64,000 nucleotides of DNA, from assembly GCA_035533755.1 (NCBI GenBank), contig DATLTC010000009.1, forward strand, positions 124,001 to 188,000, in the 5' to 3' direction. Shown piece after piece: positions 1 through 64,000 of this stretch; position 1 is the first letter of the stretch, and the number at the start of each line of letters is the position of its first letter. Position numbers and translations under genes: made by a program. A model generated the notes under the pieces. That model made no database searches and was not told the DNA's origin. It saw only the letters and a list, made by a program, of their open reading frames with translations. This DNA is from Gemmatimonadaceae bacterium. Lineage in GTDB: Bacteria > Gemmatimonadota > Gemmatimonadetes > Gemmatimonadales > Gemmatimonadaceae.

Positions 1-2
1 GC

Positions 3-1049
3 GCCGAGTTCGTGGACTTCGGCGACGCGTCGGCCGAAGTCGCGCGGCTGATCGCCATGCCCGAGATCCCCGAAGGGGGATTCCTGGCGCTCAAGGGGCT
101 CCACTTCGAAGGCTCCCTGGCCGGCATCCTCGCGCTCTTCGAACCTCGCAAGATCTTCGGCACGCGCACCATGGAACGCGTCCAGCCCGCGGTGGCGCTG
201 TTCGAACTCGGGTTCGCGCGGTTCCTCGAAGCCGAGGCGCGACACGAGGCCGTGCGCACACTCGAGGACGTCACCCAGCGCGTGCACGGCGAATACGAAC
301 GCAAGCTCGCGACGCTCGAACAACAGCTGCTGCGCGCCACGGGGGAGTTCACGGCCCATGGCGATCAGAGCCGGACGGTATCGCTCGAACGCGAACTCGC
401 GTCGGCGCGCGAAGACGCGCGACGCGCATCGCGCCGCGCGGAGGCCGTCGAGGCAACCATCGGCTCGGCCGTGGAGCAGCTCGAGAAGGCGCACATCGAA
501 TTGCACCGGCGCAGCGAGCAACTGCGGCAGAAGACGCGCACGCTGTACCTGCTCGAACGCGTGCTGGCGCTGGATGCCGCCACCGACAGCCCCCGCGAAC
601 TCGCCGAGGGGTTGCTGTCGCTGGTCGGTGACGACATGAACGCCGAACGCTGCTCGCTGCTGCTGCGCGCGCCGGGCGAGGACGCGCTGTATCTGGCCGC
701 GGCCCGCGGCATCGCGCCCAACGTGGCCGAAGGCAAGCGCGTCTCCATCGGCAGTGGCATTTCCGGACGCGTGGCCGCCACGCGCGAACCGCTGCTGGTG
801 CAGGACGTGGGGGAGGCCCGGGAACATCCGCTGCTCCGCGACGCGTACTACACCACGGGGTCCTTTCTCAGCTTCCCGCTCGTCTATCGCGATACCCTGG
901 TCGGCGTGGTCAACCTCACCAACCGCCGCATGGCCGGCGTGTTCGTGGATGAGGACGTGGAGCGCGTGCGGCTGTTGGGCCTCGTGATCGCGCTCGCCGC
1001 CGCCAACGCTCGGCTGCCCGAGCGGCTCGTGGAGACGATGAGTGTCTAG
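3..1049 (+). CDS. GAF-domain protein with coiled coil (5' partial)
   Basis: The reading frame is open to the left edge, so the true start lies outside; the first GTG in view is at 12. About residues 80-190 are a charged heptad-like coiled coil. About residues 195-335 form a GAF domain: a stretch around MNAERCSLLL, then a glycine-rich IGSGISGRVAATREPLLV segment and a final VVNLTNRR strand are typical of this fold. It is probably a cytoplasmic small-molecule or partner-sensing protein; no output domain is seen in the visible part. It overlaps trpD by 8 nt, so the two are probably cotranscribed. The ligand cannot be told. Confidence 0.75.
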   Translation, partial: AEFVDFGDASAEVARLIAMPEIPEGGFLALKGLHFEGSLAGILALFEPRKIFGTRTMERVQPAVALFELGFARFLEAEARHEAVRTLEDVTQRVHGEYERKLATLEQQLLRATGEFTAHGDQSRTVSLERELASAREDARRASRRAEAVEATIGSAVEQLEKAHIELHRRSEQLRQKTRTLYLLERVLALDAATDSPRELAEGLLSLVGDDMNAERCSLLLRAPGEDALYLAAARGIAPNVAEGKRVSIGSGISGRVAATREPLLVQDVGEAREHPLLRDAYYTTGSFLSFPLVYRDTLVGVVNLTNRRMAGVFVDEDVERVRLLGLVIALAAANARLPERLVETMSV

Positions 1050-2085
1050 CGGCGCGGCCGCCGACCCGCTGCAGGCGGTCATCCGGCGGCTCGCCCTGGC
1101 GGCGCCGCTGGCGCCCGCCGACCTGACGGCAGCGTTCGACCGGATCATGGCGGGCGAGGCGACGGCGGCGCAGCTGGCCGCCGTCCTCGTGGGACTCCGG
1201 GTCAAGGGAGAAACGGCGTCCGAAGTGGCCGCCGTCGTGCGCGCGCTCCAGACGGCCATGGTCCCCCTGCACGCCGACGATCCGGCCTCCCTGGTGGACA
1301 CCTGCGGCACGGGGGGCGGATCGGTCCCGACGTTCAACATCTCCACCGCCGCCGCCCTGCTGGCCGCCGGCGCCGGGGCGCGCATCGCCAAACACGGCAA
1401 CCGGTCGTTCACCACGCAGTGCGGCAGCGCGGACGTGCTCGAAGCGCTGGGGGTGATCATCGACCGCCCGGTGCCGGTCATGGAGCGCGCGCTGCGCGAG
1501 GCCGGCATCGTGTTCATGTTCGCGCCACTGCTGCACCCGGCCATGCGGCACGTGGGGCCGGTGCGCCGCGAACTCGGCATTCCGACCGTCATGAACATCG
1601 TGGGGCCGCTGGCGAATCCGGCGCGCGCCGGCCGCCAGGTGATCGGGGTTGGCGACGCCGACCGGCTGACGCTGCTCGCCGGCGCGCTCGCGGAGTTGGG
1701 CACCGAGCACGCGTTGGTGGTCCACGGAGCGGGCATGGACGAGATCTCGCCGCTGGGGCCCACCCGCGTGCTGGAGGTGCGGCGGGGGCAGGTCACGGAA
1801 TGGACGATCGATCCGGTGGCGCTGGGCTACGGGAGTGCGACGCCCGGGGAGTTGGCCGGCGGCCCGCCGGCGGCCAATGCACACGCCATCCTGAACGTGC
1901 TGGGGGGCAAGGGGCTGCCCGGGGCTACGTCAGCCGTGGTGCTCAACGCCGCCGCCGCGCTCTACGTGGCGGGCAAGGCGGCGTCCTACGAAGCAGGACT
2001 GGAGCTGGCAGAGGCGGCGCTCCGCGCCGGCGCCGGACTCGACGCGCTCGATCGGCTGCGCACCGCCTTTGCCGCCGAAGCCTAG
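1042..2085 (+). CDS. trpD: anthranilate phosphoribosyltransferase
   Basis: 347 residues, the usual family length. It transfers the phosphoribosyl group of PRPP to anthranilate in tryptophan synthesis. The glycine-rich PRPP loop GTGGGSVPTFNIST lies near residue 90, and the KHGNR motif follows near residue 118. The start is a GTG inside the end of the upstream GAF gene. It ends head-on against lexA, the two stop codons sharing a CTAG at about 2082-2085. trpE and trpG are not in the window; the other trp genes resume at 2782 after the lexA interruption. Confidence 0.95.
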   Translation: MSSGAAADPLQAVIRRLALAAPLAPADLTAAFDRIMAGEATAAQLAAVLVGLRVKGETASEVAAVVRALQTAMVPLHADDPASLVDTCGTGGGSVPTFNISTAAALLAAGAGARIAKHGNRSFTTQCGSADVLEALGVIIDRPVPVMERALREAGIVFMFAPLLHPAMRHVGPVRRELGIPTVMNIVGPLANPARAGRQVIGVGDADRLTLLAGALAELGTEHALVVHGAGMDEISPLGPTRVLEVRRGQVTEWTIDPVALGYGSATPGELAGGPPAANAHAILNVLGGKGLPGATSAVVLNAAAALYVAGKAASYEAGLELAEAALRAGAGLDALDRLRTAFAAEA

Positions 2086-2690
2086 TAGCGGCGCATCACC
2101 CCGACCACCACGCCCTGGATACGAATGTCGTTCTCATTGACGTAGATGGGGGCCATGGTCTCGTTGGCCGGCTGCAACCGCACACGTCCGTCCCGCTCGC
2201 GAAAGTACTTCTTGACCGTGGCGGCGGTGCCGTCGATGAGGGCGATGACCGTCTCTCCGTTGTCGGCCCGTGGGCGCTCGTTGACGACCACGAAGTCGCC
2301 GTCCCGGATCTGTTCGTCGATCATCGAATTGCCGCGCACCCGGAGCACGTAGTGGTTCCCGCTCCGCTGCACGAGCGACTCGGGGACGGTGACCGTTTCC
2401 CCGTGGTCCATGGCCTCGATGGGGGTGCCGGCCGCGACCGCGCCCAGGAGCGGCAACTCGATGGCCCGCGCCACGGCGTCGGACGGGAGAATCTCGATGG
2501 CGCGGCTCTCATTGTACGACCGCTTGATGTAGCCCTTGCGCTCCAGATTGCTGAGGTGCTCGTGCACCGTGGCCAGCGAACTGAAGTGGAAGTTCTCCGC
2601 GATTTCCTCGAAACTGGGCGCATACCCGTGGTGCTCGGCATGCGTGGTCAGATAGTTTAGTATTTCGCGTTGGCGTTTCGTGAGCGGCAT
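2082..2690 (-). CDS. lexA: LexA repressor, SOS regulator
   Basis: 202 residues from the ATG at 2690, matching the standard LexA length; the frame is open 41 codons further upstream but that stretch is not LexA-like and would run into the trpC start. The N-terminus (MPLTKRQREILNYL) is the winged helix-turn-helix domain. The C-terminal S24 peptidase part shows the self-cleavage site AVAAGTP, the nucleophile serine in RGNSMID and the general-base lysine in ATVKKY. It represses DNA-repair genes until RecA filaments trigger autocleavage. It is divergent from trpC, and a direct repeat in the shared intergenic region is a candidate operator. Confidence 0.95.
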   Translation of the reverse strand: MPLTKRQREILNYLTTHAEHHGYAPSFEEIAENFHFSSLATVHEHLSNLERKGYIKRSYNESRAIEILPSDAVARAIELPLLGAVAAGTPIEAMDHGETVTVPESLVQRSGNHYVLRVRGNSMIDEQIRDGDFVVVNERPRADNGETVIALIDGTAATVKKYFRERDGRVRLQPANETMAPIYVNENDIRIQGVVVGVMRRY

Positions 2691-2763
2691 GCGGAGCACT
2701 CCGTGTTGCAGCGGTTCGCGGCGGCTGGTGCCACCTGTCCCGAATACCCACCGAAGGCACATT

Positions 2764-2781
2764 AACCGAACAGGAACCGAA
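2764..2781. promoter_or_regulatory. direct repeat AACCGAA-N4-AACCGAA, candidate LexA operator
   Basis: Two exact copies of AACCGAA (2764-2770 and 2775-2781) are separated by CAGG, giving an 11-bp period, about one helical turn. The repeat sits between the divergent lexA and trpC starts and abuts the trpC GTG at 2782. Alphaproteobacterial LexA boxes (GAAC-N7-GAAC) are direct repeats with the same 11-bp period, so a self-regulatory LexA site is a reasonable inference. The AGGAA core of the second copy may also serve as the trpC ribosome-binding site. Confidence 0.4.
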
Positions 2782-3606
2782 GTGCAAGCGTCCACTTCCT
2801 GGACCCCACCCACCGGGACCCTCGGGGCAATCGTCGGAGAGACGACGGAGCGGGTGATGGCGTTGCGGGCCCGCGCCGGCGAACTCCGCCGGGCGCTGGC
2901 TCACGCGCCGGCGCCGGTGCCGTTCGCGGCAGCCCTGCGTGGGGCGCGGCTGGCCGTGATCGCCGAGGTGAAGCGGCGGTCTCCGTCCAGGGGGACGATC
3001 AATGCGGGGCTCGACGCGCCATCCCAGGCCGCCGCATACGCGGCCGGTGGGGCCGCGGCCATCTCGGTGCTCACCGAGCCGACGCACTTCGGCGGATCCA
3101 ACGACGACCTGCGGGCAGTGCGCGATCTGGTGCGGATACCGGTGCTCAAGAAGGACTTCCATCTCGATCCGGTTCAGCTCCTGGAAGCGCGGGTGCTGGG
3201 GGCGTCGGCCGCGCTGCTGATCGCGCGGGCCATCCACCCCGCAGCGCTCGCCGGCCTCGTCGACGAGGCCAGGGGCCTGGGGCTGGAAACCCTGGTGGAG
3301 GTGCGGAGTGAAGCGGAGTTGGAGGGCGCCCTCGCGGCCGGCGCCGGCGTGGTGGGCGTCAACTGCCGGGACCTGCAGACGCTCGAGATGGACGCCCGAG
3401 TGGCGGAGTGGCTGGTGGCGCGGATTCCGCCCGGTGTGATTGCCGTGTGGGAGAGTGGCATCGCGACCCCGGCGGACGTGGAGCATGCCGCCGCATCGGG
3501 GGCGGACGCCGTCCTGGTGGGGTCCGCGGTGTCGGCAGCGAGCGACCCGGCGCAGGCGGTGCGTGCGCTTGCCGCGATCCAGCGAAGGACCGGCATCCGT
3601 GGCTGA
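2782..3606 (+). CDS. trpC: indole-3-glycerol phosphate synthase
   Basis: 274 residues from GTG 2782; this start is preferred because AGGAA lies about 5 nt upstream and the 34 codons before it in frame run through the lexA promoter region and are not conserved. It closes the indole ring from CdRP in tryptophan synthesis. Motifs of the TIM barrel are clear: AEVKRRSPSRG near residue 50, SVLTEPTHFGG, LKKDFHLDPVQ, LVEVR, GVNCRDL and ESGI. The start overlaps or abuts the candidate operator, so this trp block may respond to the same signal as lexA. trpF overlaps its end by 8 nt. Confidence 0.94.
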   Translation: MQASTSWTPPTGTLGAIVGETTERVMALRARAGELRRALAHAPAPVPFAAALRGARLAVIAEVKRRSPSRGTINAGLDAPSQAAAYAAGGAAAISVLTEPTHFGGSNDDLRAVRDLVRIPVLKKDFHLDPVQLLEARVLGASAALLIARAIHPAALAGLVDEARGLGLETLVEVRSEAELEGALAAGAGVVGVNCRDLQTLEMDARVAEWLVARIPPGVIAVWESGIATPADVEHAAASGADAVLVGSAVSAASDPAQAVRALAAIQRRTGIRG

Positions 3607-4252
3607 AATCAAGTTCTGCGGGCTGACGCGCGCCGAGGATGCGGCGGTGGCGGCCGGGCTCGGAGCGGCTTATGTGGGCGTGGTGTTCGCGGGCGGGCCG
3701 CGGCGACAGGACGAGACCTCGGCGAGGGCGGTGTTCGCCGGCGTGCCGCGGGGCGTCGCGCGCGTGGGGGTGTTCGGCCCGGAGAGTCCGGCGGCGATCG
3801 CGGCGCGGGCCGTGGCGCTCGAGCTCACCGCCGTTCAATTGCATGCCGATCCCTCGCCGGCGGCGATCGCCGCCCTCCGGGCGCTGTGGCCGGGCGAGAT
3901 CTGGGCGACGGTCCGCGTGGCCGGGGCGGAACTTCCCCCGGGCGTCGAGGAGTTGTTCGCGGTGGCCGACGCCGTGCTGCTGGATGCCAAGGTGGCCGGC
4001 GGACTTGGGGGGACGGGCGTCGCGCTGCCCTGGGGCGACCTGGCGCGTCAATTGGAGAGCGTGCGGCCCGCGGGACGGCGGCTGGTACTGGCGGGGGGAC
4101 TCCGCCCGGACAACGTTGCGATTGCCATCCGCGCGCTCGACCCCGACGTCGTGGACGTGTCGTCCGGGGTGGAATCGAGTGTCGGCATCAAGGACCCGGC
4201 GCGCATGCGCGCCTTTCGGGACGCGGTGCGTTCTGTCGAGGTGGGACAATGA
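3599..4252 (+). CDS. trpF: phosphoribosylanthranilate isomerase
   Basis: 217 residues from GTG 3599, overlapping trpC by 8 nt. It carries out the Amadori rearrangement of PRA to CdRP. The start EIKFCGLTR contains the conserved catalytic cysteine, [10 protein letters not shown] follows, [14 protein letters not shown] near residue 125 contains the catalytic aspartate, and [10 protein letters not shown] with [14 protein letters not shown] forms the phosphate site. In-frame sequence upstream of 3599 lies inside trpC and was excluded. Its stop overlaps the trpB ATG in an ATGA. Confidence 0.94.
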
Positions 4253-5436
4253 GTGTGGAACAGGCGCGTGATCGGTTCGGTGCGTTCGGGGGTCGGTACG
4301 TGCCCGAGACGCTCATTCCGGCGCTCGACGAACTGGAGCAGGCCTACGACGACGCCATGCGCGATCCGGCGTTCCGCGCCGAACTGGACACGATGCTCGC
4401 CGACTACGTGGGGCGGCCGTCGCCGCTCAGCGAGGCGCCGCGCTTCTCGGCGCAAGTGGGGGCGCGGATCCTGCTCAAACGGGAGGACCTGAACCACACC
4501 GGAGCCCACAAGATCAACAACACCGTGGGCCAAGCACTCCTGGCGCGGCGCATGGGCAAGCAACGGATCATCGCCGAGACGGGCGCCGGCCAGCACGGCG
4601 TCGCCACGGCCACGGTGTGCGCCCGGTTCGGGCTCGAGTGCGTGGTGTACATGGGGGAAGAGGACATGCGGCGGCAGTCGCTGAACGTCTACCGCATGCG
4701 GCTCATGGGGGCGCAGGTGGTGCCGGTGTCGAGCGGCACGCGGACGCTGAAGGACGCGACCACGGAGGCCATCCGGGATTGGGTGACCACGGTGCGCACG
4801 AGCCACTACATCATCGGGTCGGTGGTGGGACCGGCCCCATACCCCCGTATGGTGCGCGACTTCCAGGCGGTGATCGGCCGTGAGGCGCGGACGCAGGTGC
4901 TGGCGCGCACTGGGCGGCTGCCGCAGACCGTGGTAGCCTGCGTGGGCGGCGGTTCCAACGCCATCGGAACGTTCCATGCCTTCGTGGACGACGCGGACGT
5001 GGAACTTGTGGGCGTAGAGGCGGCGGGCGAGGGGTTGGACACGGGTCGCCACTCGGCGTCGCTGTCCCGGGGCACCCCGGGGGTGTTGCACGGCACGTTG
5101 AGCTACCTGCTCCAGGACGCGGCCGGGCAGGTGCATCCGGCGCATTCGATATCGGCGGGGCTGGACTATCCGGGGGTGGGGCCCGAGCACGCCTATCTGA
5201 AGGACATCGGGCGGGCGACGTACGAGTCCGTGACCGACGCGCAGGCGCTGCACGGGTTCGAACTGCTGGCCCGGTTGGAGGGCATCATCCCGGCCCTGGA
5301 GTCGGCCCATGCCGTGGCCTGGATCGCCTTGCAGAGGGACCGCTGGCAGGCGGACACCCCGGTCCTGCTCTGCGTGAGCGGGCGGGGTGACAAGGATGTG
5401 GCGCAAGTTATGGAAATGGGTATCTTGGGGTCGTGA
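4249..5436 (+). CDS. trpB: tryptophan synthase beta chain
   Basis: 395 residues from ATG 4249. It is the PLP enzyme joining indole and serine. The start [13 protein letters not shown], the PLP lysine in HTGAHKINN near residue 87, the ETGAGQHG substrate loop and the GGGSNAIG phosphate-binding loop are all present. It overlaps trpF (ATGA) and the downstream HEAT gene (GTGA). Unusually, trpA is not next: two genes of another kind separate the two subunits of the synthase. Confidence 0.96.
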
Positions 5437-7160
5437 CCTCGCCGAGTCCACGGAACAGCCAGGAACAGGCGGAGCTGCCTGAACTTCCGTTTCCGAGCAC
5501 CTCCATCGAGGAGTTGCTCCGGACGTTCATGAAGGCGCTGCGCGCGCACCAGCTGTATCTGCCGAACAACCCCATCTATAAAAGCGCGATCGATACCGTG
5601 CGGAACGCGTTCGCGCCCGTGTGGGACCAGGCGGACGATCTGGTGTTCACCTTCTCCGAGACGCAGGTGCTCTGGTTCGGGCACCCCGTGATGCAGGAGA
5701 ACACCAAGTCGAGCGACAGCCTGGCATGGCTGTTCTACAAGGACGGAGTGCGCGAGCTGACCCTGGTGAAGGGCTTCGAACAGGACGAGCTGGTACAGCT
5801 GCTCACGATCCTGCAGCGCGTGCGCAAGGCGTCGCCCGACGAGGATGATCTCCTGTCGCTGTTGTGGGAGCACGACTTCGTCAATCTGCGGTATCGGTAC
5901 GTGGACCTCGGCGCGGATTCGGCGGAACCCGTGCACGAGGGCGGCGAGCCGCCCCGACTGCTCACCCCCGGCGAGGTGCGCGACGCGGTGGCCGGGGGAG
6001 GCACGGCAGACGATTCCGCCATGGAAGAGTCGCGGCCCGGCGTGGTGAACATGGCCGACTTCGACGCCACGCTGTACTTCCTGGACGAGAAGGAGATCGA
6101 CTACCTCCAAGGCGAGATCGACCGCGAATACGCCGCCGACCTGCGGCAGACGGTGGCGGCCACGCTGTTCGACATCTTCGAAGCGCAGAGCGATGCCGCG
6201 GTCCGCGGCGAGGTCGCCGATCTTGTCGAGACGATGCTGCTCTACCTGTTGGCGAGCGGAAATCTCCGCAACGTGGCCTATCTGTTGCGCGAAGCCCAGG
6301 CCGCGGCGCAGCGCGGCAAGGACGTGACGCCCGAGCAACGCGACCGTCTGGCGCAGATCCCGGGCCGGCTGAGCCAGCCCGAGCCGCTCGGACAACTCCT
6401 GCAGGCGCTCGACGAATCGGCGGACCTCCCGCCGGTGGACGAGCTCACGGAACTGTTCGAGCAACTGCGGCCGATGGCGCTGGGCACCCTGTTCGCCTGG
6501 CTCGGCCGGTTGCAGAATCCGCGCCTGCGGCCCCTTCTGGAGCAGGCGGCGGGGCGGCTCACCGCGGCCAATACGGCGGAACTGGTGAAGCTGATTCAAT
6601 CGAACGACTACGGGGTGGCGCTCGAAGCCGTGCGCCGGTCTGGCGCGTTGAAGATCCAGGCCGCGGTTGCTCCGCTGGGGCGGGTGATCGCCGCGGCGGA
6701 CCCGGAGCTTCGGTTGGCGTGCGTGCAGGCGCTGGCCGAAATCGGATCGGCGGGCGCTCTGCAGGCGCTGGAGCCGTGGGTGGCGGACGGCGACCGCGAC
6801 ACCCGGGTGGCCGCGGTCCGCACGCTGGCCAGCCGGGGCTACCGGCCGGTGCTGTCGCGCGTGGAGAACGCGGTGAAGGGCAAGGCGCTCCGCGACGCCG
6901 ACCTGACCGAGAAGGTGGCGTTCTTCGAGGCCTACGGCATGCTCGGCGGCGAATCGAGCGTGTCGTTCCTGGACGGCATCCTCAACGGCAAGGGGTTCCT
7001 GGGCCGGCGCGAAGATCCCGAAGTGCGGGCGTGTGCGGCGATGGCGCTGGGCCGCGTGAACACGGACTCGGCTCAGCAGAGCCTGAGGCGTGCATCCGCG
7101 GAGAAGGACGTGGTGGTGCGCAACGCGGTGAGCAAAGCGCTACGCGGAGGGCTCGGTTGA
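5433..7160 (+). CDS. HEAT-repeat protein with N-terminal domain shared with the next gene
   Basis: 575 residues from GTG 5433, overlapping trpB. Residues about 370-575 are alpha-helical HEAT/PBS-lyase-like repeats (for example [35 protein letters not shown]), a protein-protein scaffold. Residues about 28-130 align by eye, almost without gaps, with residues 49-153 of the following HD-GYP protein ([12 protein letters not shown] against [28 protein letters not shown] against GVGALHVTEGATAKQW). This suggests a paired signalling module. No signal peptide or membrane segment is seen. The function is unknown; nothing links it chemically to tryptophan synthesis. Confidence 0.8.
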
Positions 7161-8680
7161 CACAGGACGATCGGACAGACGCCCCGGCGGCCGCGGCGCG
7201 GTCCACGCAGACGCTTGCCCGCGCCACGATGCAGGTATCGACGGCGGGGGCGGAGGCCGAGCGCCACGACGATTCGTTCGTGCGGCGGGCCGGACGCGAC
7301 CTGGTGCGCAACCTCTACGCCGGCCTGCGCGCCATCAAGCTGTATCCGGTGGAGAACGCGGCGGTGCAGAAGGCGCTCGCCGATCTGACGGCGTGCGCCA
7401 ACGATCTCCTGGCCAAGGAGCAGGAGGTGCAGATCCGGGTGTCGGGCGAGTTCATCTTCGTGAACGCGATCCGCCTGCGCATCGATCTCGACAACTACGC
7501 GAGCTTCAGCCACATCCTGTCGATCTTCCGGGCCGGCGGCGTGGGCGCGCTGCACGTGACCGAGGGCGCCACGGCCAAGCAGTGGATGGTCCTGTTGTCG
7601 CTGCTGCAGTCCCTGACGGGGGAATCGCCGGAACAGCGCCTGGAGACGCTCGTCAGCAAGCTCGCCGCGGCGGGTGTCACGGCGCTGACGCCGGGCCCCC
7701 CCACCGAAGCGGCCAGCGGCGACGTGGAGAAGGCCAAGGAGCGCGCCAAACGCACCTACTCGCAGTCGGTGTCGGTGGCCAAGGACCTGATGACCTCGGT
7801 GCGGCTGGGCAAGAGCCCGAACATCAAGAAGATCAAGCGCGTGGTGCAGAGCATCGTCGACCAGATTCTGAACGAGGAGTCGTCGCTGATCGGCCTGACG
7901 GCCATTCGCGACTACGACGAGTACACGTTCACCCACAGTGTGAACGTGTGCATCTTCTCGGTCTCGATCGGCAAGCGCCTGGGCCTCACCAAACTGCAGT
8001 TGTACGATCTCGGCCTCGCCGCGCTGTTCCACGACATCGGCAAGCAGCGCGTGCCGTCCGAAGTGCTCAACAAGTCCGGCGGCCTCACCGACGACGAGTG
8101 GCGGCTGATCGCATCGCATCCGTGGCTGGGCGTGCTGGCGCTGTTCCAGGTGCGCGGCCAGCAGGAGTTTCCCTACCGGTCGATGGTCGTGGCCATGGAG
8201 CACCACATGAAGACGGATCTCACCGGCTATCCGCGGCCGATCCGTCCGCGCAAGATGAGTATGTTCAGCAAGATCGTCGCCGTGGCGGACGGGTTCGACG
8301 CCGCCACGTCGCGGCGGTCGTACCAGACGACGCCGATGAATCCGGCGCTCGTGATGCAGGAGATGCGGGACAATCCGCGGCGCGGCATGGATCCGGTGCT
8401 GGTCAAGGCGTTCGTGAACCTGACGGGCATCTATCCCGTGGGCACGCTGGTCGTGCTCGACACGTTCGAGTTGGGGGTGGTGCACGCGGTGAACCCGCTG
8501 CAGGACATGCTGTCGCGGCCGATCGTGCGCGTGATCAGTGACCCGATGGGCAATCTGCTCCACCCCGGCGAATTGATGGACCTCGCCGATCGCGATGCGG
8601 ACGGGAATTTCCGCCGCACCATCATCAAGACTGAGAATCCGGAGCGGTACGGTATTCGTGTCGGTGACTATTTCGTCTGA
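7157..8680 (+). CDS. HD-GYP-type phosphodiesterase
   Basis: 507 residues from TTG 7157, which overlaps the previous stop and has GGAGGG just upstream; ATG 7229 is the alternative. The N-terminal domain (about 49-153) is shared with the HEAT protein. The C-terminal half is an HD-GYP domain: HDIGKQRVPSEVL, then HP, EHH, and a GYP in DLTGYPRP. The glutamate of the usual HHE motif is replaced by methionine. HD-GYP proteins usually hydrolyse cyclic di-GMP or cGAMP using a di-iron centre. Lying between trpB and trpA, it is probably translated with them, though its role there is unknown. Confidence 0.88.
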   Translation: MTQDDRTDAPAAAARSTQTLARATMQVSTAGAEAERHDDSFVRRAGRDLVRNLYAGLRAIKLYPVENAAVQKALADLTACANDLLAKEQEVQIRVSGEFIFVNAIRLRIDLDNYASFSHILSIFRAGGVGALHVTEGATAKQWMVLLSLLQSLTGESPEQRLETLVSKLAAAGVTALTPGPPTEAASGDVEKAKERAKRTYSQSVSVAKDLMTSVRLGKSPNIKKIKRVVQSIVDQILNEESSLIGLTAIRDYDEYTFTHSVNVCIFSVSIGKRLGLTKLQLYDLGLAALFHDIGKQRVPSEVLNKSGGLTDDEWRLIASHPWLGVLALFQVRGQQEFPYRSMVVAMEHHMKTDLTGYPRPIRPRKMSMFSKIVAVADGFDAATSRRSYQTTPMNPALVMQEMRDNPRRGMDPVLVKAFVNLTGIYPVGTLVVLDTFELGVVHAVNPLQDMLSRPIVRVISDPMGNLLHPGELMDLADRDADGNFRRTIIKTENPERYGIRVGDYFV

Positions 8681-9449
8681 CGCCATCGCGGCGCGGTTCG
8701 CCGCCCTCAAGTCCTCTGGTCGGAAGGCGTTCGTTCCCTACGTGACGGCGGGCCACCCGGATCGCGCGCGGTCGGTGGCGCTCCTCCAGGGGCTGGCCGG
8801 CGTCGGCGCCGACGTGATCGAGGTGGGCGTGCCGTTCTCCGATCCGCTGGCCGATGGGCCCGTGATCCAGGCCAGCTCGCAGGCGGCGCTCGCGCAGGGG
8901 ATGACCTACGCCCGCGTGCTGGAGGTCATCGCCGAGGCGCGTCTGGCGGTGCCCGTGGTGCTGTTCAGCTATCTCAATCCGATCCTCGCCGCCGGCCCCG
9001 ACGCGCTCGAGCGGGCCGCGCAGGCCGGCGTGCACGGCGTGTTGGTGACCGACCTGCCGGTTGGCGCCGATGCGGAGCGGGAGCGCTGGTTCGGCGAGAG
9101 TCCGCTGGCCTTCATCCGGCTCGTGGCGCCGACCACCCCCGCCGAGCGGATGCGCCAGATCGCCATGCACGGCAGCGGATTCGTGTACGTGATCAGCCGG
9201 CTGGGCGTGACCGGGATGCGGGCCGACCTTCCGCCCGAACTGCCGGCCACGGTGGCGCGGCTCCGGAGCGTCACGTCGCTCCCGATCTGCGTGGGATTCG
9301 GCGTGACGGGACCTGAACAGGCCGCGACGGTGGCGCGGTTGGCCGATGGGGTCGTGGTCGGGAGCGCGATCGTCGAGGCCGCGGGCCGGAGCGTGGACGC
9401 GGCGGTGGCGTTCGCGGCGTCGCTGCGCGCCGCCATCGATTCGGCGTAG
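8658..9449 (+). CDS. trpA: tryptophan synthase alpha chain
   Basis: 263 residues from GTG 8658; GTG 8664 is an equally placed alternative, but a GGAGCGG lies at a better distance from 8658. It splits indole-3-glycerol phosphate into indole for Trp[29 protein letters not shown] (with the catalytic glutamate), LFSYLNPI, and the phosphate loop GFGVTGPEQ are present. It overlaps the HD-GYP gene by about 20 nt, so the trp block remains translationally linked despite the two inserted genes. Confidence 0.95.
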
Positions 9450-9450
9450 C

Positions 9451-11529
9451 GTGCAGTTCTTTCTCCGGTTCTACGCGCGCACGCTCGGCACCATCGGCAT
9501 GCTGGCGCTGGTTGGCGCGGTGGCCGTCGATCCGCGTTGGATGGGGCAGGGCATCGGCATCGGCGTGCTCGCCGTGGCCGCGCTGTTCCTGCGCATCCAG
9601 CAGATTCCGCTCACCAAGTATGGCGCGCTGAACCTGCTGGGCATCCCGGCCGTGGCCGGCGCGGTGGTCGTGGGCGCGCCGGCCACGGCGATCGGCCTGT
9701 ACGTCGGGGTGTTCGTGGCCGACCGCGTGATCCTGCGCAAGCCGCTGGAATCGGCGTGGATCAATGCCGGCCGCGAGGTGCTCGCGCTGGTCTCGGCGGT
9801 GGGCATGTACGCGTGGTCGGCCCGCCTCACCGGCGCCGTGGGCTCCACGCTCTCGGCCGACAGCATCCCGCCGCTGGCGCTGCTGATGTTCGCGTATTTC
9901 TTCATCAGCCGCGCGCTCCTCTACTTCACGCTGGTATTCCGCGACAAGCTGCTGGAGGAGGAGAAGTCCCTCATCCTGCGCTACGAGGTGATCGGGTTCG
10001 GGGCCGGCGTGATCGCCATCGCGATCATCCTCCTGACGATCACCGAGCTCGGGCCCGCCGGTTGGGTCGTGGTGGGACTGGTGCTGGCGTTGGCCGGCCT
10101 GCTGCTGAAGCGAATTCTCGAGGAGGCGGTGGCCGCCGAGGAACTGAACAAGATCCTCGCCATGGAGCAGGTGGTGTCGTCGGACGTCGGGTTGGCCGAC
10201 GCCTTCCGGCGCATCGAAGCCCTGGCCCATCGGCTGGTGGACTGGCGGTCGTTCAGCATCTATCGCCTGCAGGGCGATCAGCTGTCGCTCGTCTGGAATC
10301 GCGCGGGCGGCACGGTGGAGGGCGCCGTCGCGGTGGCCGTCTCGGCCGATCGCCTGCGCCGGACGGCGCTGGAGGAAGGACAGCCGGTGATCGTGGGCGA
10401 TGCGCAGCACGACCCGCGCGTGGAGGTCCCGATGCCGAACATCGAGAGCGTGGCGGTGATCCCGCTGCGCTTCGGCGATCGCAACGTGGGGCTCCTGGAG
10501 CTCGAACACCACAAGCGCAACGCATACTCGCTCAAGGAAGTGGGACTCATCCGGCGGTTCGCCAACCAGCTCGCGACCACGCTTCATATCCATGACCTCC
10601 GGCAGCCGTTGCTCGAAGCCATGACCCGGGTGAGCTCGCAACTCGACACGCTCACCGAATCGGCGCGCGCGCTGCGCACGGGCGGCGAGAGCGTGGCGCG
10701 GACCATCGCCGACATGGGCCGCGGCGTGGTGGAAGAGAACGAGCAGATCGATCGCAGCCTCGAGGCCACGACGTCGCTGCACGGCGCCACGGCGGAGGTG
10801 GCCCGGGACGGCAACGAAGCGGCGTCGGCCAGCCAGCGCGCCACCGAGATCGCCGCCGAGCACCGGTTCACCATCGCCACGGCCATCGAGCGGCTCGTGA
10901 ACGCGAAGGGATTCGTGGGCGAGAGCGGGGCGCAGGTGGAAGCGCTGGCGCAGGCCACGCACCGCATCACCGAGTTCATCTCGGTCATCCGGTCGCTGGC
11001 CGACCAGACCAACCTGCTCGCGCTCAACGCCGCCATCGAAGCGGCGCGGGCGGGCGAGCAGGGACAGGGATTCGCGGTGGTGGCCGACGAAGTGCGCAAG
11101 CTCGCGGAGCAGAGCGCCGGCGCCGCCGACGACGCCAGCGACGTGCTGATGGGGTTCGAGGAGCAGATGCGCCGCGTGGCGCTGCAGATGGGGCGCGGCC
11201 AGGCGATCGTGAGCGACGTCGAGTCGCTCTCCGAATCGGCGCGCTCGGCGCTCGACCTGATCGTCGAGGCCACCGCGGCGTCCGCCGCCGGCGCCCAGCG
11301 CATTGCGCAGACGTCGCGCGCTCAGGAACTCGAGTTCGGGAAGCTGCGCGAGCGCGTGGCCCGCATCGCCGTGATCTCGCAGCGCAACCGCGCCGGCGCC
11401 GAATCCGTGACGGCCTCCGCCAAAGACCAGGCGGCGGCGCTCCGCGAGCTCGAGGGCGCGACCCAGGAGTTGCGCGCCGTCGCCGTCTATCTGAGCGAGC
11501 TCACCCATCGGATCACCAGCGTAGGCTGA
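9451..11529 (+). CDS. membrane sensor with GAF and methyl-accepting chemotaxis signalling domain
   Basis: 692 residues from GTG 9451, one base after the trpA stop; the frame is open earlier but only inside trpA. Residues about 10-215 hold roughly eight hydrophobic segments, an integral-membrane sensor rather than the usual two-helix periplasmic one. Residues about 240-385 look like a GAF domain ([19 protein letters not shown]). Residues about 400-690 are a coiled-coil MCP domain with the CheA/CheW-binding hairpin ([20 protein letters not shown], then [16 protein letters not shown]). It probably feeds a chemotaxis-like array. No che genes are in the window. Confidence 0.88.
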
Positions 11530-11535
11530 CCCTCC

Positions 11536-11886
11536 ATGTCGCCATTCGATCGCATCACCCTGCGCGCCATGCGCTTTCACGTGCTCGTGGGCATCCTGCC
11601 CCATGAGCGTGAACACCCGCAACCGCTCGAGGTGGACCTCGCGGCCGACATCACGCCCGGACGGGCCGGCGTGGTGGACTACCGCGCGCTGCACGCGGCG
11701 GCCCGCGACGCAGTGATGGAATCGCCGCGCGAGTTCATCGAGGAGATCGCGGAGCGCGTGGCCCGCGGCGCCCTGGCGGTGCCCGGCGTGGCGGGCGTCG
11801 TGGTCACGGTGCGCAAGCCGAACGTGCCGCTCGGCGCGCCACTCGAGTACGTGGAAGTCACGATCCATCGCCCCGTCCATGGGTGA
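11536..11886 (+). CDS. folB: dihydroneopterin aldolase
   Basis: 116 residues, the family length. It cleaves 7,8-dihydroneopterin to 6-hydroxymethyl-dihydropterin in folate synthesis. The start DRITLRAMRFHVLVGILPHE carries the typical G-x-x-x-x-E substrate-binding region, VDYRALH follows, and the C-terminal VRKPNVPLGAPLEYVEVTI matches the conserved KP...P motif. It overlaps folK by 8 nt, a common folate gene pair. There are 6 nt between it and the upstream MCP gene. Confidence 0.9.
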   Translation: MSPFDRITLRAMRFHVLVGILPHEREHPQPLEVDLAADITPGRAGVVDYRALHAAARDAVMESPREFIEEIAERVARGALAVPGVAGVVVTVRKPNVPLGAPLEYVEVTIHRPVHG

Positions 11887-12292
11887 ACTGGTGTACGTGG
11901 CGCTCGGATCCAACCTCGGCGACCGCGCCGGCGCGCTGGACCGCGCGCGCGCCGCGCTGCGCGCGATCCCCGACACCCGCGTCGTGGCCGAGACGCCGGT
12001 GGAGGAGACGGAGCCGTTCGGGCCCCCGGGCCAGGATCCATATCTGAACCAGATGGTCGCGGTCGAGACGGTGCTCTCGCCGCACCAGCTGCTCGACGCC
12101 CTGCAGGCCATCGAGCGCGACGCCGGCCGCACCCGGCGTGTGCGCTGGGGCCCGCGCATCCTCGACCTCGATATCGTGGAGTTCGGCGACCGGTGCATCG
12201 ACGACGCGCGGCTCACGGTGCCGCATCCGGGCCTCCTCGATCGCGCCTTCTGGCAGCGTGAGATCGCGCTGCTGCGAGGCGTGGCGGCGTGA
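11879..12292 (+). CDS. folK: 2-amino-4-hydroxy-6-hydroxymethyldihydropteridine pyrophosphokinase
   Basis: 137 residues. It transfers pyrophosphate from ATP to 6-hydroxymethyl-dihydropterin, the step after FolB. The start VYVALGSNLGDR, the central Q-x-P region DPYLNQMVAVET, and the metal-binding RWGPRILDLDIVEFGD motif are diagnostic. Its GTGA overlap with the following HD gene suggests one transcript. folP is not in the window. Confidence 0.95.
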   Translation: MGELVYVALGSNLGDRAGALDRARAALRAIPDTRVVAETPVEETEPFGPPGQDPYLNQMVAVETVLSPHQLLDALQAIERDAGRTRRVRWGPRILDLDIVEFGDRCIDDARLTVPHPGLLDRAFWQREIALLRGVAA

Positions 12293-12834
12293 GCGCGGGC
12301 GACTCGCTGGCGCTACCCGTCTGGGCGCAGGTCGGGGAGTCCCGCCGAGCCCACATCGAACGCGTGACCGCGCTGCTCGACACATGGAGCGCGGCGCTCG
12401 GGTTGTCGATCGCCGAACGCGCCGAATGGCGCGACGCCGGCCGGTGGCACGACGCGCTCCGCGACGCGCCCGACGCCACGTTGCGCGCCCTCACCGGCGA
12501 CGCGACGAGCCGGGCCTCCATGCTGCACGGGCCGGCGGCGGCCACCGCGCTCGCCCGCGAAGGCGAGACGCGTCGCGAGCTGCTCGCGGCGATCCGGTTC
12601 CATACGATCGGGCATCCGGACTGGGCGCGCACGGGCCAGGCGCTGTACATGGCGGACTTCCTCGAGCCCGGCCGGAAGTTCGCGCGCGCCGACCGGGCGT
12701 TTCTCGCCGCCCAGGTACCGCACGACTTCGACGGTGTGTTCCGTCAGGTGGTGCGGGCGCGCATCGAATGGGCGCTACGCGAGGGGCATCCGGTGTTCGA
12801 GGAAACGATCGCGCTCTGGAACCACCTGCAGTGA
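12289..12834 (+). CDS. YqeK-like HD-domain hydrolase
   Basis: 181 residues from GTG 12289. It has an HD-domain metal-binding pattern: RWHDALRD near residue 52, HGPAAA near 80, FHTIGHPDW near 104 and LYMADFLEPGR near 118. That spacing, and the T-x-G-H-P and DFxEPGR elements, match YqeK, a diadenosine tetraphosphate (Ap4A) hydrolase. In many bacteria yqeK is followed by a LytR_C gene and rsfS; the LytR_C gene follows here but rsfS does not. Function is inferred from motifs and neighbourhood only. Confidence 0.75.
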   Translation: MSAGDSLALPVWAQVGESRRAHIERVTALLDTWSAALGLSIAERAEWRDAGRWHDALRDAPDATLRALTGDATSRASMLHGPAAATALAREGETRRELLAAIRFHTIGHPDWARTGQALYMADFLEPGRKFARADRAFLAAQVPHDFDGVFRQVVRARIEWALREGHPVFEETIALWNHLQ

Positions 12835-13265
12835 CGCGGGTCCGTCTGCTGGTCGCCACCTGCATCGTATGCGCCACCGTCGGCGGCGGATGGTACGCAT
12901 GGCGGGTGCACGCGGTCGCGGCAAGGGCAGCAGCCGTGGCGCCGCCGCCCGACCTCACCGCGCCCAACCGCCAGCGCGTTCGCGTGGAGGTGCTCAACGC
13001 GACCAAGATTCGTGGCCTGGCGCGCCGCGCCACGTTCGTGCTGCGTGATCAGGGCCTGGATGTGGTGCTCATCGGCACCGAGTCCGCGCAGCAGGACAGC
13101 ACCCTGGTGCTGGACCGTTCGAACCATCCGGAGTGGGCGCAGCGCGTGGCCGACGCGCTCGGCGGGGCGCGCGTGGAGGCGCGCCCCGATTCAACGCACT
13201 ACGTGGACGTCACCGTCCTGCTGGGGCGTACCTGGCGCGCGCCGCCCGAGCCGCTCAACCCGTAG
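12831..13265 (+). CDS. LytR C-terminal-domain membrane-anchored protein
   Basis: 144 residues from GTG 12831, overlapping the YqeK-like gene. One N-terminal membrane segment (about residues 4-25) is followed by a single LytR_C domain: RVRVEVLNATKIRGLARRAT, then a GLDVVLIG strand and a final VDVTVLLG strand. The domain is extracytoplasmic; its molecular role is not established. Its last 75 nt overlap the opposite-strand 3' end of rlmN, but the conserved VTVLLG strand lies within that overlap, so this end is probably real. Confidence 0.8.
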   Translation: MTRVRLLVATCIVCATVGGGWYAWRVHAVAARAAAVAPPPDLTAPNRQRVRVEVLNATKIRGLARRATFVLRDQGLDVVLIGTESAQQDSTLVLDRSNHPEWAQRVADALGGARVEARPDSTHYVDVTVLLGRTWRAPPEPLNP

Positions 13266-14276
13266 CTGGCCACAGGCCGCGGCGATGTCCATGCCGCGGC
13301 TCTTCCGGACGGCGACCTCCACCCCCTGGGCACGCAACTCGCGCGCGAACGCGGTGATCTTGTCGCGCGTGCTGGGCGTGAAGCCGCGCGCCCCGCCCGG
13401 ATGCAGGGGAATCAGGTTCACGAACGCGCGGCACTCGAGGGCCAGGTTCGCCAGGTTGAGGGCGTGCTCCTCGGCGTCGTTCACCCCGCCGAGCATCACA
13501 TACTCGAACGTCACCCGCCGATCGAACACCTTGGCGGCCTGGATCACGTCGGCCAACGGAAACTTGGTGTTGATGGGCATCAACTCACGGCGCAGCGAAT
13601 CGCTCGGCGCGTGAATGGAGATCGCGAGCCGGAACTGCTCCGGCCGCTTGCCCAGAGCCACGATGCCGGGCAGCACGCCCACGGTGGACACCGTGATGTG
13701 GCGCGCGCCGATGCCGAACCCGTTCGGTTCGTTGAGAATCGTCAGCGTGGCATCCACCGCCTTCCAGTTCATGAGCGGCTCGCCCATGCCCATGAACACG
13801 ACGTTGGTCACCGTGATCGGCGGGTCGAGCAACCGCATCTCGCGCACCTGGCCGGCGATCTCGTGCACCGCGAGGTTCCGCGCGAAGCCCATGGCGCCGG
13901 TGGCACAGAAGGCGCACTGCAGGGCGCACCCGGCCTGCGACGACACGCACAGCGTGATGCGATTCCCGTCGGGGATCGCCACCGTCTCGATCGCCTCGCC
14001 ATCGGCCAGACGGAACAGGAACTTCTCGGTGCCGTCCGACGACGTTTCCCGCGCCGCGATCTCCAGCCGCGGGATCGTGAAATGCTCGGCAAGCTGCTGG
14101 CGCAGCGAGGACGGCAGGTCGCTCATGCTCGCGAAGTCGGGCGCCGGCGTCACCCAGAGGTGGCGCACGATCTGCCTGGCCCGGTATGCGGGCAGTCCGG
14201 CGCCCTTCATGAACGCAGTGAGCCGGTCCAACGCCTGCGCCGGCGTCAGATCGAGGAGATTCTCCTGGGCACTCAT
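13191..14276 (-). CDS. rlmN: dual-specificity 23S rRNA / tRNA adenine-C2 methyltransferase
   Basis: 361 residues from ATG 14276. This radical SAM enzyme makes 2-methyladenosine at A2503 of 23S rRNA and A37 of some tRNAs. The CxxxCxxC cluster motif is seen in CALQCAFCATG, and the GMGEPLMNW, NEPNGFGIGARHITVSTVG, SIHAP and MLGGVND motifs are typical. The second catalytic cysteine lies in the C-terminal AACGQL. About 25 extra residues follow that motif and overlap the LytR_C gene. The ATG overlaps the stop of the barrel gene upstream (ATGA), so the two form a minus-strand pair. Confidence 0.95.
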   Translation of the reverse strand: MSAQENLLDLTPAQALDRLTAFMKGAGLPAYRARQIVRHLWVTPAPDFASMSDLPSSLRQQLAEHFTIPRLEIAARETSSDGTEKFLFRLADGEAIETVAIPDGNRITLCVSSQAGCALQCAFCATGAMGFARNLAVHEIAGQVREMRLLDPPITVTNVVFMGMGEPLMNWKAVDATLTILNEPNGFGIGARHITVSTVGVLPGIVALGKRPEQFRLAISIHAPSDSLRRELMPINTKFPLADVIQAAKVFDRRVTFEYVMLGGVNDAEEHALNLANLALECRAFVNLIPLHPGGARGFTPSTRDKITAFARELRAQGVEVAVRKSRGMDIAAACGQLRVERLGRRAPGTPQQDGDVHVVR

Positions 14277-15166
14277 GGAAACTCCGAAGTGAGCATGAAC
14301 TGATACACGGCGCCGAGGCCGGCGCCCTCTTCCTCGCGCGCTATGCCGACGGCGTAGCGCGCGTAACGCATGTCGAGCCCGAGCCGCAGGTGGTCCGACG
14401 TGGCGCCGAACTGCCGCGCTCGCGCAATGCCCCCTCGGGCTTCGAGCCCCGCGTAGCGCAGCGCCCCGTACAAATACTGTTCCGAACCGCGCCCGTCGGT
14501 AGCTGAGGCGGCGAGTCCGGCCCGTGCCTCGAAGAGCGTCCCGCGCGCGTACACCGGCAGATCGGCCGCCCCGAGGAGCGTCGGCACCTCGCGTGACCGC
14601 GACGGGCTGAGGAGGAACGTGGATGCCGCCACGCGCACCGGGGTGCCGAACAGCCGGTCCACCACCACGCCGCCGTCGATGGACATCGCGGTGCGCTGGA
14701 TGAAATCGGCGGTGCCGGTGCGGATGCGCGTTGCGATCCCGGCCGTGACACCCGCGAAGCGGCGCGAGAGTCCCACGGAGAACACCGTCGTGCCGTATGG
14801 AATCTCGGCGCCGACGCTCTGCGGATCGGTCTGCGTCTGCACCAGATCGGTGACCGTCGCCCGCAGCACCGAGGCGGTGAGAATGGCATCGCGGGGCAGG
14901 ACCACGGAGCCGGCCGCGAGTTGAGCCGAAACGCCCTGTTCGATGGGCGAGTTGAGTGCCACCAGCCCTGCCTGCACACGCTCGCCGTTGGGAATGCTGA
15001 CTGCCGCGGGGTTCCACAGGCCGCTCGACATCTGCATCGACAGCGCCCCGGGCTCGGCCATGGACCCGATCGGGAAGTCCAGGAGGTCGCGCGCTGGAAC
15101 CAGTTGGGCTCTCAACGGAGTTACCAGACTGCAGCAGATGAGAGCGGCGAAAAGCAAGCGGCGCAT
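14273..15166 (-). CDS. secreted, probable outer-membrane beta-barrel protein
   Basis: 297 residues. The N-terminus is a clear signal peptide (MRRLLFAALICCSLVTPLRA, with cleavage likely after LRAQ). The rest is rich in alternating polar/hydrophobic strands and small residues and ends in a strand with a terminal aromatic region (AVYQFMLTSEFP), as in outer-membrane barrels of the PorV/PorQ or UPF0164 type. SGLWNPAAV near residue 48 resembles the N-P-A-A motif of those families. No specific function can be given. It is cotranscribed with rlmN. Confidence 0.65.
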   Translation of the reverse strand: MRRLLFAALICCSLVTPLRAQLVPARDLLDFPIGSMAEPGALSMQMSSGLWNPAAVSIPNGERVQAGLVALNSPIEQGVSAQLAAGSVVLPRDAILTASVLRATVTDLVQTQTDPQSVGAEIPYGTTVFSVGLSRRFAGVTAGIATRIRTGTADFIQRTAMSIDGGVVVDRLFGTPVRVAASTFLLSPSRSREVPTLLGAADLPVYARGTLFEARAGLAASATDGRGSEQYLYGALRYAGLEARGGIARARQFGATSDHLRLGLDMRYARYAVGIAREEEGAGLGAVYQFMLTSEFP

Positions 15167-15420
15167 ACACTTAATGCTAATTGGTGGCGATCTCGTGCGT
15201 CAAGCGAGCGGCTACCGTAAGTCACAGTCCGGCATTATCATAGAAGGTTCGATGCGTCATTCCCCGGTTACCGCCCATCTCCGCCGACCCGGCCCAGGCT
15301 TTCCGGGTCGGTTTGTGCGTCCGGCCGACGGCCGGCGCACTGATCCGCGAAGCCGCGTCCCCGGGCATGCGTGCCACGCCCCCGGCGGCAGCTGAGCCGC
15401 CGATCCAATCTCAACTGTTC

Positions 15421-17201
<1,781 letters not shown>

Positions 17202-17205
<4 letters not shown>

Positions 17206-18179
17206 CGGACCCCACCAGCACCACGCGTCGGATCTCCACCGAGGGGGCCGACCTGCTCACGCTCGCCGGGGTGAACGATGTGAACCTCGTGGAGCTGTCG
17301 CGGCTGTTCGGCGTGCGGGTGGCGCTGCGCGGCGAGGCGCTGGCGATCACCGGTCCCGAAGAGATGGTGGGGCGGGCCGCGCCGGTGGGGCAGCGCATGG
17401 TCGACGTGGCACGCCAGCGGTTGAGCCTGTCGGCCGACGACGTGCTGCGGTTCTCGGAGCTCGGCATCGAGGAGCGGGAGGACGGCGCCGGCGGCCCGGA
17501 GAGCGGCGCGGCGACGTCGCGGATCGCGCTGCCGGGCGTGCGCAAGGTGGTGCAGGCCAAGACGCCGGGGCAGGCGGCGTACCTGGCCAAGATCGCGGAG
17601 CAGGACATCGTGGTGGGCATCGGGCCGGCCGGCACCGGCAAGACCTATCTCGCCGTGGCGGCGGCCGTCGATGCGCTCACGCGCAAGCGCGTGCGCCGGA
17701 TCGTGCTGGCGCGGCCGGCCGTGGAGGCGGGCGAATCGCTCGGCTTCCTGCCCGGCGACATGCAGGCGAAGGTGGATCCGTACCTGCGGCCGCTGTACGA
17801 CGCGCTTGACGAGATGATGCCGTTCGACCGGGTGCAGAAGGCGCTCGAGACGCGCGTCATCGAGATCGCGCCGCTGGCGTTCATGCGCGGCCGCACGCTG
17901 GCCGATGCGTTCGTGATCCTCGACGAAGCGCAGAACGCGACGGCAATGCAGATGAAGATGTTCCTGACCCGGCTCGGCGTGAATTCCAAGGTGGTCGTGA
18001 CCGGCGACAAGACGCAGGTGGACCTGCCGAAGCGCGAGGAGTCGGGACTCCTGCAGGTGGAGCGGATCCTCAACGGCATCGAGGGGATCTCGTTCCACTA
18101 CTTCGACGAGAGCGACGTGGTGCGCCACCGCCTGGTGCGGGAGATCATCCGGGCATACGCGACGGACGCGGGGAGTTGA
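17202..18179 (+). CDS. phoH: PhoH-like ATPase
   Basis: 325 residues from GTG 17202, overlapping aspS. Walker A is GPAGTGKT near residue 145 and Walker B is FVILDEAQNAT near residue 240; VTGDKTQVDLP follows. The N-terminal 110 residues look like a small KH-like RNA-binding domain. PhoH-like proteins (PhoL/YbeZ) are ATPases usually encoded next to YbeY and linked to ribosome maturation and RNA decay. That partnership holds here, with a PgpH homologue lying between the two, the order known from many bacteria. Confidence 0.92.
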
Positions 18180-18186
18180 GCGCGCC

Positions 18187-20388
18187 GTGAATCCGCGCGG
18201 GCGGACGGACCGGGAGCGCGACGAGCCTCCATCCGGCGACGGGCAGCGGGTGGACCACGGGCCGCGCATCGCGCTGGCCGTGGCCCTCGTCATCCTCACG
18301 TACGCGCTGTTCCCCGCCGTGCCGGCCGCCAGCTATCCGACGTACGCGGCGGGGTCGGTGGCCGGCGACAACGTGATCGCGCCGTTCGCCTTCCGGGTGC
18401 TCAAGAGCGGCGCCGAGTTGGCGCGGGAACGGGAAGCGCTCGCGCGGACCGTCGATCCGGTATTCGTGTTCGCGCCGGCCGCGCTCGACACGGCGCGCGG
18501 GTCACTGCGGGCATTCGCCGCCGCGGTCGCCGATACGCTGCGGGCGCACGCGGGCAGCGCGGCGGCCGTCCAGGCGGTGGCCGCGTCACACGGGGTGACC
18601 CTCGATGCGGGCGAGGCGCGGTATCTCGCCGACCCCGCGGCGCGCGCGCTCCTGCTCGACGCCGTGGGGCAGGCGTACGGGCGCTGGCTCTCGGGCGGCG
18701 TGGCCGATTCGGGCGCGTTGGACGGCGTGCGCGGCAACGTGACCCTGGTAGGCCAACAGGAGGAGCGCTCGGTGGCGGCGGACAGCGTGCGCACGTATGG
18801 CGAATTCGCCGTGCTGGCGCACGCCTTCCAGCCCGATGTACGATCGGCCGTGGCGCGCCGCGCGTTCGCTGGTCTGCTGCGCGCGTTCTTTCACCCGACG
18901 ATCGTTGCCGACCGCGCCGCCACCGCCACCCGGCGCGAGCAACTCGGGGCGTCGGTGCCGGTGAGCAAGTACGACGTGCGGGCCGGCGAGTTGATCGTCG
19001 GCGCGAACGAGGTGGTGGGCGCCGACCAGCACGAGAAGCTCGTCGCGCTGCGCCGGGCCATGGATGAGCGGCGGAGCACCGTGCCCGCGCTCCGTCGGGT
19101 GGCCGGCGCGCTGCTGTTCGATGCGCTGCTTCTGGGCCTGCTCGGACTCACGATCCTGATCTTCCGGCCGCACGTCTACGCATCGCTGCGGTCGCTGTTC
19201 GTCATCGCGGCGGTGATCGGGCTCGTGATCGCCGGCGGCGCGGGGGTCTCGCACCTGCGACCGATCCGGCCGGAACTCATCCCCGTCAGCATCGCCGCGA
19301 TCGTGATCAGCGCGTTGTTCGATCGGCGCATCGCGATGATCGTGGCGGTGCTGCTCGCCGCGCTGCTGGCCGGCCAGGCGGAGTGGCGTGGCGCCAACGC
19401 GCTGTTCGTGAACATCATCGGCGGCGCCACCGCGGCGTTCAGCGTGCGGGCCGTGCGCACGCGGCAGCAGGCCTACGGTTGGATCGCCGTGATCGCGGCC
19501 GCGTATGGCGCCGCCTCGGTGGCGATCGGGCTCATGCTCGACCTGCCGGTGCGCGCGATCGTCGCATGGTCGGGGTACGGCGCGCTCAACGCCGCGATCA
19601 GCGTGCTCGCGGCGCTGCTCCTGCTGCCGCTCGCCGAGCGGTACACCGGCATCGAGACCGACCTCACGCTGCTCGAGTGGTCCGACCTCAATCGCCCGCT
19701 CATGCAGCGGTTGAGCCTCGAGGCGCCCGGCACGTTCGGTCACTCGATGGTGATCGCCAATCTTGCCGAGGCCGGCTGCCGCGCCATCGGCGCCAACGCC
19801 GGGCTGGCGCGGGTGGGGGCCTACTATCACGACATCGGCAAGCTGGCGCGGCCGCAGTATTTCGTGGAGAACCAGTCGGAGGGACGGAACCCCCACGACA
19901 AGCTGACGCCGCTCCAGAGCGCGCGGATCATCCGAGATCACGTGCGCGAGGGGCTGCAGCTCGCGGAGGAGTACCGGGTCCCGCGCGTGCTGCGGGCGTT
20001 CATCGCCGAGCATCACGGGACGGCGACGATCTCCTATTTTCTGGCGCGGGCCCGCGAACAGGGCGGCGCCGCCCCCGACGTGGCCGACTACCGGTACGCC
20101 GGTCCCATTCCCCGGAGTGCCGAGACGGCGGTGCTGATGCTGGCCGACGGCGCCGAAGCGGCGGCACGGGTGATCCACGAACCCACGCCGGCCCGCATCC
20201 GCGACGTCGTGGACCACATCGTGGGGCAGCGGCTGGAGCAGGGGCAACTCAACGACGCGCCGCTCACGCTGCGCCAGCTGGAGCGCGTGAAGGAGGAGTT
20301 CACGCGCGTCCTCGCGGGCATGCACCACGTGCGCATCGAGTACCCGGCGGCCGACGGCGGCGTGTCGGCGAGGTTCGCGTCCCGATGA
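18187..20388 (+). CDS. PgpH-type membrane HD phosphodiesterase (7TM-HD)
   Basis: 733 residues from GTG 18187. A first membrane segment (about residues 28-45) leads to an extracytoplasmic 7TMR-HDED-like region to about 300, then seven membrane segments (about 305-490), then a cytoplasmic HD domain: GHSMVIANLAEAG, YYHDIGK, AEHHG and MLADGAEAA. This is the architecture of Listeria PgpH, which degrades cyclic di-AMP. The family also occurs in organisms where the nucleotide is not proven, so the substrate is inferred. Lies in the usual phoH-pgpH-ybeY order. Confidence 0.9.
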   Translation: MNPRGRTDRERDEPPSGDGQRVDHGPRIALAVALVILTYALFPAVPAASYPTYAAGSVAGDNVIAPFAFRVLKSGAELAREREALARTVDPVFVFAPAALDTARGSLRAFAAAVADTLRAHAGSAAAVQAVAASHGVTLDAGEARYLADPAARALLLDAVGQAYGRWLSGGVADSGALDGVRGNVTLVGQQEERSVAADSVRTYGEFAVLAHAFQPDVRSAVARRAFAGLLRAFFHPTIVADRAATATRREQLGASVPVSKYDVRAGELIVGANEVVGADQHEKLVALRRAMDERRSTVPALRRVAGALLFDALLLGLLGLTILIFRPHVYASLRSLFVIAAVIGLVIAGGAGVSHLRPIRPELIPVSIAAIVISALFDRRIAMIVAVLLAALLAGQAEWRGANALFVNIIGGATAAFSVRAVRTRQQAYGWIAVIAAAYGAASVAIGLMLDLPVRAIVAWSGYGALNAAISVLAALLLLPLAERYTGIETDLTLLEWSDLNRPLMQRLSLEAPGTFGHSMVIANLAEAGCRAIGANAGLARVGAYYHDIGKLARPQYFVENQSEGRNPHDKLTPLQSARIIRDHVREGLQLAEEYRVPRVLRAFIAEHHGTATISYFLARAREQGGAAPDVADYRYAGPIPRSAETAVLMLADGAEAAARVIHEPTPARIRDVVDHIVGQRLEQGQLNDAPLTLRQLERVKEEFTRVLAGMHHVRIEYPAADGGVSARFASR

Positions 20389-20834
20389 GCGCCGTGGTGG
20401 ACGTGGCCGTCGACGCCGTGCGCCTGGGCGTGCCGAGGACGCTGGTGGTGCGCGCCGCGACGGCCGCCCTCCGCTCCCAGCGCGCCGGTCGCGCCGTGCT
20501 GTCCATCACGTTCGTGAGCGATCGCCGGATGGCCGCCCTCAATCGCCGGCATCTGGGCCGACGCGGGACGACCGACGTGATCGCGTTCGGCTTCGAGCCG
20601 GCGGGCCCCGCGGCGCCCGTGGTGGGAGACATCTACATCGCTCCCGAGGTCGCGCGCCGCTCCGCTCGCGTCCGCCGGCTCGCCCCGCGCGAGGAGTTGG
20701 TGCGGCTCGTCGTGCACGGCACGCTGCACGTGCTCGGGTTCGATCACCCCGAGGACGAGTCGCGCGTGGCATCGCCGATGTGGCAACTCCAGGAGCGCAT
20801 CGTGAAGCGCGTGCTGCGCGCGGGCGCGCGATGA
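20385..20834 (+). CDS. ybeY: endoribonuclease YbeY, rRNA maturation factor
   Basis: 149 residues from ATG 20385, overlapping pgpH in an ATGA; much longer in-frame sequence upstream is an antisense-like shadow of pgpH. The zinc motif HGTLHVLGFDH near residue 110 is the family signature. It acts in 16S rRNA 3' maturation and ribosome quality control. It overlaps the next gene by 4 nt. Confidence 0.94.
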   Translation: MSAVVDVAVDAVRLGVPRTLVVRAATAALRSQRAGRAVLSITFVSDRRMAALNRRHLGRRGTTDVIAFGFEPAGPAAPVVGDIYIAPEVARRSARVRRLAPREELVRLVVHGTLHVLGFDHPEDESRVASPMWQLQERIVKRVLRAGAR

Positions 20835-22048
20835 GCGCCATGGCGTGGGCCGTGGCGGCCGCCGGTGCCGCGATCGCGATGGGCACGGCGGCCGCCGACG
20901 GCGCGCTGGCGGCGCCGGAGTGCCGCCACATCGCCGGGTCCGACGACGCGCACCGGGCGCTCGCCATGGCGCGCGTGTTCGCGTACCTGGCCGTCGGCGC
21001 CGGCATCGGCCGCGGCGTGTTCCGGCTGGGCCTCGCGGCGCCGGCCCAGTTCGCGGCCATCGTCGCCCTGCTCGCATTGGTGCTGGTGACCGACGCATCG
21101 ATCCGCTCGGCGGCCGGGGCGCACGGACTGGCCGTGGCCGCGGGCATGCGCCCATTCACCGTCCTCGTCTCGCTGGTGCTGCGGCCCGTGGTGCGCGTCG
21201 GCACGGCGATCGAGGCCGCCCTGAATCGCATCATCCCGGCGCGGAGCGACCCGCGAGCCGAGCGCGAGGCCACGGCGGTGCAACTCCGCGAGGTGGTGGA
21301 AGCAGAGGCCGACGTGACCCGCGACGAGGCGGCGCTGTTGCACCGCGCGTTCGCGCTGGGGCAGACGACGGTGGAAGAGATCATGGTGCCGCGGGTGGAC
21401 ATCGTCGGAGTCGAAGTCAGCACCCCGTGGTCGGAGGTGCTGGACCGGGTGCGGAGTTCGGAGCACGCGCGGCTCCCCGCGTTTCGCGACACGCTGGACG
21501 ACATCGTGGGCGTCCTGTACGCCAAGGACCTGCTGCTCTGGGTGCTCCAGGGTGACGAGCCGCCGGCGGGATGGGAATCCCTCGTGCGGGCGGCGGCGTT
21601 CATTCCCGGCTCCAAGTCCATCGACCGGCAACTGCGCGAATTCCGGAAGAGCGGCACCCATATCGCCATCGTCGTCGATGAATTCGGGGGCACGGCCGGC
21701 CTGGTCACGATCGAGGACGTGCTCGAGGAGATCGTCGGTGAGATCCGCGACGAGCGCGACCAGGAAGAGCCCGCCGTGGAACGCGAGGGCAACGAGCGGT
21801 TCTGGGTGGACGGCAAGGTGCCGTTGAGCGAGCTGTCGGACATCGTGGGCGCGCCGTTGGAACGCGAGGACGTGACGACGGTGGGCGGGCTGGTCTACGA
21901 CGCGTTCGGCCACGTCCCGCACCCGGGCGACAGCACGACGATCGGCGACTTCCGCGTCATCGTGGAGCGGGTGCGCCGACGGCGCGTGGAGCGCGTGTAC
22001 TTCGAGCGGCTGTCGACAGCGCCCCCGCCGATGCCGGAGGACTCGTGA
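20831..22048 (+). CDS. CorC/HlyC-family CBS-domain membrane protein
   Basis: 405 residues from ATG 20831. Three or four N-terminal hydrophobic segments (to about residue 125) resemble a divergent DUF21/CNNM membrane domain. A CBS pair (about 175-305) follows, with VEEIMVPRVDIVGV, RLPAFRDTLDDIVGVLYAKDLL and IAIVVDEFGGTAGLVTIEDV. A CorC_HlyC domain (about 315-395) ends the protein. Family members act in Mg2+/Co2+ efflux or membrane protection. ybeY is commonly followed by such a gene. The next gene encodes a second, shorter paralogue. Confidence 0.85.
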   Translation: MSAMAWAVAAAGAAIAMGTAAADGALAAPECRHIAGSDDAHRALAMARVFAYLAVGAGIGRGVFRLGLAAPAQFAAIVALLALVLVTDASIRSAAGAHGLAVAAGMRPFTVLVSLVLRPVVRVGTAIEAALNRIIPARSDPRAEREATAVQLREVVEAEADVTRDEAALLHRAFALGQTTVEEIMVPRVDIVGVEVSTPWSEVLDRVRSSEHARLPAFRDTLDDIVGVLYAKDLLLWVLQGDEPPAGWESLVRAAAFIPGSKSIDRQLREFRKSGTHIAIVVDEFGGTAGLVTIEDVLEEIVGEIRDERDQEEPAVEREGNERFWVDGKVPLSELSDIVGAPLEREDVTTVGGLVYDAFGHVPHPGDSTTIGDFRVIVERVRRRRVERVYFERLSTAPPPMPEDS

Positions 22049-23010
22049 CGGACGGCATCGTCGTGGCCCTCGCGGCCGTGCTCATCGCCTGGATCGTGGC
22101 CGGCGCCACCGTGGTGCGGCTGGTGAGTCGCATCTGGCTGCGCCATTGGGCCGAGCGGGGCCTGCGCGGTCCCACGGCGACGCTGGCGTCGATCACGCGT
22201 CCGCGGCAGCTCCTCGCCGCGGCGAGCGTCGCCGTCGGCCTCGTGCTCGCCGTGGCCGGCATGCAGCTGGCTTCCCACCTGGACGAGCCGGTGCTCCATG
22301 TGGCCGGCGCGCTGCTCGGCTGCGCCGTGGTGATCGTCTTTCTCGCCCAGCTGCTGGCTCGCGCGGCCGCCCGGCACTGGCCCTCGGCGCTCGCGCCGTG
22401 GACGCTTCCGGTGCTGCGCGCGGCCGAGATCGTCACCGCGCCGTTGCTGGCGATCGTGTGGCGCGCGCCCGGCGCGCCGCGCCTGGCGGCCGCGGCCGGC
22501 CCCGACGGGGAGCGCGCCGCGATCGAGCGGCTGCTGCGTGAAGGCGAACTCGAGGGCGTGAGCGCTCACGACGACGCGGCGATCATCACCGGAGTGGTGC
22601 AGTTCGGCGACAAGGTGGTGCGCGACGTGATGACGCCGCGCGATCAGGTGTTCGCGATCGACGACGCCGAACCGGCGCAGCAGGCGGCGGAGCGCGTGGC
22701 GCGTTCCGCGTACAGCCGCGTGCCCGTCTACCACGGGTCGTTGGATCAGGTGCGCGGGATCCTGCATGCGTTCGATCTGCTCCAGGGACCCGAGCAGGCG
22801 CTGGCCTCGCCGCGGCCGGTGGCCCGCACCACGCCGGCCACCCGCTGCTCCGAGCTATTGTTCCAGATGCTGCGAGACCACCGGCACCTGGCGATCGTCC
22901 AGGAAACGGCCGGGCGCACGCTCGGCCTCGTGACTCTCGAAGACCTGCTCGAAGAGCTCGTCGGGGACATCCGCGACGAGCATGACGAACCGTCCCCCAA
23001 TCCCGCATGA
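22045..23010 (+). CDS. second CBS-domain membrane protein, CorC-like, lacking the CorC_HlyC domain
   Basis: 321 residues from GTG 22045. There are three membrane segments (about 5-25, 55-75, 90-110), a linker, then a CBS pair with VRDVMTPRDQVFAIDD, SRVPVYHGSLDQVRGIL and LAIVQETAGRTLGLVTLEDLLEELVGDI. It ends right after the CBS pair, so the terminal CorC_HlyC domain of the upstream paralogue is missing. The pair may form a heteromeric transporter or regulator; that is inference. Overlaps both neighbours by 4 nt. Confidence 0.8.
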   Translation: MTDGIVVALAAVLIAWIVAGATVVRLVSRIWLRHWAERGLRGPTATLASITRPRQLLAAASVAVGLVLAVAGMQLASHLDEPVLHVAGALLGCAVVIVFLAQLLARAAARHWPSALAPWTLPVLRAAEIVTAPLLAIVWRAPGAPRLAAAAGPDGERAAIERLLREGELEGVSAHDDAAIITGVVQFGDKVVRDVMTPRDQVFAIDDAEPAQQAAERVARSAYSRVPVYHGSLDQVRGILHAFDLLQGPEQALASPRPVARTTPATRCSELLFQMLRDHRHLAIVQETAGRTLGLVTLEDLLEELVGDIRDEHDEPSPNPA

Positions 23011-24089
23011 CCGCGTCCGCCGCCCCCGCCTCCCAGCACGCGCTGCTCCGCGATTTCGCGGCCGGCCGCCCCGCCGCCCTCGCGCGCGCCGTGAGCATCG
23101 TCGAGAACCATCGGGCCGGGTTCGATCAACTGCTCGCCACCTGGCAGCCGCGCTTGGGGCGCGCCCGCAGGGTGGGGCTCACCGGTCCGCCCGGCGCCGG
23201 CAAGAGCACGCTCACCGCGCTCATGGTGCAGGCGTATCGCGCCGAGGGACTCACCGTCGGGGTCGTGGCGGTGGATCCCACGTCGCCGTTCACCGGCGGC
23301 GCGCTCCTCGGGGACCGCATCCGCATGGAGTCGGTGGCGCTCGACCCAGGAGTGTTCATCCGCTCCATGGCCACCCGCGGATCGCTCGGCGGGCTCGCCG
23401 CCACGACGAGCGAGGTAGCCGATGTGCTCGATGCGTTCGGCGTCGATCGCATTCTCATCGAGACCGTGGGCGTGGGCCAGAGCGAACTCGACATCTCGCG
23501 CATCGCCGACTCGAGCGTGGTGGTGCTCGTGCCCGAGTCGGGCGATTCCATCCAGACGCTCAAGGCCGGGCTCATGGAGATTGCCGACGTGTTCGTGGTG
23601 AACAAGGCCGACCGTCCGGGCGCCGACCGGCTGCGCAACGAACTCGAGTTGATGCTGGGCCTGCGCGGCGGGCACACGCTGAAACACGTGCCGGCGCACC
23701 ACGGCGTGGATCTGTCGCGCATGAACCCGGCCCGCCTGGCGCGGGAGGCGGCGCGCGAGGCGGAACCCGAACGCTGGACGCCGCCCGTTTTGCGCACGGT
23801 GGCGGCCAAGGGCGAGGGCACGACCGAGCTCCTCGACGCACTGGAGCGCCACGTTCATTATCTTGAGCAGAGCGGCGAGTTGCGAACGCGGCGGCGCCGG
23901 CGGTTGCGGGACCGGGTCATGGGCGTGGTCGAGACGCGGGTCCGCGACCGGCTCTGGCGCGACGCCGCGACCATCGCGTGGCTGGACGAACAGTTGCCGG
24001 CGCTCGAGACCGGACGGACGAATCCCTTTGCCGTGGCCGACGCGCTGCTCGCCCGGAGTGGAACCCTTCTGACGCAGGTGACGCGATGA
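23007..24089 (+). CDS. meaB: MeaB/ArgK-family G3E GTPase chaperone of a B12-dependent mutase
   Basis: 360 residues from ATG 23007. It has the P-loop GPPGAGKST near residue 57, [28 protein letters not shown] and the NKAD specificity motif. MeaB proteins gate cobalamin loading and protect acyl-CoA mutases from inactivation. The mutase large subunit follows with a 4-nt overlap, the expected context. The C-terminal region (about 280-360) is the dimerisation arm. Confidence 0.94.
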
Positions 24090-25780
24090 CGTCCACGCGA
24101 GGATTGCCCGATACGATGGCCGAGCAGCGCGCCGAGCTCGACCTGCTGCGCGCCGAAGTGGAGCAGTGGCGGGCCCGCTACGCGCGCGGCGAGATGCGCG
24201 ATGTCGCGTTCGTGAATTCGGCCACCGAGGTCGCGCCGCTGTACACGCCGCTCGACGTTGCCGGCGGCGGCGAGCCGGACCTCGGCGTGCCGGGCGCGTT
24301 CCCGTTCACCCGCGGCATCCACCCCACGGGCTATCGCGGCAAGCTGTGGACCATGCGCCAGTTCGCCGGGTTCGGCAGCGCCGAGGACACGAACGCACGG
24401 TTCAAGTTCCTGCTCGAACATGGGCAGACGGGGCTGTCCACGGCGTTCGACTTCCCGACGCTGATGGGGTACGACTCCGACCACCCGCGGTCGCTGGGCG
24501 AGGTGGGAAAGACCGGCGTCGCCATCTCCAGCCTGGCCGACATGGAGGTGCTGTTCGACGGCATCCCGTTGGACCAGGTCTCGACGTCGATGACGATCAA
24601 CGGACCGGCGATCATCCTCTGGGCGTTCTACATCGCGGCGGCCGAGAAGCAGGGCGTGTCGTCGGAGCAGCTGCGCGGGACGATCCAGAACGACATCCTC
24701 AAGGAGTACATGGCGCAGCACGCGTGGTGCTTCCCGGTGGAGCCGGCGTTGCGGCTCATCGTGGATTGCTTCGAGTGGGGATCGCGCCACGCGCCGCTCT
24801 GGAACACGATCTCGATCTCCGGCTACCACATCCGCGAAGCGGGCTCCACGGCGGCGCAGGAGCTGGCGTTCACGCTGGCCGACGGCTTCACGTACGTGGA
24901 ACGGGGCATCGCCCGCGGGCTCGACGTGGACGATTTCTCGCGGCGGCTGTCGTTCTTCTGGGATATCCACAACGATTTCTTCGAGGAGATCGCCAAGCTC
25001 CGCGCGGCGCGCCGCATCTGGGCGCGGCACATGAAGGAGCGCTTCGGCGCCAAGGATCCGCGGGCGTGGATGATGCGCTTCCATTCCCAGACGGCCGGCG
25101 TCACCCTCACCGCGCAGCAGCCCATGAACAACGTGGTGCGCGTGGCGTACCAGGCGCTGGCCGCCGTGCTCGGCGGCACGCAGTCGCTGCACACGAATTC
25201 CATGGACGAGACGCTCGCGCTGCCCACGGAAGAGGCGGTGCAGGTGGCCCTGCGCACCCAGCAGATCCTGGCGTACGAGACCGGCGTGCCGAACGTCCTC
25301 GATCCGCTGGGCGGATCGTACTACGTGGAGGCGCTCACCGACCAGATGGAACGCGAGGCCGAGGCGCTGTTCATCGAGATCGACGCCATGGGCGGCGTGG
25401 TGCGCGCCCTCGAGACGGGGTGGCTGCAGCGCAAGATCGCCGAGTCGGCGGCCCGCCAGCAGTGGGAGATCGAGCAGCACCGGCGCGCGGTGGTGGGCGT
25501 GAACGAGTTCGTGACCGACGAGCCGGAACTCACCATTCCCGTGCTCAAGGTGGGCCGCGACGCGGAGCGCCGGCAGCAGGAGCGCATGGCCCGGCTGCGC
25601 GCCGAGCGCGACGACGCCCGGTGCACGGCCGCGCTGCACGCCCTGCGCGAGGCCGCCCGGGGCACGCAGAATCTGATGCCGCTGATCCTCGACTGCGCGC
25701 GCGCCTACTGCACGCTGTACGAGATCCGTGCCGCCATGGAAGAAGTGTTCGGCGCCTATCGCGAGCCGGTGTTCTTCTGA
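24086..25780 (+). CDS. B12-dependent acyl-CoA mutase, large subunit; isobutyryl-CoA mutase-type pocket
   Basis: 564 residues from ATG 24086, lacking the B12-binding domain, which is encoded separately 850 nt downstream. The TIM-barrel substrate domain is clear: [46 protein letters not shown] and [12 protein letters not shown]. By hand alignment, the methylmalonyl-CoA mutase residues Tyr89 and Arg207 are Phe93 and Gln211 here, exactly the isobutyryl-CoA mutase pattern (Phe80/Gln198), with the same 118-residue spacing. Length also matches IcmA (about 566). It is therefore more likely to interconvert isobutyryl- and n-butyryl-CoA than to act on methylmalonyl-CoA. Candidate icmA. Confidence 0.88.
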
Positions 25781-26571
25781 GCGGCCGGCCCCGCACCAAG
25801 GGTGCCGAGTGGTGGCGCGCGTATTTCGACGCGCAATATCTGCTCGAATACGAACCGATCTTCACCCCGGACCGGGCCCGCAAGGACGTCACCCGCGTCA
25901 TCGAACTGCTGGGCCTCCCGGTGGGGGCGCGCCTGCTCGATGTCCCCTGCGGGCAGGGCCGGCACGCGCATCCGCTGGCCGAGGCCGGGTTCCGCGTGGA
26001 CGGGCTGGATTACTCGCGCGCATTGCTGCACCACGCCCGCGCCCGCGGCACCGGGCCGTCGCTGCGCTACCACCAGGGCGACATGCGGCAGCTGCCGGCT
26101 CGCTGGACGGCCTGCTTCGATGCCGTGGTGAACCTCTTCACGTCGTTCGGGTTCTTCATCGACCCGGCGGATGACGCCCGGACCCTGCATGAGTTTGCCC
26201 GTGTGCTCAAGCCGGGCGGCACGCTGCTCTGGCACGGAGGCAGCCGGGATGGGGTCATGGCCCGGTTCCTGACGCGGGACTGGTGGCGCACCGCCGACGG
26301 CACGCTGGTGGCGCAGGAGCGCTCCTTCGACTCGCTGTCCGGCGTGCTCACCGTGGTCTCCACCTGGTACGGCCCGCAGGGCACGGGTGAGCGGGAGCAT
26401 CGCATCCGGCTGTACACGCCGTCGGCGCTGGCCGCGCTCATGGCCGACGCCGGGCTGGTGGTGGAGGAGTCCTACGACGGGTGGACCGACCGCCCCCTCA
26501 CCCGGCGATCCAGCGAGATGCTGCTCGTGGCCCGCAAGCGCGAGTTGCCCCGGCGGCGACGCGCCCGCTAG
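25777..26571 (+). CDS. class I SAM-dependent methyltransferase
   Basis: About 264 residues. The SAM-binding Rossmann motif is [16 protein letters not shown] near residue 48, followed by VDGLDYS, GDMRQLP and [13 protein letters not shown]. The start is uncertain: there is no ATG, GTG or TTG at a sensible place, and a CTG at 25777 in the 4-nt overlap with the mutase stop is the best candidate. It is wedged between the two mutase subunits, so it may be linked to CoA or cobalamin metabolism, but substrate and role are unknown. Confidence 0.75.
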
Positions 26572-26630
26572 CTTGTTCGCGTGTGCCGTTGACGCGCGGC
26601 GGCGCACGGAACCCCTCGACCCGGCAGTCC

Positions 26631-27041
26631 ATGCGCCCCATTCGAGTTCTCGTCGCCAAACCCGGTCTCGACGGTCATGACCGCGGCGCCAAGGTCGTCG
26701 CCGCGGCGCTCCGGGACGCCGGCATGGAAGTGATCTACACCGGGCTGCACCAGACTCCGGAGATGATCGCCAACGCCGCCGTCCAGGAGGATGTGGACGT
26801 CGTGGGCCTGTCGATCCTCAGCGGCGCCCACATGACGCTCTTCCCGCGCGTCAAGGCACTGCTGCACGAACACGGGCGCGACGACATCCTCGTCACGGGC
26901 GGCGGGATCATTCCCCGCGAGGACATGGACGCGCTGCGCGCCCAGGGCGTGGGGCAGCTGTTCGGTCCCGGAACGCGAACCTCGGACCTCGTGGACTATA
27001 TCCGCGCCTGGTTCGAAGAGCGGTCCCGGCAGGAAGCGTGA
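26631..27041 (+). CDS. B12-binding small subunit of acyl-CoA mutase
   Basis: 136 residues from ATG 26631, the same length as IcmB. It is a free-standing cobalamin-binding domain with the D-x-H-x-x-G motif in [12 protein letters not shown] near residue 14, GLSILSGAH and VTGGGIIP. It supplies adenosylcobalamin to the large subunit encoded upstream. A 59-nt gap without an obvious Shine-Dalgarno separates it from the methyltransferase. Overlaps the carboxylase gene by 4 nt. Candidate icmB. Confidence 0.93.
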
Positions 27042-28648
27042 CGGCGCGGCTGCGGGCGCTCAGCGACGCCCTGCGCGAACTCGAGGATCGCCTCCGCCAG
27101 GGGGGCGGGCCCGACAAGATCGCCCGCCAGCACAAGCAGGGAAAACTCACGGCGCGCGAGCGCGTGGCCAAACTGTGCGACGCCGATACGCCCTTTCTCG
27201 AGATCGGGCTGCTCGTGGCCCACGATCAATACGACGGCCAGGCGCCCGGCGCCGGCGTCGTGACCGGCATCGGGCTGGTCGAGGGGCGCGAGACGGTCAT
27301 CGTCGCCAACGACGCGACCGTGAAGGCCGGTTCGTGGTGGCCGGAGACGATCCGCAAGATCCTCCGCGCCCAGGAGATCGCCATGCGCTGCCACATCCCG
27401 ATCGTCTACCTGGTCGATTCGGCGGGGGTGAACCTGCCGTATCAGGGCGGCGTGTTTCCCGGGCAGTACGGCGCCAGTCGCATCTTCTATTACAATTCCA
27501 TTATGCGGCGGTACCTGCACGTGCCGCAGCTGGCCGCCGTCATGGGCCCGTGCATCGCCGGCGGCGCCTATCTGCCGGCGCTCTCCGACGTGATCGTGAT
27601 GGTCAAGGGCACCTCGTTCATGGGGCTGGGCGGGCCGAATCTGGTGAAGGGCGCCACCGGGCAGGTGATCGACGGCGAGACCCTGGGCGGCGCCGGCACC
27701 CATACCGCCATCAGCGGCGTGGCCCACTACGCGGTGGACCACGATGCCGCCGGCCTCGAGAAGCTGCGCGCCCTCATGGCCATGCTCCCGCCCCCCACGC
27801 TGCCGGCATGGCGCCCGGCCGAGCCGCCGGCCCGTGACCCCGAGTCGCTCTACGACCTGCTGCCCGCCGATCACCGCATGTCGTACGACATGCACGAGAT
27901 CCTGGGCGCGGTGCTCGACGGCGGCCGGATCGACGAATTCCAGGCCGACCTGGCGCGCGAGATGATCTGCGGCGACGCGCACATCGAGGGCATTCCGGTG
28001 GGTGTGATCGCCAACCAGCGCGGGCTCATCAAGGGCCGCGCCGGCGAGCGCCCGAGATTCGGCGGCATCGTCTACGCGGAGAGCGCCGAGAAGGTGGCGT
28101 TCTTCATCGACCGCTGCGACCGCCAGCGCATCCCGCTGCTGTTCGTGCAGGATGTCTCGGGGTTCATGGTCGGCCCCGACGCCGAGCACGAGGGGATCAT
28201 CCGTGCCGGCGCCCGGTTCGTGGAGGCGATGGCCACGGCCCGCGTGCCCAAGGTGGTGCTCACCGTGAACCACGCCTCCGGCGCCGGCTACTACGCCATG
28301 GCGGGGCAGGGGTTCGACCCCGATTTCATCTTCAGCTGGCCCACCGGCCGCATGGCGGTGATGGAGGGTGAATCGGCGGTGCAGGCGGTGCACGGGCCGG
28401 CCATCGAGGCAGCCCGAGCCGCCGGCAAGGCGCCGGCGGCCGAGGTCACGAGCGCCATGGACGAGATGCGCGAGGACTACGAGCACCAGCTGGACGCCAG
28501 GTACGCCGGCGCCCGCGGGTACGTGGACGCCATCGTGTATCCCGAACACACCCGCCGCACGCTCGCCATGGCCTTTCGCGCCGCGGCCCAGAATCCGGGG
28601 CCGCACCTGGGCGCGTTCGTACTTCCCGCACACTTCAACGACTCATGA
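27038..28648 (+). CDS. acyl-CoA carboxylase carboxyltransferase (beta) subunit
   Basis: 536 residues from GTG 27038. It has the two crotonase-like carboxyltransferase halves with oxyanion-hole glycines ([13 protein letters not shown] and [13 protein letters not shown]). Sequence style ([25 protein letters not shown]-like ASRIFYYN) is nearest to methylcrotonyl- or geranyl-CoA carboxylase beta rather than propionyl-CoA carboxylase. No biotin carboxylase/biotin carrier (alpha) gene is in the window. The following AtuA-type genes fit a branched-acyl or terpenoid role. Confidence 0.9.
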
Positions 28649-30006
28649 CTCGCATCGTGCGTGTAGCCTCCGGACAGGGCTTCTGGGGCGATTGGCTGGA
28701 AGCCCCGCGCCGCCAGGTCGAGGGCGGTCCGGTGGACTACCTGATGCTCGATTACCTGGCCGAGGTCACGATGTCCATTCTGCAGAAGCAGAAGGAACGT
28801 GACCCGAACATGGGCTACGCCCGCGACTTCGTGGGCGCCATGGAGAGCGTGCTCCCCGCGGTCATCGCGCGCGGCGTGCGCGTGATCGCCAACGCCGGCG
28901 GCGTGAACCCGCCCGCCTGCGCCGCCGCCATCCGCGCCGCGGCCGGCAAGGCCGGCGCCGCCGGCAAGCTCCACGTGGGCGTGGTCACCGGCGACGACCT
29001 GCTGCCGCGCCTCGACCAGTTGATGGCCGACGGACACGCCCTGGCCCACATGGAGACCGGGGCCCCGCTGGCCTCCGTCCGCGACCGCGTGTTATCCGCG
29101 AACGCATATATCGGTTCGACGCCGATCGTCGAGGCGCTGCGCCGCGGCGCCAACGTCGTCGTCACCGGACGGTCCACCGACACCGCGCTCACCATGGCGC
29201 CGCTCCGCTTCGAGTTCGGCTGGGGCGACACCGACTGGAACCGGCTCGCCGCCGGCATCATCGCCGGCCACATCATCGAGTGCGGCGCCCAGTGCTCCGG
29301 CGGCAACTGCCTCCACGACTGGCGGTCCATCCCCGATCTCGCCAACGTGGGCTACCCGATCGTCGAGGGCCACGAGGACGGCACCTTCGTCGTCACCAAG
29401 CACCCGGGCACCGGCGGCCGCATCGACGTGCCCTCGGTGAGCGAGCAGCTGGTGTACGAAATGGGCGACCCGCACTCGTACATCACCCCCGACGTGATCG
29501 CCGACTTCTCGTCCATTCGCCTGGAACAGGCCGGCGAGAACCGCGTGCGCGTGTTCGGCATCCAGGGACGCGCCCCCACCGACAAGCTCAAGGTCTCGAT
29601 CGCCTACCGCGACGGCTACAAGGCGGTCGGCTCGCTGGTGTACGTCTGGCCCGACGCGCTCGAGAAAGCCGAGCTCGCCGATCGCGTGCTCCGCGAACGG
29701 CTCGACCGCCTGGGGCTGCGCTTCGACCACATCCTCACCGAGTTCGTGGGCGCGTCGGCCACCCACGGCCGCCTGGCCGGCGACGCGGGCAGGAACGCGC
29801 CCGAGGTGCAGTTCCGCATCGGGGTGCGCGGGCAGGACCGCGCCGCGGTCGAGCGGTTCACCCGCGAGATCGTCCCGCTGGTGCTCAATGGACCGCCCAG
29901 CGTCACCGGCTTCGCCGCCGGACGGCCCAAGGTCGAGGAGATCGTCGCCTACTGGCCGGCCCTCATCGACAAGACCGTGGTCCAGACCGCGGTGGAGATC
30001 CTCTGA
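28645..30006 (+). CDS. AtuA-family (DUF1446) protein
   Basis: 453 residues from ATG 28645, overlapping the carboxylase. It begins [13 protein letters not shown] and continues with [17 protein letters not shown] and [14 protein letters not shown], the signature of the AtuA family named after the acyclic terpene utilisation operon of Pseudomonas. Its biochemical role is still uncertain. The C-terminal ferredoxin-like-fold domain often fused to AtuA is instead encoded by the next gene. Confidence 0.88.
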
Positions 30007-30362
30007 TGCGCGTCCGACTGCTCGACCTCGCGCACGCGCGATCCGGCGACAAGGGCGACACCGCCAACGTCGGCGTGATCGCGCTCAAGCCCGAGTGGTA
30101 TCCACTGCTGGTGGAGGATCTCACCGCCGACCGCGTGGCCGGCCACTTTCGCGGCCTGATCACCGGCGGCGTGGAGCGCTTCGAGTTGCCCAATCTGCAC
30201 GCCCTCAACTTCCTGTTGCACGGGGCGCTCGACGGCGGCGGTACGCTGTCCCTCAAGACGGACGCGCAGGGCAAGGTCTATTCCACGGCGTTGCTGCGCC
30301 TGGTGTTCGACGTGCCCGACGCGCGAGCGGCGGCGCTCCGGCTCCCGAGCGCCGACGGATGA
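30006..30362 (+). CDS. AtuA C-terminal ferredoxin-fold domain protein
   Basis: 118 residues from ATG 30006, whose A is the last base of the previous stop. The sequence LAHARSGDKGDTANVGVIAL is the conserved start of the small domain found at the C-terminus of many AtuA proteins; NLHALNFLLHGALDGGGTLSL follows. It is probably the separately encoded partner of the upstream protein, so AtuA is split here into two polypeptides. Confidence 0.85.
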   Translation: MRVRLLDLAHARSGDKGDTANVGVIALKPEWYPLLVEDLTADRVAGHFRGLITGGVERFELPNLHALNFLLHGALDGGGTLSLKTDAQGKVYSTALLRLVFDVPDARAAALRLPSADG

Positions 30363-30562
30363 CGCGGATGGCGCTCCTCAAGGTGACGGTGGCGGCCGTC
30401 GGATTCGTTGTCTGGGCGTACGGCGCCCGGATCGACAGCTCGCCGACGCGCGTTGCCGGCATGATCGTGATCGCCGTGGCGGTGGCCCTTCGCCTGTTGC
30501 CGGCCACACTGCGCGATCGCATCGACGGGCGCGCCATGGACGGAGATCGAAGCCGCCCATAG
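30359..30562 (+). CDS. small two-helix membrane protein
   Basis: 67 residues from ATG 30359, overlapping the previous gene by 4 nt. It has two hydrophobic segments, about residues 5-21 and 32-48, with a short polar link and a charged tail. I do not recognise a family. The overlap with a real gene and the clean transmembrane pattern argue that it is translated, but conservation is unknown. Confidence 0.5.
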   Translation: MTRMALLKVTVAAVGFVVWAYGARIDSSPTRVAGMIVIAVAVALRLLPATLRDRIDGRAMDGDRSRP

Positions 30563-30594
30563 AGGGAGCGGGACGGAGCCGCTAACTTGCGCGG

Positions 30595-33093
30595 ATGCCG
30601 GCCTCGCCCATTCCCGAACTGCTCGCCCCCGCGGGGTCGCTCGACGCCGTGCGCGCCGCGCTGGCCAATGGGGCCGACGCCGTGTACATGGGCGCCGAGC
30701 GATGGAACGCCCGCGACGAGGGCGCCCAGCTCTCGCTCGACGAGGTGGAAGAGGCCTGCCGGCTGGCGCACGAGCGCGGCCGCCGCATCTACCTCACGTT
30801 CAACATCCTGTTCAAGCCCGCCGAGTTGGTGGACGCGCTGCTCTTCCTGGGCGAGGCCGTCGACCGCGGCATCGACGCCGCCATCGTCCAGGACATCGGC
30901 GCCATCCGGCTCATCCAGCGCATCTATCCGCACCTCGAGATCCACGGCTCCACCCAGATGACGGTGCACGACGCCAGCGGCGCCGCGGTGCTCCGCGAGC
31001 TCGGCGTGGATCGCGTGGTGCTGGCCCGCGAGAATACGCTCGACGACATCCGCAGCATCCGCGCCGCCGTGCCGGAGCTGGGCCTCGAGTCGTTCGTCCA
31101 CGGCGCGCTCTGTATCTCGTACTCCGGCCAGTGCTACATGTCGGGGATGATCTCGGAACGCAGCGCCAACCGCGGCTCGTGCGCGCAGTCGTGCCGCAAG
31201 GACTACGTGCTCACCGACGTCGCCAACGGCGCGGAACTCGATCGGGGCTACCTGATCTCGGCCCGCGACCTCGCGGCCTACGAACATCTGCCCGAGATCG
31301 CCGACAGCGGCATCGCCTGCCTCAAGGTGGAGGGACGGAAGAAGAAGCCGGAGTACGTGGCCACCGTCACCCGCACCTACCGGGGATTCCTCGACCGCGT
31401 GGCCCGGGGCGATCGCACGCCGATCGACGAATCCGAAGTGCAGCCGCTGGTCCAGATCTTCAGCCGCGGCTTCACGGGCGGCATGTTCGGTGGGCGCGCC
31501 GGCAAGGACTACGTCACGCGCACCCAGCCCGATAACCGCGGCGCGCTGCTCGGCACCGTGGTCGACGTGGAGCGCGGTGAGGTGATCGTCGAGCTCTCCA
31601 CGCCGCTGCAGGTGGGAGACGGCGTGGGATTCGAGGCGCCCGACGGGCTGGGCGGCGCATCGGTGGGCGGCACGGTGAGCGCGCTGCGCACGCTGTCCTC
31701 CGGCGGCACCGTGCGCCAGGCCATCTCGCCGCGCTTCCGCGTGGAGCCCGGCTGGAAGGTGCTGCGCACGTCGGAGGCCGCGTTGCTGGCCCAGGCGCGC
31801 GCGTCGTTCAGCGCCCTGCCGTCGCACATCCGCGCGCACAAGGCCCGCCTCGACGTGCGGCTGTTCGGCACGGCGGGATCGCCCCTCAAGGCCACGTTCG
31901 CCGCCGGCGGCGAATCCGTCACCGTGCAGAGCGAAGCCACGCTCTCGCCGGCCACCAAGCGTCCGCTCGACAGCGCCGTTCTGCGCGAACAGCTGGGCCG
32001 GCTGGGCGACACGCCGTTCGCGCTCACCCGGCTCGACAGCGGCGGGCTGGCGTCCGGACTGTTCATCCCGGTGAGCGAGCTCAATCACCTGCGCCAACGC
32101 GCCGTGGACGAGTTGCTGCGCCGCCGCAACTGGGCGCTCGAAGCGGCGCACGCCGAACGACGCGCGAACGTCGAACGCGCGACGCAGGACGTGGACGCCG
32201 GCACCGCGCCGGACGCGGCGGCCTCGACCCCGCCGGCGTACCGGTTGCTGGCCGAGGTCTACGATCTCGACGACGCGGCGGCAGCCGCCGATGCGGGCGC
32301 CACCGAGATCGTGCTCGATCCGTTCCTGCGGCATCCGGCGCCCGCGCTGTCGCAGGTGAAGACGCTGGCCCAGACGCTCTCCGCGCGCGGCGTCTCGCTC
32401 CGGCTGCGCGCGCCGACGATCGTGCGCCCCGAGGACCGCCGCGCCATCCAGAAGTGGCTCGACCTGGGGCTCCCGGTGCAGACGGGCCACCTGGGGCTCG
32501 TCGCCGAACTTTCCCGCCAGGGCCGCGACGTGACGGCCGACTATGCGGTGAACGTGATGAACGCGCACACGGCGGCCGAGATCTTCCGGCTGGGGGCGCG
32601 ACGCCTCACCGCGTCCATCGAACTCACGGCGGACGAGATCCGCGATCTGGTGGCGCCGTGGGCGGGCCGGGGGTTCGACGTGCTGGTGTACGGGCGGCCG
32701 GAGGGCATGACACTCGAGCACTGCGTGCTGTCGGCGGCGTTCGATCGCGAGCCCACCACCTGTCGCGATCTGTGCGTCCAGAAGCATCCCAACGTGCAGC
32801 TCACCGATCCCACCGGATACGCGTTCCCGGTGGCCACCGATTCGGCGTGCCGCAACCGGCTCCTGCACTCGCGGCCCGTGGAGGGGTCCGAGTTCATGCC
32901 GCGCTTGTGGGACGCCGGGGTCCGCGGCTACCGGGCGGTGTTCAACGTGCCGGGCGATCGCGTGGCCGAGATCGTGGCGGGCTATCGGGAATCGCTCGAG
33001 GGGCTGGCGCGGGGCGAACGCGCCCGTCCGTCTCGCGTGCGCGAACTGGTGGGCGGCGCGTTCACTCGCGGGCATTTCGCGCGTGCGGTGTAA
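30595..33093 (+). CDS. U32-family (collagenase-like) protein, probable RNA hydroxylation factor
   Basis: 832 residues from ATG 30595. The N-terminal part (about 1-330) is a peptidase U32 domain: ELLAPAGSLDAVRAALANGADAVYMG, GSTQMTVHD and SFVHGALCISYSGQC, with the conserved cysteines continuing in SCAQSCRKDY. A DUF3656-like middle and a second barrel-like C-terminal part with further cysteines (TTCRDLCVQK) follow. E. coli RlhA and TrhP, of the same family, hydroxylate rRNA C2501 and tRNA U34 and are not proteases. The extra C-terminal 200 residues make this longer than RlhA (about 650). Exact RNA target unknown. Confidence 0.85.
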   Translation: MPASPIPELLAPAGSLDAVRAALANGADAVYMGAERWNARDEGAQLSLDEVEEACRLAHERGRRIYLTFNILFKPAELVDALLFLGEAVDRGIDAAIVQDIGAIRLIQRIYPHLEIHGSTQMTVHDASGAAVLRELGVDRVVLARENTLDDIRSIRAAVPELGLESFVHGALCISYSGQCYMSGMISERSANRGSCAQSCRKDYVLTDVANGAELDRGYLISARDLAAYEHLPEIADSGIACLKVEGRKKKPEYVATVTRTYRGFLDRVARGDRTPIDESEVQPLVQIFSRGFTGGMFGGRAGKDYVTRTQPDNRGALLGTVVDVERGEVIVELSTPLQVGDGVGFEAPDGLGGASVGGTVSALRTLSSGGTVRQAISPRFRVEPGWKVLRTSEAALLAQARASFSALPSHIRAHKARLDVRLFGTAGSPLKATFAAGGESVTVQSEATLSPATKRPLDSAVLREQLGRLGDTPFALTRLDSGGLASGLFIPVSELNHLRQRAVDELLRRRNWALEAAHAERRANVERATQDVDAGTAPDAAASTPPAYRLLAEVYDLDDAAAAADAGATEIVLDPFLRHPAPALSQVKTLAQTLSARGVSLRLRAPTIVRPEDRRAIQKWLDLGLPVQTGHLGLVAELSRQGRDVTADYAVNVMNAHTAAEIFRLGARRLTASIELTADEIRDLVAPWAGRGFDVLVYGRPEGMTLEHCVLSAAFDREPTTCRDLCVQKHPNVQLTDPTGYAFPVATDSACRNRLLHSRPVEGSEFMPRLWDAGVRGYRAVFNVPGDRVAEIVAGYRESLEGLARGERARPSRVRELVGGAFTRGHFARAV

Positions 33094-33109
33094 GGGCGCC
33101 ATGCGCCCT
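33093..33109 (+). other. short perfect hairpin at the end of the U32 gene
   Basis: AGGGCGC and GCGCCCT pair over a CAT loop and start on the last base of the stop codon. There is no T-tract after it, so it is not a standard Rho-independent terminator; it may protect the 3' end or attenuate read-through into recQ. Confidence 0.4.
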
Positions 33110-33153
33110 CGTCGGATGACGCGCCCCGGCGGGGCGGGGCATACGCTGTGCCC

Positions 33154-34998
33154 ATGACCGTCCGCCCGTCCGACGCAGCACTCGCCGTGCTCGAACAACG
33201 ATTCGGCTATCCCGCCTTCCGGCCCGGGCAGGCGGAGGCGGTGGCCAGCGTGCTCGCCGGCAAGGAGACCGTGGTCATCCTGCCCACGGGCGGCGGCAAG
33301 TCGCTGTGCTATCAGGTGCCGGCGCTCATGCTCCCCGGCCTCACGCTCGTCGTCTCGCCCCTCATCTCGCTGATGAAGGATCAGGTGGACGCGCTCGAGC
33401 GGCGCAACATCCCCGCGGCGTTCATCAACAGTTCCCTGTCGTCGGCGCAGGTGAGCGATCGGATCGCGCGCGCCCGCAACGGCGACCTCAAGCTGCTGTA
33501 CGTGGCGCCGGAACGATTCGACGCCGGGCCCACGCTCGACCGATTGCGGGACGCCAACGTGTCGCTGCTCGCCATCGACGAGGCGCACTGCATCAGCGAA
33601 TGGGGGCACGACTTCCGGCCGAGCTACCTGCGGCTGGCGCCGGTGCGCGAGCGGCTGGGCAACCCCACGCTGATCGCCCTCACCGCCACCGCCACGCCGC
33701 AGGTGCGCGAGGACATCATCCGCCAGCTCCAGATGGGCCGGCCGACCACGATCGTCACCGGGTTCGATCGCGTCAACCTCACCTACCACGTGCGGTCGTG
33801 CCGCACCGACGACGACAAGGACACGGCCCTGGTCGACGAGTTGAAGGCACGCGCCGGGCTGGCCATCGTCTATGCCTCCACGCGCAAGGCGGTGGAACGC
33901 ATTGCCGGCATGCTCACCCGCCGCCGCATCCGGGCGCTGCCGTACCACGCCGGGCTCGACGATGCCCACCGGCGCGACGTGCAGGATGCGTTCATGCACG
34001 AGCAGGCGCGCGTGATCGTGGCCACCAACGCGTTCGGCATGGGCATCGACAAGCCCAACGTCCGGCTCGTGGTGCATCACGCCATGCCCGGCACGCTCGA
34101 AGCCTACTACCAGGAAGCGGGACGGGCGGGGCGGGACGGGGAGCCGGCCGAGTGCGTGTTGCTGCATGCCTACCGCGACCGCTTCACGCACGAATATTTC
34201 CTCAAGGCGGGCCACCCCCGCCGCGAAGTGGTCGAGCCCCTGTACCGCCTGCTGCAGGCATCGCCACCGGCGGGCGCGACGCCCGATTCCGCGCAGTTGG
34301 CCAAGCGGCTGGGCCGCCAGGTGAACGCGCGCGACGTGGACGCCGCGCTGCGGCTGCTCGAACGCACCGGCGCCTGGCGCGGCGAGCCGGGCGGGTCGAT
34401 GCGCGTTCGCGTGCGCCTGCTCGCCACCGCGGCGCGCATTCGCGAGCAGTTGGGCGAGGACCGGGCGCTCGAGCTCGGCCTGCTCCGCGCGCTGTGGCGA
34501 GTGGGCCGCGATCAGCTGTACGACGGCATGGACATCGACGTGGACGGGCTGCCCCCGGCCATCGGCGGCGGCACGGCGTTCACCCTCCTTGACGCCCTGC
34601 AGGGTGAGCAGTTCCTGGAGTTCTCGCGGGTCACCGCCGGGCCCGCGCTCACCCGGCCGGAGGCGCCGCTCGAGGCGTTCCGGATCGACTGGGCCTCCAT
34701 CGAGCGCCGCGTGCGGGCCGACTTCGACAAGCTCGAAGCCGTGCAGCGATATGCGTACACCGACCGTTGCCGCCGAGCGTTCGTGCTCCGATATTTCGGA
34801 GACCCTTCGGCACGCCCGGAATGCGGGGCGTGCGACAATTGTCTGGGTCCGGCCAAAGCACGAACGGCGCGTCGCCGGCCCACCGGCAAACGCGTCAAGC
34901 ACACGTTCATCAGCACCGACGACGTGCTGGTGCCACTGCCTCCGCCCGATCATCCACCGCGCGCCCCGCGTCGCCGTCGAGACGCTGACGCCTCCTGA
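33154..34998 (+). CDS. recQ: ATP-dependent DNA helicase RecQ
   Basis: 614 residues from ATG 33154; an in-frame GTG two codons earlier (33148) is possible. It unwinds DNA 3' to 5' in repair and recombination. Walker A is [10 protein letters not shown], the DEAH box is [15 protein letters not shown], and motif VI is [10 protein letters not shown]. The C-terminal zinc-binding cysteines occur late, in CGACDNC. The HRDC domain is missing. The C-terminal region is longer and more divergent than in E. coli RecQ. Confidence 0.92.
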
Positions 34999-35003
34999 TT
35001 GAC

Positions 35004-36221
35004 ATGGACGACGCCCTCTATTTCTCCGAGCAGCACGTGGCCGTGCGCGAGATGGTCCGCGAGTTCGCGCGCGATGAAGTGGCCCCCGTGGCCGCGAAGT
35101 GCGACGCCGACGCGACGTTCCCGTGGGCGAACGTGAAGCGCATGGGCGAGCTGGGACTGCTCGGGGTGCCGTGGCCCGAAGCGCTGGGTGGCGCCGGCCT
35201 CGATCTCATCAGCTACATGATCGTCATCGAGGAGCTGGCCAAGGTGGACGCGTCGCACGGGCTCACCGTGTCGGCCCACACCACGCTCGGCACGTCGCCC
35301 ATCGTCCACTTCGGCACCGAGGAGCAGAAGCTCCGCTACGTGCCCCTCCTGGCGGCCGGCAAGGTGATGGGCGGGTTCGGCCTCACCGAGCCCGAGGCCG
35401 GCAGTGACGCCGGCGGCACCCGCACCACGGCCGTGCGCAAGAAGGACCACTACGTGCTCAACGGCGTGAAGCGGTTCATCACGCACGGATACGTGGGAGA
35501 GATCTTCGTCGTGACGGCCGTGACCACGCCGGGGCAGGGCACCAAGGGCATCAGCTCGTTCATCCTCACCAAGCCAACCGGCGATCTCGACGCGGCAGCG
35601 GCGGCGGGCGTGGGACACGATCCGTCGCTCCCCGCGATGCGCGGATTCCGCGCCGGCAAGAAGGAGGACAAGCTGGGGTGGCGCGCGTCGGACACGGCAG
35701 AACTGATCATGGAGGACGTCGAGGTGCCGGTGGAGAACCGGCTCGGCGAGGAAGGCCGCGGGTTCAAGAACTTCATGCGCACCCTCGATGCCGGACGCAT
35801 CGGCATCGCCGCGCTGTCGCTCGGGATCGCCGAAGGGGCGTTCGCCGAGGCGCTCAAGTACACCGCCGTGCGCAAGCAGTTCGGGCAGGCGATCGCCAAG
35901 TTCCAGGGGGTCCATTTCCAGCTGTCCGACATGGCCACCGAAATCGAGGCCGGCAAGCACCTGATGTTCCATGCGGCCTGGCTGGCGCAGCACGGCAAGC
36001 CGTACTCCAAGGAGGCGGCCATGGCCAAGCTCTTCTGTTCCGAGCTGGCCATGCGGGCCACGATCACGGCCGTGCAGCTCCACGGCGGGTACGGGTACAC
36101 CAAGGACTACCCCGTGGAACGGATGATGCGGGACGCCAAGATTTGTGAGATTGGAGAGGGCACCTCCGAAATCCAGCGCATCGTGATCGCCCGGCACCTG
36201 CTCAAGGGATTGTTGGACTGA
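35004..36221 (+). CDS. acyl-CoA dehydrogenase
   Basis: 405 residues from ATG 35004, 5 nt after recQ. It is an FAD enzyme forming 2-enoyl-CoA and passing electrons to ETF. Typical motifs are [16 protein letters not shown] (flavin/substrate), [29 protein letters not shown] and the catalytic glutamate in [12 protein letters not shown] 20-residue alanine-rich insertion follows KPTGDLD near residue 195. It looks like a short/medium straight-chain type; it could serve the butyryl-CoA made by the nearby mutase or the pimeloyl/glutaryl branch, but neither is shown. Confidence 0.9.
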
Positions 36222-36357
36222 GCATCCGTAAGTCCTTGCCAGTCTTGCGGAAACGACGCGCGCGCACTAGTCATTCCTTCAGTGAATCATTCGTATGCGT
36301 TTCCCGCCCTGGCTCAGCCGCGCGACTCGCGGCGCGGTCGAGGCTTTCCATGCGCAG

Positions 36358-36384
36358 CGGCGGCCGAAGCAGCATTGGCCGCCG
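36358..36384 (+). repeat. leader hairpin 1, stem CGGCGGCC
   Basis: Perfect 8-bp stem (36358-36365 with 36377-36384) and an 11-nt loop. The same stem sequence recurs at 36575-36594. Confidence 0.5.
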
Positions 36385-36574
36385 TTTGTGCAGTCGTCCC
36401 CCTCGCGGCGCACGGCCTTCGTTCTGAAGCCGATCGCACGCTGACCCGTGGGATGCTGACGCTTTCCCGATGGTGGGAGCTCCTGGCGCGCGTCGCGCGC
36501 CGGGCACTGCGGCAGCCGGGTTCGGCATGGTCGATCACGCCCGAGCGGTGGACACCCCATCAGGTTCCGGCCGC

Positions 36575-36594
36575 CGGCGGCCCGTTGGCCGCCG
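36575..36594 (+). repeat. leader hairpin 3, same stem as hairpin 1
   Basis: Perfect 8-bp stem CGGCGGCC/GGCCGCCG with a CGTT loop, about 80 nt before the RNase start codon. Confidence 0.5.
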
Positions 36595-36675
36595 CGCTCG
36601 CCACCACCCTCTTTCCCCATGACCGTCCCTGTCCGCGCGCCGAGTCGCCGCGTGGATCTGCGCCGGCGGTTCCCG

Positions 36676-38277
36676 ATGAAACGCGAGATCCTCATCAATG
36701 CAAACCCGCGCGAGACGCGGGTTGCGATCCTGGAAGACGAGCAACTCGTTGAACTCCTCGTCGACCGGCCCGATGCTCGGCGCATGGTCGGCGACATCTA
36801 TTTTGGCCGGGTAGAAGCGGTCCTCCCCGGCATCCAAGCGGCCTTCGTCGACATCGGCACCGAGAAGAGCGCGTTCCTGCACGCCTCCGACCTGGTGTAT
36901 CCGGAAGACGGCGACGACGAGGACGACGACGGCGAGGCGGAGCCCGAGGCCGAAGAGAGCGCCGCCGACGAGCCCGAGGAAGGGGAGCAGCCGGGTCCGC
37001 GCCGCGGCGGCCGGCGCCGCCAGCGCGCCAAGGCGCCGGCCATCCAGGACGTGCTCAAGCGCGGCCAGGATATCATCGTCCAGATCTCCAAGGAGCCGAT
37101 CTCCACCAAGGGCCCCCGCGTCACGGCGCAGGTCTCCATGGCCGGCCGGTTCCTGGTGTTCATGCCGTTCGCGTCCCGGGTGGGCGTGAGCCGGAAGATC
37201 GGCGACCGCGCCGAGCGTGGACGGTTGCGCGAGATGGTCCAGAGCGTGTTGCCCCCGGACTCCGGCGGCGTGATTGCGCGGACGGTGGGCGAGGATGCCA
37301 CCAAGGAGACGTTCAAGCGCGAGCTCGACACGCTGATCGGCCAGTGGAACCGGATCAAGCGCAAGACGCATTTCGTGCGCGCGCCGGCGCTCATCCATCG
37401 CGAGACCAACCTCACCCGCGGCCTCATCCGCGACCTGTTCAGCGAGAAGGTGGAGCAGGTGACGGTGGACTCGAAGCAGGTGTTCAACGAGATCATCGAG
37501 TATCTCAAGGGCGTGGCCCCCGACCTCGTGGACCGCGTGAAGCTGTACGAGGAGCAGGTCCCGGTATTCGACAAGGCGGGCATCGAACCCGAGATTCGCG
37601 ACCTCTTCAAGCGGCGCTGCGATCTGCCCTCGGGTGGCTACCTGATCATCGAGCCCACCGAGGCGCTGGTGTCGGTGGACGTGAACTCGGGCCGCTACAC
37701 GGGCAAGAAGGATCCGGAGAAGACGATCCTCCGCACCAATCTCGAAGGGGCGCGTGAGGTGGCGCGGCAGATTCGGCTTCGCGACATCGGCGGCATCATC
37801 GTCTGCGATTTCATCGACATGGAGACCAAGGCCAATCGCGACCGGGTGTTGCAGGAGATGCGCACCCATCTGAGTCGCGACCGGGCCCGCACCAAGGCGT
37901 TCGCGGTGAGCGATCTGGGGTTGATCGAGATGACCCGCCAGCGCGTGCGGCAGAGCCATCTGCAGAACATGACCGAGGCCTGCCCCACCTGCGCCGGCAC
38001 GGGCCGCGTGTTCACCGCCGAGACGATCATTCGCCGCATGGAGCGCTCGGTGCGCCGGATGATCGTGGAGGGCAAGCGCGATCCGCTGATCGTGAAGCTC
38101 CACCCCGACGTGGCGATGTACGTGCTCGAGCAGGAGAGGGACCTGGTGAAGAAGCTCGAGAAGGCGGCCGGCTTCGGGCTCGAGTTCCGGGACGACCCGC
38201 TCCTGCGCCCGGACGAGTTCAAGCTGGTGGTCAAGAGCGCCGGCCGGGACGTCACCCAGCAGTACGCCGTGGCCTAG
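36676..38277 (+). CDS. rng: ribonuclease E/G family endoribonuclease
   Basis: 533 residues from ATG 36676 (KREILINANPRETRVAIL); the ATG at 36619 adds 19 unconserved residues and has no ribosome-binding site. The S1 RNA-binding domain (about 35-150) carries a 45-residue insertion, first strongly acidic (EDGDDEDDDGEAEPEAEES) then basic. The catalytic DNase I-like core has the metal aspartates in SVDVNSGRYTG and CDFIDME, and the zinc-link CPTCAGTGR. It ends soon after, with no RNase E-type scaffold tail. It matures rRNA and decays mRNA. Confidence 0.92.
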   Translation: MKREILINANPRETRVAILEDEQLVELLVDRPDARRMVGDIYFGRVEAVLPGIQAAFVDIGTEKSAFLHASDLVYPEDGDDEDDDGEAEPEAEESAADEPEEGEQPGPRRGGRRRQRAKAPAIQDVLKRGQDIIVQISKEPISTKGPRVTAQVSMAGRFLVFMPFASRVGVSRKIGDRAERGRLREMVQSVLPPDSGGVIARTVGEDATKETFKRELDTLIGQWNRIKRKTHFVRAPALIHRETNLTRGLIRDLFSEKVEQVTVDSKQVFNEIIEYLKGVAPDLVDRVKLYEEQVPVFDKAGIEPEIRDLFKRRCDLPSGGYLIIEPTEALVSVDVNSGRYTGKKDPEKTILRTNLEGAREVARQIRLRDIGGIIVCDFIDMETKANRDRVLQEMRTHLSRDRARTKAFAVSDLGLIEMTRQRVRQSHLQNMTEACPTCAGTGRVFTAETIIRRMERSVRRMIVEGKRDPLIVKLHPDVAMYVLEQERDLVKKLEKAAGFGLEFRDDPLLRPDEFKLVVKSAGRDVTQQYAVA

Positions 38278-38316
38278 GGAGCATCGGGCCCGTGGAAAAG
38301 CCCGCTAGGCTACTCG

Positions 38317-38345
38317 TTGACAACGAGATAGCGGTCGTCTAACTT
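38317..38345 (+). promoter_or_regulatory. sigma-70-type promoter for rplU-rpmA
   Basis: A consensus -35 TTGACA (38317-38322), a 17-nt spacer and a TAACTT -10 (38340-38345) lie 35 nt upstream of the rplU ATG. This would give a leader of about 28 nt. The spacing is ideal and the position is right for a ribosomal protein operon. Confidence 0.65.
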
Positions 38346-38380
38346 TGAAGGCTCGCACGTACAAAATCCCCATCAGTCAT

Positions 38381-38698
38381 ATGGCCTACGCAATCATTCG
38401 CACCGGCGGCAAGCAGTTCCGTGTCGAACCGGGCAGATACTACAAGATCCCTTCGCTCCCCGGTGAGCCGGGCGGCGTCGTGGAATTCAACGAGGTCCTC
38501 CTCGGCTCCGACGGCACCGCCGTCAAGACCGGCGTGCCCACGCTCTCGGGCGCCAAGGTCACCGGCGAAATTCTCCGGCAGGGACGCGGCGACAAAATCG
38601 TCGTGTTCAAGATGAAGCGCCGCAAGAACTACGCTAAAAAGCAGGGGCACCGGCAGGGCTTTACCGAAGTCATGATCAACGACATCACGCTGGGCTGA
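38381..38698 (+). CDS. rplU: 50S ribosomal protein L21
   Basis: 105 residues from ATG 38381 ([18 protein letters not shown]), the universal L21 start; the 12 in-frame codons before it are not conserved and contain the promoter -10 end. [21 protein letters not shown] is the conserved C-terminal rRNA-binding stretch. Forms a two-gene operon with rpmA, the usual arrangement. Confidence 0.97.
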
Positions 38699-38710
38699 GG
38701 ACGATTCGCC

Positions 38711-38992
38711 ATGGCACATAAAAAGGGCGTCGGCTCGTCGCGCAACGGCCGCGACAGCAACCCGAAGTACCGCGGCATCAAGAAGTACGGTGGCGAGCCC
38801 GTAATCGCGGGCAACATCATCGTGCGCCAGTGCGGCACCAAGTGGCACCCGGGCCGCAACGTGGGCATGGGCACCGACTACACCCTCTATTCGCTGATCG
38901 ACGGCGTGGTGAAGTTCGAACACCACAGCAAGGCGCGGTACAAGGTGAGCGTGTACCCCACCGTCGCCACCGAGACGACCTCCGCGGCCTGA
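38711..38992 (+). CDS. rpmA: 50S ribosomal protein L27
   Basis: 93 residues. It starts directly [16 protein letters not shown], with no Firmicute-type cleavable N-terminal extension, so the N-terminal tail near the peptidyl-transferase centre is made directly. [21 protein letters not shown] is the conserved core. It lies 12 nt after rplU and before a strong terminator. Confidence 0.97.
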
Positions 38993-39016
38993 CATCCGGC
39001 CTGCCGATCGTTCGCC

Positions 39017-39047
39017 AGCGCCCCCGTTCGCGGGGGCGCTTTGCATT
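39017..39047 (+). terminator. Rho-independent terminator of rplU-rpmA
   Basis: A perfect 10-bp stem (39017-39026 with 39031-39040) closes on a TTCG tetraloop and is followed by TTGCATTT. It also lies immediately past the 3' end of the convergent glycerophosphodiesterase gene, so it may work in both directions. Confidence 0.85.
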
Positions 39048-39761
39048 TCAGGCAGGCCCGGTCGTGTCCCGGCCGACCCCGCCGCCAAGTAGCCGCACGT
39101 CGTCGGTGCACACCCCGTCGACCCCGGCCAGGCGCAGGCGGTCGGCCTCCGCCGGATCATTCACCGTCCACGCCAGGAGCCGTTGTGCGCGGGCATGGAT
39201 GCGGCGGGCGAGGGCGGCATCGGCCAGGGTCCAGTGGGCCCAGATGTCGCGCCCGGAAAAGGCCGCAGCCACGGCGGCCGGGTCCGGGGTTCCGGCGTCT
39301 AGGAGGATCCCATACGACAGCTGCGGCAGGCTCGCGGACAGTGCCCGGATGGCGTCGTGGTCGAAGCTGTGCAGGGCATAGCGGGCGCCGTGGGCACTGG
39401 CCACGGCCGCGGCCGCCGCACCCACATCGTGGCCCTTGAGCTCGATGTAGACGGTGGCGCGCGGGCCGATGGCCTCGAGCGCTTGCGCGAGCGAGGGGAC
39501 GCGGAGGCCGCCGGCGAGCCGGCAGCTCTCGACCTCGGCCCGGGAGAGCCCGGAAATCGGGCGGAGGGCGCCGTCGGGGGTGCGAACGTCGGGATCGTGG
39601 TGTATCACGACCCCGCCGTCGCGCGTCTTGTGGACGTCGAGTTCCACGGCGTCGGCCCCGCGTTCCAGGGCGCGCAGAAAGCCCTCGAGGCTATTCTCGG
39701 GAAATTCGCGCGGGGCGCCGCGGTGGGCGATCCGCTCGAAGCGGGGCAGCGCGTGGGGCAT
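39048..39761 (-). CDS. ugpQ: glycerophosphodiester phosphodiesterase
   Basis: 237 residues, cytoplasmic type with no signal peptide. It hydrolyses glycerophosphodiesters to glycerol-3-phosphate and an alcohol. The GDPD motifs are clear: IAHRGAPREFPENS with the HR catalytic pair, ELDVHKTRDGGVVIHHD with the metal residues, and YIELKG. Ends against the rpmA terminator and diverges from the ECF sigma gene. Confidence 0.9.
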   Translation of the reverse strand: MPHALPRFERIAHRGAPREFPENSLEGFLRALERGADAVELDVHKTRDGGVVIHHDPDVRTPDGALRPISGLSRAEVESCRLAGGLRVPSLAQALEAIGPRATVYIELKGHDVGAAAAAVASAHGARYALHSFDHDAIRALSASLPQLSYGILLDAGTPDPAAVAAAFSGRDIWAHWTLADAALARRIHARAQRLLAWTVNDPAEADRLRLAGVDGVCTDDVRLLGGGVGRDTTGPA

Positions 39762-39840
39762 GCCGGTGTATATTGGCCAACCTTCAATTCGGCAAGCTCT
39801 TAACGCGGCGGATCAGCCAACGTCTCACTTTACGGAGCGA

Positions 39841-40395
39841 ATGACCGACAGCGCACGGAGCGGTGATGAACGGCCGGATCTCGAGCTCATCGCGGCATGG
39901 CAGGCGGGAGACCAGCGGGCGGCAACGTCGCTGGTGGAACGCCACGCGCCGGCGCTGGCTCGATTCGTCGCGAGCTGTGGCGAGCGCCGCGAGGTGGACG
40001 AGGTGGTGCAGGACACGTTCGTGCGGGCCTTCGGCTCGCTCGATACGTTCCGCGCCGACAGCTCGCTGCGGACGTGGCTGTTCACGATCGCGCGCCGGCT
40101 GTTGCTCGACCGGATCCGGGCCGAACGGCGCCGGCGCGACCGGGTGGAGATCGAGGAGGGGGACGCAGTCACCGAGTTCGATGCGCTGGACGGGGTGGTG
40201 GCGGACGAGACCCGCCAGCAGTTGCGCGCTGCCGTGGCGGGGCTGTCGCCGCGGCAGCGGGAAGTGTTCGCCTTGCGGGTGAACGAAGGGCTGAGCTACA
40301 AGGAAATCGCCGACGTGGTGGGTACGACGGAAGGCGCGGCGCGCGTGCACTATCACAACGCCGTGCATGCGATCAAGGAGTTTCTCAATGACTGA
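39841..40395 (+). CDS. ECF-family RNA polymerase sigma factor
   Basis: 184 residues from ATG 39841, preceded by GGAG. Region 2 (about 20-90) contains VDEVVQDTFVRAFGSLDTF and SLRTWLFTIARRLLLDRIR; region 4 (about 125-180) contains LSPRQREVFALRVNEGLSYKEIADVVG. It lacks regions 1 and 3, as expected for ECF sigmas. The following genes encode a likely anti-sigma factor and a periplasmic Spy-like protein, so it probably answers an envelope or metal stress. Confidence 0.92.
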   Translation: MTDSARSGDERPDLELIAAWQAGDQRAATSLVERHAPALARFVASCGERREVDEVVQDTFVRAFGSLDTFRADSSLRTWLFTIARRLLLDRIRAERRRRDRVEIEEGDAVTEFDALDGVVADETRQQLRAAVAGLSPRQREVFALRVNEGLSYKEIADVVGTTEGAARVHYHNAVHAIKEFLND

Positions 40396-40933
40396 CTGTC
40401 CGAACGCGGAACTGCGCGACCTGCTGCCCGACCTGCTGCACGATCGCCTCGATGGGGCGACGCGCACGCGCGTCGAGGCGCATCTGCGCGGGTGCGAGGA
40501 ATGCCGGGGCGAACTGGCGTTGCTGCGGAGTCTTCGCGCCGTGGCGCCCACTCCGAGGCTGGACGTGGCGGGGATCGTCGCCGCGCTGCCGGCGCCGCGC
40601 GCACCCCGGCGGTGGACGGCGAATTCCTGGCGGATCGCCGCGGCGATCGTGGTGCTTGCGGCAGGGGGATCGTCGCTCGTGGCGCATTTTGCCGGATCAC
40701 GCCCCACAGACAGCGTGCGTGTCGCCACTCTGTCCCCGGCCCATGACTCGGCCGTCGACTCAGGGCGCGGCGCGTCAGGGGACGTGGAGTTGAACGTCGG
40801 ATACGGCTACAGTGAGTTGACCGATGCCCAGTTGCTGGCCCTCCTCAAGGACGTCCAGCAGATCAACGCGATGCCGAGCACAGAAACGGACGCCACGGTG
40901 CCGAACGTGACGTTGAGCAACGGGGGCGCATGA
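40388..40933 (+). CDS. zinc-finger membrane anti-sigma factor
   Basis: 181 residues from ATG 40388, overlapping the sigma gene. The N-terminal anti-sigma domain has the H-x3-C-x2-C motif (HLRGCEECRGEL, near residue 32). One membrane segment lies at about 80-98, followed by a periplasmic tail. It would hold the upstream sigma factor until a signal from outside. Overlaps the next gene (ATGA). Confidence 0.85.
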   Translation: MTDCPNAELRDLLPDLLHDRLDGATRTRVEAHLRGCEECRGELALLRSLRAVAPTPRLDVAGIVAALPAPRAPRRWTANSWRIAAAIVVLAAGGSSLVAHFAGSRPTDSVRVATLSPAHDSAVDSGRGASGDVELNVGYGYSELTDAQLLALLKDVQQINAMPSTETDATVPNVTLSNGGA

Positions 40934-41511
40934 TGATCATGTCGAGATTCGCGGTGGGGTGGCTGGCGGCGGTCATGGTGATGGCGCCGGCGCGCGCGCG
41001 GGGACAGGGCGTGGCGCAGCGCGAGGTGAGCGCGACGCAGCAACCCGTGCGTCCGCCCCGCGGAGGGCGGATGGGCCAGATGTCGCCCGAGCGGGCTCGC
41101 ATCCAGCGGATGATCCGTCAGGCGTTCACGCATGCGGTGCGGACGCAGGTGGGCCTGAGCGACGACCAGATGCGGAAGCTGGCGCCGATCAACCGCCGGT
41201 TCGTCCAGCAGCGGCAGGCGCTGGGCGCCCAGGAGCGGCAGACCCGCATGGGGCTTCGCGACGAGTTGGCCAAGCCGGAGCCGGACCAGGCCAGGGTGCA
41301 GCAGTATCTGGACCAGATGGACGTGTTCCAGCGCCAGCGCCTCGACCTGATGGACGCCGAGGGCAAGGCGTTGGGGGGCATCATGACGCCGGTGCAGTTG
41401 GCCAAGTACCGGGCGCTGCAGGAGAAGGTGCAGCGTCAGTTGACGATGATGCGCCATGCGGCGGGCGATTCGGCCAGGCCGGTGCTTCCGCCAGGAGGCG
41501 GTCCGCGGTAG
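40930..41511 (+). CDS. Spy/CpxP-like periplasmic protein
   Basis: 193 residues from ATG 40930; a further ATG two codons on could also be used. It has a signal peptide (cleavage likely after ARARGQ), then a charged helical region (about 50-165) with repeated LTxxQ-like helices (VGLSDDQMRKLAPI and MTPVQLAKYRAL), the pattern of Spy, CpxP, ZraP and CnrX. It probably serves as periplasmic sensor or chaperone for the sigma/anti-sigma pair. Confidence 0.75.
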   Translation: MMIMSRFAVGWLAAVMVMAPARARGQGVAQREVSATQQPVRPPRGGRMGQMSPERARIQRMIRQAFTHAVRTQVGLSDDQMRKLAPINRRFVQQRQALGAQERQTRMGLRDELAKPEPDQARVQQYLDQMDVFQRQRLDLMDAEGKALGGIMTPVQLAKYRALQEKVQRQLTMMRHAAGDSARPVLPPGGGPR

Positions 41512-41550
41512 GCGCCGGGATCGTGGCGGGCGCGCGCGGGGGGGGCGGGA

Positions 41551-41580
41551 GCGGGAGCGGCGTTGAGGCGCCGCTCCCGC
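41551..41580 (+). terminator. 12-bp perfect hairpin between the Spy-like gene and tRNA-Leu
   Basis: GCGGGAGCGGCG (41551-41562) pairs perfectly with 41569-41580 across a TTGAGG loop. There is no T-tract, so it is only a possible terminator for the upstream operon. The loop doubles as a candidate -35 box. Confidence 0.5.
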
Positions 41581-41591
41581 GCTGCTATGTT
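41563..41591 (+). promoter_or_regulatory. candidate promoter of tRNA-Leu
   Basis: TTGAGG (41563-41568) and TATGTT (41586-41591) are 17 nt apart. Transcription would begin near 41598, a few bases before the mature tRNA 5' end at 41602. The -35 box is exactly the loop of the hairpin at 41551-41580. Confidence 0.45.
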
Positions 41592-41601
41592 CCGCGCAGC
41601 G

Positions 41602-41685
41602 GCCCGGGTGGCGGAATTGGTAGACGCAGGGGACTCAAAATCCCCCACCGGCAACGGCGTGCGGGTTCGAGTCCCGCCTCGGGCA
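41602..41685 (+). tRNA. tRNA-Leu (anticodon CAA)
   Basis: An 84-nt class II tRNA. The acceptor stem pairs GCCCGGG with CTCGGGC (one G-U); the D-loop contains GGTAGACGC; the anticodon stem GGGGA/TCCCC holds the loop CTCAAAA with CAA at 34-36, reading UUG. A long variable arm follows, then the T-arm GCGGG-TTCGAGT-CCCGC and discriminator A. The 3' CCA is not encoded. Confidence 0.95.
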
Positions 41686-41720
41686 TTCGGTTGTCATAGG
41701 GGAAGTTGGTGCAGTCATCA

Positions 41721-41752
41721 CAAACGTGCTTCCGGTCTCGGGAGCACGTTTG
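41721..41752 (+). terminator. 13-bp hairpin after tRNA-Leu
   Basis: CAAACGTGCTTCC pairs with GGGAGCACGTTTG (one G-T pair) over a GGTCTC loop. It lies 35 nt past the tRNA and before the transporter gene, so a role as tRNA terminator is likely, though the T-run is limited to the TTT within the stem. Confidence 0.55.
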
Positions 41753-41836
41753 GCGTTGGTGGTGAGACGGGCGTCCACGCGGCGTTCGGCGCATCGACTA
41801 TGGCTCTTCGGTGCCGCGGTCCGCACATTTTCCTCC

Positions 41837-43153
41837 ATGAATTCTCCCACCCGGGTGATCCCGCGGCGCGCGGTCCTCAGCTGGATGTTGTACGATCTCG
41901 CCAACGTCATCTTCTCGATGGGCGTGATCTCGCTCTACTTCTCGTTGTACGTGCGGGCGGAAGTGGGCGCCGATCGCGCCGACAGTCTGCTCGGGGGGAT
42001 CAGCGCGCTGTCGATGGGGATCATGTTCTGCCTGTCGCCGTTGCTCGGCGCGATGACGGACCGGGCGCGACGACGACTGCCCTTTCTGGTCTGGGCCACG
42101 CTCATCTGCTGCGCCTGCACGGCCCTCATCGCCCGTGGGCCGTTCATGCTGAGCGCGGTCCTGTTCGTGATCGCGAACGGCGCCTACCAGGCCGGCGTGC
42201 AGTTCTACGACTCGCTCCTGCCGGAGGTGACCACGGAAGAGAACCGCGGACGCATCAACGGCATGGCGATCGGGCTCGGATACCTGGGGTCGTACATCGC
42301 GGTCGGCGGGGGCCTCTGGATGTCGTCCACGACCGGCGACTTCCCCTTTGCGAAGTATTTCCTGTTCGTCGCGCTGGCGTTCCTCGCGCTCGCGCTGCCG
42401 TGCTTCGTGTTCGTGCGGGAGCGGGGCAACGCGCATCCGCGGCCGATCTTCACGTGGACCGCGGTCACCGAGTCGGTGCGGCAGACGGTCCGCACGCTGC
42501 AATCCGGCAACAGGTATCCGGGACTGCTGCGGTTTCTCGTCGGGCGCGCGTTCTACACCGACGCCATCAACACCGTGATCATCTTCATGTCGCTCTACAC
42601 GGTGAACGTGGCGATCTCCACCGGGCTCTCCAAGGAGGACGGACAGCAGAAGGCCCAGCTCGTGCTGATGTCGGCCATCACGGCGGCGATCTTCGGCGGC
42701 ATCCTGTGGGGGTTCGCCGTCGACCGCCTGGGCTCCAAGCGGACGCTCATGATCGTGCTCACCGGGTGGGTGGCCACGTTCACGCTCGCGGCGTTCGTGG
42801 GCTTCCTGCATCTCCCGATCGCGTGGCTCTTCGTGGTGGCGTGCGGCGCGGGCATCTGCCTGGGCGGCACGTGGGCGTCGGACCGGCCGCTGATGCTGCG
42901 CCTCACGCCGCCCGATCGCGTAGGGGAGTTCTACGGCCTGTACGGCATGGTGGGACGGTTCTCGGCCGTGACCGGCCCCATCCTGTGGGGAGCCACGACG
43001 TGGCTCACCGTCGAGCGGGGACACATGCCGGTGGTGCGGGGCGAGGCCTTTGCCATTCTGTCGCTGCTCGCGATGATGCTCGCGGGGTTGGCGATCGTGC
43101 GTCGCGTGTCGGACGAGCCGCGCGACTGGCCGGCGCTCAATCGCTTGTCATGA
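41837..43153 (+). CDS. MFS transporter, UMF1/Atg22-like family
   Basis: 438 residues from ATG 41837; the 37 codons before it run through the hairpin region and are not conserved. It has about 12 membrane segments and MFS loop motifs such as GAMTDRARRR and DRLGSKR. SWMLYDLANVIFSMGVISLYF and YDSLLPEVTTEENRGRINGMAIGLGYLGS resemble the UMF1 (vacuole effluxer Atg22-like) family. The substrate is unknown. Its end overlaps the convergent phosphofructokinase gene by 17 nt. Confidence 0.85.
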   Translation: MNSPTRVIPRRAVLSWMLYDLANVIFSMGVISLYFSLYVRAEVGADRADSLLGGISALSMGIMFCLSPLLGAMTDRARRRLPFLVWATLICCACTALIARGPFMLSAVLFVIANGAYQAGVQFYDSLLPEVTTEENRGRINGMAIGLGYLGSYIAVGGGLWMSSTTGDFPFAKYFLFVALAFLALALPCFVFVRERGNAHPRPIFTWTAVTESVRQTVRTLQSGNRYPGLLRFLVGRAFYTDAINTVIIFMSLYTVNVAISTGLSKEDGQQKAQLVLMSAITAAIFGGILWGFAVDRLGSKRTLMIVLTGWVATFTLAAFVGFLHLPIAWLFVVACGAGICLGGTWASDRPLMLRLTPPDRVGEFYGLYGMVGRFSAVTGPILWGATTWLTVERGHMPVVRGEAFAILSLLAMMLAGLAIVRRVSDEPRDWPALNRLS

Positions 43154-44327
43154 TGAACAGCGGCGCGCCGTCGAAGTCGTAGATCGGCCGCAGCCGGTCG
43201 GTGTCGTAGTACTTGGCGACGTTCACCACCTTCTTCTCCGACGTCACGCTCGACAGGGGCACGCTGTCGTAGAACCCGCGGTGGATGCTGACCAGGCGGC
43301 CGTACTGCTTCTTCATGATCAGGTCGATCGCCAGGTTGCCGAACGCCATCGGGACGATGGAATCGAGGGCATCGGGGTCGCCGGAGCGCACCAGATAGCC
43401 GAGTCGCTGGTTCACGATGTCGATGCGACGCCCATTGTTGTACTTCGCCGACGCGGCCTTGAGCGCCGCGGCCACCTGGTCACCGATCCCGCCCAGCTTC
43501 CGGTGTCCGAACATGTCCGCCTCTTCACTGGCGAAGGTCATGGCGTCGTGCGTGGACAGGCGCGCGCCCTCCGAGACGAGGACCACCGCGTAGCGGCTGG
43601 GGTTGCGGTTGCGATCGCCGGTGAGCAATTCCGCCAGACGATCCACGTCCAACGGGTGTTCGGGAATCACGCACCGATCCGCCGCGCCGGCCATGGTCGG
43701 CAGGAGCGCCGTGAAGCCCGCGTACCGCCCGAACACCTCGATCACGAGAAACCGCTCGTGCGAGCCGGCCGACGTGCGCAGGCGGTGCGTCAATTCGATC
43801 GTACGGGTCACGCAGGTGCTGAACCCGATGCAGTAGTCGGTGCCGTGCACGTCGTTGTCCATCGTCTTCGGAATCGCGACGACGTTCACCCCCTCGTCGT
43901 GCAGACGCTTGCCGTAGCTGAGCGTGTCGTCCCCGCCGATGGGGATCAGCACGTCCACCCCGATGTGCTCGAGGTGCTTGAGGACGTCCTTGGTCACGTC
44001 GTTGATCGGCTGGTCGTAGCCGGACATGTGCGCCGGCACCCGTTCGAGCGGCAGGTGGCTGGGCCGCGCCCGCGACGTGTGCAGGAAGGTCCCGCCCGTG
44101 CGACCGGCGCGATTCACGATGGCTTCGGACAGCACCTGCACGTGCTCGCTGTTGTCGGCGGTCGCGTCGGGCACGTAGTCCACGAGCCCGGCCCAGCCGT
44201 GTCGTATCCCGACCACGCGATACCCATCGCGCAGCGCGCGGATGGTGATGGCGCGGATGGCCGGATTCAATCCGGGCACGTCCCCGCCGCCGGTGAGAAT
44301 TGCGATCGTGCGCTGCGTCCCCGCCAT
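43137..44327 (-). CDS. 6-phosphofructokinase, predicted pyrophosphate-dependent
   Basis: 396 residues from ATG 44327 (MAGTQRTIAILTGGGD); the open frame upstream lies inside the GH53 gene. It phosphorylates fructose-6-phosphate reversibly if PPi is used. The phosphate-donor motifs read GGDDT and PKTMDND, where ATP enzymes have GGDGS and PGTIDND: Asp and Lys at these two places mark PPi-dependent enzymes. The TGGGDVPGLNPAIR loop is otherwise standard. GH53 lies 29 nt upstream on the same strand, so the two may be cotranscribed. Confidence 0.9.
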   Translation of the reverse strand: MAGTQRTIAILTGGGDVPGLNPAIRAITIRALRDGYRVVGIRHGWAGLVDYVPDATADNSEHVQVLSEAIVNRAGRTGGTFLHTSRARPSHLPLERVPAHMSGYDQPINDVTKDVLKHLEHIGVDVLIPIGGDDTLSYGKRLHDEGVNVVAIPKTMDNDVHGTDYCIGFSTCVTRTIELTHRLRTSAGSHERFLVIEVFGRYAGFTALLPTMAGAADRCVIPEHPLDVDRLAELLTGDRNRNPSRYAVVLVSEGARLSTHDAMTFASEEADMFGHRKLGGIGDQVAAALKAASAKYNNGRRIDIVNQRLGYLVRSGDPDALDSIVPMAFGNLAIDLIMKKQYGRLVSIHRGFYDSVPLSSVTSEKKVVNVAKYYDTDRLRPIYDFDGAPLFIMTSD

Positions 44328-44356
44328 CTGTGCTCTCCGTATGTGGTTGCTGCCCG

Positions 44357-45559
44357 CTACTTGTTCACCGCGGCCGGCGCGTGGCTTGCCGGACGTGCCG
44401 TCAGATCCTTCAAATGGTCCATGGTGAAGACGGCCGGACCCGGACTGCCGTCCTGGTTCCAGAGGTCGTACTCCGGCGCCCAGTACATCACGCCCAACCC
44501 ATGCGGGGCCTTCCGCACCGTGTTGACGAGGTCCACCATGAACTGCAGGCGCCCCTGCGGCGTCACCGGCCACAGCATGTCCAGATTGTCCGGATAATGC
44601 GACGGACCGTATCCCGTCTCGGCAACCAGGAAGTCCTTGTCGAAGCGCTTCGCGGACTGCTGCATGTTATTCCACAGATCGTCGAGCGTTCCATGCCGCC
44701 AGGGCGGATAGAAGCTCTCGGCGATGATGTCGTAGTTCACGTGCGCGGCGTCCAGATGGTCGAAGAACCACTTGGTGGTGGCCCAGTCGCCGCCCCGGTC
44801 GATGTGGATGGCGATCCGCGGCGGCGTGTCGCCGGCGCCTTCCATCACGCCGCGAATGCCGGCCTTCAACAGCCCGGTCAGATGGTCCCACTGCGTGACC
44901 GAGTCGTACGGCTGCGGCGGCAGGTACTGCTCGGAGCCCGGAACCTCGACCTGTCCCATCGGCCACAGCATGCCCCGCGTGATCTCGTTGCCGACCTGCA
45001 CCCAATCCGGCATGGCGCCGGCATCCTTGAATGCCTTGATCGTGTTGCGGCTGTAGGTCTCGACCTGACGCTCCAGCGAATCGAAGCCCAGACCGCGCCA
45101 GGCGACGGGGGTGTCCTGGTGCTGCGGATCGGCCCACGTATCCGAGTAGTGGATGTCCAGGAGCAGCGTCGCCCCGGAATCCTTGATGCGCCGCGCCAAC
45201 GGAATCGTGTTGGCGAGCGAGTTGTCCGGCGCGTCCCGAACCGGCGACACGAACACGCGCAGGCGAAACACCTTCCATCCGTGGCGCATGAGAATGGTGG
45301 GCTCATCGCTCGGCGTTCCGCCTTCCTGGTACGTGGGCGCGGGACGGCCGAAGCGGCTCGGCGCATCCAGGGCGGAGACGTCGGCCCCGAGGAAGAACGG
45401 CCGCGCGGGCGCCGCTTCGGGCCCGGGAGTCGGCGCCGGACCCGTAGTCCTGGCGCACCCTGGCGAGACGAGAAGCACCCCCGCAGCGAGGCATTGGATG
45501 GCGCGAACCGGCCACCAACGCGGGAATGGCACGGCAAGTCTTGTTCTGCGGCGGTGCAT
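44357..45559 (-). CDS. GH53 arabinogalactan endo-beta-1,4-galactanase, lipoprotein
   Basis: 400 residues. The N-terminus has a positively charged start, a hydrophobic segment and a lipobox-like VSPGC near residue 35, suggesting a membrane-anchored secreted lipoprotein; an ATG further in could be the real start. The TIM-barrel GH53 motifs include FRLRVFVSP, LLDIHYSDTWADP, the acid/base glutamate in WVQVGNEITRGML and the nucleophile glutamate in LVAETGYG. It cuts beta-1,4-galactan side chains of plant pectin. No sugar-uptake genes are beside it except the MFS transporter. Confidence 0.88.
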   Translation of the reverse strand: MHRRRTRLAVPFPRWWPVRAIQCLAAGVLLVSPGCARTTGPAPTPGPEAAPARPFFLGADVSALDAPSRFGRPAPTYQEGGTPSDEPTILMRHGWKVFRLRVFVSPVRDAPDNSLANTIPLARRIKDSGATLLLDIHYSDTWADPQHQDTPVAWRGLGFDSLERQVETYSRNTIKAFKDAGAMPDWVQVGNEITRGMLWPMGQVEVPGSEQYLPPQPYDSVTQWDHLTGLLKAGIRGVMEGAGDTPPRIAIHIDRGGDWATTKWFFDHLDAAHVNYDIIAESFYPPWRHGTLDDLWNNMQQSAKRFDKDFLVAETGYGPSHYPDNLDMLWPVTPQGRLQFMVDLVNTVRKAPHGLGVMYWAPEYDLWNQDGSPGPAVFTMDHLKDLTARPASHAPAAVNK

Positions 45560-45726
45560 GGCGATCCTCGACCCGCTTCTGACGTGGCAACGTGCCTGGC
45601 GGCGCGGCGCCGGTCGAGCCGACGCGGCGAAACGGGTGCGTAAAACCTCGTGGACGGAAGAGCGCCGGGGGGACGCGCCAACATCAACTCTGTCACTCGA
45701 ATTGTGCTCGCGCGGTCCCGGTTTCG

Positions 45727-46290
45727 CTAGTCCGAAAGCGTCGTCGCCTCGTGGACGATTCGTGCCGCGAGCGCCGTGAAGTGGGCGTCCGCATCGGGGC
45801 GCTCCGCGCGCGCCACTTGGTCGAACGCCGCGAGCATGGCGTCCGCCGCAGGACGCGGGATGAGCTCGTCGGCCATCGGGAAGAGCATCTCGTCTTCCTT
45901 AACGATGTGGTCGCGGAGCAGCGCGACGTAGCCCTTGGCATTCGACACGATGTGGCGGCGTGCCTGCGGATCGCCGCCGTCCAGGCCCCGGGCCGCGTCG
46001 CGCAAGGCACGGTTGTAGGCGCGCCCCTGCTCATGCTCGTCGAGCATCATGGCGATGGCGCCCCCGTGCGGCGGCGCGCCATGTGCGATCATCGCCTCGA
46101 ACAGCACGCCTTCTTCCTTGCCGTGATGGCAGCCATCGGCAAAGCCCGACACGAAATCGGAGACGTCCACGAAGAATCCCGGCCGCACGTTGCCGCCACG
46201 CGCGAGTACGGCCGCCGCCGCTTCGAGCGCGTCGAGCACCTGCTCGATGACCCGGTGCTCGGCCATCAGCACGTCGGTCGGTGTGGTCAC
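45727..46290 (-). CDS. hemerythrin (HHE)-domain protein
   Basis: 187 residues from GTG 46290, overlapping the dehydrogenase stop. A four-helix bundle with the di-iron ligand pattern: MAEHRVIEQ, GCHHGKEEGVLFEAM, DEHEQGRAY and LRDHIVKEDEMLFP. Such proteins bind O2 or sense oxygen, NO or iron. As the last gene of an operon for oxygen-sensitive radical Fe-S enzymes it may scavenge or sense oxygen; this is inference. The 167-nt gap after it, before GH53, shows no clear signal. Confidence 0.85.
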   Translation of the reverse strand: MTTPTDVLMAEHRVIEQVLDALEAAAAVLARGGNVRPGFFVDVSDFVSGFADGCHHGKEEGVLFEAMIAHGAPPHGGAIAMMLDEHEQGRAYNRALRDAARGLDGGDPQARRHIVSNAKGYVALLRDHIVKEDEMLFPMADELIPRPAADAMLAAFDQVARAERPDADAHFTALAARIVHEATTLSD

Positions 46291-47363
46291 GGCACGAGGA
46301 CCGCTCGCCTGGTCAGCCGCCCATGGTGCGCCGCCTCGAACACCGCGTTGATCTCCGAGAGCGGATGGCGCTCCACGTACGGCTTCACGGCCAGGCGGCC
46401 GGCGGCGATCCACTGCAGCAGTTCGGGATAGATCTCCGGGTCGGCGCCCCAGTTGCCGTGCGCTTCGGCGTCGTAGGCCATGAGGTTCGACAGGCAGATC
46501 TCGATCTTGTCCATCGTGTAGCCCACCACGCCCAACGATGCGCCGAAGCCGACCAGCGCGTACGCCGTCTCCTGACCGGCTTTGGTGCCGGAGGTCTCGA
46601 AGATCTTCCACAGGTGCGGCGGCGCACCGAGCGATTCCGCCAGCGCCCGCGCTTGCTTGCGGACCTCCTTGAGCGGCATGCCGCGCACGTCGATCACGCC
46701 GCGCGCGCCCGCCGCCGTGGCCTGCTCGAGCTTGCGCGCGTCGATGTCGATGGCGATCACCGTGGCGCCCGCGGCGCGGGCCACCTGCACGGCGTGGACG
46801 CCGATGCCGCCCACGCCGACGACGATCGCCAACTCCCCGGGCAGGAGGCCGGAGCGCTTCACGGCCTGGAAGGGCGTCGAGAGGGCATCGGCCACGACCG
46901 ACAATTCCCAGAGTTCGTGCTCGACCAGGGCCGCAGCCGGCACGGGGCAGAGATACCGCGCCGGCACGACGACGTGCGACGCGAAGCCCCCATGACGGTC
47001 GTTGCCCGGCATCACCTGCCGCCGGCAGATGGCGCGGCGGCCGGCACGGCACAGGTCACACTCCCCGCACGGCAGCACGGCGGGGACGACCACCGCCTGG
47101 CCGACGAGGGCAGGGTCGGCGCCGGCGCCGACCGCGCGCACGATGCCGCTGATCTCGTGCCCGAGGACCAACGGCAGGGGCCCGCGCGTCTTCACGCCGC
47201 CGTAGAGGTACGAGAGATCGGTGTGGCACACGCCGCAACCCGCCACCTCGATCAGCGCTTCACCGGCCGCGGGCTCGATCCACGGCAGGTCCACCCGGTC
47301 GAGGGCGGCGCCCGGCGTGGTCATGACCCAGGCGCTGTACGTGGTTCCGATCGTCGTCGTCAT
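46287..47363 (-). CDS. had: 6-hydroxycyclohex-1-ene-1-carbonyl-CoA dehydrogenase
   Basis: 358 residues from ATG 47363. A zinc-dependent medium-chain dehydrogenase: catalytic zinc motif GCGVCHTD and GHE near residue 70, structural zinc cysteines in CGECDLCRAGRRAIC, and NAD loop VGVGGIGVHAV. The stretch VMPGNDRHGGFASHVVVP is characteristic of the Had (dearomat_had, BamQ) family of benzoyl-CoA degradation. It oxidises 6-hydroxycyclohexenoyl-CoA to the 6-oxo compound, substrate of the hydrolase encoded at 55862. Overlaps both neighbours by 4 nt. Confidence 0.9.
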   Translation of the reverse strand: MTTTIGTTYSAWVMTTPGAALDRVDLPWIEPAAGEALIEVAGCGVCHTDLSYLYGGVKTRGPLPLVLGHEISGIVRAVGAGADPALVGQAVVVPAVLPCGECDLCRAGRRAICRRQVMPGNDRHGGFASHVVVPARYLCPVPAAALVEHELWELSVVADALSTPFQAVKRSGLLPGELAIVVGVGGIGVHAVQVARAAGATVIAIDIDARKLEQATAAGARGVIDVRGMPLKEVRKQARALAESLGAPPHLWKIFETSGTKAGQETAYALVGFGASLGVVGYTMDKIEICLSNLMAYDAEAHGNWGADPEIYPELLQWIAAGRLAVKPYVERHPLSEINAVFEAAHHGRLTRRAVLVP

Positions 47364-49177
47364 TGGCGTTCTCCGAAGAGCAAGCTTCCACATTCGTAGC
47401 ATCGGTCGAGCGTCTTGGCCCGCCCGCCAAAGCACGGCCGCGCGTCGCCGGCCACCCGCAGCACCTTGCGCAGGAAGCGGCAATCGCACTCGGCGGTTGG
47501 TTCGTACACGGCCTGGAGGTAGCCCTCGGCGTCGGCCAGCACGTTGCGCACCCGCACCTTGAGCGACGGCGTCAACTCCTGATCCTCGATCGTCAGCTCC
47601 TTGCTGATGACCGCCACCGCCCGGATGTGCTCGTACTTGACGGCATGCGTGCGGTTGAACTCGGCGATCGTGTCGCGCAGCGACGCCGCCACCACGCGGT
47701 CGGCGGTCGCGCGATCGGCGCCGAATTCCTCGCCGATGCGGAAGAAGTCGGGGAAGATCAGGGCACAGAGGAAGTCGCGTCCCCCGCCGGCGACGAGGAC
47801 GTGCCGGATGTACGGATTCATGCCGGCGAGCCGGTTCTCGATCTCCGTAGGCACGACCTTCTCCGCGTTCAGCAGCTTGAACACCCGGTCCTTGCGCGCG
47901 ATCAGCTTCAACGCGGACCCCATCAACTCGCCGAGGTCGCCGGTATGGAACCAGCCGTCTCCGGGAAGCGCCTTGGTGGTGGCCTCGTCGTCGCGGTAGT
48001 AACCCCGCATCACGTTGGGGCCCCGGATGAGGATCTCCCCGTCGTCGGCGATCTTCACCGTCACGCCGGGCAGGGGATAGCCCACCTTGCCCGGCGCCGA
48101 CCGCGATTCGTTAAGATCGGTGAGCGTGCAGCAGGGCGCCGTCTCGGTCAGCCCCCAGCCTTCGGCCACGGCGATGTGGCGGGCCGCGAAGAACTCCGAG
48201 AGGTTGGCGGGGAGCGGCGCGGCCGCGGTGAACACGAATCGCAACTCGGGATGGAAGATTCGCTCCTCGTCCTCGGGATGCGACTGGATGTGGGCCACGA
48301 GCTGCTGGTACACCTTGGGCACGCTGAAATAGATCGTCGGCCGGATCTCCATCCAATTCCGGAGCAGCACATCGAAGTCCCGACCGTACGAGTCGTCGAT
48401 CGTGAGCGCGGCGCCATTGTACAACGCACTGTACTTCTCGAAGATGCCGCCGAAGCTGTGATGCCAGGGCAGGTACGACAGGAACCGATCCTCGGGGCCG
48501 ATGTCCCAGATCTCGGCCAGGGCGCGCCGTTGGGAGAGGATGTTGTCGTGGGTCAGGAGCACGCCCTTCAGCGCGCCGCTCGTGCCCGACGTGTACATCA
48601 TCAGGCACGGCGCGCCGGGATCGAGCGACGCGCCGCGCTCCAGGAATGCGTGCCGGGCCGCGTTGCGCGGCGTCGAGCGGAACGGCGCGAGGATGTCACG
48701 GAACTCGGCAAAGGTGACCACCGCTCGCGCGCTGGCGGGCAGGCGCAGGCGCGCCCGCCAGCCGGCATCGGGCAACACCACCGCCGCCGGCGCCGCGTGG
48801 GCAAGCAGATCGTTGGTCTGGTCCGGCGAGTAGCCGGCAAAGAGCGGCGTGTACACGGCCCCCAGGCTCATCGTCGCCAGCTCGGTGACGAGCATCTCAC
48901 CACGATTGGGCGAGATGACGACGACGCGGTCGCCGGGGGCGACCCCCGCGTGTTCCAGATACCGACCGAATGCGACGACGTCGTCGGCGAGCTGGCGCCA
49001 GGTCACGGTCCGGATGGCCCCGAGGCTGCGTTCGCGATAGACGGCACGCTCACCATGCCTGGCCGCATTCCGCAACACGAACGACGCGATCGTCTCGCTG
49101 GTACCGGTGGGCTCGAGCAGCGACCGGATGCGGTCGCCCTCCCGTACCGCGGCGCGCGCATGCGTACCCTGTCTCAT
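47360..49177 (-). CDS. AMP-forming acyl-CoA ligase with C-terminal cysteine-rich tail
   Basis: 605 residues from ATG 49177. ANL-superfamily motifs: MMYTSGTSGALKGVLLTH (P-loop), EGWGLTETAP and GWFHTGDLGEL, then KLLNAEKVVPTEIE and a near-terminal lysine in ELTPSLKVRV. It resembles long-chain (FadD15-like) ligases more than benzoate-CoA ligase. The last about 45 residues are unusual for the family: CDC, then a single C, then CYEC, a possible zinc-binding tail. It may activate the entry acid of the pathway or the 2-hydroxy acid made by the fused reductase; unproven. Confidence 0.87.
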   Translation of the reverse strand: MRQGTHARAAVREGDRIRSLLEPTGTSETIASFVLRNAARHGERAVYRERSLGAIRTVTWRQLADDVVAFGRYLEHAGVAPGDRVVVISPNRGEMLVTELATMSLGAVYTPLFAGYSPDQTNDLLAHAAPAAVVLPDAGWRARLRLPASARAVVTFAEFRDILAPFRSTPRNAARHAFLERGASLDPGAPCLMMYTSGTSGALKGVLLTHDNILSQRRALAEIWDIGPEDRFLSYLPWHHSFGGIFEKYSALYNGAALTIDDSYGRDFDVLLRNWMEIRPTIYFSVPKVYQQLVAHIQSHPEDEERIFHPELRFVFTAAAPLPANLSEFFAARHIAVAEGWGLTETAPCCTLTDLNESRSAPGKVGYPLPGVTVKIADDGEILIRGPNVMRGYYRDDEATTKALPGDGWFHTGDLGELMGSALKLIARKDRVFKLLNAEKVVPTEIENRLAGMNPYIRHVLVAGGGRDFLCALIFPDFFRIGEEFGADRATADRVVAASLRDTIAEFNRTHAVKYEHIRAVAVISKELTIEDQELTPSLKVRVRNVLADAEGYLQAVYEPTAECDCRFLRKVLRVAGDARPCFGGRAKTLDRCYECGSLLFGERQ

Positions 49178-49971
49178 ACCGCCACCTCCGGCCCCACGGA
49201 CACGGCGCCGTCACGGGCGGCAAGCGCGGCGCCGAACGCCCCCATCTCCTGCGGGTGCGGCGGCACCAGCACCTCGGCGTGCATCTCCTCGCCCAGCAGC
49301 CGCGCCACGGTGGGGTGGTACGCCACGACGCCGCCCGTGGCCACCACGCGACCGTGCAGCACGTCCATCGCCACCACGCGCTTCACCAGCGAGCGATACG
49401 CCGCCATCGCGAGATCGGCCGGCCGATGCCCGGCCCGGATGAGCGTGAGGAGCTCGGTGCCGGCGAACACGGTGCAGAAGCTGGAAAGCTCCAGAGCCTC
49501 GGTGGACCGCGACGCCAGGTCGTCCAGACCGGCCACGTCGATGCCCAGCCGGAGCGCGATCTCGTCGAGGAAGCTGCCCGTGCCGGCGGCACACTTCCGG
49601 TTCATCCGGTGCGCCAGGCGCTGCCCGTTCGCGTCGAGGCGAATCACCTTGGCGTCCTGGCCGCCGATGTCGATCACGAGCATCGGTCCCTTGACGTAGA
49701 ACGCGGCGCCCCGGCCGTGGCAGTCGAGCTCGGTCCGCGACCCATCGGCGAACGAGACGGTCTGGCGACCGAACCCCGTGGCCCAGATCGCGTGGACGTC
49801 GCTCTGTCCGCCGGGAGCGCGGGCGAGGGCGAGGGCCAACGCCTGCTCGGCGGCGCCGGCGAGGTCGGCGCCCGAGCGCACCACGGCCCGCGCCAGGACG
49901 CGCGCCTCGTCGTCGATGACGACGGCCTTGGTGTTCCACGAGCCGCTGTCCACGCCGACGAAGCGTTTCAT
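49174..49971 (-). CDS. BcrA/BcrD/HgdC-type ATPase, Fe-S activator subunit (second set)
   Basis: 265 residues from ATG 49971. ASKHA-fold ATPase: VGVDSGSWNTKAVV phosphate loop, VIDIGGQDAKVI, and the two bridging-cluster cysteines in NRKCAAGTGSFLDE and SSFCTVFAGTE, then ATGGVVAYHP. Such proteins dimerise around a 4Fe-4S cluster and drive ATP-dependent low-potential electron transfer to a dehydratase or reductase component. All key residues look intact. It overlaps the intact dehydratase-like subunit gene upstream and the ligase downstream. Confidence 0.92.
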   Translation of the reverse strand: MKRFVGVDSGSWNTKAVVIDDEARVLARAVVRSGADLAGAAEQALALALARAPGGQSDVHAIWATGFGRQTVSFADGSRTELDCHGRGAAFYVKGPMLVIDIGGQDAKVIRLDANGQRLAHRMNRKCAAGTGSFLDEIALRLGIDVAGLDDLASRSTEALELSSFCTVFAGTELLTLIRAGHRPADLAMAAYRSLVKRVVAMDVLHGRVVATGGVVAYHPTVARLLGEEMHAEVLVPPHPQEMGAFGAALAARDGAVSVGPEVAV

Positions 49972-51203
49972 GCGCGCGCTCCCGCCGGCCGCGCGTCGGC
50001 CAGTTGCTCCACGAAGCCCTCGACGTTCGTGCGCACCTGCTCGTCGGAGAAACAGCGGAGGTCGTTCACGTCACCGTCGAGCGTGAGGGTCGGGATGCCG
50101 AGTCGCTCGGCGATGCGCCGCGGCATGCCGTAGCGCGTGTTCGAGTTGTTCGGACAGGTACGACAGTCGTGAAAGACGATGCCGTCCACGTCGTACAGCG
50201 AGAGCATGCGCTCGATGTACGCCTCCTTGGCGTCCTCGGAGCGCACGATGAACAGCTCCAGCGACGCGCGCGCCATGGAGCGCATGGGATCGGCAGGGTC
50301 CAGCGCCGAGAAGATCCAACTGTTGCAGTACGTGGACGCGACCACCGCGGTGCGGAACTCCGCGAACAGCGACGACAGCGCGCGCAGGCGTCCCCACACC
50401 GGCATCCCTTCCCAGTACAGGCGGAACGCCTCGCGCGGCACGGCCGCCTGCGCCGCCCGCCCCAGTTCGTCGAGCTCGGCGAGCAGCAGCCGGTAGTAGT
50501 CACACGCCTCGGGCGCGCCGCGCAGGACGACGGCCGGCCCCATGTGGATGGTCCCGTCGAAGAAGGTCAGTGGGGCGGGGTGCCGCGTGGCGGTGCGAAG
50601 GCAGGCTTCCCAGAGGTCGGAACATTCCCGCGACACGCGCACGGCGTCGGCCAGCCGCGTCGCGTCGAGGCGGGATCCCGCCACCGCTTCCAGCGTCGGC
50701 ACGAGCCGCTCGAGTTGCGCCGCGACGCCGTCCACGTCGGTGTCGTACACCTGCTCGATGGCGCGCGGCGACCGCACGCCGATCACGGGCACGTTCCACG
50801 TTCGCCCGTACCACTCGAACCAATCGCGCACGTCGCGGCACTGATTGGTGTTGAAGACGAGCACGTCGGCGCGCGGCGTGCCGCTCAGCCCGAATGCGGC
50901 CAGGGGCGTCTCGCCGGCGAGGTACGCGCCCACGTCGCTGGTGAGGTAGGAGCAGACGTCCTGCGAGTAGCCCTGCGCATGGGCGAGCGGCATGTAGCGG
51001 TTGGCGCTGCGGGCGGCGCCGAGCATGGCCGCGTGGTTCTCCGGAAAGAACACCTGGAAACCGAGGGCCCGGAGCAGTTCCGCCGGCCCCACGCTCGAGC
51101 ACCAGGCCACGGGCGCGGTCTTCCGCTCGGCCGCCTCGCCCACGGCGCGGAAGTAGTGGCCCATCGTGTCCTTCAGCGCCGCCGCGCTCCGGAGGCCGGT
51201 CAT
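49968..51203 (-). CDS. benzoyl-CoA reductase / 2-hydroxyacyl-CoA dehydratase family subunit (second set, cysteines intact)
   Basis: 411 residues from ATG 51203; earlier open frame overlaps the ATPase gene and is not conserved. Family Fe-S ligands are present: Cys84 (SQDVCSYLTSDVG), Cys122 (NTNQCRDVRDWFEWYG) and about Cys347 (HDCRTCPNN), plus Cys35 in WCSSVGPAELL. The subunit should hold the active-site 4Fe-4S cluster. It is a homologue of BcrB/BcrC and HgdA/HgdB; which reaction it serves is not evident. It lies between two ATPase genes and is paired with the fusion protein encoded at 51999-54251. Confidence 0.9.
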   Translation of the reverse strand: MTGLRSAAALKDTMGHYFRAVGEAAERKTAPVAWCSSVGPAELLRALGFQVFFPENHAAMLGAARSANRYMPLAHAQGYSQDVCSYLTSDVGAYLAGETPLAAFGLSGTPRADVLVFNTNQCRDVRDWFEWYGRTWNVPVIGVRSPRAIEQVYDTDVDGVAAQLERLVPTLEAVAGSRLDATRLADAVRVSRECSDLWEACLRTATRHPAPLTFFDGTIHMGPAVVLRGAPEACDYYRLLLAELDELGRAAQAAVPREAFRLYWEGMPVWGRLRALSSLFAEFRTAVVASTYCNSWIFSALDPADPMRSMARASLELFIVRSEDAKEAYIERMLSLYDVDGIVFHDCRTCPNNSNTRYGMPRRIAERLGIPTLTLDGDVNDLRCFSDEQVRTNVEGFVEQLADARPAGARA

Positions 51204-51979
51204 TGCAGCGCCTTGAGCGCGGCGCCGAGCGCCCCGGTGTAGATCGCGTCGGGGACCGCCCGCGCCTCGATTCCCGAGAGCTCCTGTATGGCGTGCAGCA
51301 CGCCGGGGAAGTATTCGACGACGCCGCCGCAGACGACCAGCGGATGCGTGAACCCTCCGATCTCGACGATCCGTTCGGCCACCGAGTGCATGCAGCCGAG
51401 CGCGATCTCCTCCCGGGTGGCGCCCTCGCGCAGCCGCTCGAGCACCTCGCTGGCGGAGAACACCGAGCAGTAGCTGCTCACCGGCGCCGGCGCCGAAGCC
51501 GCTGCGGCAAGCTCCTGGAGTCCCGAGGGCGCGATGTCGAGGTGGCGAGCGGCGAACATCAGGAAGCTGCCGATGCCGACGGCGCAACGGCGCACGCCGT
51601 GCGCGTCGAGACGCCGGCCATCGCCGGCTACGTGCATGACGTGCGGATCGCGCCCGCCGATATCGACCAGCGTCATCGCGTAGGGGGCATGGTGGTACGC
51701 GCCGAGGGCGTGGCAGCACGCCTCAGTGGCCGTCGTCGTGGCATCGCGCACGCAGTTCATCGCGAACCCCGTGGCGCCAATCCCCGCCAGGTCCGCCTGT
51801 TGGAGCTGCGCGTCGTCGAGCGCCGCCGTGAGGACCTCGTAGCTGCACGCCTGGAAATAGCCCCGGGTGGGAGCCACGGCGCGCCCGAGGATCCGGCCGT
51901 CGGCACCGGCGACCACGGCTTTCACGCATTCCGTCCCGACGTCCACGCCGGCGGCGGCCCTGGCTCCTTGTTCCAGCAT
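51200..51979 (-). CDS. divergent BcrA/BcrD-type ATPase subunit (second set)
   Basis: 259 residues from ATG 51979. It keeps the ASKHA fold signs: AGVDVGTECVKAVV, the two cluster cysteines (RRCAVGIGSFL and SSYCSVFSASE) and VVCGGVVEYFPG. It departs from consensus where others have GGQDxK (here GGRDPHV) and CAAGTG (here CAVGIG). It probably pairs with the ATPase encoded at 49174 as a heterodimer, as BcrA and BcrD do. Separated by 19 nt from the fusion gene upstream and overlapping the 411-residue subunit gene by 4 nt. Confidence 0.85.
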   Translation of the reverse strand: MLEQGARAAAGVDVGTECVKAVVAGADGRILGRAVAPTRGYFQACSYEVLTAALDDAQLQQADLAGIGATGFAMNCVRDATTTATEACCHALGAYHHAPYAMTLVDIGGRDPHVMHVAGDGRRLDAHGVRRCAVGIGSFLMFAARHLDIAPSGLQELAAAASAPAPVSSYCSVFSASEVLERLREGATREEIALGCMHSVAERIVEIGGFTHPLVVCGGVVEYFPGVLHAIQELSGIEARAVPDAIYTGALGAALKALQ

Positions 51980-51998
51980 CGAATATGCTCCTCGCCGC

Positions 51999-54251
51999 CT
52001 AGTGGGCGGCCAACCCTTCGACGTGCTGCTCGAGGAAAGCGGACAGCTGACCCTGCAGCCGCTCGGTGGAGAACAGCCGCAGGTCGTGGGAATCGGCTTC
52101 GAGTACGAACGACGGCACCGCGGTCGCGCGCTCCGCTCGCACCGCGAGGCCGAACCGGACATGGCTCGCCTCCGGCGTCGTGCGGCAATCGTGGTAGACC
52201 GCCGCGTCCACGCCATACTCGTCGAACTTGGATGCGAGGTATGCCGTCTTGAACTCTTCCGACCGATTGCCGAACACCCCGGTGTACGCGCGCGCCATGC
52301 TGGCAATCGGATCGTCGCGGTCGAGGCCCGGCAGCACGAACTCCCCGCAGAACGTGGAGGCCACGATCGCCACGCCGGCGTCGGCGAACAGCCGCGACAG
52401 GGGCCGCAGCGCGCACCAGATCGGCGGGCCGTCCCAGTAGAAGCGATGCGTCTCGTTGGGGACGGCACCGATGCCCCGAGCCACCCGATCCTCCAACTCG
52501 TCCTTCAACTCCCGGTAGTACGACACCGCCGCCGGCGTGCCGCGCAGCAGCACCATCGGCGCGAGATGGACCACCGCGTCGAAGAAGGTCATCGGCGCGG
52601 GCACGGCGCGGGCGAGCGCGAGGATGTCGTCCCAGAGGGTGCTGGCGTCGCCGCTGTACCCGACCGTCTCGCTCAGACGATCCATCTCGAGCGTGCGGCC
52701 GGTGGATCGCTCGAGCCGCGACACGAGCCGGAGCAGTTGGTCCACCCCGGCGTCCACGTCGATCGGCTCCAGTTCGTGCAGCGCCGGCGGGGGGTGGAGC
52801 CCGTCCACCGGCACATCGTAGTGCGACCCATAGAACTCGAACCAGCGGAGCAGTTGATGGCCCGTGTTGGTGCTGTACACCACGACGTCCGGGCGTGGGA
52901 CCCCGGAGATGCCGTGCGCCGCGACGAGCGGGCTCGTGCCCTCGAGCAGCGCGCCGACGTCGGCCCGCATCGCCGAACTGGCGAACTGCGACAGGCCGTG
53001 GGCCGTGGCGCGCGCGATCGCGTGCCCGCCCTGGCGGGTGGCCGCGATGAGCGCCGCATGATTCTCCGGGAAATACGGCGCGATGCCCAATGCGCGCACG
53101 ATCTCCACCGGGCCCAGTGCCGAGCACGCCGCCACGAGACGCGACGGATCGGCCGAGGCCGCCGCGAGATCCCGATAGTAGGCGCGCATGAGCTCTTTGA
53201 GGCGACGGGTGCTCTCGAGCGGCGGCCCGCTGGGCGTCATCCCGCCGTCCGCGCCGCGCAGCATCGGCGCGCCCGCCATCGGCGGATGGTCCAGCCCGAG
53301 GCGGACGGCGATGGCCTGCTTGTTCAGGAATTTCTGGCGTTCGCGGGAATGGATGAAATCGACGATGGCCCGGTTGTGCGGCGCGGTCAGCCCGAGACGC
53401 GCGGCCTCGTCCGCCACCGCGCCGTTCAGGGCGTCGACTTCCGTGCGCTTGCCGCGCGAGAGATCCTGCCACATGGACGGGCGGTTCTTGCCCAGCGCCT
53501 TGAGCGAGCCGATGATCGGCCGGAACGGATCCTCCTCGTCCACGATCGGAATGCCTCGCGCCCGCATCACGGCGATGATCTCGCCGCAGAGATCGCGCAT
53601 GAACGCCATCAGGTGCTCGTCGGCCAGCATCTCGCGGCACGTGAGGCCGGTGAGCGCCGAGGTGGGATTCACGACCGCATTGTGCAGCAGCTTCTGCCAG
53701 ATCGCATGGTCCACGTGGGGCACGACCTCCGTGGCCATGCCGGCGGTGCGGAACACTTCGGCGATGGCCTCGATCTGCGCCCGGTCGGCACCGCCGAACG
53801 GAGCGATCTGGATCGGTTTGATGCCCGCCCGATAGTTGAGCCGCCGCGGCCCCGCATGCTGGATGCTGTGATATGTGATGCCGCAGAGCACACGCTCGCC
53901 GCCCACGAGCCCGGCGATCTTCTCGGCGTTACCGATCCCGTTCTGGAGCGAGAGGAACAGCGTCCGGGGGCCGCACGCCGGCAACACCGACCGGACCGCG
54001 TCCTCGGTCTCGTACGTCTTCACGGCCACGAACACCAGATCGAACGGCGCCAGGCCGTCCACGGTCGAGACCACGAACACCGGCACGCACACCTCTTCCT
54101 CGCCCATCCGGCTGACGAGCAATCCGGCGTCGTTCAACAACGCCGCCCGCGCCGTGTTCACCTCGAGCAGGGCCACGTCCTCGCCGGCGCGCGTCAGGTT
54201 GGCGCCCACGAGTCCGCCAAGGGCCCCGGCTCCGACGATCAGGGTTCGCAT
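51999..54251 (-). CDS. fusion: ketopantoate-reductase-family dehydrogenase + BcrB/HgdB-like subunit lacking cluster cysteines
   Basis: 750 residues from ATG 54251 in one unbroken frame. Residues 1-310 form a complete ketopantoate-reductase-family enzyme: NAD(P) loop VGAGALGG, LQNGIGN, catalytic Lys187 in WQKLLHNAVVNPTSAL and the GKRTEVDALNGAV region. Residues about 350-750 align along their length with the 411-residue subunit (AYYRDLAAA, CSALGPVEIVRALG, FPENHAAL, WFEFYG, YHDCRT). Two of three cluster cysteines are lost: SQFASSAM replaces the DVCSY cysteine and NTGHQ the NQC cysteine; only Cys689 of HDC remains. The dehydrogenase family includes D-2-hydroxyacid dehydrogenases, which fits a link to 2-hydroxyacyl-CoA chemistry. 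Function not established. Confidence 0.88.
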   Translation of the reverse strand: MRTLIVGAGALGGLVGANLTRAGEDVALLEVNTARAALLNDAGLLVSRMGEEEVCVPVFVVSTVDGLAPFDLVFVAVKTYETEDAVRSVLPACGPRTLFLSLQNGIGNAEKIAGLVGGERVLCGITYHSIQHAGPRRLNYRAGIKPIQIAPFGGADRAQIEAIAEVFRTAGMATEVVPHVDHAIWQKLLHNAVVNPTSALTGLTCREMLADEHLMAFMRDLCGEIIAVMRARGIPIVDEEDPFRPIIGSLKALGKNRPSMWQDLSRGKRTEVDALNGAVADEAARLGLTAPHNRAIVDFIHSRERQKFLNKQAIAVRLGLDHPPMAGAPMLRGADGGMTPSGPPLESTRRLKELMRAYYRDLAAASADPSRLVAACSALGPVEIVRALGIAPYFPENHAALIAATRQGGHAIARATAHGLSQFASSAMRADVGALLEGTSPLVAAHGISGVPRPDVVVYSTNTGHQLLRWFEFYGSHYDVPVDGLHPPPALHELEPIDVDAGVDQLLRLVSRLERSTGRTLEMDRLSETVGYSGDASTLWDDILALARAVPAPMTFFDAVVHLAPMVLLRGTPAAVSYYRELKDELEDRVARGIGAVPNETHRFYWDGPPIWCALRPLSRLFADAGVAIVASTFCGEFVLPGLDRDDPIASMARAYTGVFGNRSEEFKTAYLASKFDEYGVDAAVYHDCRTTPEASHVRFGLAVRAERATAVPSFVLEADSHDLRLFSTERLQGQLSAFLEQHVEGLAAH

Positions 54252-54285
54252 GCTCGCTGGCCTCCCGCGGCGCCCGTGGCGCCGC

Positions 54286-55071
54286 TCAGCGGTTGTGCCA
54301 TACGGGCCTCCGCTTCTCAAAGAATGACGCGATCCCCTCACCGACATCGTCCAGCGCCATCAGCTCGTTCAGGAACACGTGCTCGGCTTCGAGCCGCCCC
54401 GCCTCGAACGGCCGCCCCTGCAACTCCCGCACGAGCCGCACGTTCAGGCGCATCACGGCCGGGCTCGCCCGCCGGAGCTCCCCGAGTACCGACGCCAGCT
54501 TGTCGGCCAACTCCGCGGGTGGCACGACATGTGACACCAGCCCCATCGCCGCCATCTCGGCGGCCGTGTACGCGTGCCCCGTGCTCGTGATCTCGATGGC
54601 GCGAGCCGGCCCCACGCGCGCCGACAGCCACGACACCCCCACGGGCGCGAAGAATCCCAGTCGGATCTCGGGCTGGCCGAACGTGGCCTTCGTGCTCGCA
54701 ATGAGGATGTCGGCCATGAGCGCGAGTTCGAACCCGGCACCCAGAGCGGCGCCGTCCACGGCCATCACGATCGGCAGTTCACAGGCGCCGAACGCCGCGA
54801 ACAGGCGGCTGAACGCCGCGATCATCACCGGCGCGTTCTCCGGCCGGTGCTCGCCCACGTCGGCGCCCGCCGAGAACGCGGTGCCGGTGGCCGTTACGGA
54901 GAGCGCGACCACGGCGCGGTCCGCCTGCGCGCGCTCCACGGCCGTGGCGAGATCTGCCATCACGGCCGCGGTCAGAATATTGAGGGGCGGGGCGTCGAGC
55001 GTGACGTGCGCGATGGCGTCGCGCACCTCGTATTGCACCGTCGTCTGGATCTGCGCCGTGGAGGCCGCCAT
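54286..55071 (-). CDS. dch: crotonase-family hydratase, probable cyclohexa-1,5-diene-1-carbonyl-CoA hydratase
   Basis: 261 residues from ATG 55071. The oxyanion-hole motifs FSAGADVGEH and VDGAALGAGFELALMADI, with FGQPEIRLGFFAPVGVSWL, match the dienoyl-CoA hydratase (Dch/BamR) style rather than short-chain enoyl-CoA hydratase. It would hydrate the product of benzoyl-CoA reductase to 6-hydroxycyclohex-1-ene-1-carbonyl-CoA, the substrate of Had. It sits in the operon between the SDR and the fusion gene. The assignment rests on motif likeness and context; an ordinary enoyl-CoA hydratase is the alternative. Confidence 0.75.
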   Translation of the reverse strand: MAASTAQIQTTVQYEVRDAIAHVTLDAPPLNILTAAVMADLATAVERAQADRAVVALSVTATGTAFSAGADVGEHRPENAPVMIAAFSRLFAAFGACELPIVMAVDGAALGAGFELALMADILIASTKATFGQPEIRLGFFAPVGVSWLSARVGPARAIEITSTGHAYTAAEMAAMGLVSHVVPPAELADKLASVLGELRRASPAVMRLNVRLVRELQGRPFEAGRLEAEHVFLNELMALDDVGEGIASFFEKRRPVWHNR

Positions 55072-55097
55072 GTGTTCGCTCCCGCCGCGCGCCGCGG

Positions 55098-55847
55098 CTA
55101 GATGTACTGGCCTCCATCGACCTTCATCACCGTGCCCGTTATGTGCCGGGCGCGCGCCGAGCAGAGGAACGCGACCGCCTGCGCCACGTCCTCCGGCTCC
55201 GCCACCCGGCCCAGCGCCGATTCCCGTTTGGCGTTCTCCACGACCTCCGCCGGCAGGCTCGCGGTCATCTCGGTGCGCACCAGCCCCGGCGCCACGCAGT
55301 TCGCCGTCACACCGGCGCTGCCCAGCTCGCGGGCCAGCGTCTTGGTGAGGGCGATGACCCCCGCCTTGGACGCGGCGTAGTTGGCCTGGCCGAACTTGCC
55401 GCGCAGCCCGTTGATGCTCGCCATCGTCACGATGCGCCCATGCTTCTGTGCGCGAAGCGCCGGCGCGATCGCGCGGCAGTAGGCAAAGCACCCCTTCAGA
55501 TTGACGCCGAGCACTTCATCCCACTGCGCCTCGGTCATCTTCCAGACCACGGCATCCCGGGCCACGCCGGCGTTGGCAACGAGGATGTCGACACGCCCGA
55601 ACTCCTGCAGCGCGGCCGCCACACACCGTTCCGCGGCGCCGACGTCCGAGACGTCGGCTTCGAGGGCGATCGCGCGCCCGCCGCCGGCGCGGATGGCATC
55701 CGCCACCGCCCGCGCCTCCTCGAATGCGCCGGCGTCCACGAGGGCCACGTGGCACCCCTCGCCGGCCAACGCCTGCGCCACCGCGGCCCCGATGCCGCGC
55801 CCGCCGCCGGTGATGACCGCGGTCTGTCCCGCCAGTTCCAGGTCCAT
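55098..55847 (-). CDS. short-chain dehydrogenase/reductase (FabG-like)
   Basis: 249 residues from ATG 55847. Classical SDR: TGGGRGIG cofactor loop, NAGV, the catalytic serine in TMASINGLRG, the YAASKAG tyrosine-lysine pair and a C-terminal VDGGQYI. An aspartate-like residue after the second strand (LVDAG) favours NAD(H). In this operon it could be the 3-hydroxypimeloyl-CoA dehydrogenase acting between the ring hydrolase and the thiolase; other 3-hydroxyacyl substrates are possible. Confidence 0.85.
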   Translation of the reverse strand: MDLELAGQTAVITGGGRGIGAAVAQALAGEGCHVALVDAGAFEEARAVADAIRAGGGRAIALEADVSDVGAAERCVAAALQEFGRVDILVANAGVARDAVVWKMTEAQWDEVLGVNLKGCFAYCRAIAPALRAQKHGRIVTMASINGLRGKFGQANYAASKAGVIALTKTLARELGSAGVTANCVAPGLVRTEMTASLPAEVVENAKRESALGRVAEPEDVAQAVAFLCSARARHITGTVMKVDGGQYI

Positions 55848-55861
55848 CGCGCTCCCGGTGG

Positions 55862-56845
55862 TCAGGCGCCCTGGGCGCCGTTCAGCTTCGCGCCGCACTG
55901 CCCGCAGAATTCGAACGCGGCGGGAATTCCCTTGGCGCCGCATTGGGCACAGGTGTGCTCGTACGGGCCCCACAGGAACTCGCTGCTCCCCCCGTCGGCC
56001 GCCCGGCTGCGGATGCCGCGGTAGTCGATCTTCCGCTTCTCGACGAAGGCCTGCATGCCCTCGTAGGGCTCGAGCGTGGTGAAGTGCGTGGACAGCCAGT
56101 CGCGCGCGTGGCCGATGGTGGCAAACCACGCCGCCTCCTTCCAGTAGTTCACCTGCTGCTTGGTGTAGCGCGTGCATTCGGGGAAGGTGTTCAGCAGCTT
56201 CTGCGCCAACTCGTTCACCGTGTCGTCCAGCTTCGCCCGCGGCACCACCCGGTTCACGAGGCCCCACTCCAGGGCCTGCGCGGCCGGGATGCGGGGGTTG
56301 AGAAAGAGCATCTCCCGCGCGCGACGATCGCCCACGTGGATGGACAACCACTGCGTGGCGCCACCGGCGGCGACGCTCCCCACGCTGGTGCCGACCTGGC
56401 CCAGGTAGCAGTCGTCGGCCATCACGGCGAGGTCGCAGGCGAGCTGCGACTCGTTGCCGCCGCCCACCGCGATCCCATTGATCCGGGCGATCGTCACCTT
56501 GCCATTGCGGAAGATCGACTCGATGTAGCGGCTGAACAGGCCCATGTACTTGAAGTAGTCGTGCGGCCGCTTGGTGTAGACCGACGCATACTCCTTCACG
56601 TCGCCGCCGGTGCAGAACGCCTTCTCCCCGGCGCCGGTGTACACGATCACCCCCACCTGGTCGTCCTGCGATGCGTCGTCGAACGCGCGGATCAACTCCC
56701 GCAGCGTGTCGGTGGTGTACGCGTTGTACGCCTCGGGGCGGTTGATCGTGATCCGGGCAACGAAGTCCTTCTTGTCGTAGAGAATGTCCTTGAAGTCCAG
56801 GCTGCGAGGCGACTTCGAGGTGAAATAGTCGATCAGCGAGGTCAT
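55862..56845 (-). CDS. oah: 6-oxocyclohex-1-ene-1-carbonyl-CoA hydrolase (ring-opening), with C-terminal zinc ribbon
   Basis: 327 residues from ATG 56845 (MTSLIDYFTSKSPRSLDFKD); upstream codons in frame overlap the thiolase end. This crotonase-family hydrolase hydrates and cleaves the alicyclic ring to 3-hydroxypimeloyl-CoA and is the marker enzyme (BamA/Oah) for anaerobic aromatic degradation. Diagnostic stretches are TGGDVKEYASVYTKRPHDYF, GIAVGGGNESQLACDLAVM and VGTSVGSVAAGGATQWL. The last about 35 residues add two CxxC pairs (CAQCGAKG and CGQCGAK), a zinc ribbon. Confidence 0.95.
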   Translation of the reverse strand: MTSLIDYFTSKSPRSLDFKDILYDKKDFVARITINRPEAYNAYTTDTLRELIRAFDDASQDDQVGVIVYTGAGEKAFCTGGDVKEYASVYTKRPHDYFKYMGLFSRYIESIFRNGKVTIARINGIAVGGGNESQLACDLAVMADDCYLGQVGTSVGSVAAGGATQWLSIHVGDRRAREMLFLNPRIPAAQALEWGLVNRVVPRAKLDDTVNELAQKLLNTFPECTRYTKQQVNYWKEAAWFATIGHARDWLSTHFTTLEPYEGMQAFVEKRKIDYRGIRSRAADGGSSEFLWGPYEHTCAQCGAKGIPAAFEFCGQCGAKLNGAQGA

Positions 56846-56877
56846 GGGTTGGCTCTGGTTGATGTCATGCCGGCCGC

Positions 56878-58092
56878 TCAGCGGATATCCACTTTCACGA
56901 CGACCGCCGCCGCCGAATCGCCGGCGGCGCATCCGGTGAACAGGCCGTATCCTCCACCCTGCGTCACCAGGTCCTCCACGAGTTCGATGATCGCGCGCAG
57001 CCCGGTCGGGCCCTGGGGATGCCCCCAGACCAGCGAGGATCCGAAACGGTTCATCTTCTCGGGGTCGAGCTGCAGCGAGCGCGCCAGCAGGACGTCGTTC
57101 ACCGCGAACGGATTGTGGGTCGTGGTGCTCGCGAGTTGGCCGGCGGCGATCCCCGCCCGGGCCAGCGCCGTCTGCGCGGCCGGCACGATGGCCATCGGCA
57201 TGAACCCCGGTTTCACGCGGGCCTGGCCGAACGAGAGCAGCCGCACCTCCACGTGTTCGTCGCGCGACAGGGCGCGCGCGCGATCCCGGTTCCCGGTGAG
57301 CACCATCCCGGCGCTACCGTCGGCCGGGTGCGTCTGGGTGCCGAACGTGACGCTGCCGCCCTCGGTGACCGGCCGCAATGCGGCCAGCCCGGCCGCCGTG
57401 GTCGGGAATACGCCTTCGTCGCCGGTGACCGTGGCCACGACCTTCTTCCCGCGCTTCACCTCGACGGGCCGCACCATGAACCGGCCGAGAAACGCGCCGT
57501 CGTCGGCCAGCGCGCGGGCGTACTGCGCGTAGCGCAACAGCGTCATCTCTTCCTGCGCCTGGCGCGTGATCGCGCTCTCGCGGGCGACGTTCTCGGCCGT
57601 CTGCAGCATCGAGTTCTTGGCGTACGGATCGTGGCCGAAGCTGTCGAGCACCAGATCCTCGTGCTCGCCGGTGCCGCCGGCGCCGCCGGGATTGGGGTAA
57701 TACACGTGCGGCCCGTTGCTCGTCCGGTCCACGGCTGCGGCCAGGTACACGTTGGCGCTCCCTGAGGTCAGCTCCTGCGCGCCCTCCACCACGCACCGCG
57801 CCGACGTGGCGCACGCCTGATTGATGGTCGGACCACTGATGTGGCCGAGCCCGGCGAGACCCGCGAACCACGGCGCGCCGTAGAAGGAGCCCTTGCTGGC
57901 CACGGTCGTGCCGAGGCTCATGCCGTCGATGTCGCTCGCCGCGATGCCGCGCTCGTCGAGCGCCCGCCGCGCCAACTCGGCAGCGAGCGGGATCGGCGCC
58001 AGGGTGGCGAACGAACCCTGCCAGGCACAGAACGGCGACGACCAGTAGGCGCCGTAGGGGATGTATACCGTCTCGAACTGCACGTTGCTCAT
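56878..58092 (-). CDS. thiolase-family acyl-CoA acetyltransferase
   Basis: 404 residues from ATG 58092. The nucleophilic cysteine is in NQACATSARC near residue 92, HNPFAVND replaces the usual NEAFA region, GHPQGPTG is the second catalytic loop and CAAGDSAAA the last. It resembles the thiolases of anaerobic benzoate clusters (BamN-type) and SCP2-like thiolases. In context it would cleave 3-oxopimeloyl-CoA to glutaryl-CoA and acetyl-CoA. Overlaps tetR by 4 nt. Confidence 0.87.
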   Translation of the reverse strand: MSNVQFETVYIPYGAYWSSPFCAWQGSFATLAPIPLAAELARRALDERGIAASDIDGMSLGTTVASKGSFYGAPWFAGLAGLGHISGPTINQACATSARCVVEGAQELTSGSANVYLAAAVDRTSNGPHVYYPNPGGAGGTGEHEDLVLDSFGHDPYAKNSMLQTAENVARESAITRQAQEEMTLLRYAQYARALADDGAFLGRFMVRPVEVKRGKKVVATVTGDEGVFPTTAAGLAALRPVTEGGSVTFGTQTHPADGSAGMVLTGNRDRARALSRDEHVEVRLLSFGQARVKPGFMPMAIVPAAQTALARAGIAAGQLASTTTHNPFAVNDVLLARSLQLDPEKMNRFGSSLVWGHPQGPTGLRAIIELVEDLVTQGGGYGLFTGCAAGDSAAAVVVKVDIR

Positions 58093-58724
58093 CGTTTGCG
58101 CACTCCATTCAGGATCAGGTCGATCATCTCCTCACCGATCTCCTCCACCGTCCCGTACCGGGCCGGGTCGTACCACATGAAGATCCAGTTCAGCATGCCG
58201 AACGCGAACAATGCCGCGTGCCGGCTGCGGCGCGATGTGGCGTCGCCGGCCTCTCCCATCAACGCGCTGACCACGGCGGTGAAGAGATGGTAGTACCGCC
58301 GGCGCAGCGACTCCGTGGTCTCGTAGCGCTCCCCCTGCAGCGACGCGAGTTCGTACGTGCACACCTTGAGCTCGTTCGGATGACTGGTGAAGAACGCGAG
58401 ATGCCCGATCACGAGCCGTCGTAACCGCTCTTCCGGCGTGCCGGGCTGCGACGCCCGCTCTTCCTGCGCCGCGAGCAGCGCAGCGAACGTCCGATACTGG
58501 ATCTGGTAGAGCAGTTCCTCTTTGGAGTCGAAATAGTGGTAGAGGCCGGCGAGGCTCACACCCAGCGCGCGGCTCACATCGCGCATGGACGTCGCCTCGA
58601 ATCCCTTGTCGGCGATCAGCGCCGCTGCCGTTTCGAGCAGCGTTTCCAACTTCTGCTGCGTCGCGGCCCGGGGCCCTCGACGCCGAGGCGCGGTGGACGT
58701 GTCGTCGCTGCTGTTCGGATTCAT
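58089..58724 (-). CDS. TetR-family transcriptional regulator
   Basis: 211 residues from ATG 58724. The N-terminal helix-turn-helix (about 20-70) reads LLETAAALIADKGFEATSMRDVSRALGVSLAGLYHYFDSK in style, with a FadR/PaaR-like C-terminal ligand domain (RLVIGHLAFFTSHPNEL). Many such regulators bind acyl-CoA or aryl-CoA. It lies in the middle of the operon with 4-nt overlaps on both sides, so it is made along with the pathway it probably controls. No operator was identified in the window. Confidence 0.88.
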   Translation of the reverse strand: MNPNSSDDTSTAPRRRGPRAATQQKLETLLETAAALIADKGFEATSMRDVSRALGVSLAGLYHYFDSKEELLYQIQYRTFAALLAAQEERASQPGTPEERLRRLVIGHLAFFTSHPNELKVCTYELASLQGERYETTESLRRRYYHLFTAVVSALMGEAGDATSRRSRHAALFAFGMLNWIFMWYDPARYGTVEEIGEEMIDLILNGVRKR

Positions 58725-61603
58725 CGGCTCCGTGCTCCAAGGGCTGGCCCGGCGTCGGATGCCGGCGCGCGCGCCGCGGCCGGTGACGTCGCGCGCTGCT
58801 TGAGTCCATGCAGGATCTTCTCGGCCGTGATCGGCAGCTCGGTCACGCGCACGCCGCAGGCGTCGTAGATGGCGTTGGCGATGGCGCCGAGCATGGGGAG
58901 CAACGAGCCCTCGCCGATTTCCTTGGCGCCGAACGGGCCGCGCGGTTCGTAGCTCTCCACGGCCACCGAACGCATCTGGGGGGCGTCGCAGATCGTGGGG
59001 ATCAGGTAGTCGTGCAGATTGGGATTCACGAGACGCCCGCCCGCGCCGACGACCGTATCCTCCATCAACGTTTCGCCGAGCCCCATGATGATGGAGCCCT
59101 CCACCTGCCCGTGGAACGTGAGGGGATTGATGACCGTGCCCGCATCGCTGAAGTCCGTGACCCGGTCAACGCTCACAAACCCGGTCTCGAGATCGACCGT
59201 GACCTCGGCGATCGCCGTCGAGAAGCTGTATGCGGGCGACGTGCCCACCGCGCTCCCCTTGAACCCGCCCCCGAGATCCTTGGGCGGTTGGTAGGAGCCG
59301 GTGCCGACGATCGGGCCGTGCTTGGCAAACGCCAGCCGGGCGGCCGCCGCCCAATCCATGCCCACGGTGGGGAACTGCGCCACGAATACGCGGCCGCTGC
59401 GCGCCACCAGGCTGCCCACGTCGCACGCCAGGGCCCGCGCCGCCGCCTCGAGCACCTGCCGCTTCACCACGAGCGCCGCCTCGCGCACCGCGTTGCCCCC
59501 CATCAGCGTCACGCGGCTGGAATACGAGCCCAGATCCAGCGGGCTCAGCGTCGAATCGCACTCCGCCATCCATACCCACTCGAACGGCACGCCCAACTCC
59601 TCGGCCGCGATCTGCACCAGCACCGTGTCGGACCCCTGGCCGATCTCCGCCGCCGCGATGTGCAGCGACACGGCCGTGCCGTCCTCGTGCACGCGGATCA
59701 TGGCGTTCGAGTGCGGGAAGTCGGAGCGGTAGATCGGATATCCGGCGCCGGACACGAAGCCGCCGCTGCCCACGCCGATCCCTTTGCCCGGCGGCAGATG
59801 GCCGCGCTTGGCCCGCCAGTCGGTGGCGTCGCGCGCCTGCTCGAGCGTGCGCGTGAATTCGCACGACGACACGTCGAGCGCGTTCACCGTCCGCGTGTTG
59901 GGCTGCATCGCATTCTTCAGCCGGATGTCGATCGGATCGATGCCCAACTCCTCGGCGATCATGTCGAGCAGCGACTCGAACGCGAACCGCGGCTGCGGCA
60001 CCCCATGTCCGCGAAACGCGCCGCTCGCCGGCAGATTGGTGTAGACGCGCACCCCGTCGTACTTGTAGTTCGGCATCCGGTACAGCGTGGGGAGCATCGA
60101 TCCGGCGTAGTACGCCGTGATCACCCCGAACGACGTGTACGCGCCGCCATCCAGCACCACGCGCTGCTGCACCGCAGTGATCGTCCCGTCGCGCGTCACG
60201 CCGATCTTGAGATCGATGGTCTGCTTGTGCCGCCCCCGGAAGTGCCGGAACATCTCCTCGCGCGAGTACTCCATGAGCACCGGTCGCCCGGTCTTGCGCG
60301 ACAGGATCGCGGCGCAGAAGTCCAGCGGCGTCGCCTCGGCCTTGACGCCGAACCCGCCACCCACCGCCGGACGGATCACCCGGATGCTGCCCATCGGAAT
60401 TCCGAGCGTGCGCGACAGCGACCGGTGCAGATAGTGCGGCGTCTGAGTGGACGACCAGAGCGTGAGGCGGTCGCCGTGGGCCTCCCACTGGGCGAGCGCC
60501 GCGTGCGGCTCCAGCGGCGCCTGGTACGTGCGATTGCCCACGAACCGCTGCTCGCGCACGAGGTCGGCCTGGGCGAACCCCTGCTCGACGTCGCCGAAAT
60601 GCCACTCGACCCGCGTATTCACGTTGTTGGCGTAGCGCGGATGCTCGGGATGCACCAGCGGCGCGCCGGGCGCCATCGCCGCCTCCGCGTCGAACACCGC
60701 CGGGAGCTCCTGGTATTCCACTTCGATCAGCGCCACCGCGCGCTCCGCCGTCGCCTCGTCCACCGCGGCCACCGCCGCCACCTCGTCGCCGATGTAGCGC
60801 ACTCGCTCGCGGGCGAAGATCTGCTCGTCCTCGCGCGCCGGGCTCACGCCGTACCACGTGGCGGGAACGTCGTCCGCCGTGATCACGGCCAGCACGCCGG
60901 GCAGCGCCCGCGCCTTGCTGACGTCGATCCGCGTGACGATCCCGTGCGCGATCGGACTGCCAAGGATCTTTCCGAAGATGGTGCCCGGCGGGCGATGGTC
61001 CGCCGTGTACCTGGCGCGCCCCGTGACTTTGTCCGGCCCGTCGTAGCGGGTCACCCCATGTCCGACGATCGCGTGATCGCGCTTCTGATCGCGCTCGCCC
61101 TCGTCGTGCGGATGCGCATCGAGCGGCACGCCGTCGAACTCCTGCCACGACCGCACGGCGCGGATCATCCGCGGATACGTGGCGCAGCGGCAGAGATTCC
61201 CGCTCAGCGCGTCCTTGACGTCGTCCTCGCTCGGGGCGGGGTTCCGGTCGATGAGCGCCTTGGCCGACATCAGCGCGCCCGCCGTGCAGAAGCCGCACTG
61301 GAGCGCGCCATGCTTGACGAACGCCTTCTGCAGGGGATGCAGATCGCCGCCCGTCGCCAGACCCTCCACGGTCGCGATTGCCTTGCCGTCCGCCTCGACG
61401 GCGAGCTGCAGACACGCGTTCACCGGCTCGCCGTCCACGTGCACCGTGCACGCGCCGCAGTCGCCCGTGCCGCAGCCGCGCTTGGTGCCGGTGAGGCCGA
61501 GTTCATCGCGCAGCACGGCGAGCAGCGTCGTCCCCGGCGCCACCGCCACGGTGCGCGGCTCGCCGTTCACGTCGAGGCGCACCAGGTGCCCCCCCGTCGT
61601 CAT
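58721..61603 (-). CDS. xanthine-dehydrogenase-family enzyme, fused 2Fe-2S and molybdenum subunits
   Basis: 960 residues from ATG 61603. Residues 1-165 are the small-subunit type with two 2Fe-2S clusters: Cys44, 49, 52, 64, then Cys103, 106, 138, 140. Residues about 175-960 are the Mo-cytosine/pterin subunit: AVGGGFGVKAEA, GAFRGHGVPQPRFAFE, AAEIGQGSDTVL and the catalytic glutamate in GAKEIGEGS. In 4-hydroxybenzoyl-CoA reductase these are separate subunits. The place beside bcrAD suggests dehydroxylation or hydroxylation of an aromatic or alicyclic acid or CoA ester, but the partner FAD subunit lacks the 4Fe-4S loop of that reductase. Substrate unknown. Confidence 0.88.
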   Translation of the reverse strand: MTTGGHLVRLDVNGEPRTVAVAPGTTLLAVLRDELGLTGTKRGCGTGDCGACTVHVDGEPVNACLQLAVEADGKAIATVEGLATGGDLHPLQKAFVKHGALQCGFCTAGALMSAKALIDRNPAPSEDDVKDALSGNLCRCATYPRMIRAVRSWQEFDGVPLDAHPHDEGERDQKRDHAIVGHGVTRYDGPDKVTGRARYTADHRPPGTIFGKILGSPIAHGIVTRIDVSKARALPGVLAVITADDVPATWYGVSPAREDEQIFARERVRYIGDEVAAVAAVDEATAERAVALIEVEYQELPAVFDAEAAMAPGAPLVHPEHPRYANNVNTRVEWHFGDVEQGFAQADLVREQRFVGNRTYQAPLEPHAALAQWEAHGDRLTLWSSTQTPHYLHRSLSRTLGIPMGSIRVIRPAVGGGFGVKAEATPLDFCAAILSRKTGRPVLMEYSREEMFRHFRGRHKQTIDLKIGVTRDGTITAVQQRVVLDGGAYTSFGVITAYYAGSMLPTLYRMPNYKYDGVRVYTNLPASGAFRGHGVPQPRFAFESLLDMIAEELGIDPIDIRLKNAMQPNTRTVNALDVSSCEFTRTLEQARDATDWRAKRGHLPPGKGIGVGSGGFVSGAGYPIYRSDFPHSNAMIRVHEDGTAVSLHIAAAEIGQGSDTVLVQIAAEELGVPFEWVWMAECDSTLSPLDLGSYSSRVTLMGGNAVREAALVVKRQVLEAAARALACDVGSLVARSGRVFVAQFPTVGMDWAAAARLAFAKHGPIVGTGSYQPPKDLGGGFKGSAVGTSPAYSFSTAIAEVTVDLETGFVSVDRVTDFSDAGTVINPLTFHGQVEGSIIMGLGETLMEDTVVGAGGRLVNPNLHDYLIPTICDAPQMRSVAVESYEPRGPFGAKEIGEGSLLPMLGAIANAIYDACGVRVTELPITAEKILHGLKQRATSPAAARAPASDAGPALGARSR

Positions 61604-62484
61604 GCCACACCGCCCGCCGCGTGCGCACGCGCCGCGGCCTGGGCCAGCGCCCGCCGCACGAGCACGGCGACGATGTCGCGCCGGAACGCCTCCGACCCGC
61701 GGATATCCGAGATCGGGAGCGCGGCGTCCGCGCACACCGCGCCGGCCACCGCGAACAGCTCCTCCGTCGCGATCTCGCCCTCGAGCAGGCTCGACACCCG
61801 CGGCACCATCAGCGGAACCGGGCCCACGGCGCCCAACGCCACGGACGCGCGCGTGATCCGCGCGCCGGCGAACACCACGCTCGCGGCAGCCGACGCTACG
61901 GCGAGCGCCATCCCCCGGCGCAGCGCGAACCGCTGGAAGCTGCTGCCGCTGTGCGGCGCCGCCGCGGGGATGATGATCTCGGCCAGCACTTCCCCCGGTT
62001 CGAGCACCGTTCGTCTGGGGCCGGCGAACAGCTCCGCGGCGCCGATGACCCGCTCCCCGGCGCCCGACACGATGCGCAGCCGCGCGTCGCCGACCATGGC
62101 GGCCGGCGGCAGGTCGGCGCACGACACCGCGCGACAGAAGTTGCCGCCGATGGTCGCCAGACTCCGGATCTGCGGACTGCCCAGCGACCGCGCGGCCTCG
62201 GCGAGTGCCGGCAGCCAACCCTGCACGTCGGCGCTCGCGGCGATCGCGCCCACCGTGGTGAGCGCGCCGATGCGCAGACGGTCGCCGTCGCGCGCGATCC
62301 CGCGCAACTCGGCAATGCTCCCGAGCGCGATCAGATGCCTCGCCGTCTCCCGGCCGCGCTGGTAGTCGGGCACCAGCTCGGTGCCGCCCGCCAGGAACGC
62401 CGCGTCGCCGCCAAGCCGCTGGCCCAGCGCGCAGGCCTCGGCCAGCGACGCCGGTCGGTGGTACGTGAAGGGCAGGGTGGGCAC
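61600..62484 (-). CDS. FAD-binding subunit of xanthine-dehydrogenase-family enzyme
   Basis: 294 residues from GTG 62484; the longer open frame upstream overlaps bcrD. CoxM/HcrB-like FAD domain: FLAGGTELVPDYQ and ATIGGNFCRAVSCADLPPAAM. HcrB of 4-hydroxybenzoyl-CoA reductase has a cysteine-rich insertion after the GGN motif that binds an extra 4Fe-4S cluster; here the sequence runs straight on without it. It should therefore be an ordinary FAD subunit, working with the fused Mo/Fe-S protein whose gene overlaps it by 4 nt. Confidence 0.9.
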   Translation of the reverse strand: MPTLPFTYHRPASLAEACALGQRLGGDAAFLAGGTELVPDYQRGRETARHLIALGSIAELRGIARDGDRLRIGALTTVGAIAASADVQGWLPALAEAARSLGSPQIRSLATIGGNFCRAVSCADLPPAAMVGDARLRIVSGAGERVIGAAELFAGPRRTVLEPGEVLAEIIIPAAAPHSGSSFQRFALRRGMALAVASAAASVVFAGARITRASVALGAVGPVPLMVPRVSSLLEGEIATEELFAVAGAVCADAALPISDIRGSEAFRRDIVAVLVRRALAQAAARAHAAGGVA

Positions 62485-62492
62485 TCGGCGTC

Positions 62493-63356
62493 TCAACTCA
62501 CGACCGCCGCCGACCACGCGACGTCGGAGAGTTCCAACTTCCGGAATCGGAAGCCGCCCCACAGCGCCGCCCCGATCGCGCCGGCGTAGATCGCGGACTC
62601 GTCGGTCACGACGTCGGCCGCCCCGGCGCCGGTGCCCGGCGCCTTCTTGCTCATCGCGTCCCGCAGCGCGGCCAGCATCCCCACGTCGCCGGCCAGGCCG
62701 CCGCTCACGAACACCGGTCCGTCGAACTGCAGCGACCGCAGCAGCCGCGCGAACCGGTCGGCCATGCTCTGGTGCACGCCGCGCAGGATGTTGGCCGTCG
62801 TGATCCCCCGCGACACCATGTTGATCACGTCGGTCTCGGCCAGCACGGCGCAGATCGAACTCACCTTCTCCGGCTCGTCCGCCTGGAGCGACAGCGGCCC
62901 GATCTCGTCGTGCGACACGCCCAGATAGCGGGCGATGTTCTCGAGAAACTGCCCCGACCCGGAGGCGCACTGGCTGGTCATCTTGTAGTCCAGCACCCGC
63001 CCGTGCTCGTCCATCGCCAGCGCGCGCGTGTGCAGCGCGCCGACATCGAGCACCGCGCGCGCCGGCGGCGCCAGGTGCAGCGCTCCCCGCGCATGCGCCG
63101 TCATGCCGTAGAAGTGCCCGGTGGCGAACGGGAACTCCGCCCCCTCGCCCGTCGTCGCGATGTAGTGGATCGCGTCGACCCCGGCCGCGTCGGTGGCCGC
63201 CTGGAAGACTTCGTCCACCACCTTCGCCACCACGCGGCGGCGGATGCGCGCCGATTGCTGCGTGAGCATCGTCGCGTCACCGTCGGCGTCCGTTCGCATG
63301 ATCACCACCTTCACGGCCCCGCTGCCCACGTCGATTCCCGCGCTCACAGTGCGCAT
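62493..63356 (-). CDS. bcrD: benzoyl-CoA reductase subunit D, ATPase (BadG/BcrD-like)
   Basis: 287 residues from ATG 63356, overlapping bcrA by one base. ASKHA ATPase: SAGIDVGSGAVKVV, the cluster cysteines in SQCASGSGQFLENIA and SSICAVLAETD, and VFVSGGLAGDVGML. The CASGSG variant, its length (about 282-290) and its place after the BcrA homologue match BcrD/BadG of Thauera and Rhodopseudomonas class I benzoyl-CoA reductase. With BcrA it couples ATP hydrolysis to two-electron ring reduction. Eight nt separate it from the FAD-subunit gene. Confidence 0.9.
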   Translation of the reverse strand: MRTVSAGIDVGSGAVKVVIMRTDADGDATMLTQQSARIRRRVVAKVVDEVFQAATDAAGVDAIHYIATTGEGAEFPFATGHFYGMTAHARGALHLAPPARAVLDVGALHTRALAMDEHGRVLDYKMTSQCASGSGQFLENIARYLGVSHDEIGPLSLQADEPEKVSSICAVLAETDVINMVSRGITTANILRGVHQSMADRFARLLRSLQFDGPVFVSGGLAGDVGMLAALRDAMSKKAPGTGAGAADVVTDESAIYAGAIGAALWGGFRFRKLELSDVAWSAAVVS

Positions 63357-64000
63357 CAGGCCACCATCCGGTTGGCGAACAGCGCGGCACCGAGCGCCCC
63401 GGTGTAGATGCTGTCCGCCGAAATGTTGATTGTCCGCGCTCCGTAGTTCTCGTCCACCAGATCGCGGATGGCCCCCACGGCCGCGGCATTCTTGGCCACG
63501 CCGCCGGTGAAGGTGAACTCGTCGCTCACGCCGCCCGACCGGGCGAGCAGGCTCATCGCGCGGAGAATGATCGCGCGGTGCAATCCAGCCAGGATGTCCT
63601 CCCGCTTCTGGCCCAGGCCGAGCAGTTCGCGCAATTCGGCGCCGGCGAACACGGTGCACGTCGAGTTGATCTTCACCGCGTGACGCGATTGCTCGGCCAG
63701 CGGCCCCAACTCGTGCAACCCCAGGTTCATCTCATCCGCGATGTAGCCCAGGTACCGCCCGCACCCGGCCGCGCAGCGATCGTTCATCTGGAAGCTCGTC
63801 ACGATGCCCGCGGGGTCCACCTGGATCGCCTTCGTGTCCTGGCCGCCGATGTCGAGCACGGTGCGCGTGTTCGGAAACAGCTCGTGCGCCCCGAGGCCGT
63901 GGCAGAGGATCTCGCTCCGGATCTGCTCCTTGGGAAACGGCAGCCGCGCGCGACCGTAGCCCGTGCCCACGGTCGCCACCGGCGTGAGGTCCGTGGCCAC
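63356..64000 (-). CDS. bcrA: benzoyl-CoA reductase subunit A, ATPase (BadF/BcrA-like), 5' partial
   Basis: The C-terminal 214 residues are visible; the frame is open to the window edge and the family is about 430 long, so roughly half is missing. [33 protein letters not shown] with the double-cysteine [16 protein letters not shown] and [11 protein letters not shown] match BcrA/BadF closely. TGGVAKN and [10 protein letters not shown] end the domain. bcrB and bcrC are expected next beyond the edge. This is probably an early gene of the operon ending at 45727. Confidence 0.92.

Follow-up and report, generated by a model that had tools for sequence, protein, structure and literature searches.

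A dehydrogenase fused to a cluster-free dehydratase-family domain looks like part of an undescribed enzyme system beside benzoyl-CoA degradation genes in Gemmatimonadaceae

The closest described systems draw on the same few protein families. HadBC with HadI, LdhA and HadA, and FldABC/I/H for aryl-lactates, bring together a dehydrogenase, a CoA donor, an activase, and an HGD-D dehydratase. Class I benzoyl-CoA reductases (BCRs), i.e., BcrCBAD, BzdNOPQ, and MbdONPQ, comprise two non-identical HGD-D chains and two activases, one of which is degenerate, while DCCP with DCCP-R consists of one HGD-D chain and one activase. BzdO ligates its catalytic [4Fe-4S] cluster through Cys95, Cys128, and Cys380 and binds the thioester through Tyr97 and Tyr298, with Glu65 as an acid/base catalyst (PMC11971306). 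An [8Fe-9S] double cubane is found in BzdN (PMC11971306). The ketopantoate reductase (KPR) family, PanE/ApbA, takes in D-mandelate dehydrogenases according to a passage of PMC12350541 that cites Wada 2008.

KPR, HGD-D, and activase family members meet in one operon on the minus strand of the window, the 64,000-nucleotide stretch of DNA that we analyzed, which comes from a 3.2-Mb, 98% complete assembly whose relatives are Gemmatimonadota. Its features, in window coordinates, are as follows.

46287..47489, minus strand: Had, 6-hydroxycyclohex-1-ene-1-carbonyl-CoA dehydrogenase (TIGR03201, 445 bits; cutoff 339)
47360..49177, minus strand: LIG, AMP-forming acyl-CoA ligase (Pfam AMP-binding; best solved relative feruloyl-CoA synthetase 8wev, 3.8e-37)
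49174..49971, minus strand: ATP2, canonical activase ATPase (TIGR00241, 205 bits; cutoff 125; motifs intact)
49968..51203, minus strand: HGD2, intact HGD-D subunit, 411 aa (residues, HMMs, fold)
51200..51979, minus strand: ATP1, degenerate BcrAD/activase-family ATPase adjoining FUS (motifs, tree)
51999..54251, minus strand: FUS, KPR-family dehydrogenase plus HGD-D domain, 750 aa (Pfam, homologues, AlphaFold model, Foldseek)
51999..53216, minus strand: FUS-C, HGD-D domain of FUS without [4Fe-4S] ligands, aa 346-750 (ligand alignment, tree)
53316..54251, minus strand: KPR domain of FUS, aa 1-312 (TIGR00745, 249.8 bits; cutoff 141.35)
54286..55071, minus strand: ECH1, crotonase of the dienoyl-CoA/enoyl-CoA hydratase type (TIGR03189, 130.6, below cutoff)
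55098..55856, minus strand: SDR dehydrogenase, FabG/3-hydroxyacyl type
55862..56932, minus strand: ECH2, crotonase between Oah, BadI, and MenB (TIGR03200, 189.8; TIGR03210, 185.1; all below cutoff)
56878..58092, minus strand: thiolase
58089..58724, minus strand: TetR regulator (Pfam)
58721..61603, minus strand: 4-hydroxybenzoyl-CoA reductase-like enzyme, [2Fe-2S] and Mo subunits fused, 960 aa (TIGR03194, 922, cutoff 995; TIGR03193, 173, cutoff 258)
61600..62475, minus strand: FAD subunit of the 4-hydroxybenzoyl-CoA reductase-like enzyme (position and sequence)
62493..63356, minus strand: bcrD (gene order; followed by bcrA, bcrB, and bcrC)
63356-64627, minus strand: bcrA (gene order; runs past the window end)

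Compared with the HadBC system, the parts are of the same kinds, but the dehydrogenase belongs to the KPR family and shares its chain with an HGD-D paralogue devoid of the cluster, both HGD-D chains resemble alpha subunits, there are two non-identical activases, and the whole lies inside a benzoyl-CoA operon. Two non-identical HGD-D chains and two activases, one degenerate, are also what class I BCRs have; however, whereas BzdN bears its double cubane, the presumed partner of HGD2, FUS-C, is without any cluster. The HGD2-ATP2 pair resembles DCCP with DCCP-R in its apparent one-chain, one-activase design, at a distant 17-19% identity.

On the minus strand, the genes run bcrC, bcrB, bcrA, bcrD, the 4-hydroxybenzoyl-CoA reductase-like subunits, TetR, thiolase, ECH2, SDR, ECH1, FUS, ATP1, HGD2, ATP2, LIG, and Had, an order identical in six relatives as far as their contigs reach. 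The bcrB and bcrC products, encoded past the window end, score above cutoff (BcrB with TIGR02260, 678 bits; BcrC with TIGR02263, 472 bits), and the operon has a bcrCBAD set that is complete and separate. A divergent gene at 67073-69295 encodes a 3-hydroxyacyl-CoA dehydrogenase/crotonase fusion. Nearly all sufficiently long contigs with FUS also have the 4-hydroxybenzoyl-CoA reductase-like genes, which were not found in the stretches around those BCR operons of the class that lack FUS (L097-L104, L107); the fusion of their [2Fe-2S] and Mo subunits is kept in relatives. Separately, bcrB (64624-65895) is nearly identical to that of a congener (G002), with a dS of 0.12 vs. ~0.6 for neighboring genes, which suggests recent recombination or transfer. 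Genes at 70147-76120 (L004) for an aldehyde dehydrogenase, a DapA-like protein, a proline-racemase-like protein, and an FAD oxidoreductase look, by eye, like hydroxyproline catabolism.

FUS starts with an ATG at 54251, 34 bases past the stop of ECH1, and reads through 750 codons with no internal stop. An earlier note on this DNA had described one unbroken gene of that length, as we find, and had left the strand unstated. The antisense frame is open too, which is common in DNA of 70% G+C, but homology is confined to the minus strand, and a plus-strand reading of 51999-54251 is meaningless. Pfam finds ApbA (1.7e-33), ApbA_C (7.5e-33), and HGD-D (2.3e-47), in this order. The AlphaFold model (mean pLDDT 84) has two folded domains joined by a disordered linker, and the best Foldseek matches are HadB (TMt 0.93) for one and ketopantoate reductases/D-mandelate dehydrogenases for the other. 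Among relatives, the linker differs in length, yet the frame is always kept. Measured against the nearest relative, the KPR half has a dN/dS of 0.044 and the HGD-D half one of 0.051. Since the same fusion is present in more than 20 independent genomes and dN/dS is low, at about 0.05, an assembly error, a frameshift at the junction, or a decaying pseudogene is excluded, and we found nothing in favor of any of them. FUS is a genuine conserved fusion. Nor did two genes become joined here by loss of a stop codon, which the earlier note had named as a way to be wrong, for the relatives are also fused.

How widespread is this architecture? Fused ApbA/HGD-D proteins that are 55-93% identical and lie in operons matching this one occur in Gemmatimonadota and also in metagenome-assembled genomes labeled Acidobacteria, Krumholzibacteriota, and Eisenbacteria. 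A whole-genome search found the fusion in six further genomes (63-92% identity), and 16 GTDB contigs or loci carry the fusion at 57-73% identity, a few of them from these same genomes, with titles naming Gemmatimonadota, Acidobacteria, Krumholzibacteriota, Eisenbacteria, and one unnamed bacterium. Within the class, HGD2 orthologues (71-100%) occur in 16 of 394 genomes, all 16 of which have FUS; 15 also have a class I BcrB-like chain, and a separate search showed it in the sixteenth. Conversely, HGD2 is present in nearly every FUS genome: none was found in one draft (G474), and in another (G067) it is cut by a contig end. Unfused FUS-C genes in G450 and G763 are only apparent, their contigs stopping inside the gene. 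In a plasmid collection, HGD-D proteins were only 20-28% identical. One gemmatimonadotal locus (L045:3618-7577) has the FUS module beside an MbdO-type reductase in place of the BcrB type. In keeping with the earlier view that no enzyme of this architecture had been described, no precedent was found in the literature searched, which takes in few subscription journals: no paper in it joins "benzoyl-CoA reductase" with "ketopantoate reductase," and a search for 2-hydroxyacyl-CoA dehydratase with KPR names gave nothing relevant.

The KPR domain is a member of the ketopantoate reductase family by score, dinucleotide loop, and catalytic Lys and Glu. The motifs previously read from the sequence lie where expected: GAGALGG at aa 7-13, Lys187 at K187, and TEVDALNGAV at aa 270-279. 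N104, K187, N191, N195, S259, and E271 are retained and conserved in 20 FUS-type KPRs, with catalytic K187 and E271 in 20 of 20. Fold, NAD(P) loop, and these catalytic residues are thus shared with the PanE/ApbA and D-mandelate dehydrogenase family, and the fold resembles 3wfi (Foldseek). By analogy with that family, the domain may be an (R)-2-hydroxyacid dehydrogenase.

HGD2 keeps the residues of a catalytic subunit. Its equivalents of the BzdO residues (C84, C122, C350, Y86, Y292, and E55) are invariant in 42 of 42 sequences, the third cluster Cys being C350, the HadB equivalent, rather than C347. Compared with HadB, MbdO, and BzdO, for which the sequences were fragments from printed PDB alignments, HGD2 has the HadB residue at W34, S37, E55, C84, Y86, C122, V125, Y292, and C350, with one deviating residue among the 42 sequences (V125 is found in 41, one having Ile; W34 and S37 in all). 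In contrast, W34 and/or V125 are replaced in BcrB, MbdO, and BzdO: BCRs have Phe or His at 125, and BcrB and MbdO have Tyr at 34. S37 separates HGD2 only from BcrB and MbdO, since that column is poorly aligned for BzdO, in which Ser is present by pairwise alignment. HadB reportedly has a Ser37/Glu55 pair (work by Knauer in 2012), and both residues are present in all 42 HGD2 sequences. The HGD2 model (pLDDT 91) is also closest in fold to HadB (3o3m_A, TM 0.90/0.93). Profile scores rank HadB (NF052455, 192.6 bits; cutoff 750) above BcrB (TIGR02260, 126.5; cutoff 486.6) and BzdO (TIGR03191, 68.6; cutoff 448.6), and because every curated cutoff is missed, HGD2 is no named enzyme and at most a HadB relative. 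From its residues, we infer that it is a HadB-like (R)-2-hydroxyacyl-CoA dehydratase.

The HGD-D half of FUS is a different matter. The earlier note had taken it for a full-length BcrB/HgdB-like domain, which holds for the fold (Foldseek), but a working subunit is not supported. Across 24 orthologues, in HGD2 numbering, C122 and Y86 are lost in 24 of 24, C84 in 22 of 23, and C350 in 22 of 24, while E55 is retained. Since the cluster cysteines and the thioester-binding Tyr are gone in essentially all of them, FUS-C is most likely not a functional catalytic HGD-D subunit, and it falls below the BCR cutoffs (TIGR02260, 106.1 vs. 486.6; TIGR03191, 58.6 vs. 448.6). Annotation pipelines would label it a benzoyl-CoA reductase/dehydratase subunit, which it cannot be alone. 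It is still under strong purifying selection. In the window, FUS-C and HGD2 are 43% identical. FUS-C sequences form one clade, joined to HGD2 at 100/99 (support for the HGD2 clade is weaker, 83/62). The source genome encodes only four HGD-D proteins (BcrB, BcrC, HGD2, and FUS), making FUS the natural partner of HGD2. Given paralogy, co-occurrence, and the fact that no further HGD-D chain is to spare in that genome, FUS-C is most likely a non-catalytic partner that would heterodimerize with HGD2 and thereby tether the dehydrogenase.

The two BcrAD-type ATPases at the locus are non-identical as well, each with both cluster cysteines. In ATP1, these are kept in 24 of 24 sequences while R69, Q105, and T131 are changed, as in BcrD vs. 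BcrA, and in the tree ATP1 forms one clade, with a long branch, on the side of ATP2. FUS-C and ATP1 together have the look of an HGD2/ATP2 pair that was duplicated and then decayed and, because FUS-C and ATP1 are constantly adjacent, the two were probably duplicated together.

Simpler loci suggest what preceded the fusion. Many genomes of Acidobacteriota, Krumholzibacteriota, and Eisenbacteria have HGD2 and ATP2 without FUS. In 14 of 21 such loci, a KPR-family gene lies within ~7 kb, 13 on the same strand and 8 of those within 170 bases; no KPR was found nearby in L120-L123, L162, L164, and L167. If, as a rough model, three KPR genes are assumed in every 4 Mb, the chance of such proximity is ~1e-22, a figure that is indicative only, the loci being related. 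Apparent KPR-HGD2 fusions in L161 and L163 are out-of-frame extensions, the KPR being a separate upstream frame. Other neighbors of HGD2-ATP2 are an ADP-forming acyl-CoA synthetase (in many loci), a sodium symporter, class III CoA-transferases, and LarA-family racemases, which on gene content reads as the parts list of a pathway from 2-hydroxyacids to enoyl-CoAs. One locus (L170) has bcrCBAD, ligase, HGD2, KPR, ATP2, had, crotonases, SDR, and thiolase in one row, by its genes an unfused counterpart of the operon in the window. The ancestral state would then be HGD2 and ATP2, probably as homodimers, with a separate KPR gene, persisting in many Acidobacteriota; judging by these neighborhoods, HGD2 would work there without a beta subunit. 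Since FUS-type and separate KPRs fall on different branches, recruitment of a KPR probably happened more than once and, the separate KPRs of distant genomes being of the other branch, the fusion is more than the loss of a stop codon. FUS KPR keeps a complete ketopantoate-type pocket (N191, N195), unlike most stand-alone KPRs near HGD2, and it need not act on the same acid as they do.

We lean towards the view that FUS, HGD2, ATP1, and ATP2 belong to a single ATP-dependent system of the (R)-2-hydroxyacyl-CoA dehydratase type, equipped with a dehydrogenase of its own. The KPR domain would use NAD(P)H to reduce a 2-oxo acid to its (R)-2-hydroxy counterpart; the operon's CoA ligase (elsewhere the ADP-forming synthetase or a CoA-transferase) would make the CoA ester; the ATP1/ATP2 pair, with a bridging [4Fe-4S] whose ligands are present, would pass a low-potential electron to the single [4Fe-4S] of HGD2; and HGD2 would remove water, giving a 2-enoyl-CoA. 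FUS-C would be a dead copy of HGD2 that has kept the fold and probably the dimer face. The earlier note had suggested such a route with the fused HGD-D domain as the enzyme. That role of the domain is not supported, whereas the route agrees with the system as a whole, i.e., KPR genes near HGD2, HadB-type residues, and LarA, CoA-transferase, and synthetase neighbors. Because the 4-hydroxybenzoyl-CoA reductase-like genes travel with FUS and the ligase is related to feruloyl-CoA synthetase, our guess is that the substrate is an aryl-lactate feeding the 4-hydroxybenzoyl-CoA/benzoyl-CoA route: (R)-4-hydroxyphenyllactate might give p-coumaroyl-CoA, then, via crotonase, SDR, and thiolase, 4-hydroxybenzoyl-CoA, and then benzoyl-CoA for BcrCBAD.

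What counts against this reading is the difference in pocket between FUS KPR and most stand-alone KPRs, the HGD2 loci with no KPR found nearby, and the finding that FUS and ATP1 adjoin had/dch, not HGD2, in Krumholzibacteriota, a placement that could point to ring metabolism. HGD2/FUS-C with ATP1/ATP2 might be a further ATP-dependent enzyme that reduces the ring, or a reductive dehydroxylase, for an aryl-CoA that BcrCBAD refuses, with KPR acting on a ring or ring-opened product. The heterodimeric activase pattern resembles BcrA/BcrD, FUS-ATP1 has Had and a Dch-like crotonase close by wherever the contig reaches far enough, and, in the class searched, FUS is found in genomes with class I BCR. 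We nevertheless consider this unlikely, as the first shell of HGD2 is that of HadB and unlike all three BCR types, a full bcrCBAD set is already there, and HGD2-ATP2 occurs beside a LarA racemase and a CoA-transferase with no BCR genes in the stretch examined; the first two points also lessen the likelihood of the ring-reduction product that had earlier been offered as an alternative substrate. The system could also run in reverse, an enoyl-CoA such as glutaconyl-CoA from the lower benzoyl-CoA pathway being hydrated to a 2-hydroxyacyl-CoA, CoA recovered, and the acid oxidized by KPR to a 2-oxo acid. The lower pathway of aromatic operons does yield C5-CoAs, as is established, and the ADP-forming synthetase adjoining HGD2-ATP2 in many loci would make ATP, but the ligase in the window's operon is AMP-forming and known enzymes of the family serve dehydration, which makes this direction improbable. 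That the KPR domain is just the cell's ketopantoate reductase, fused by accident, seems very improbable despite its complete ketopantoate-type active site and a source genome with PanB and no second KPR found. PanB is absent from 4 of 10 FUS genomes and present in 6 (all at least 95% complete), which disfavors pantoate synthesis as the sole role; moreover, linkage to ATP1/HGD2 is fixed, and KPR genes of the other branch recur beside HGD2 elsewhere.

If the dehydratase reading is right, a testable reaction can be given to an unassigned, widely conserved module that uncultured phyla of soil and sediment carry beside the central pathway of anaerobic aromatic degradation. More tentatively, and with some doubt, the module might represent a new branch of BCR/HAD radical enzymes, in which a symmetric one-chain dehydratase and its activase were duplicated into an asymmetric complex (a catalytic half, a dead half bearing a dehydrogenase, and an asymmetric activase pair) that channels aryl-2-oxo acids to enoyl-CoA into anaerobic benzoyl-CoA degradation, convergent with the BcrA/BcrD and BcrB/BcrC asymmetry. 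It would bear on how symmetric activase/dehydratase pairs turned into asymmetric class I BCR complexes and, by suggesting a low-potential radical enzyme with one cluster-bearing half, on the purpose of the second cluster in HADs and BCRs.

Two further observations concern FUS-free loci. In five from Acidobacteriota (L160, L162, L164, L165, and L166), HGD2-ATP2 is accompanied by a LarA-family 2-hydroxyacid racemase and a class III CoA-transferase, in what looks like an undescribed 2-hydroxyacid pathway. In another (L123:11689-18553), HGD2-ATP2 lies beside genes that read, by eye, like BamB/BamC/BamD/BamE of class II benzoyl-CoA reductase.
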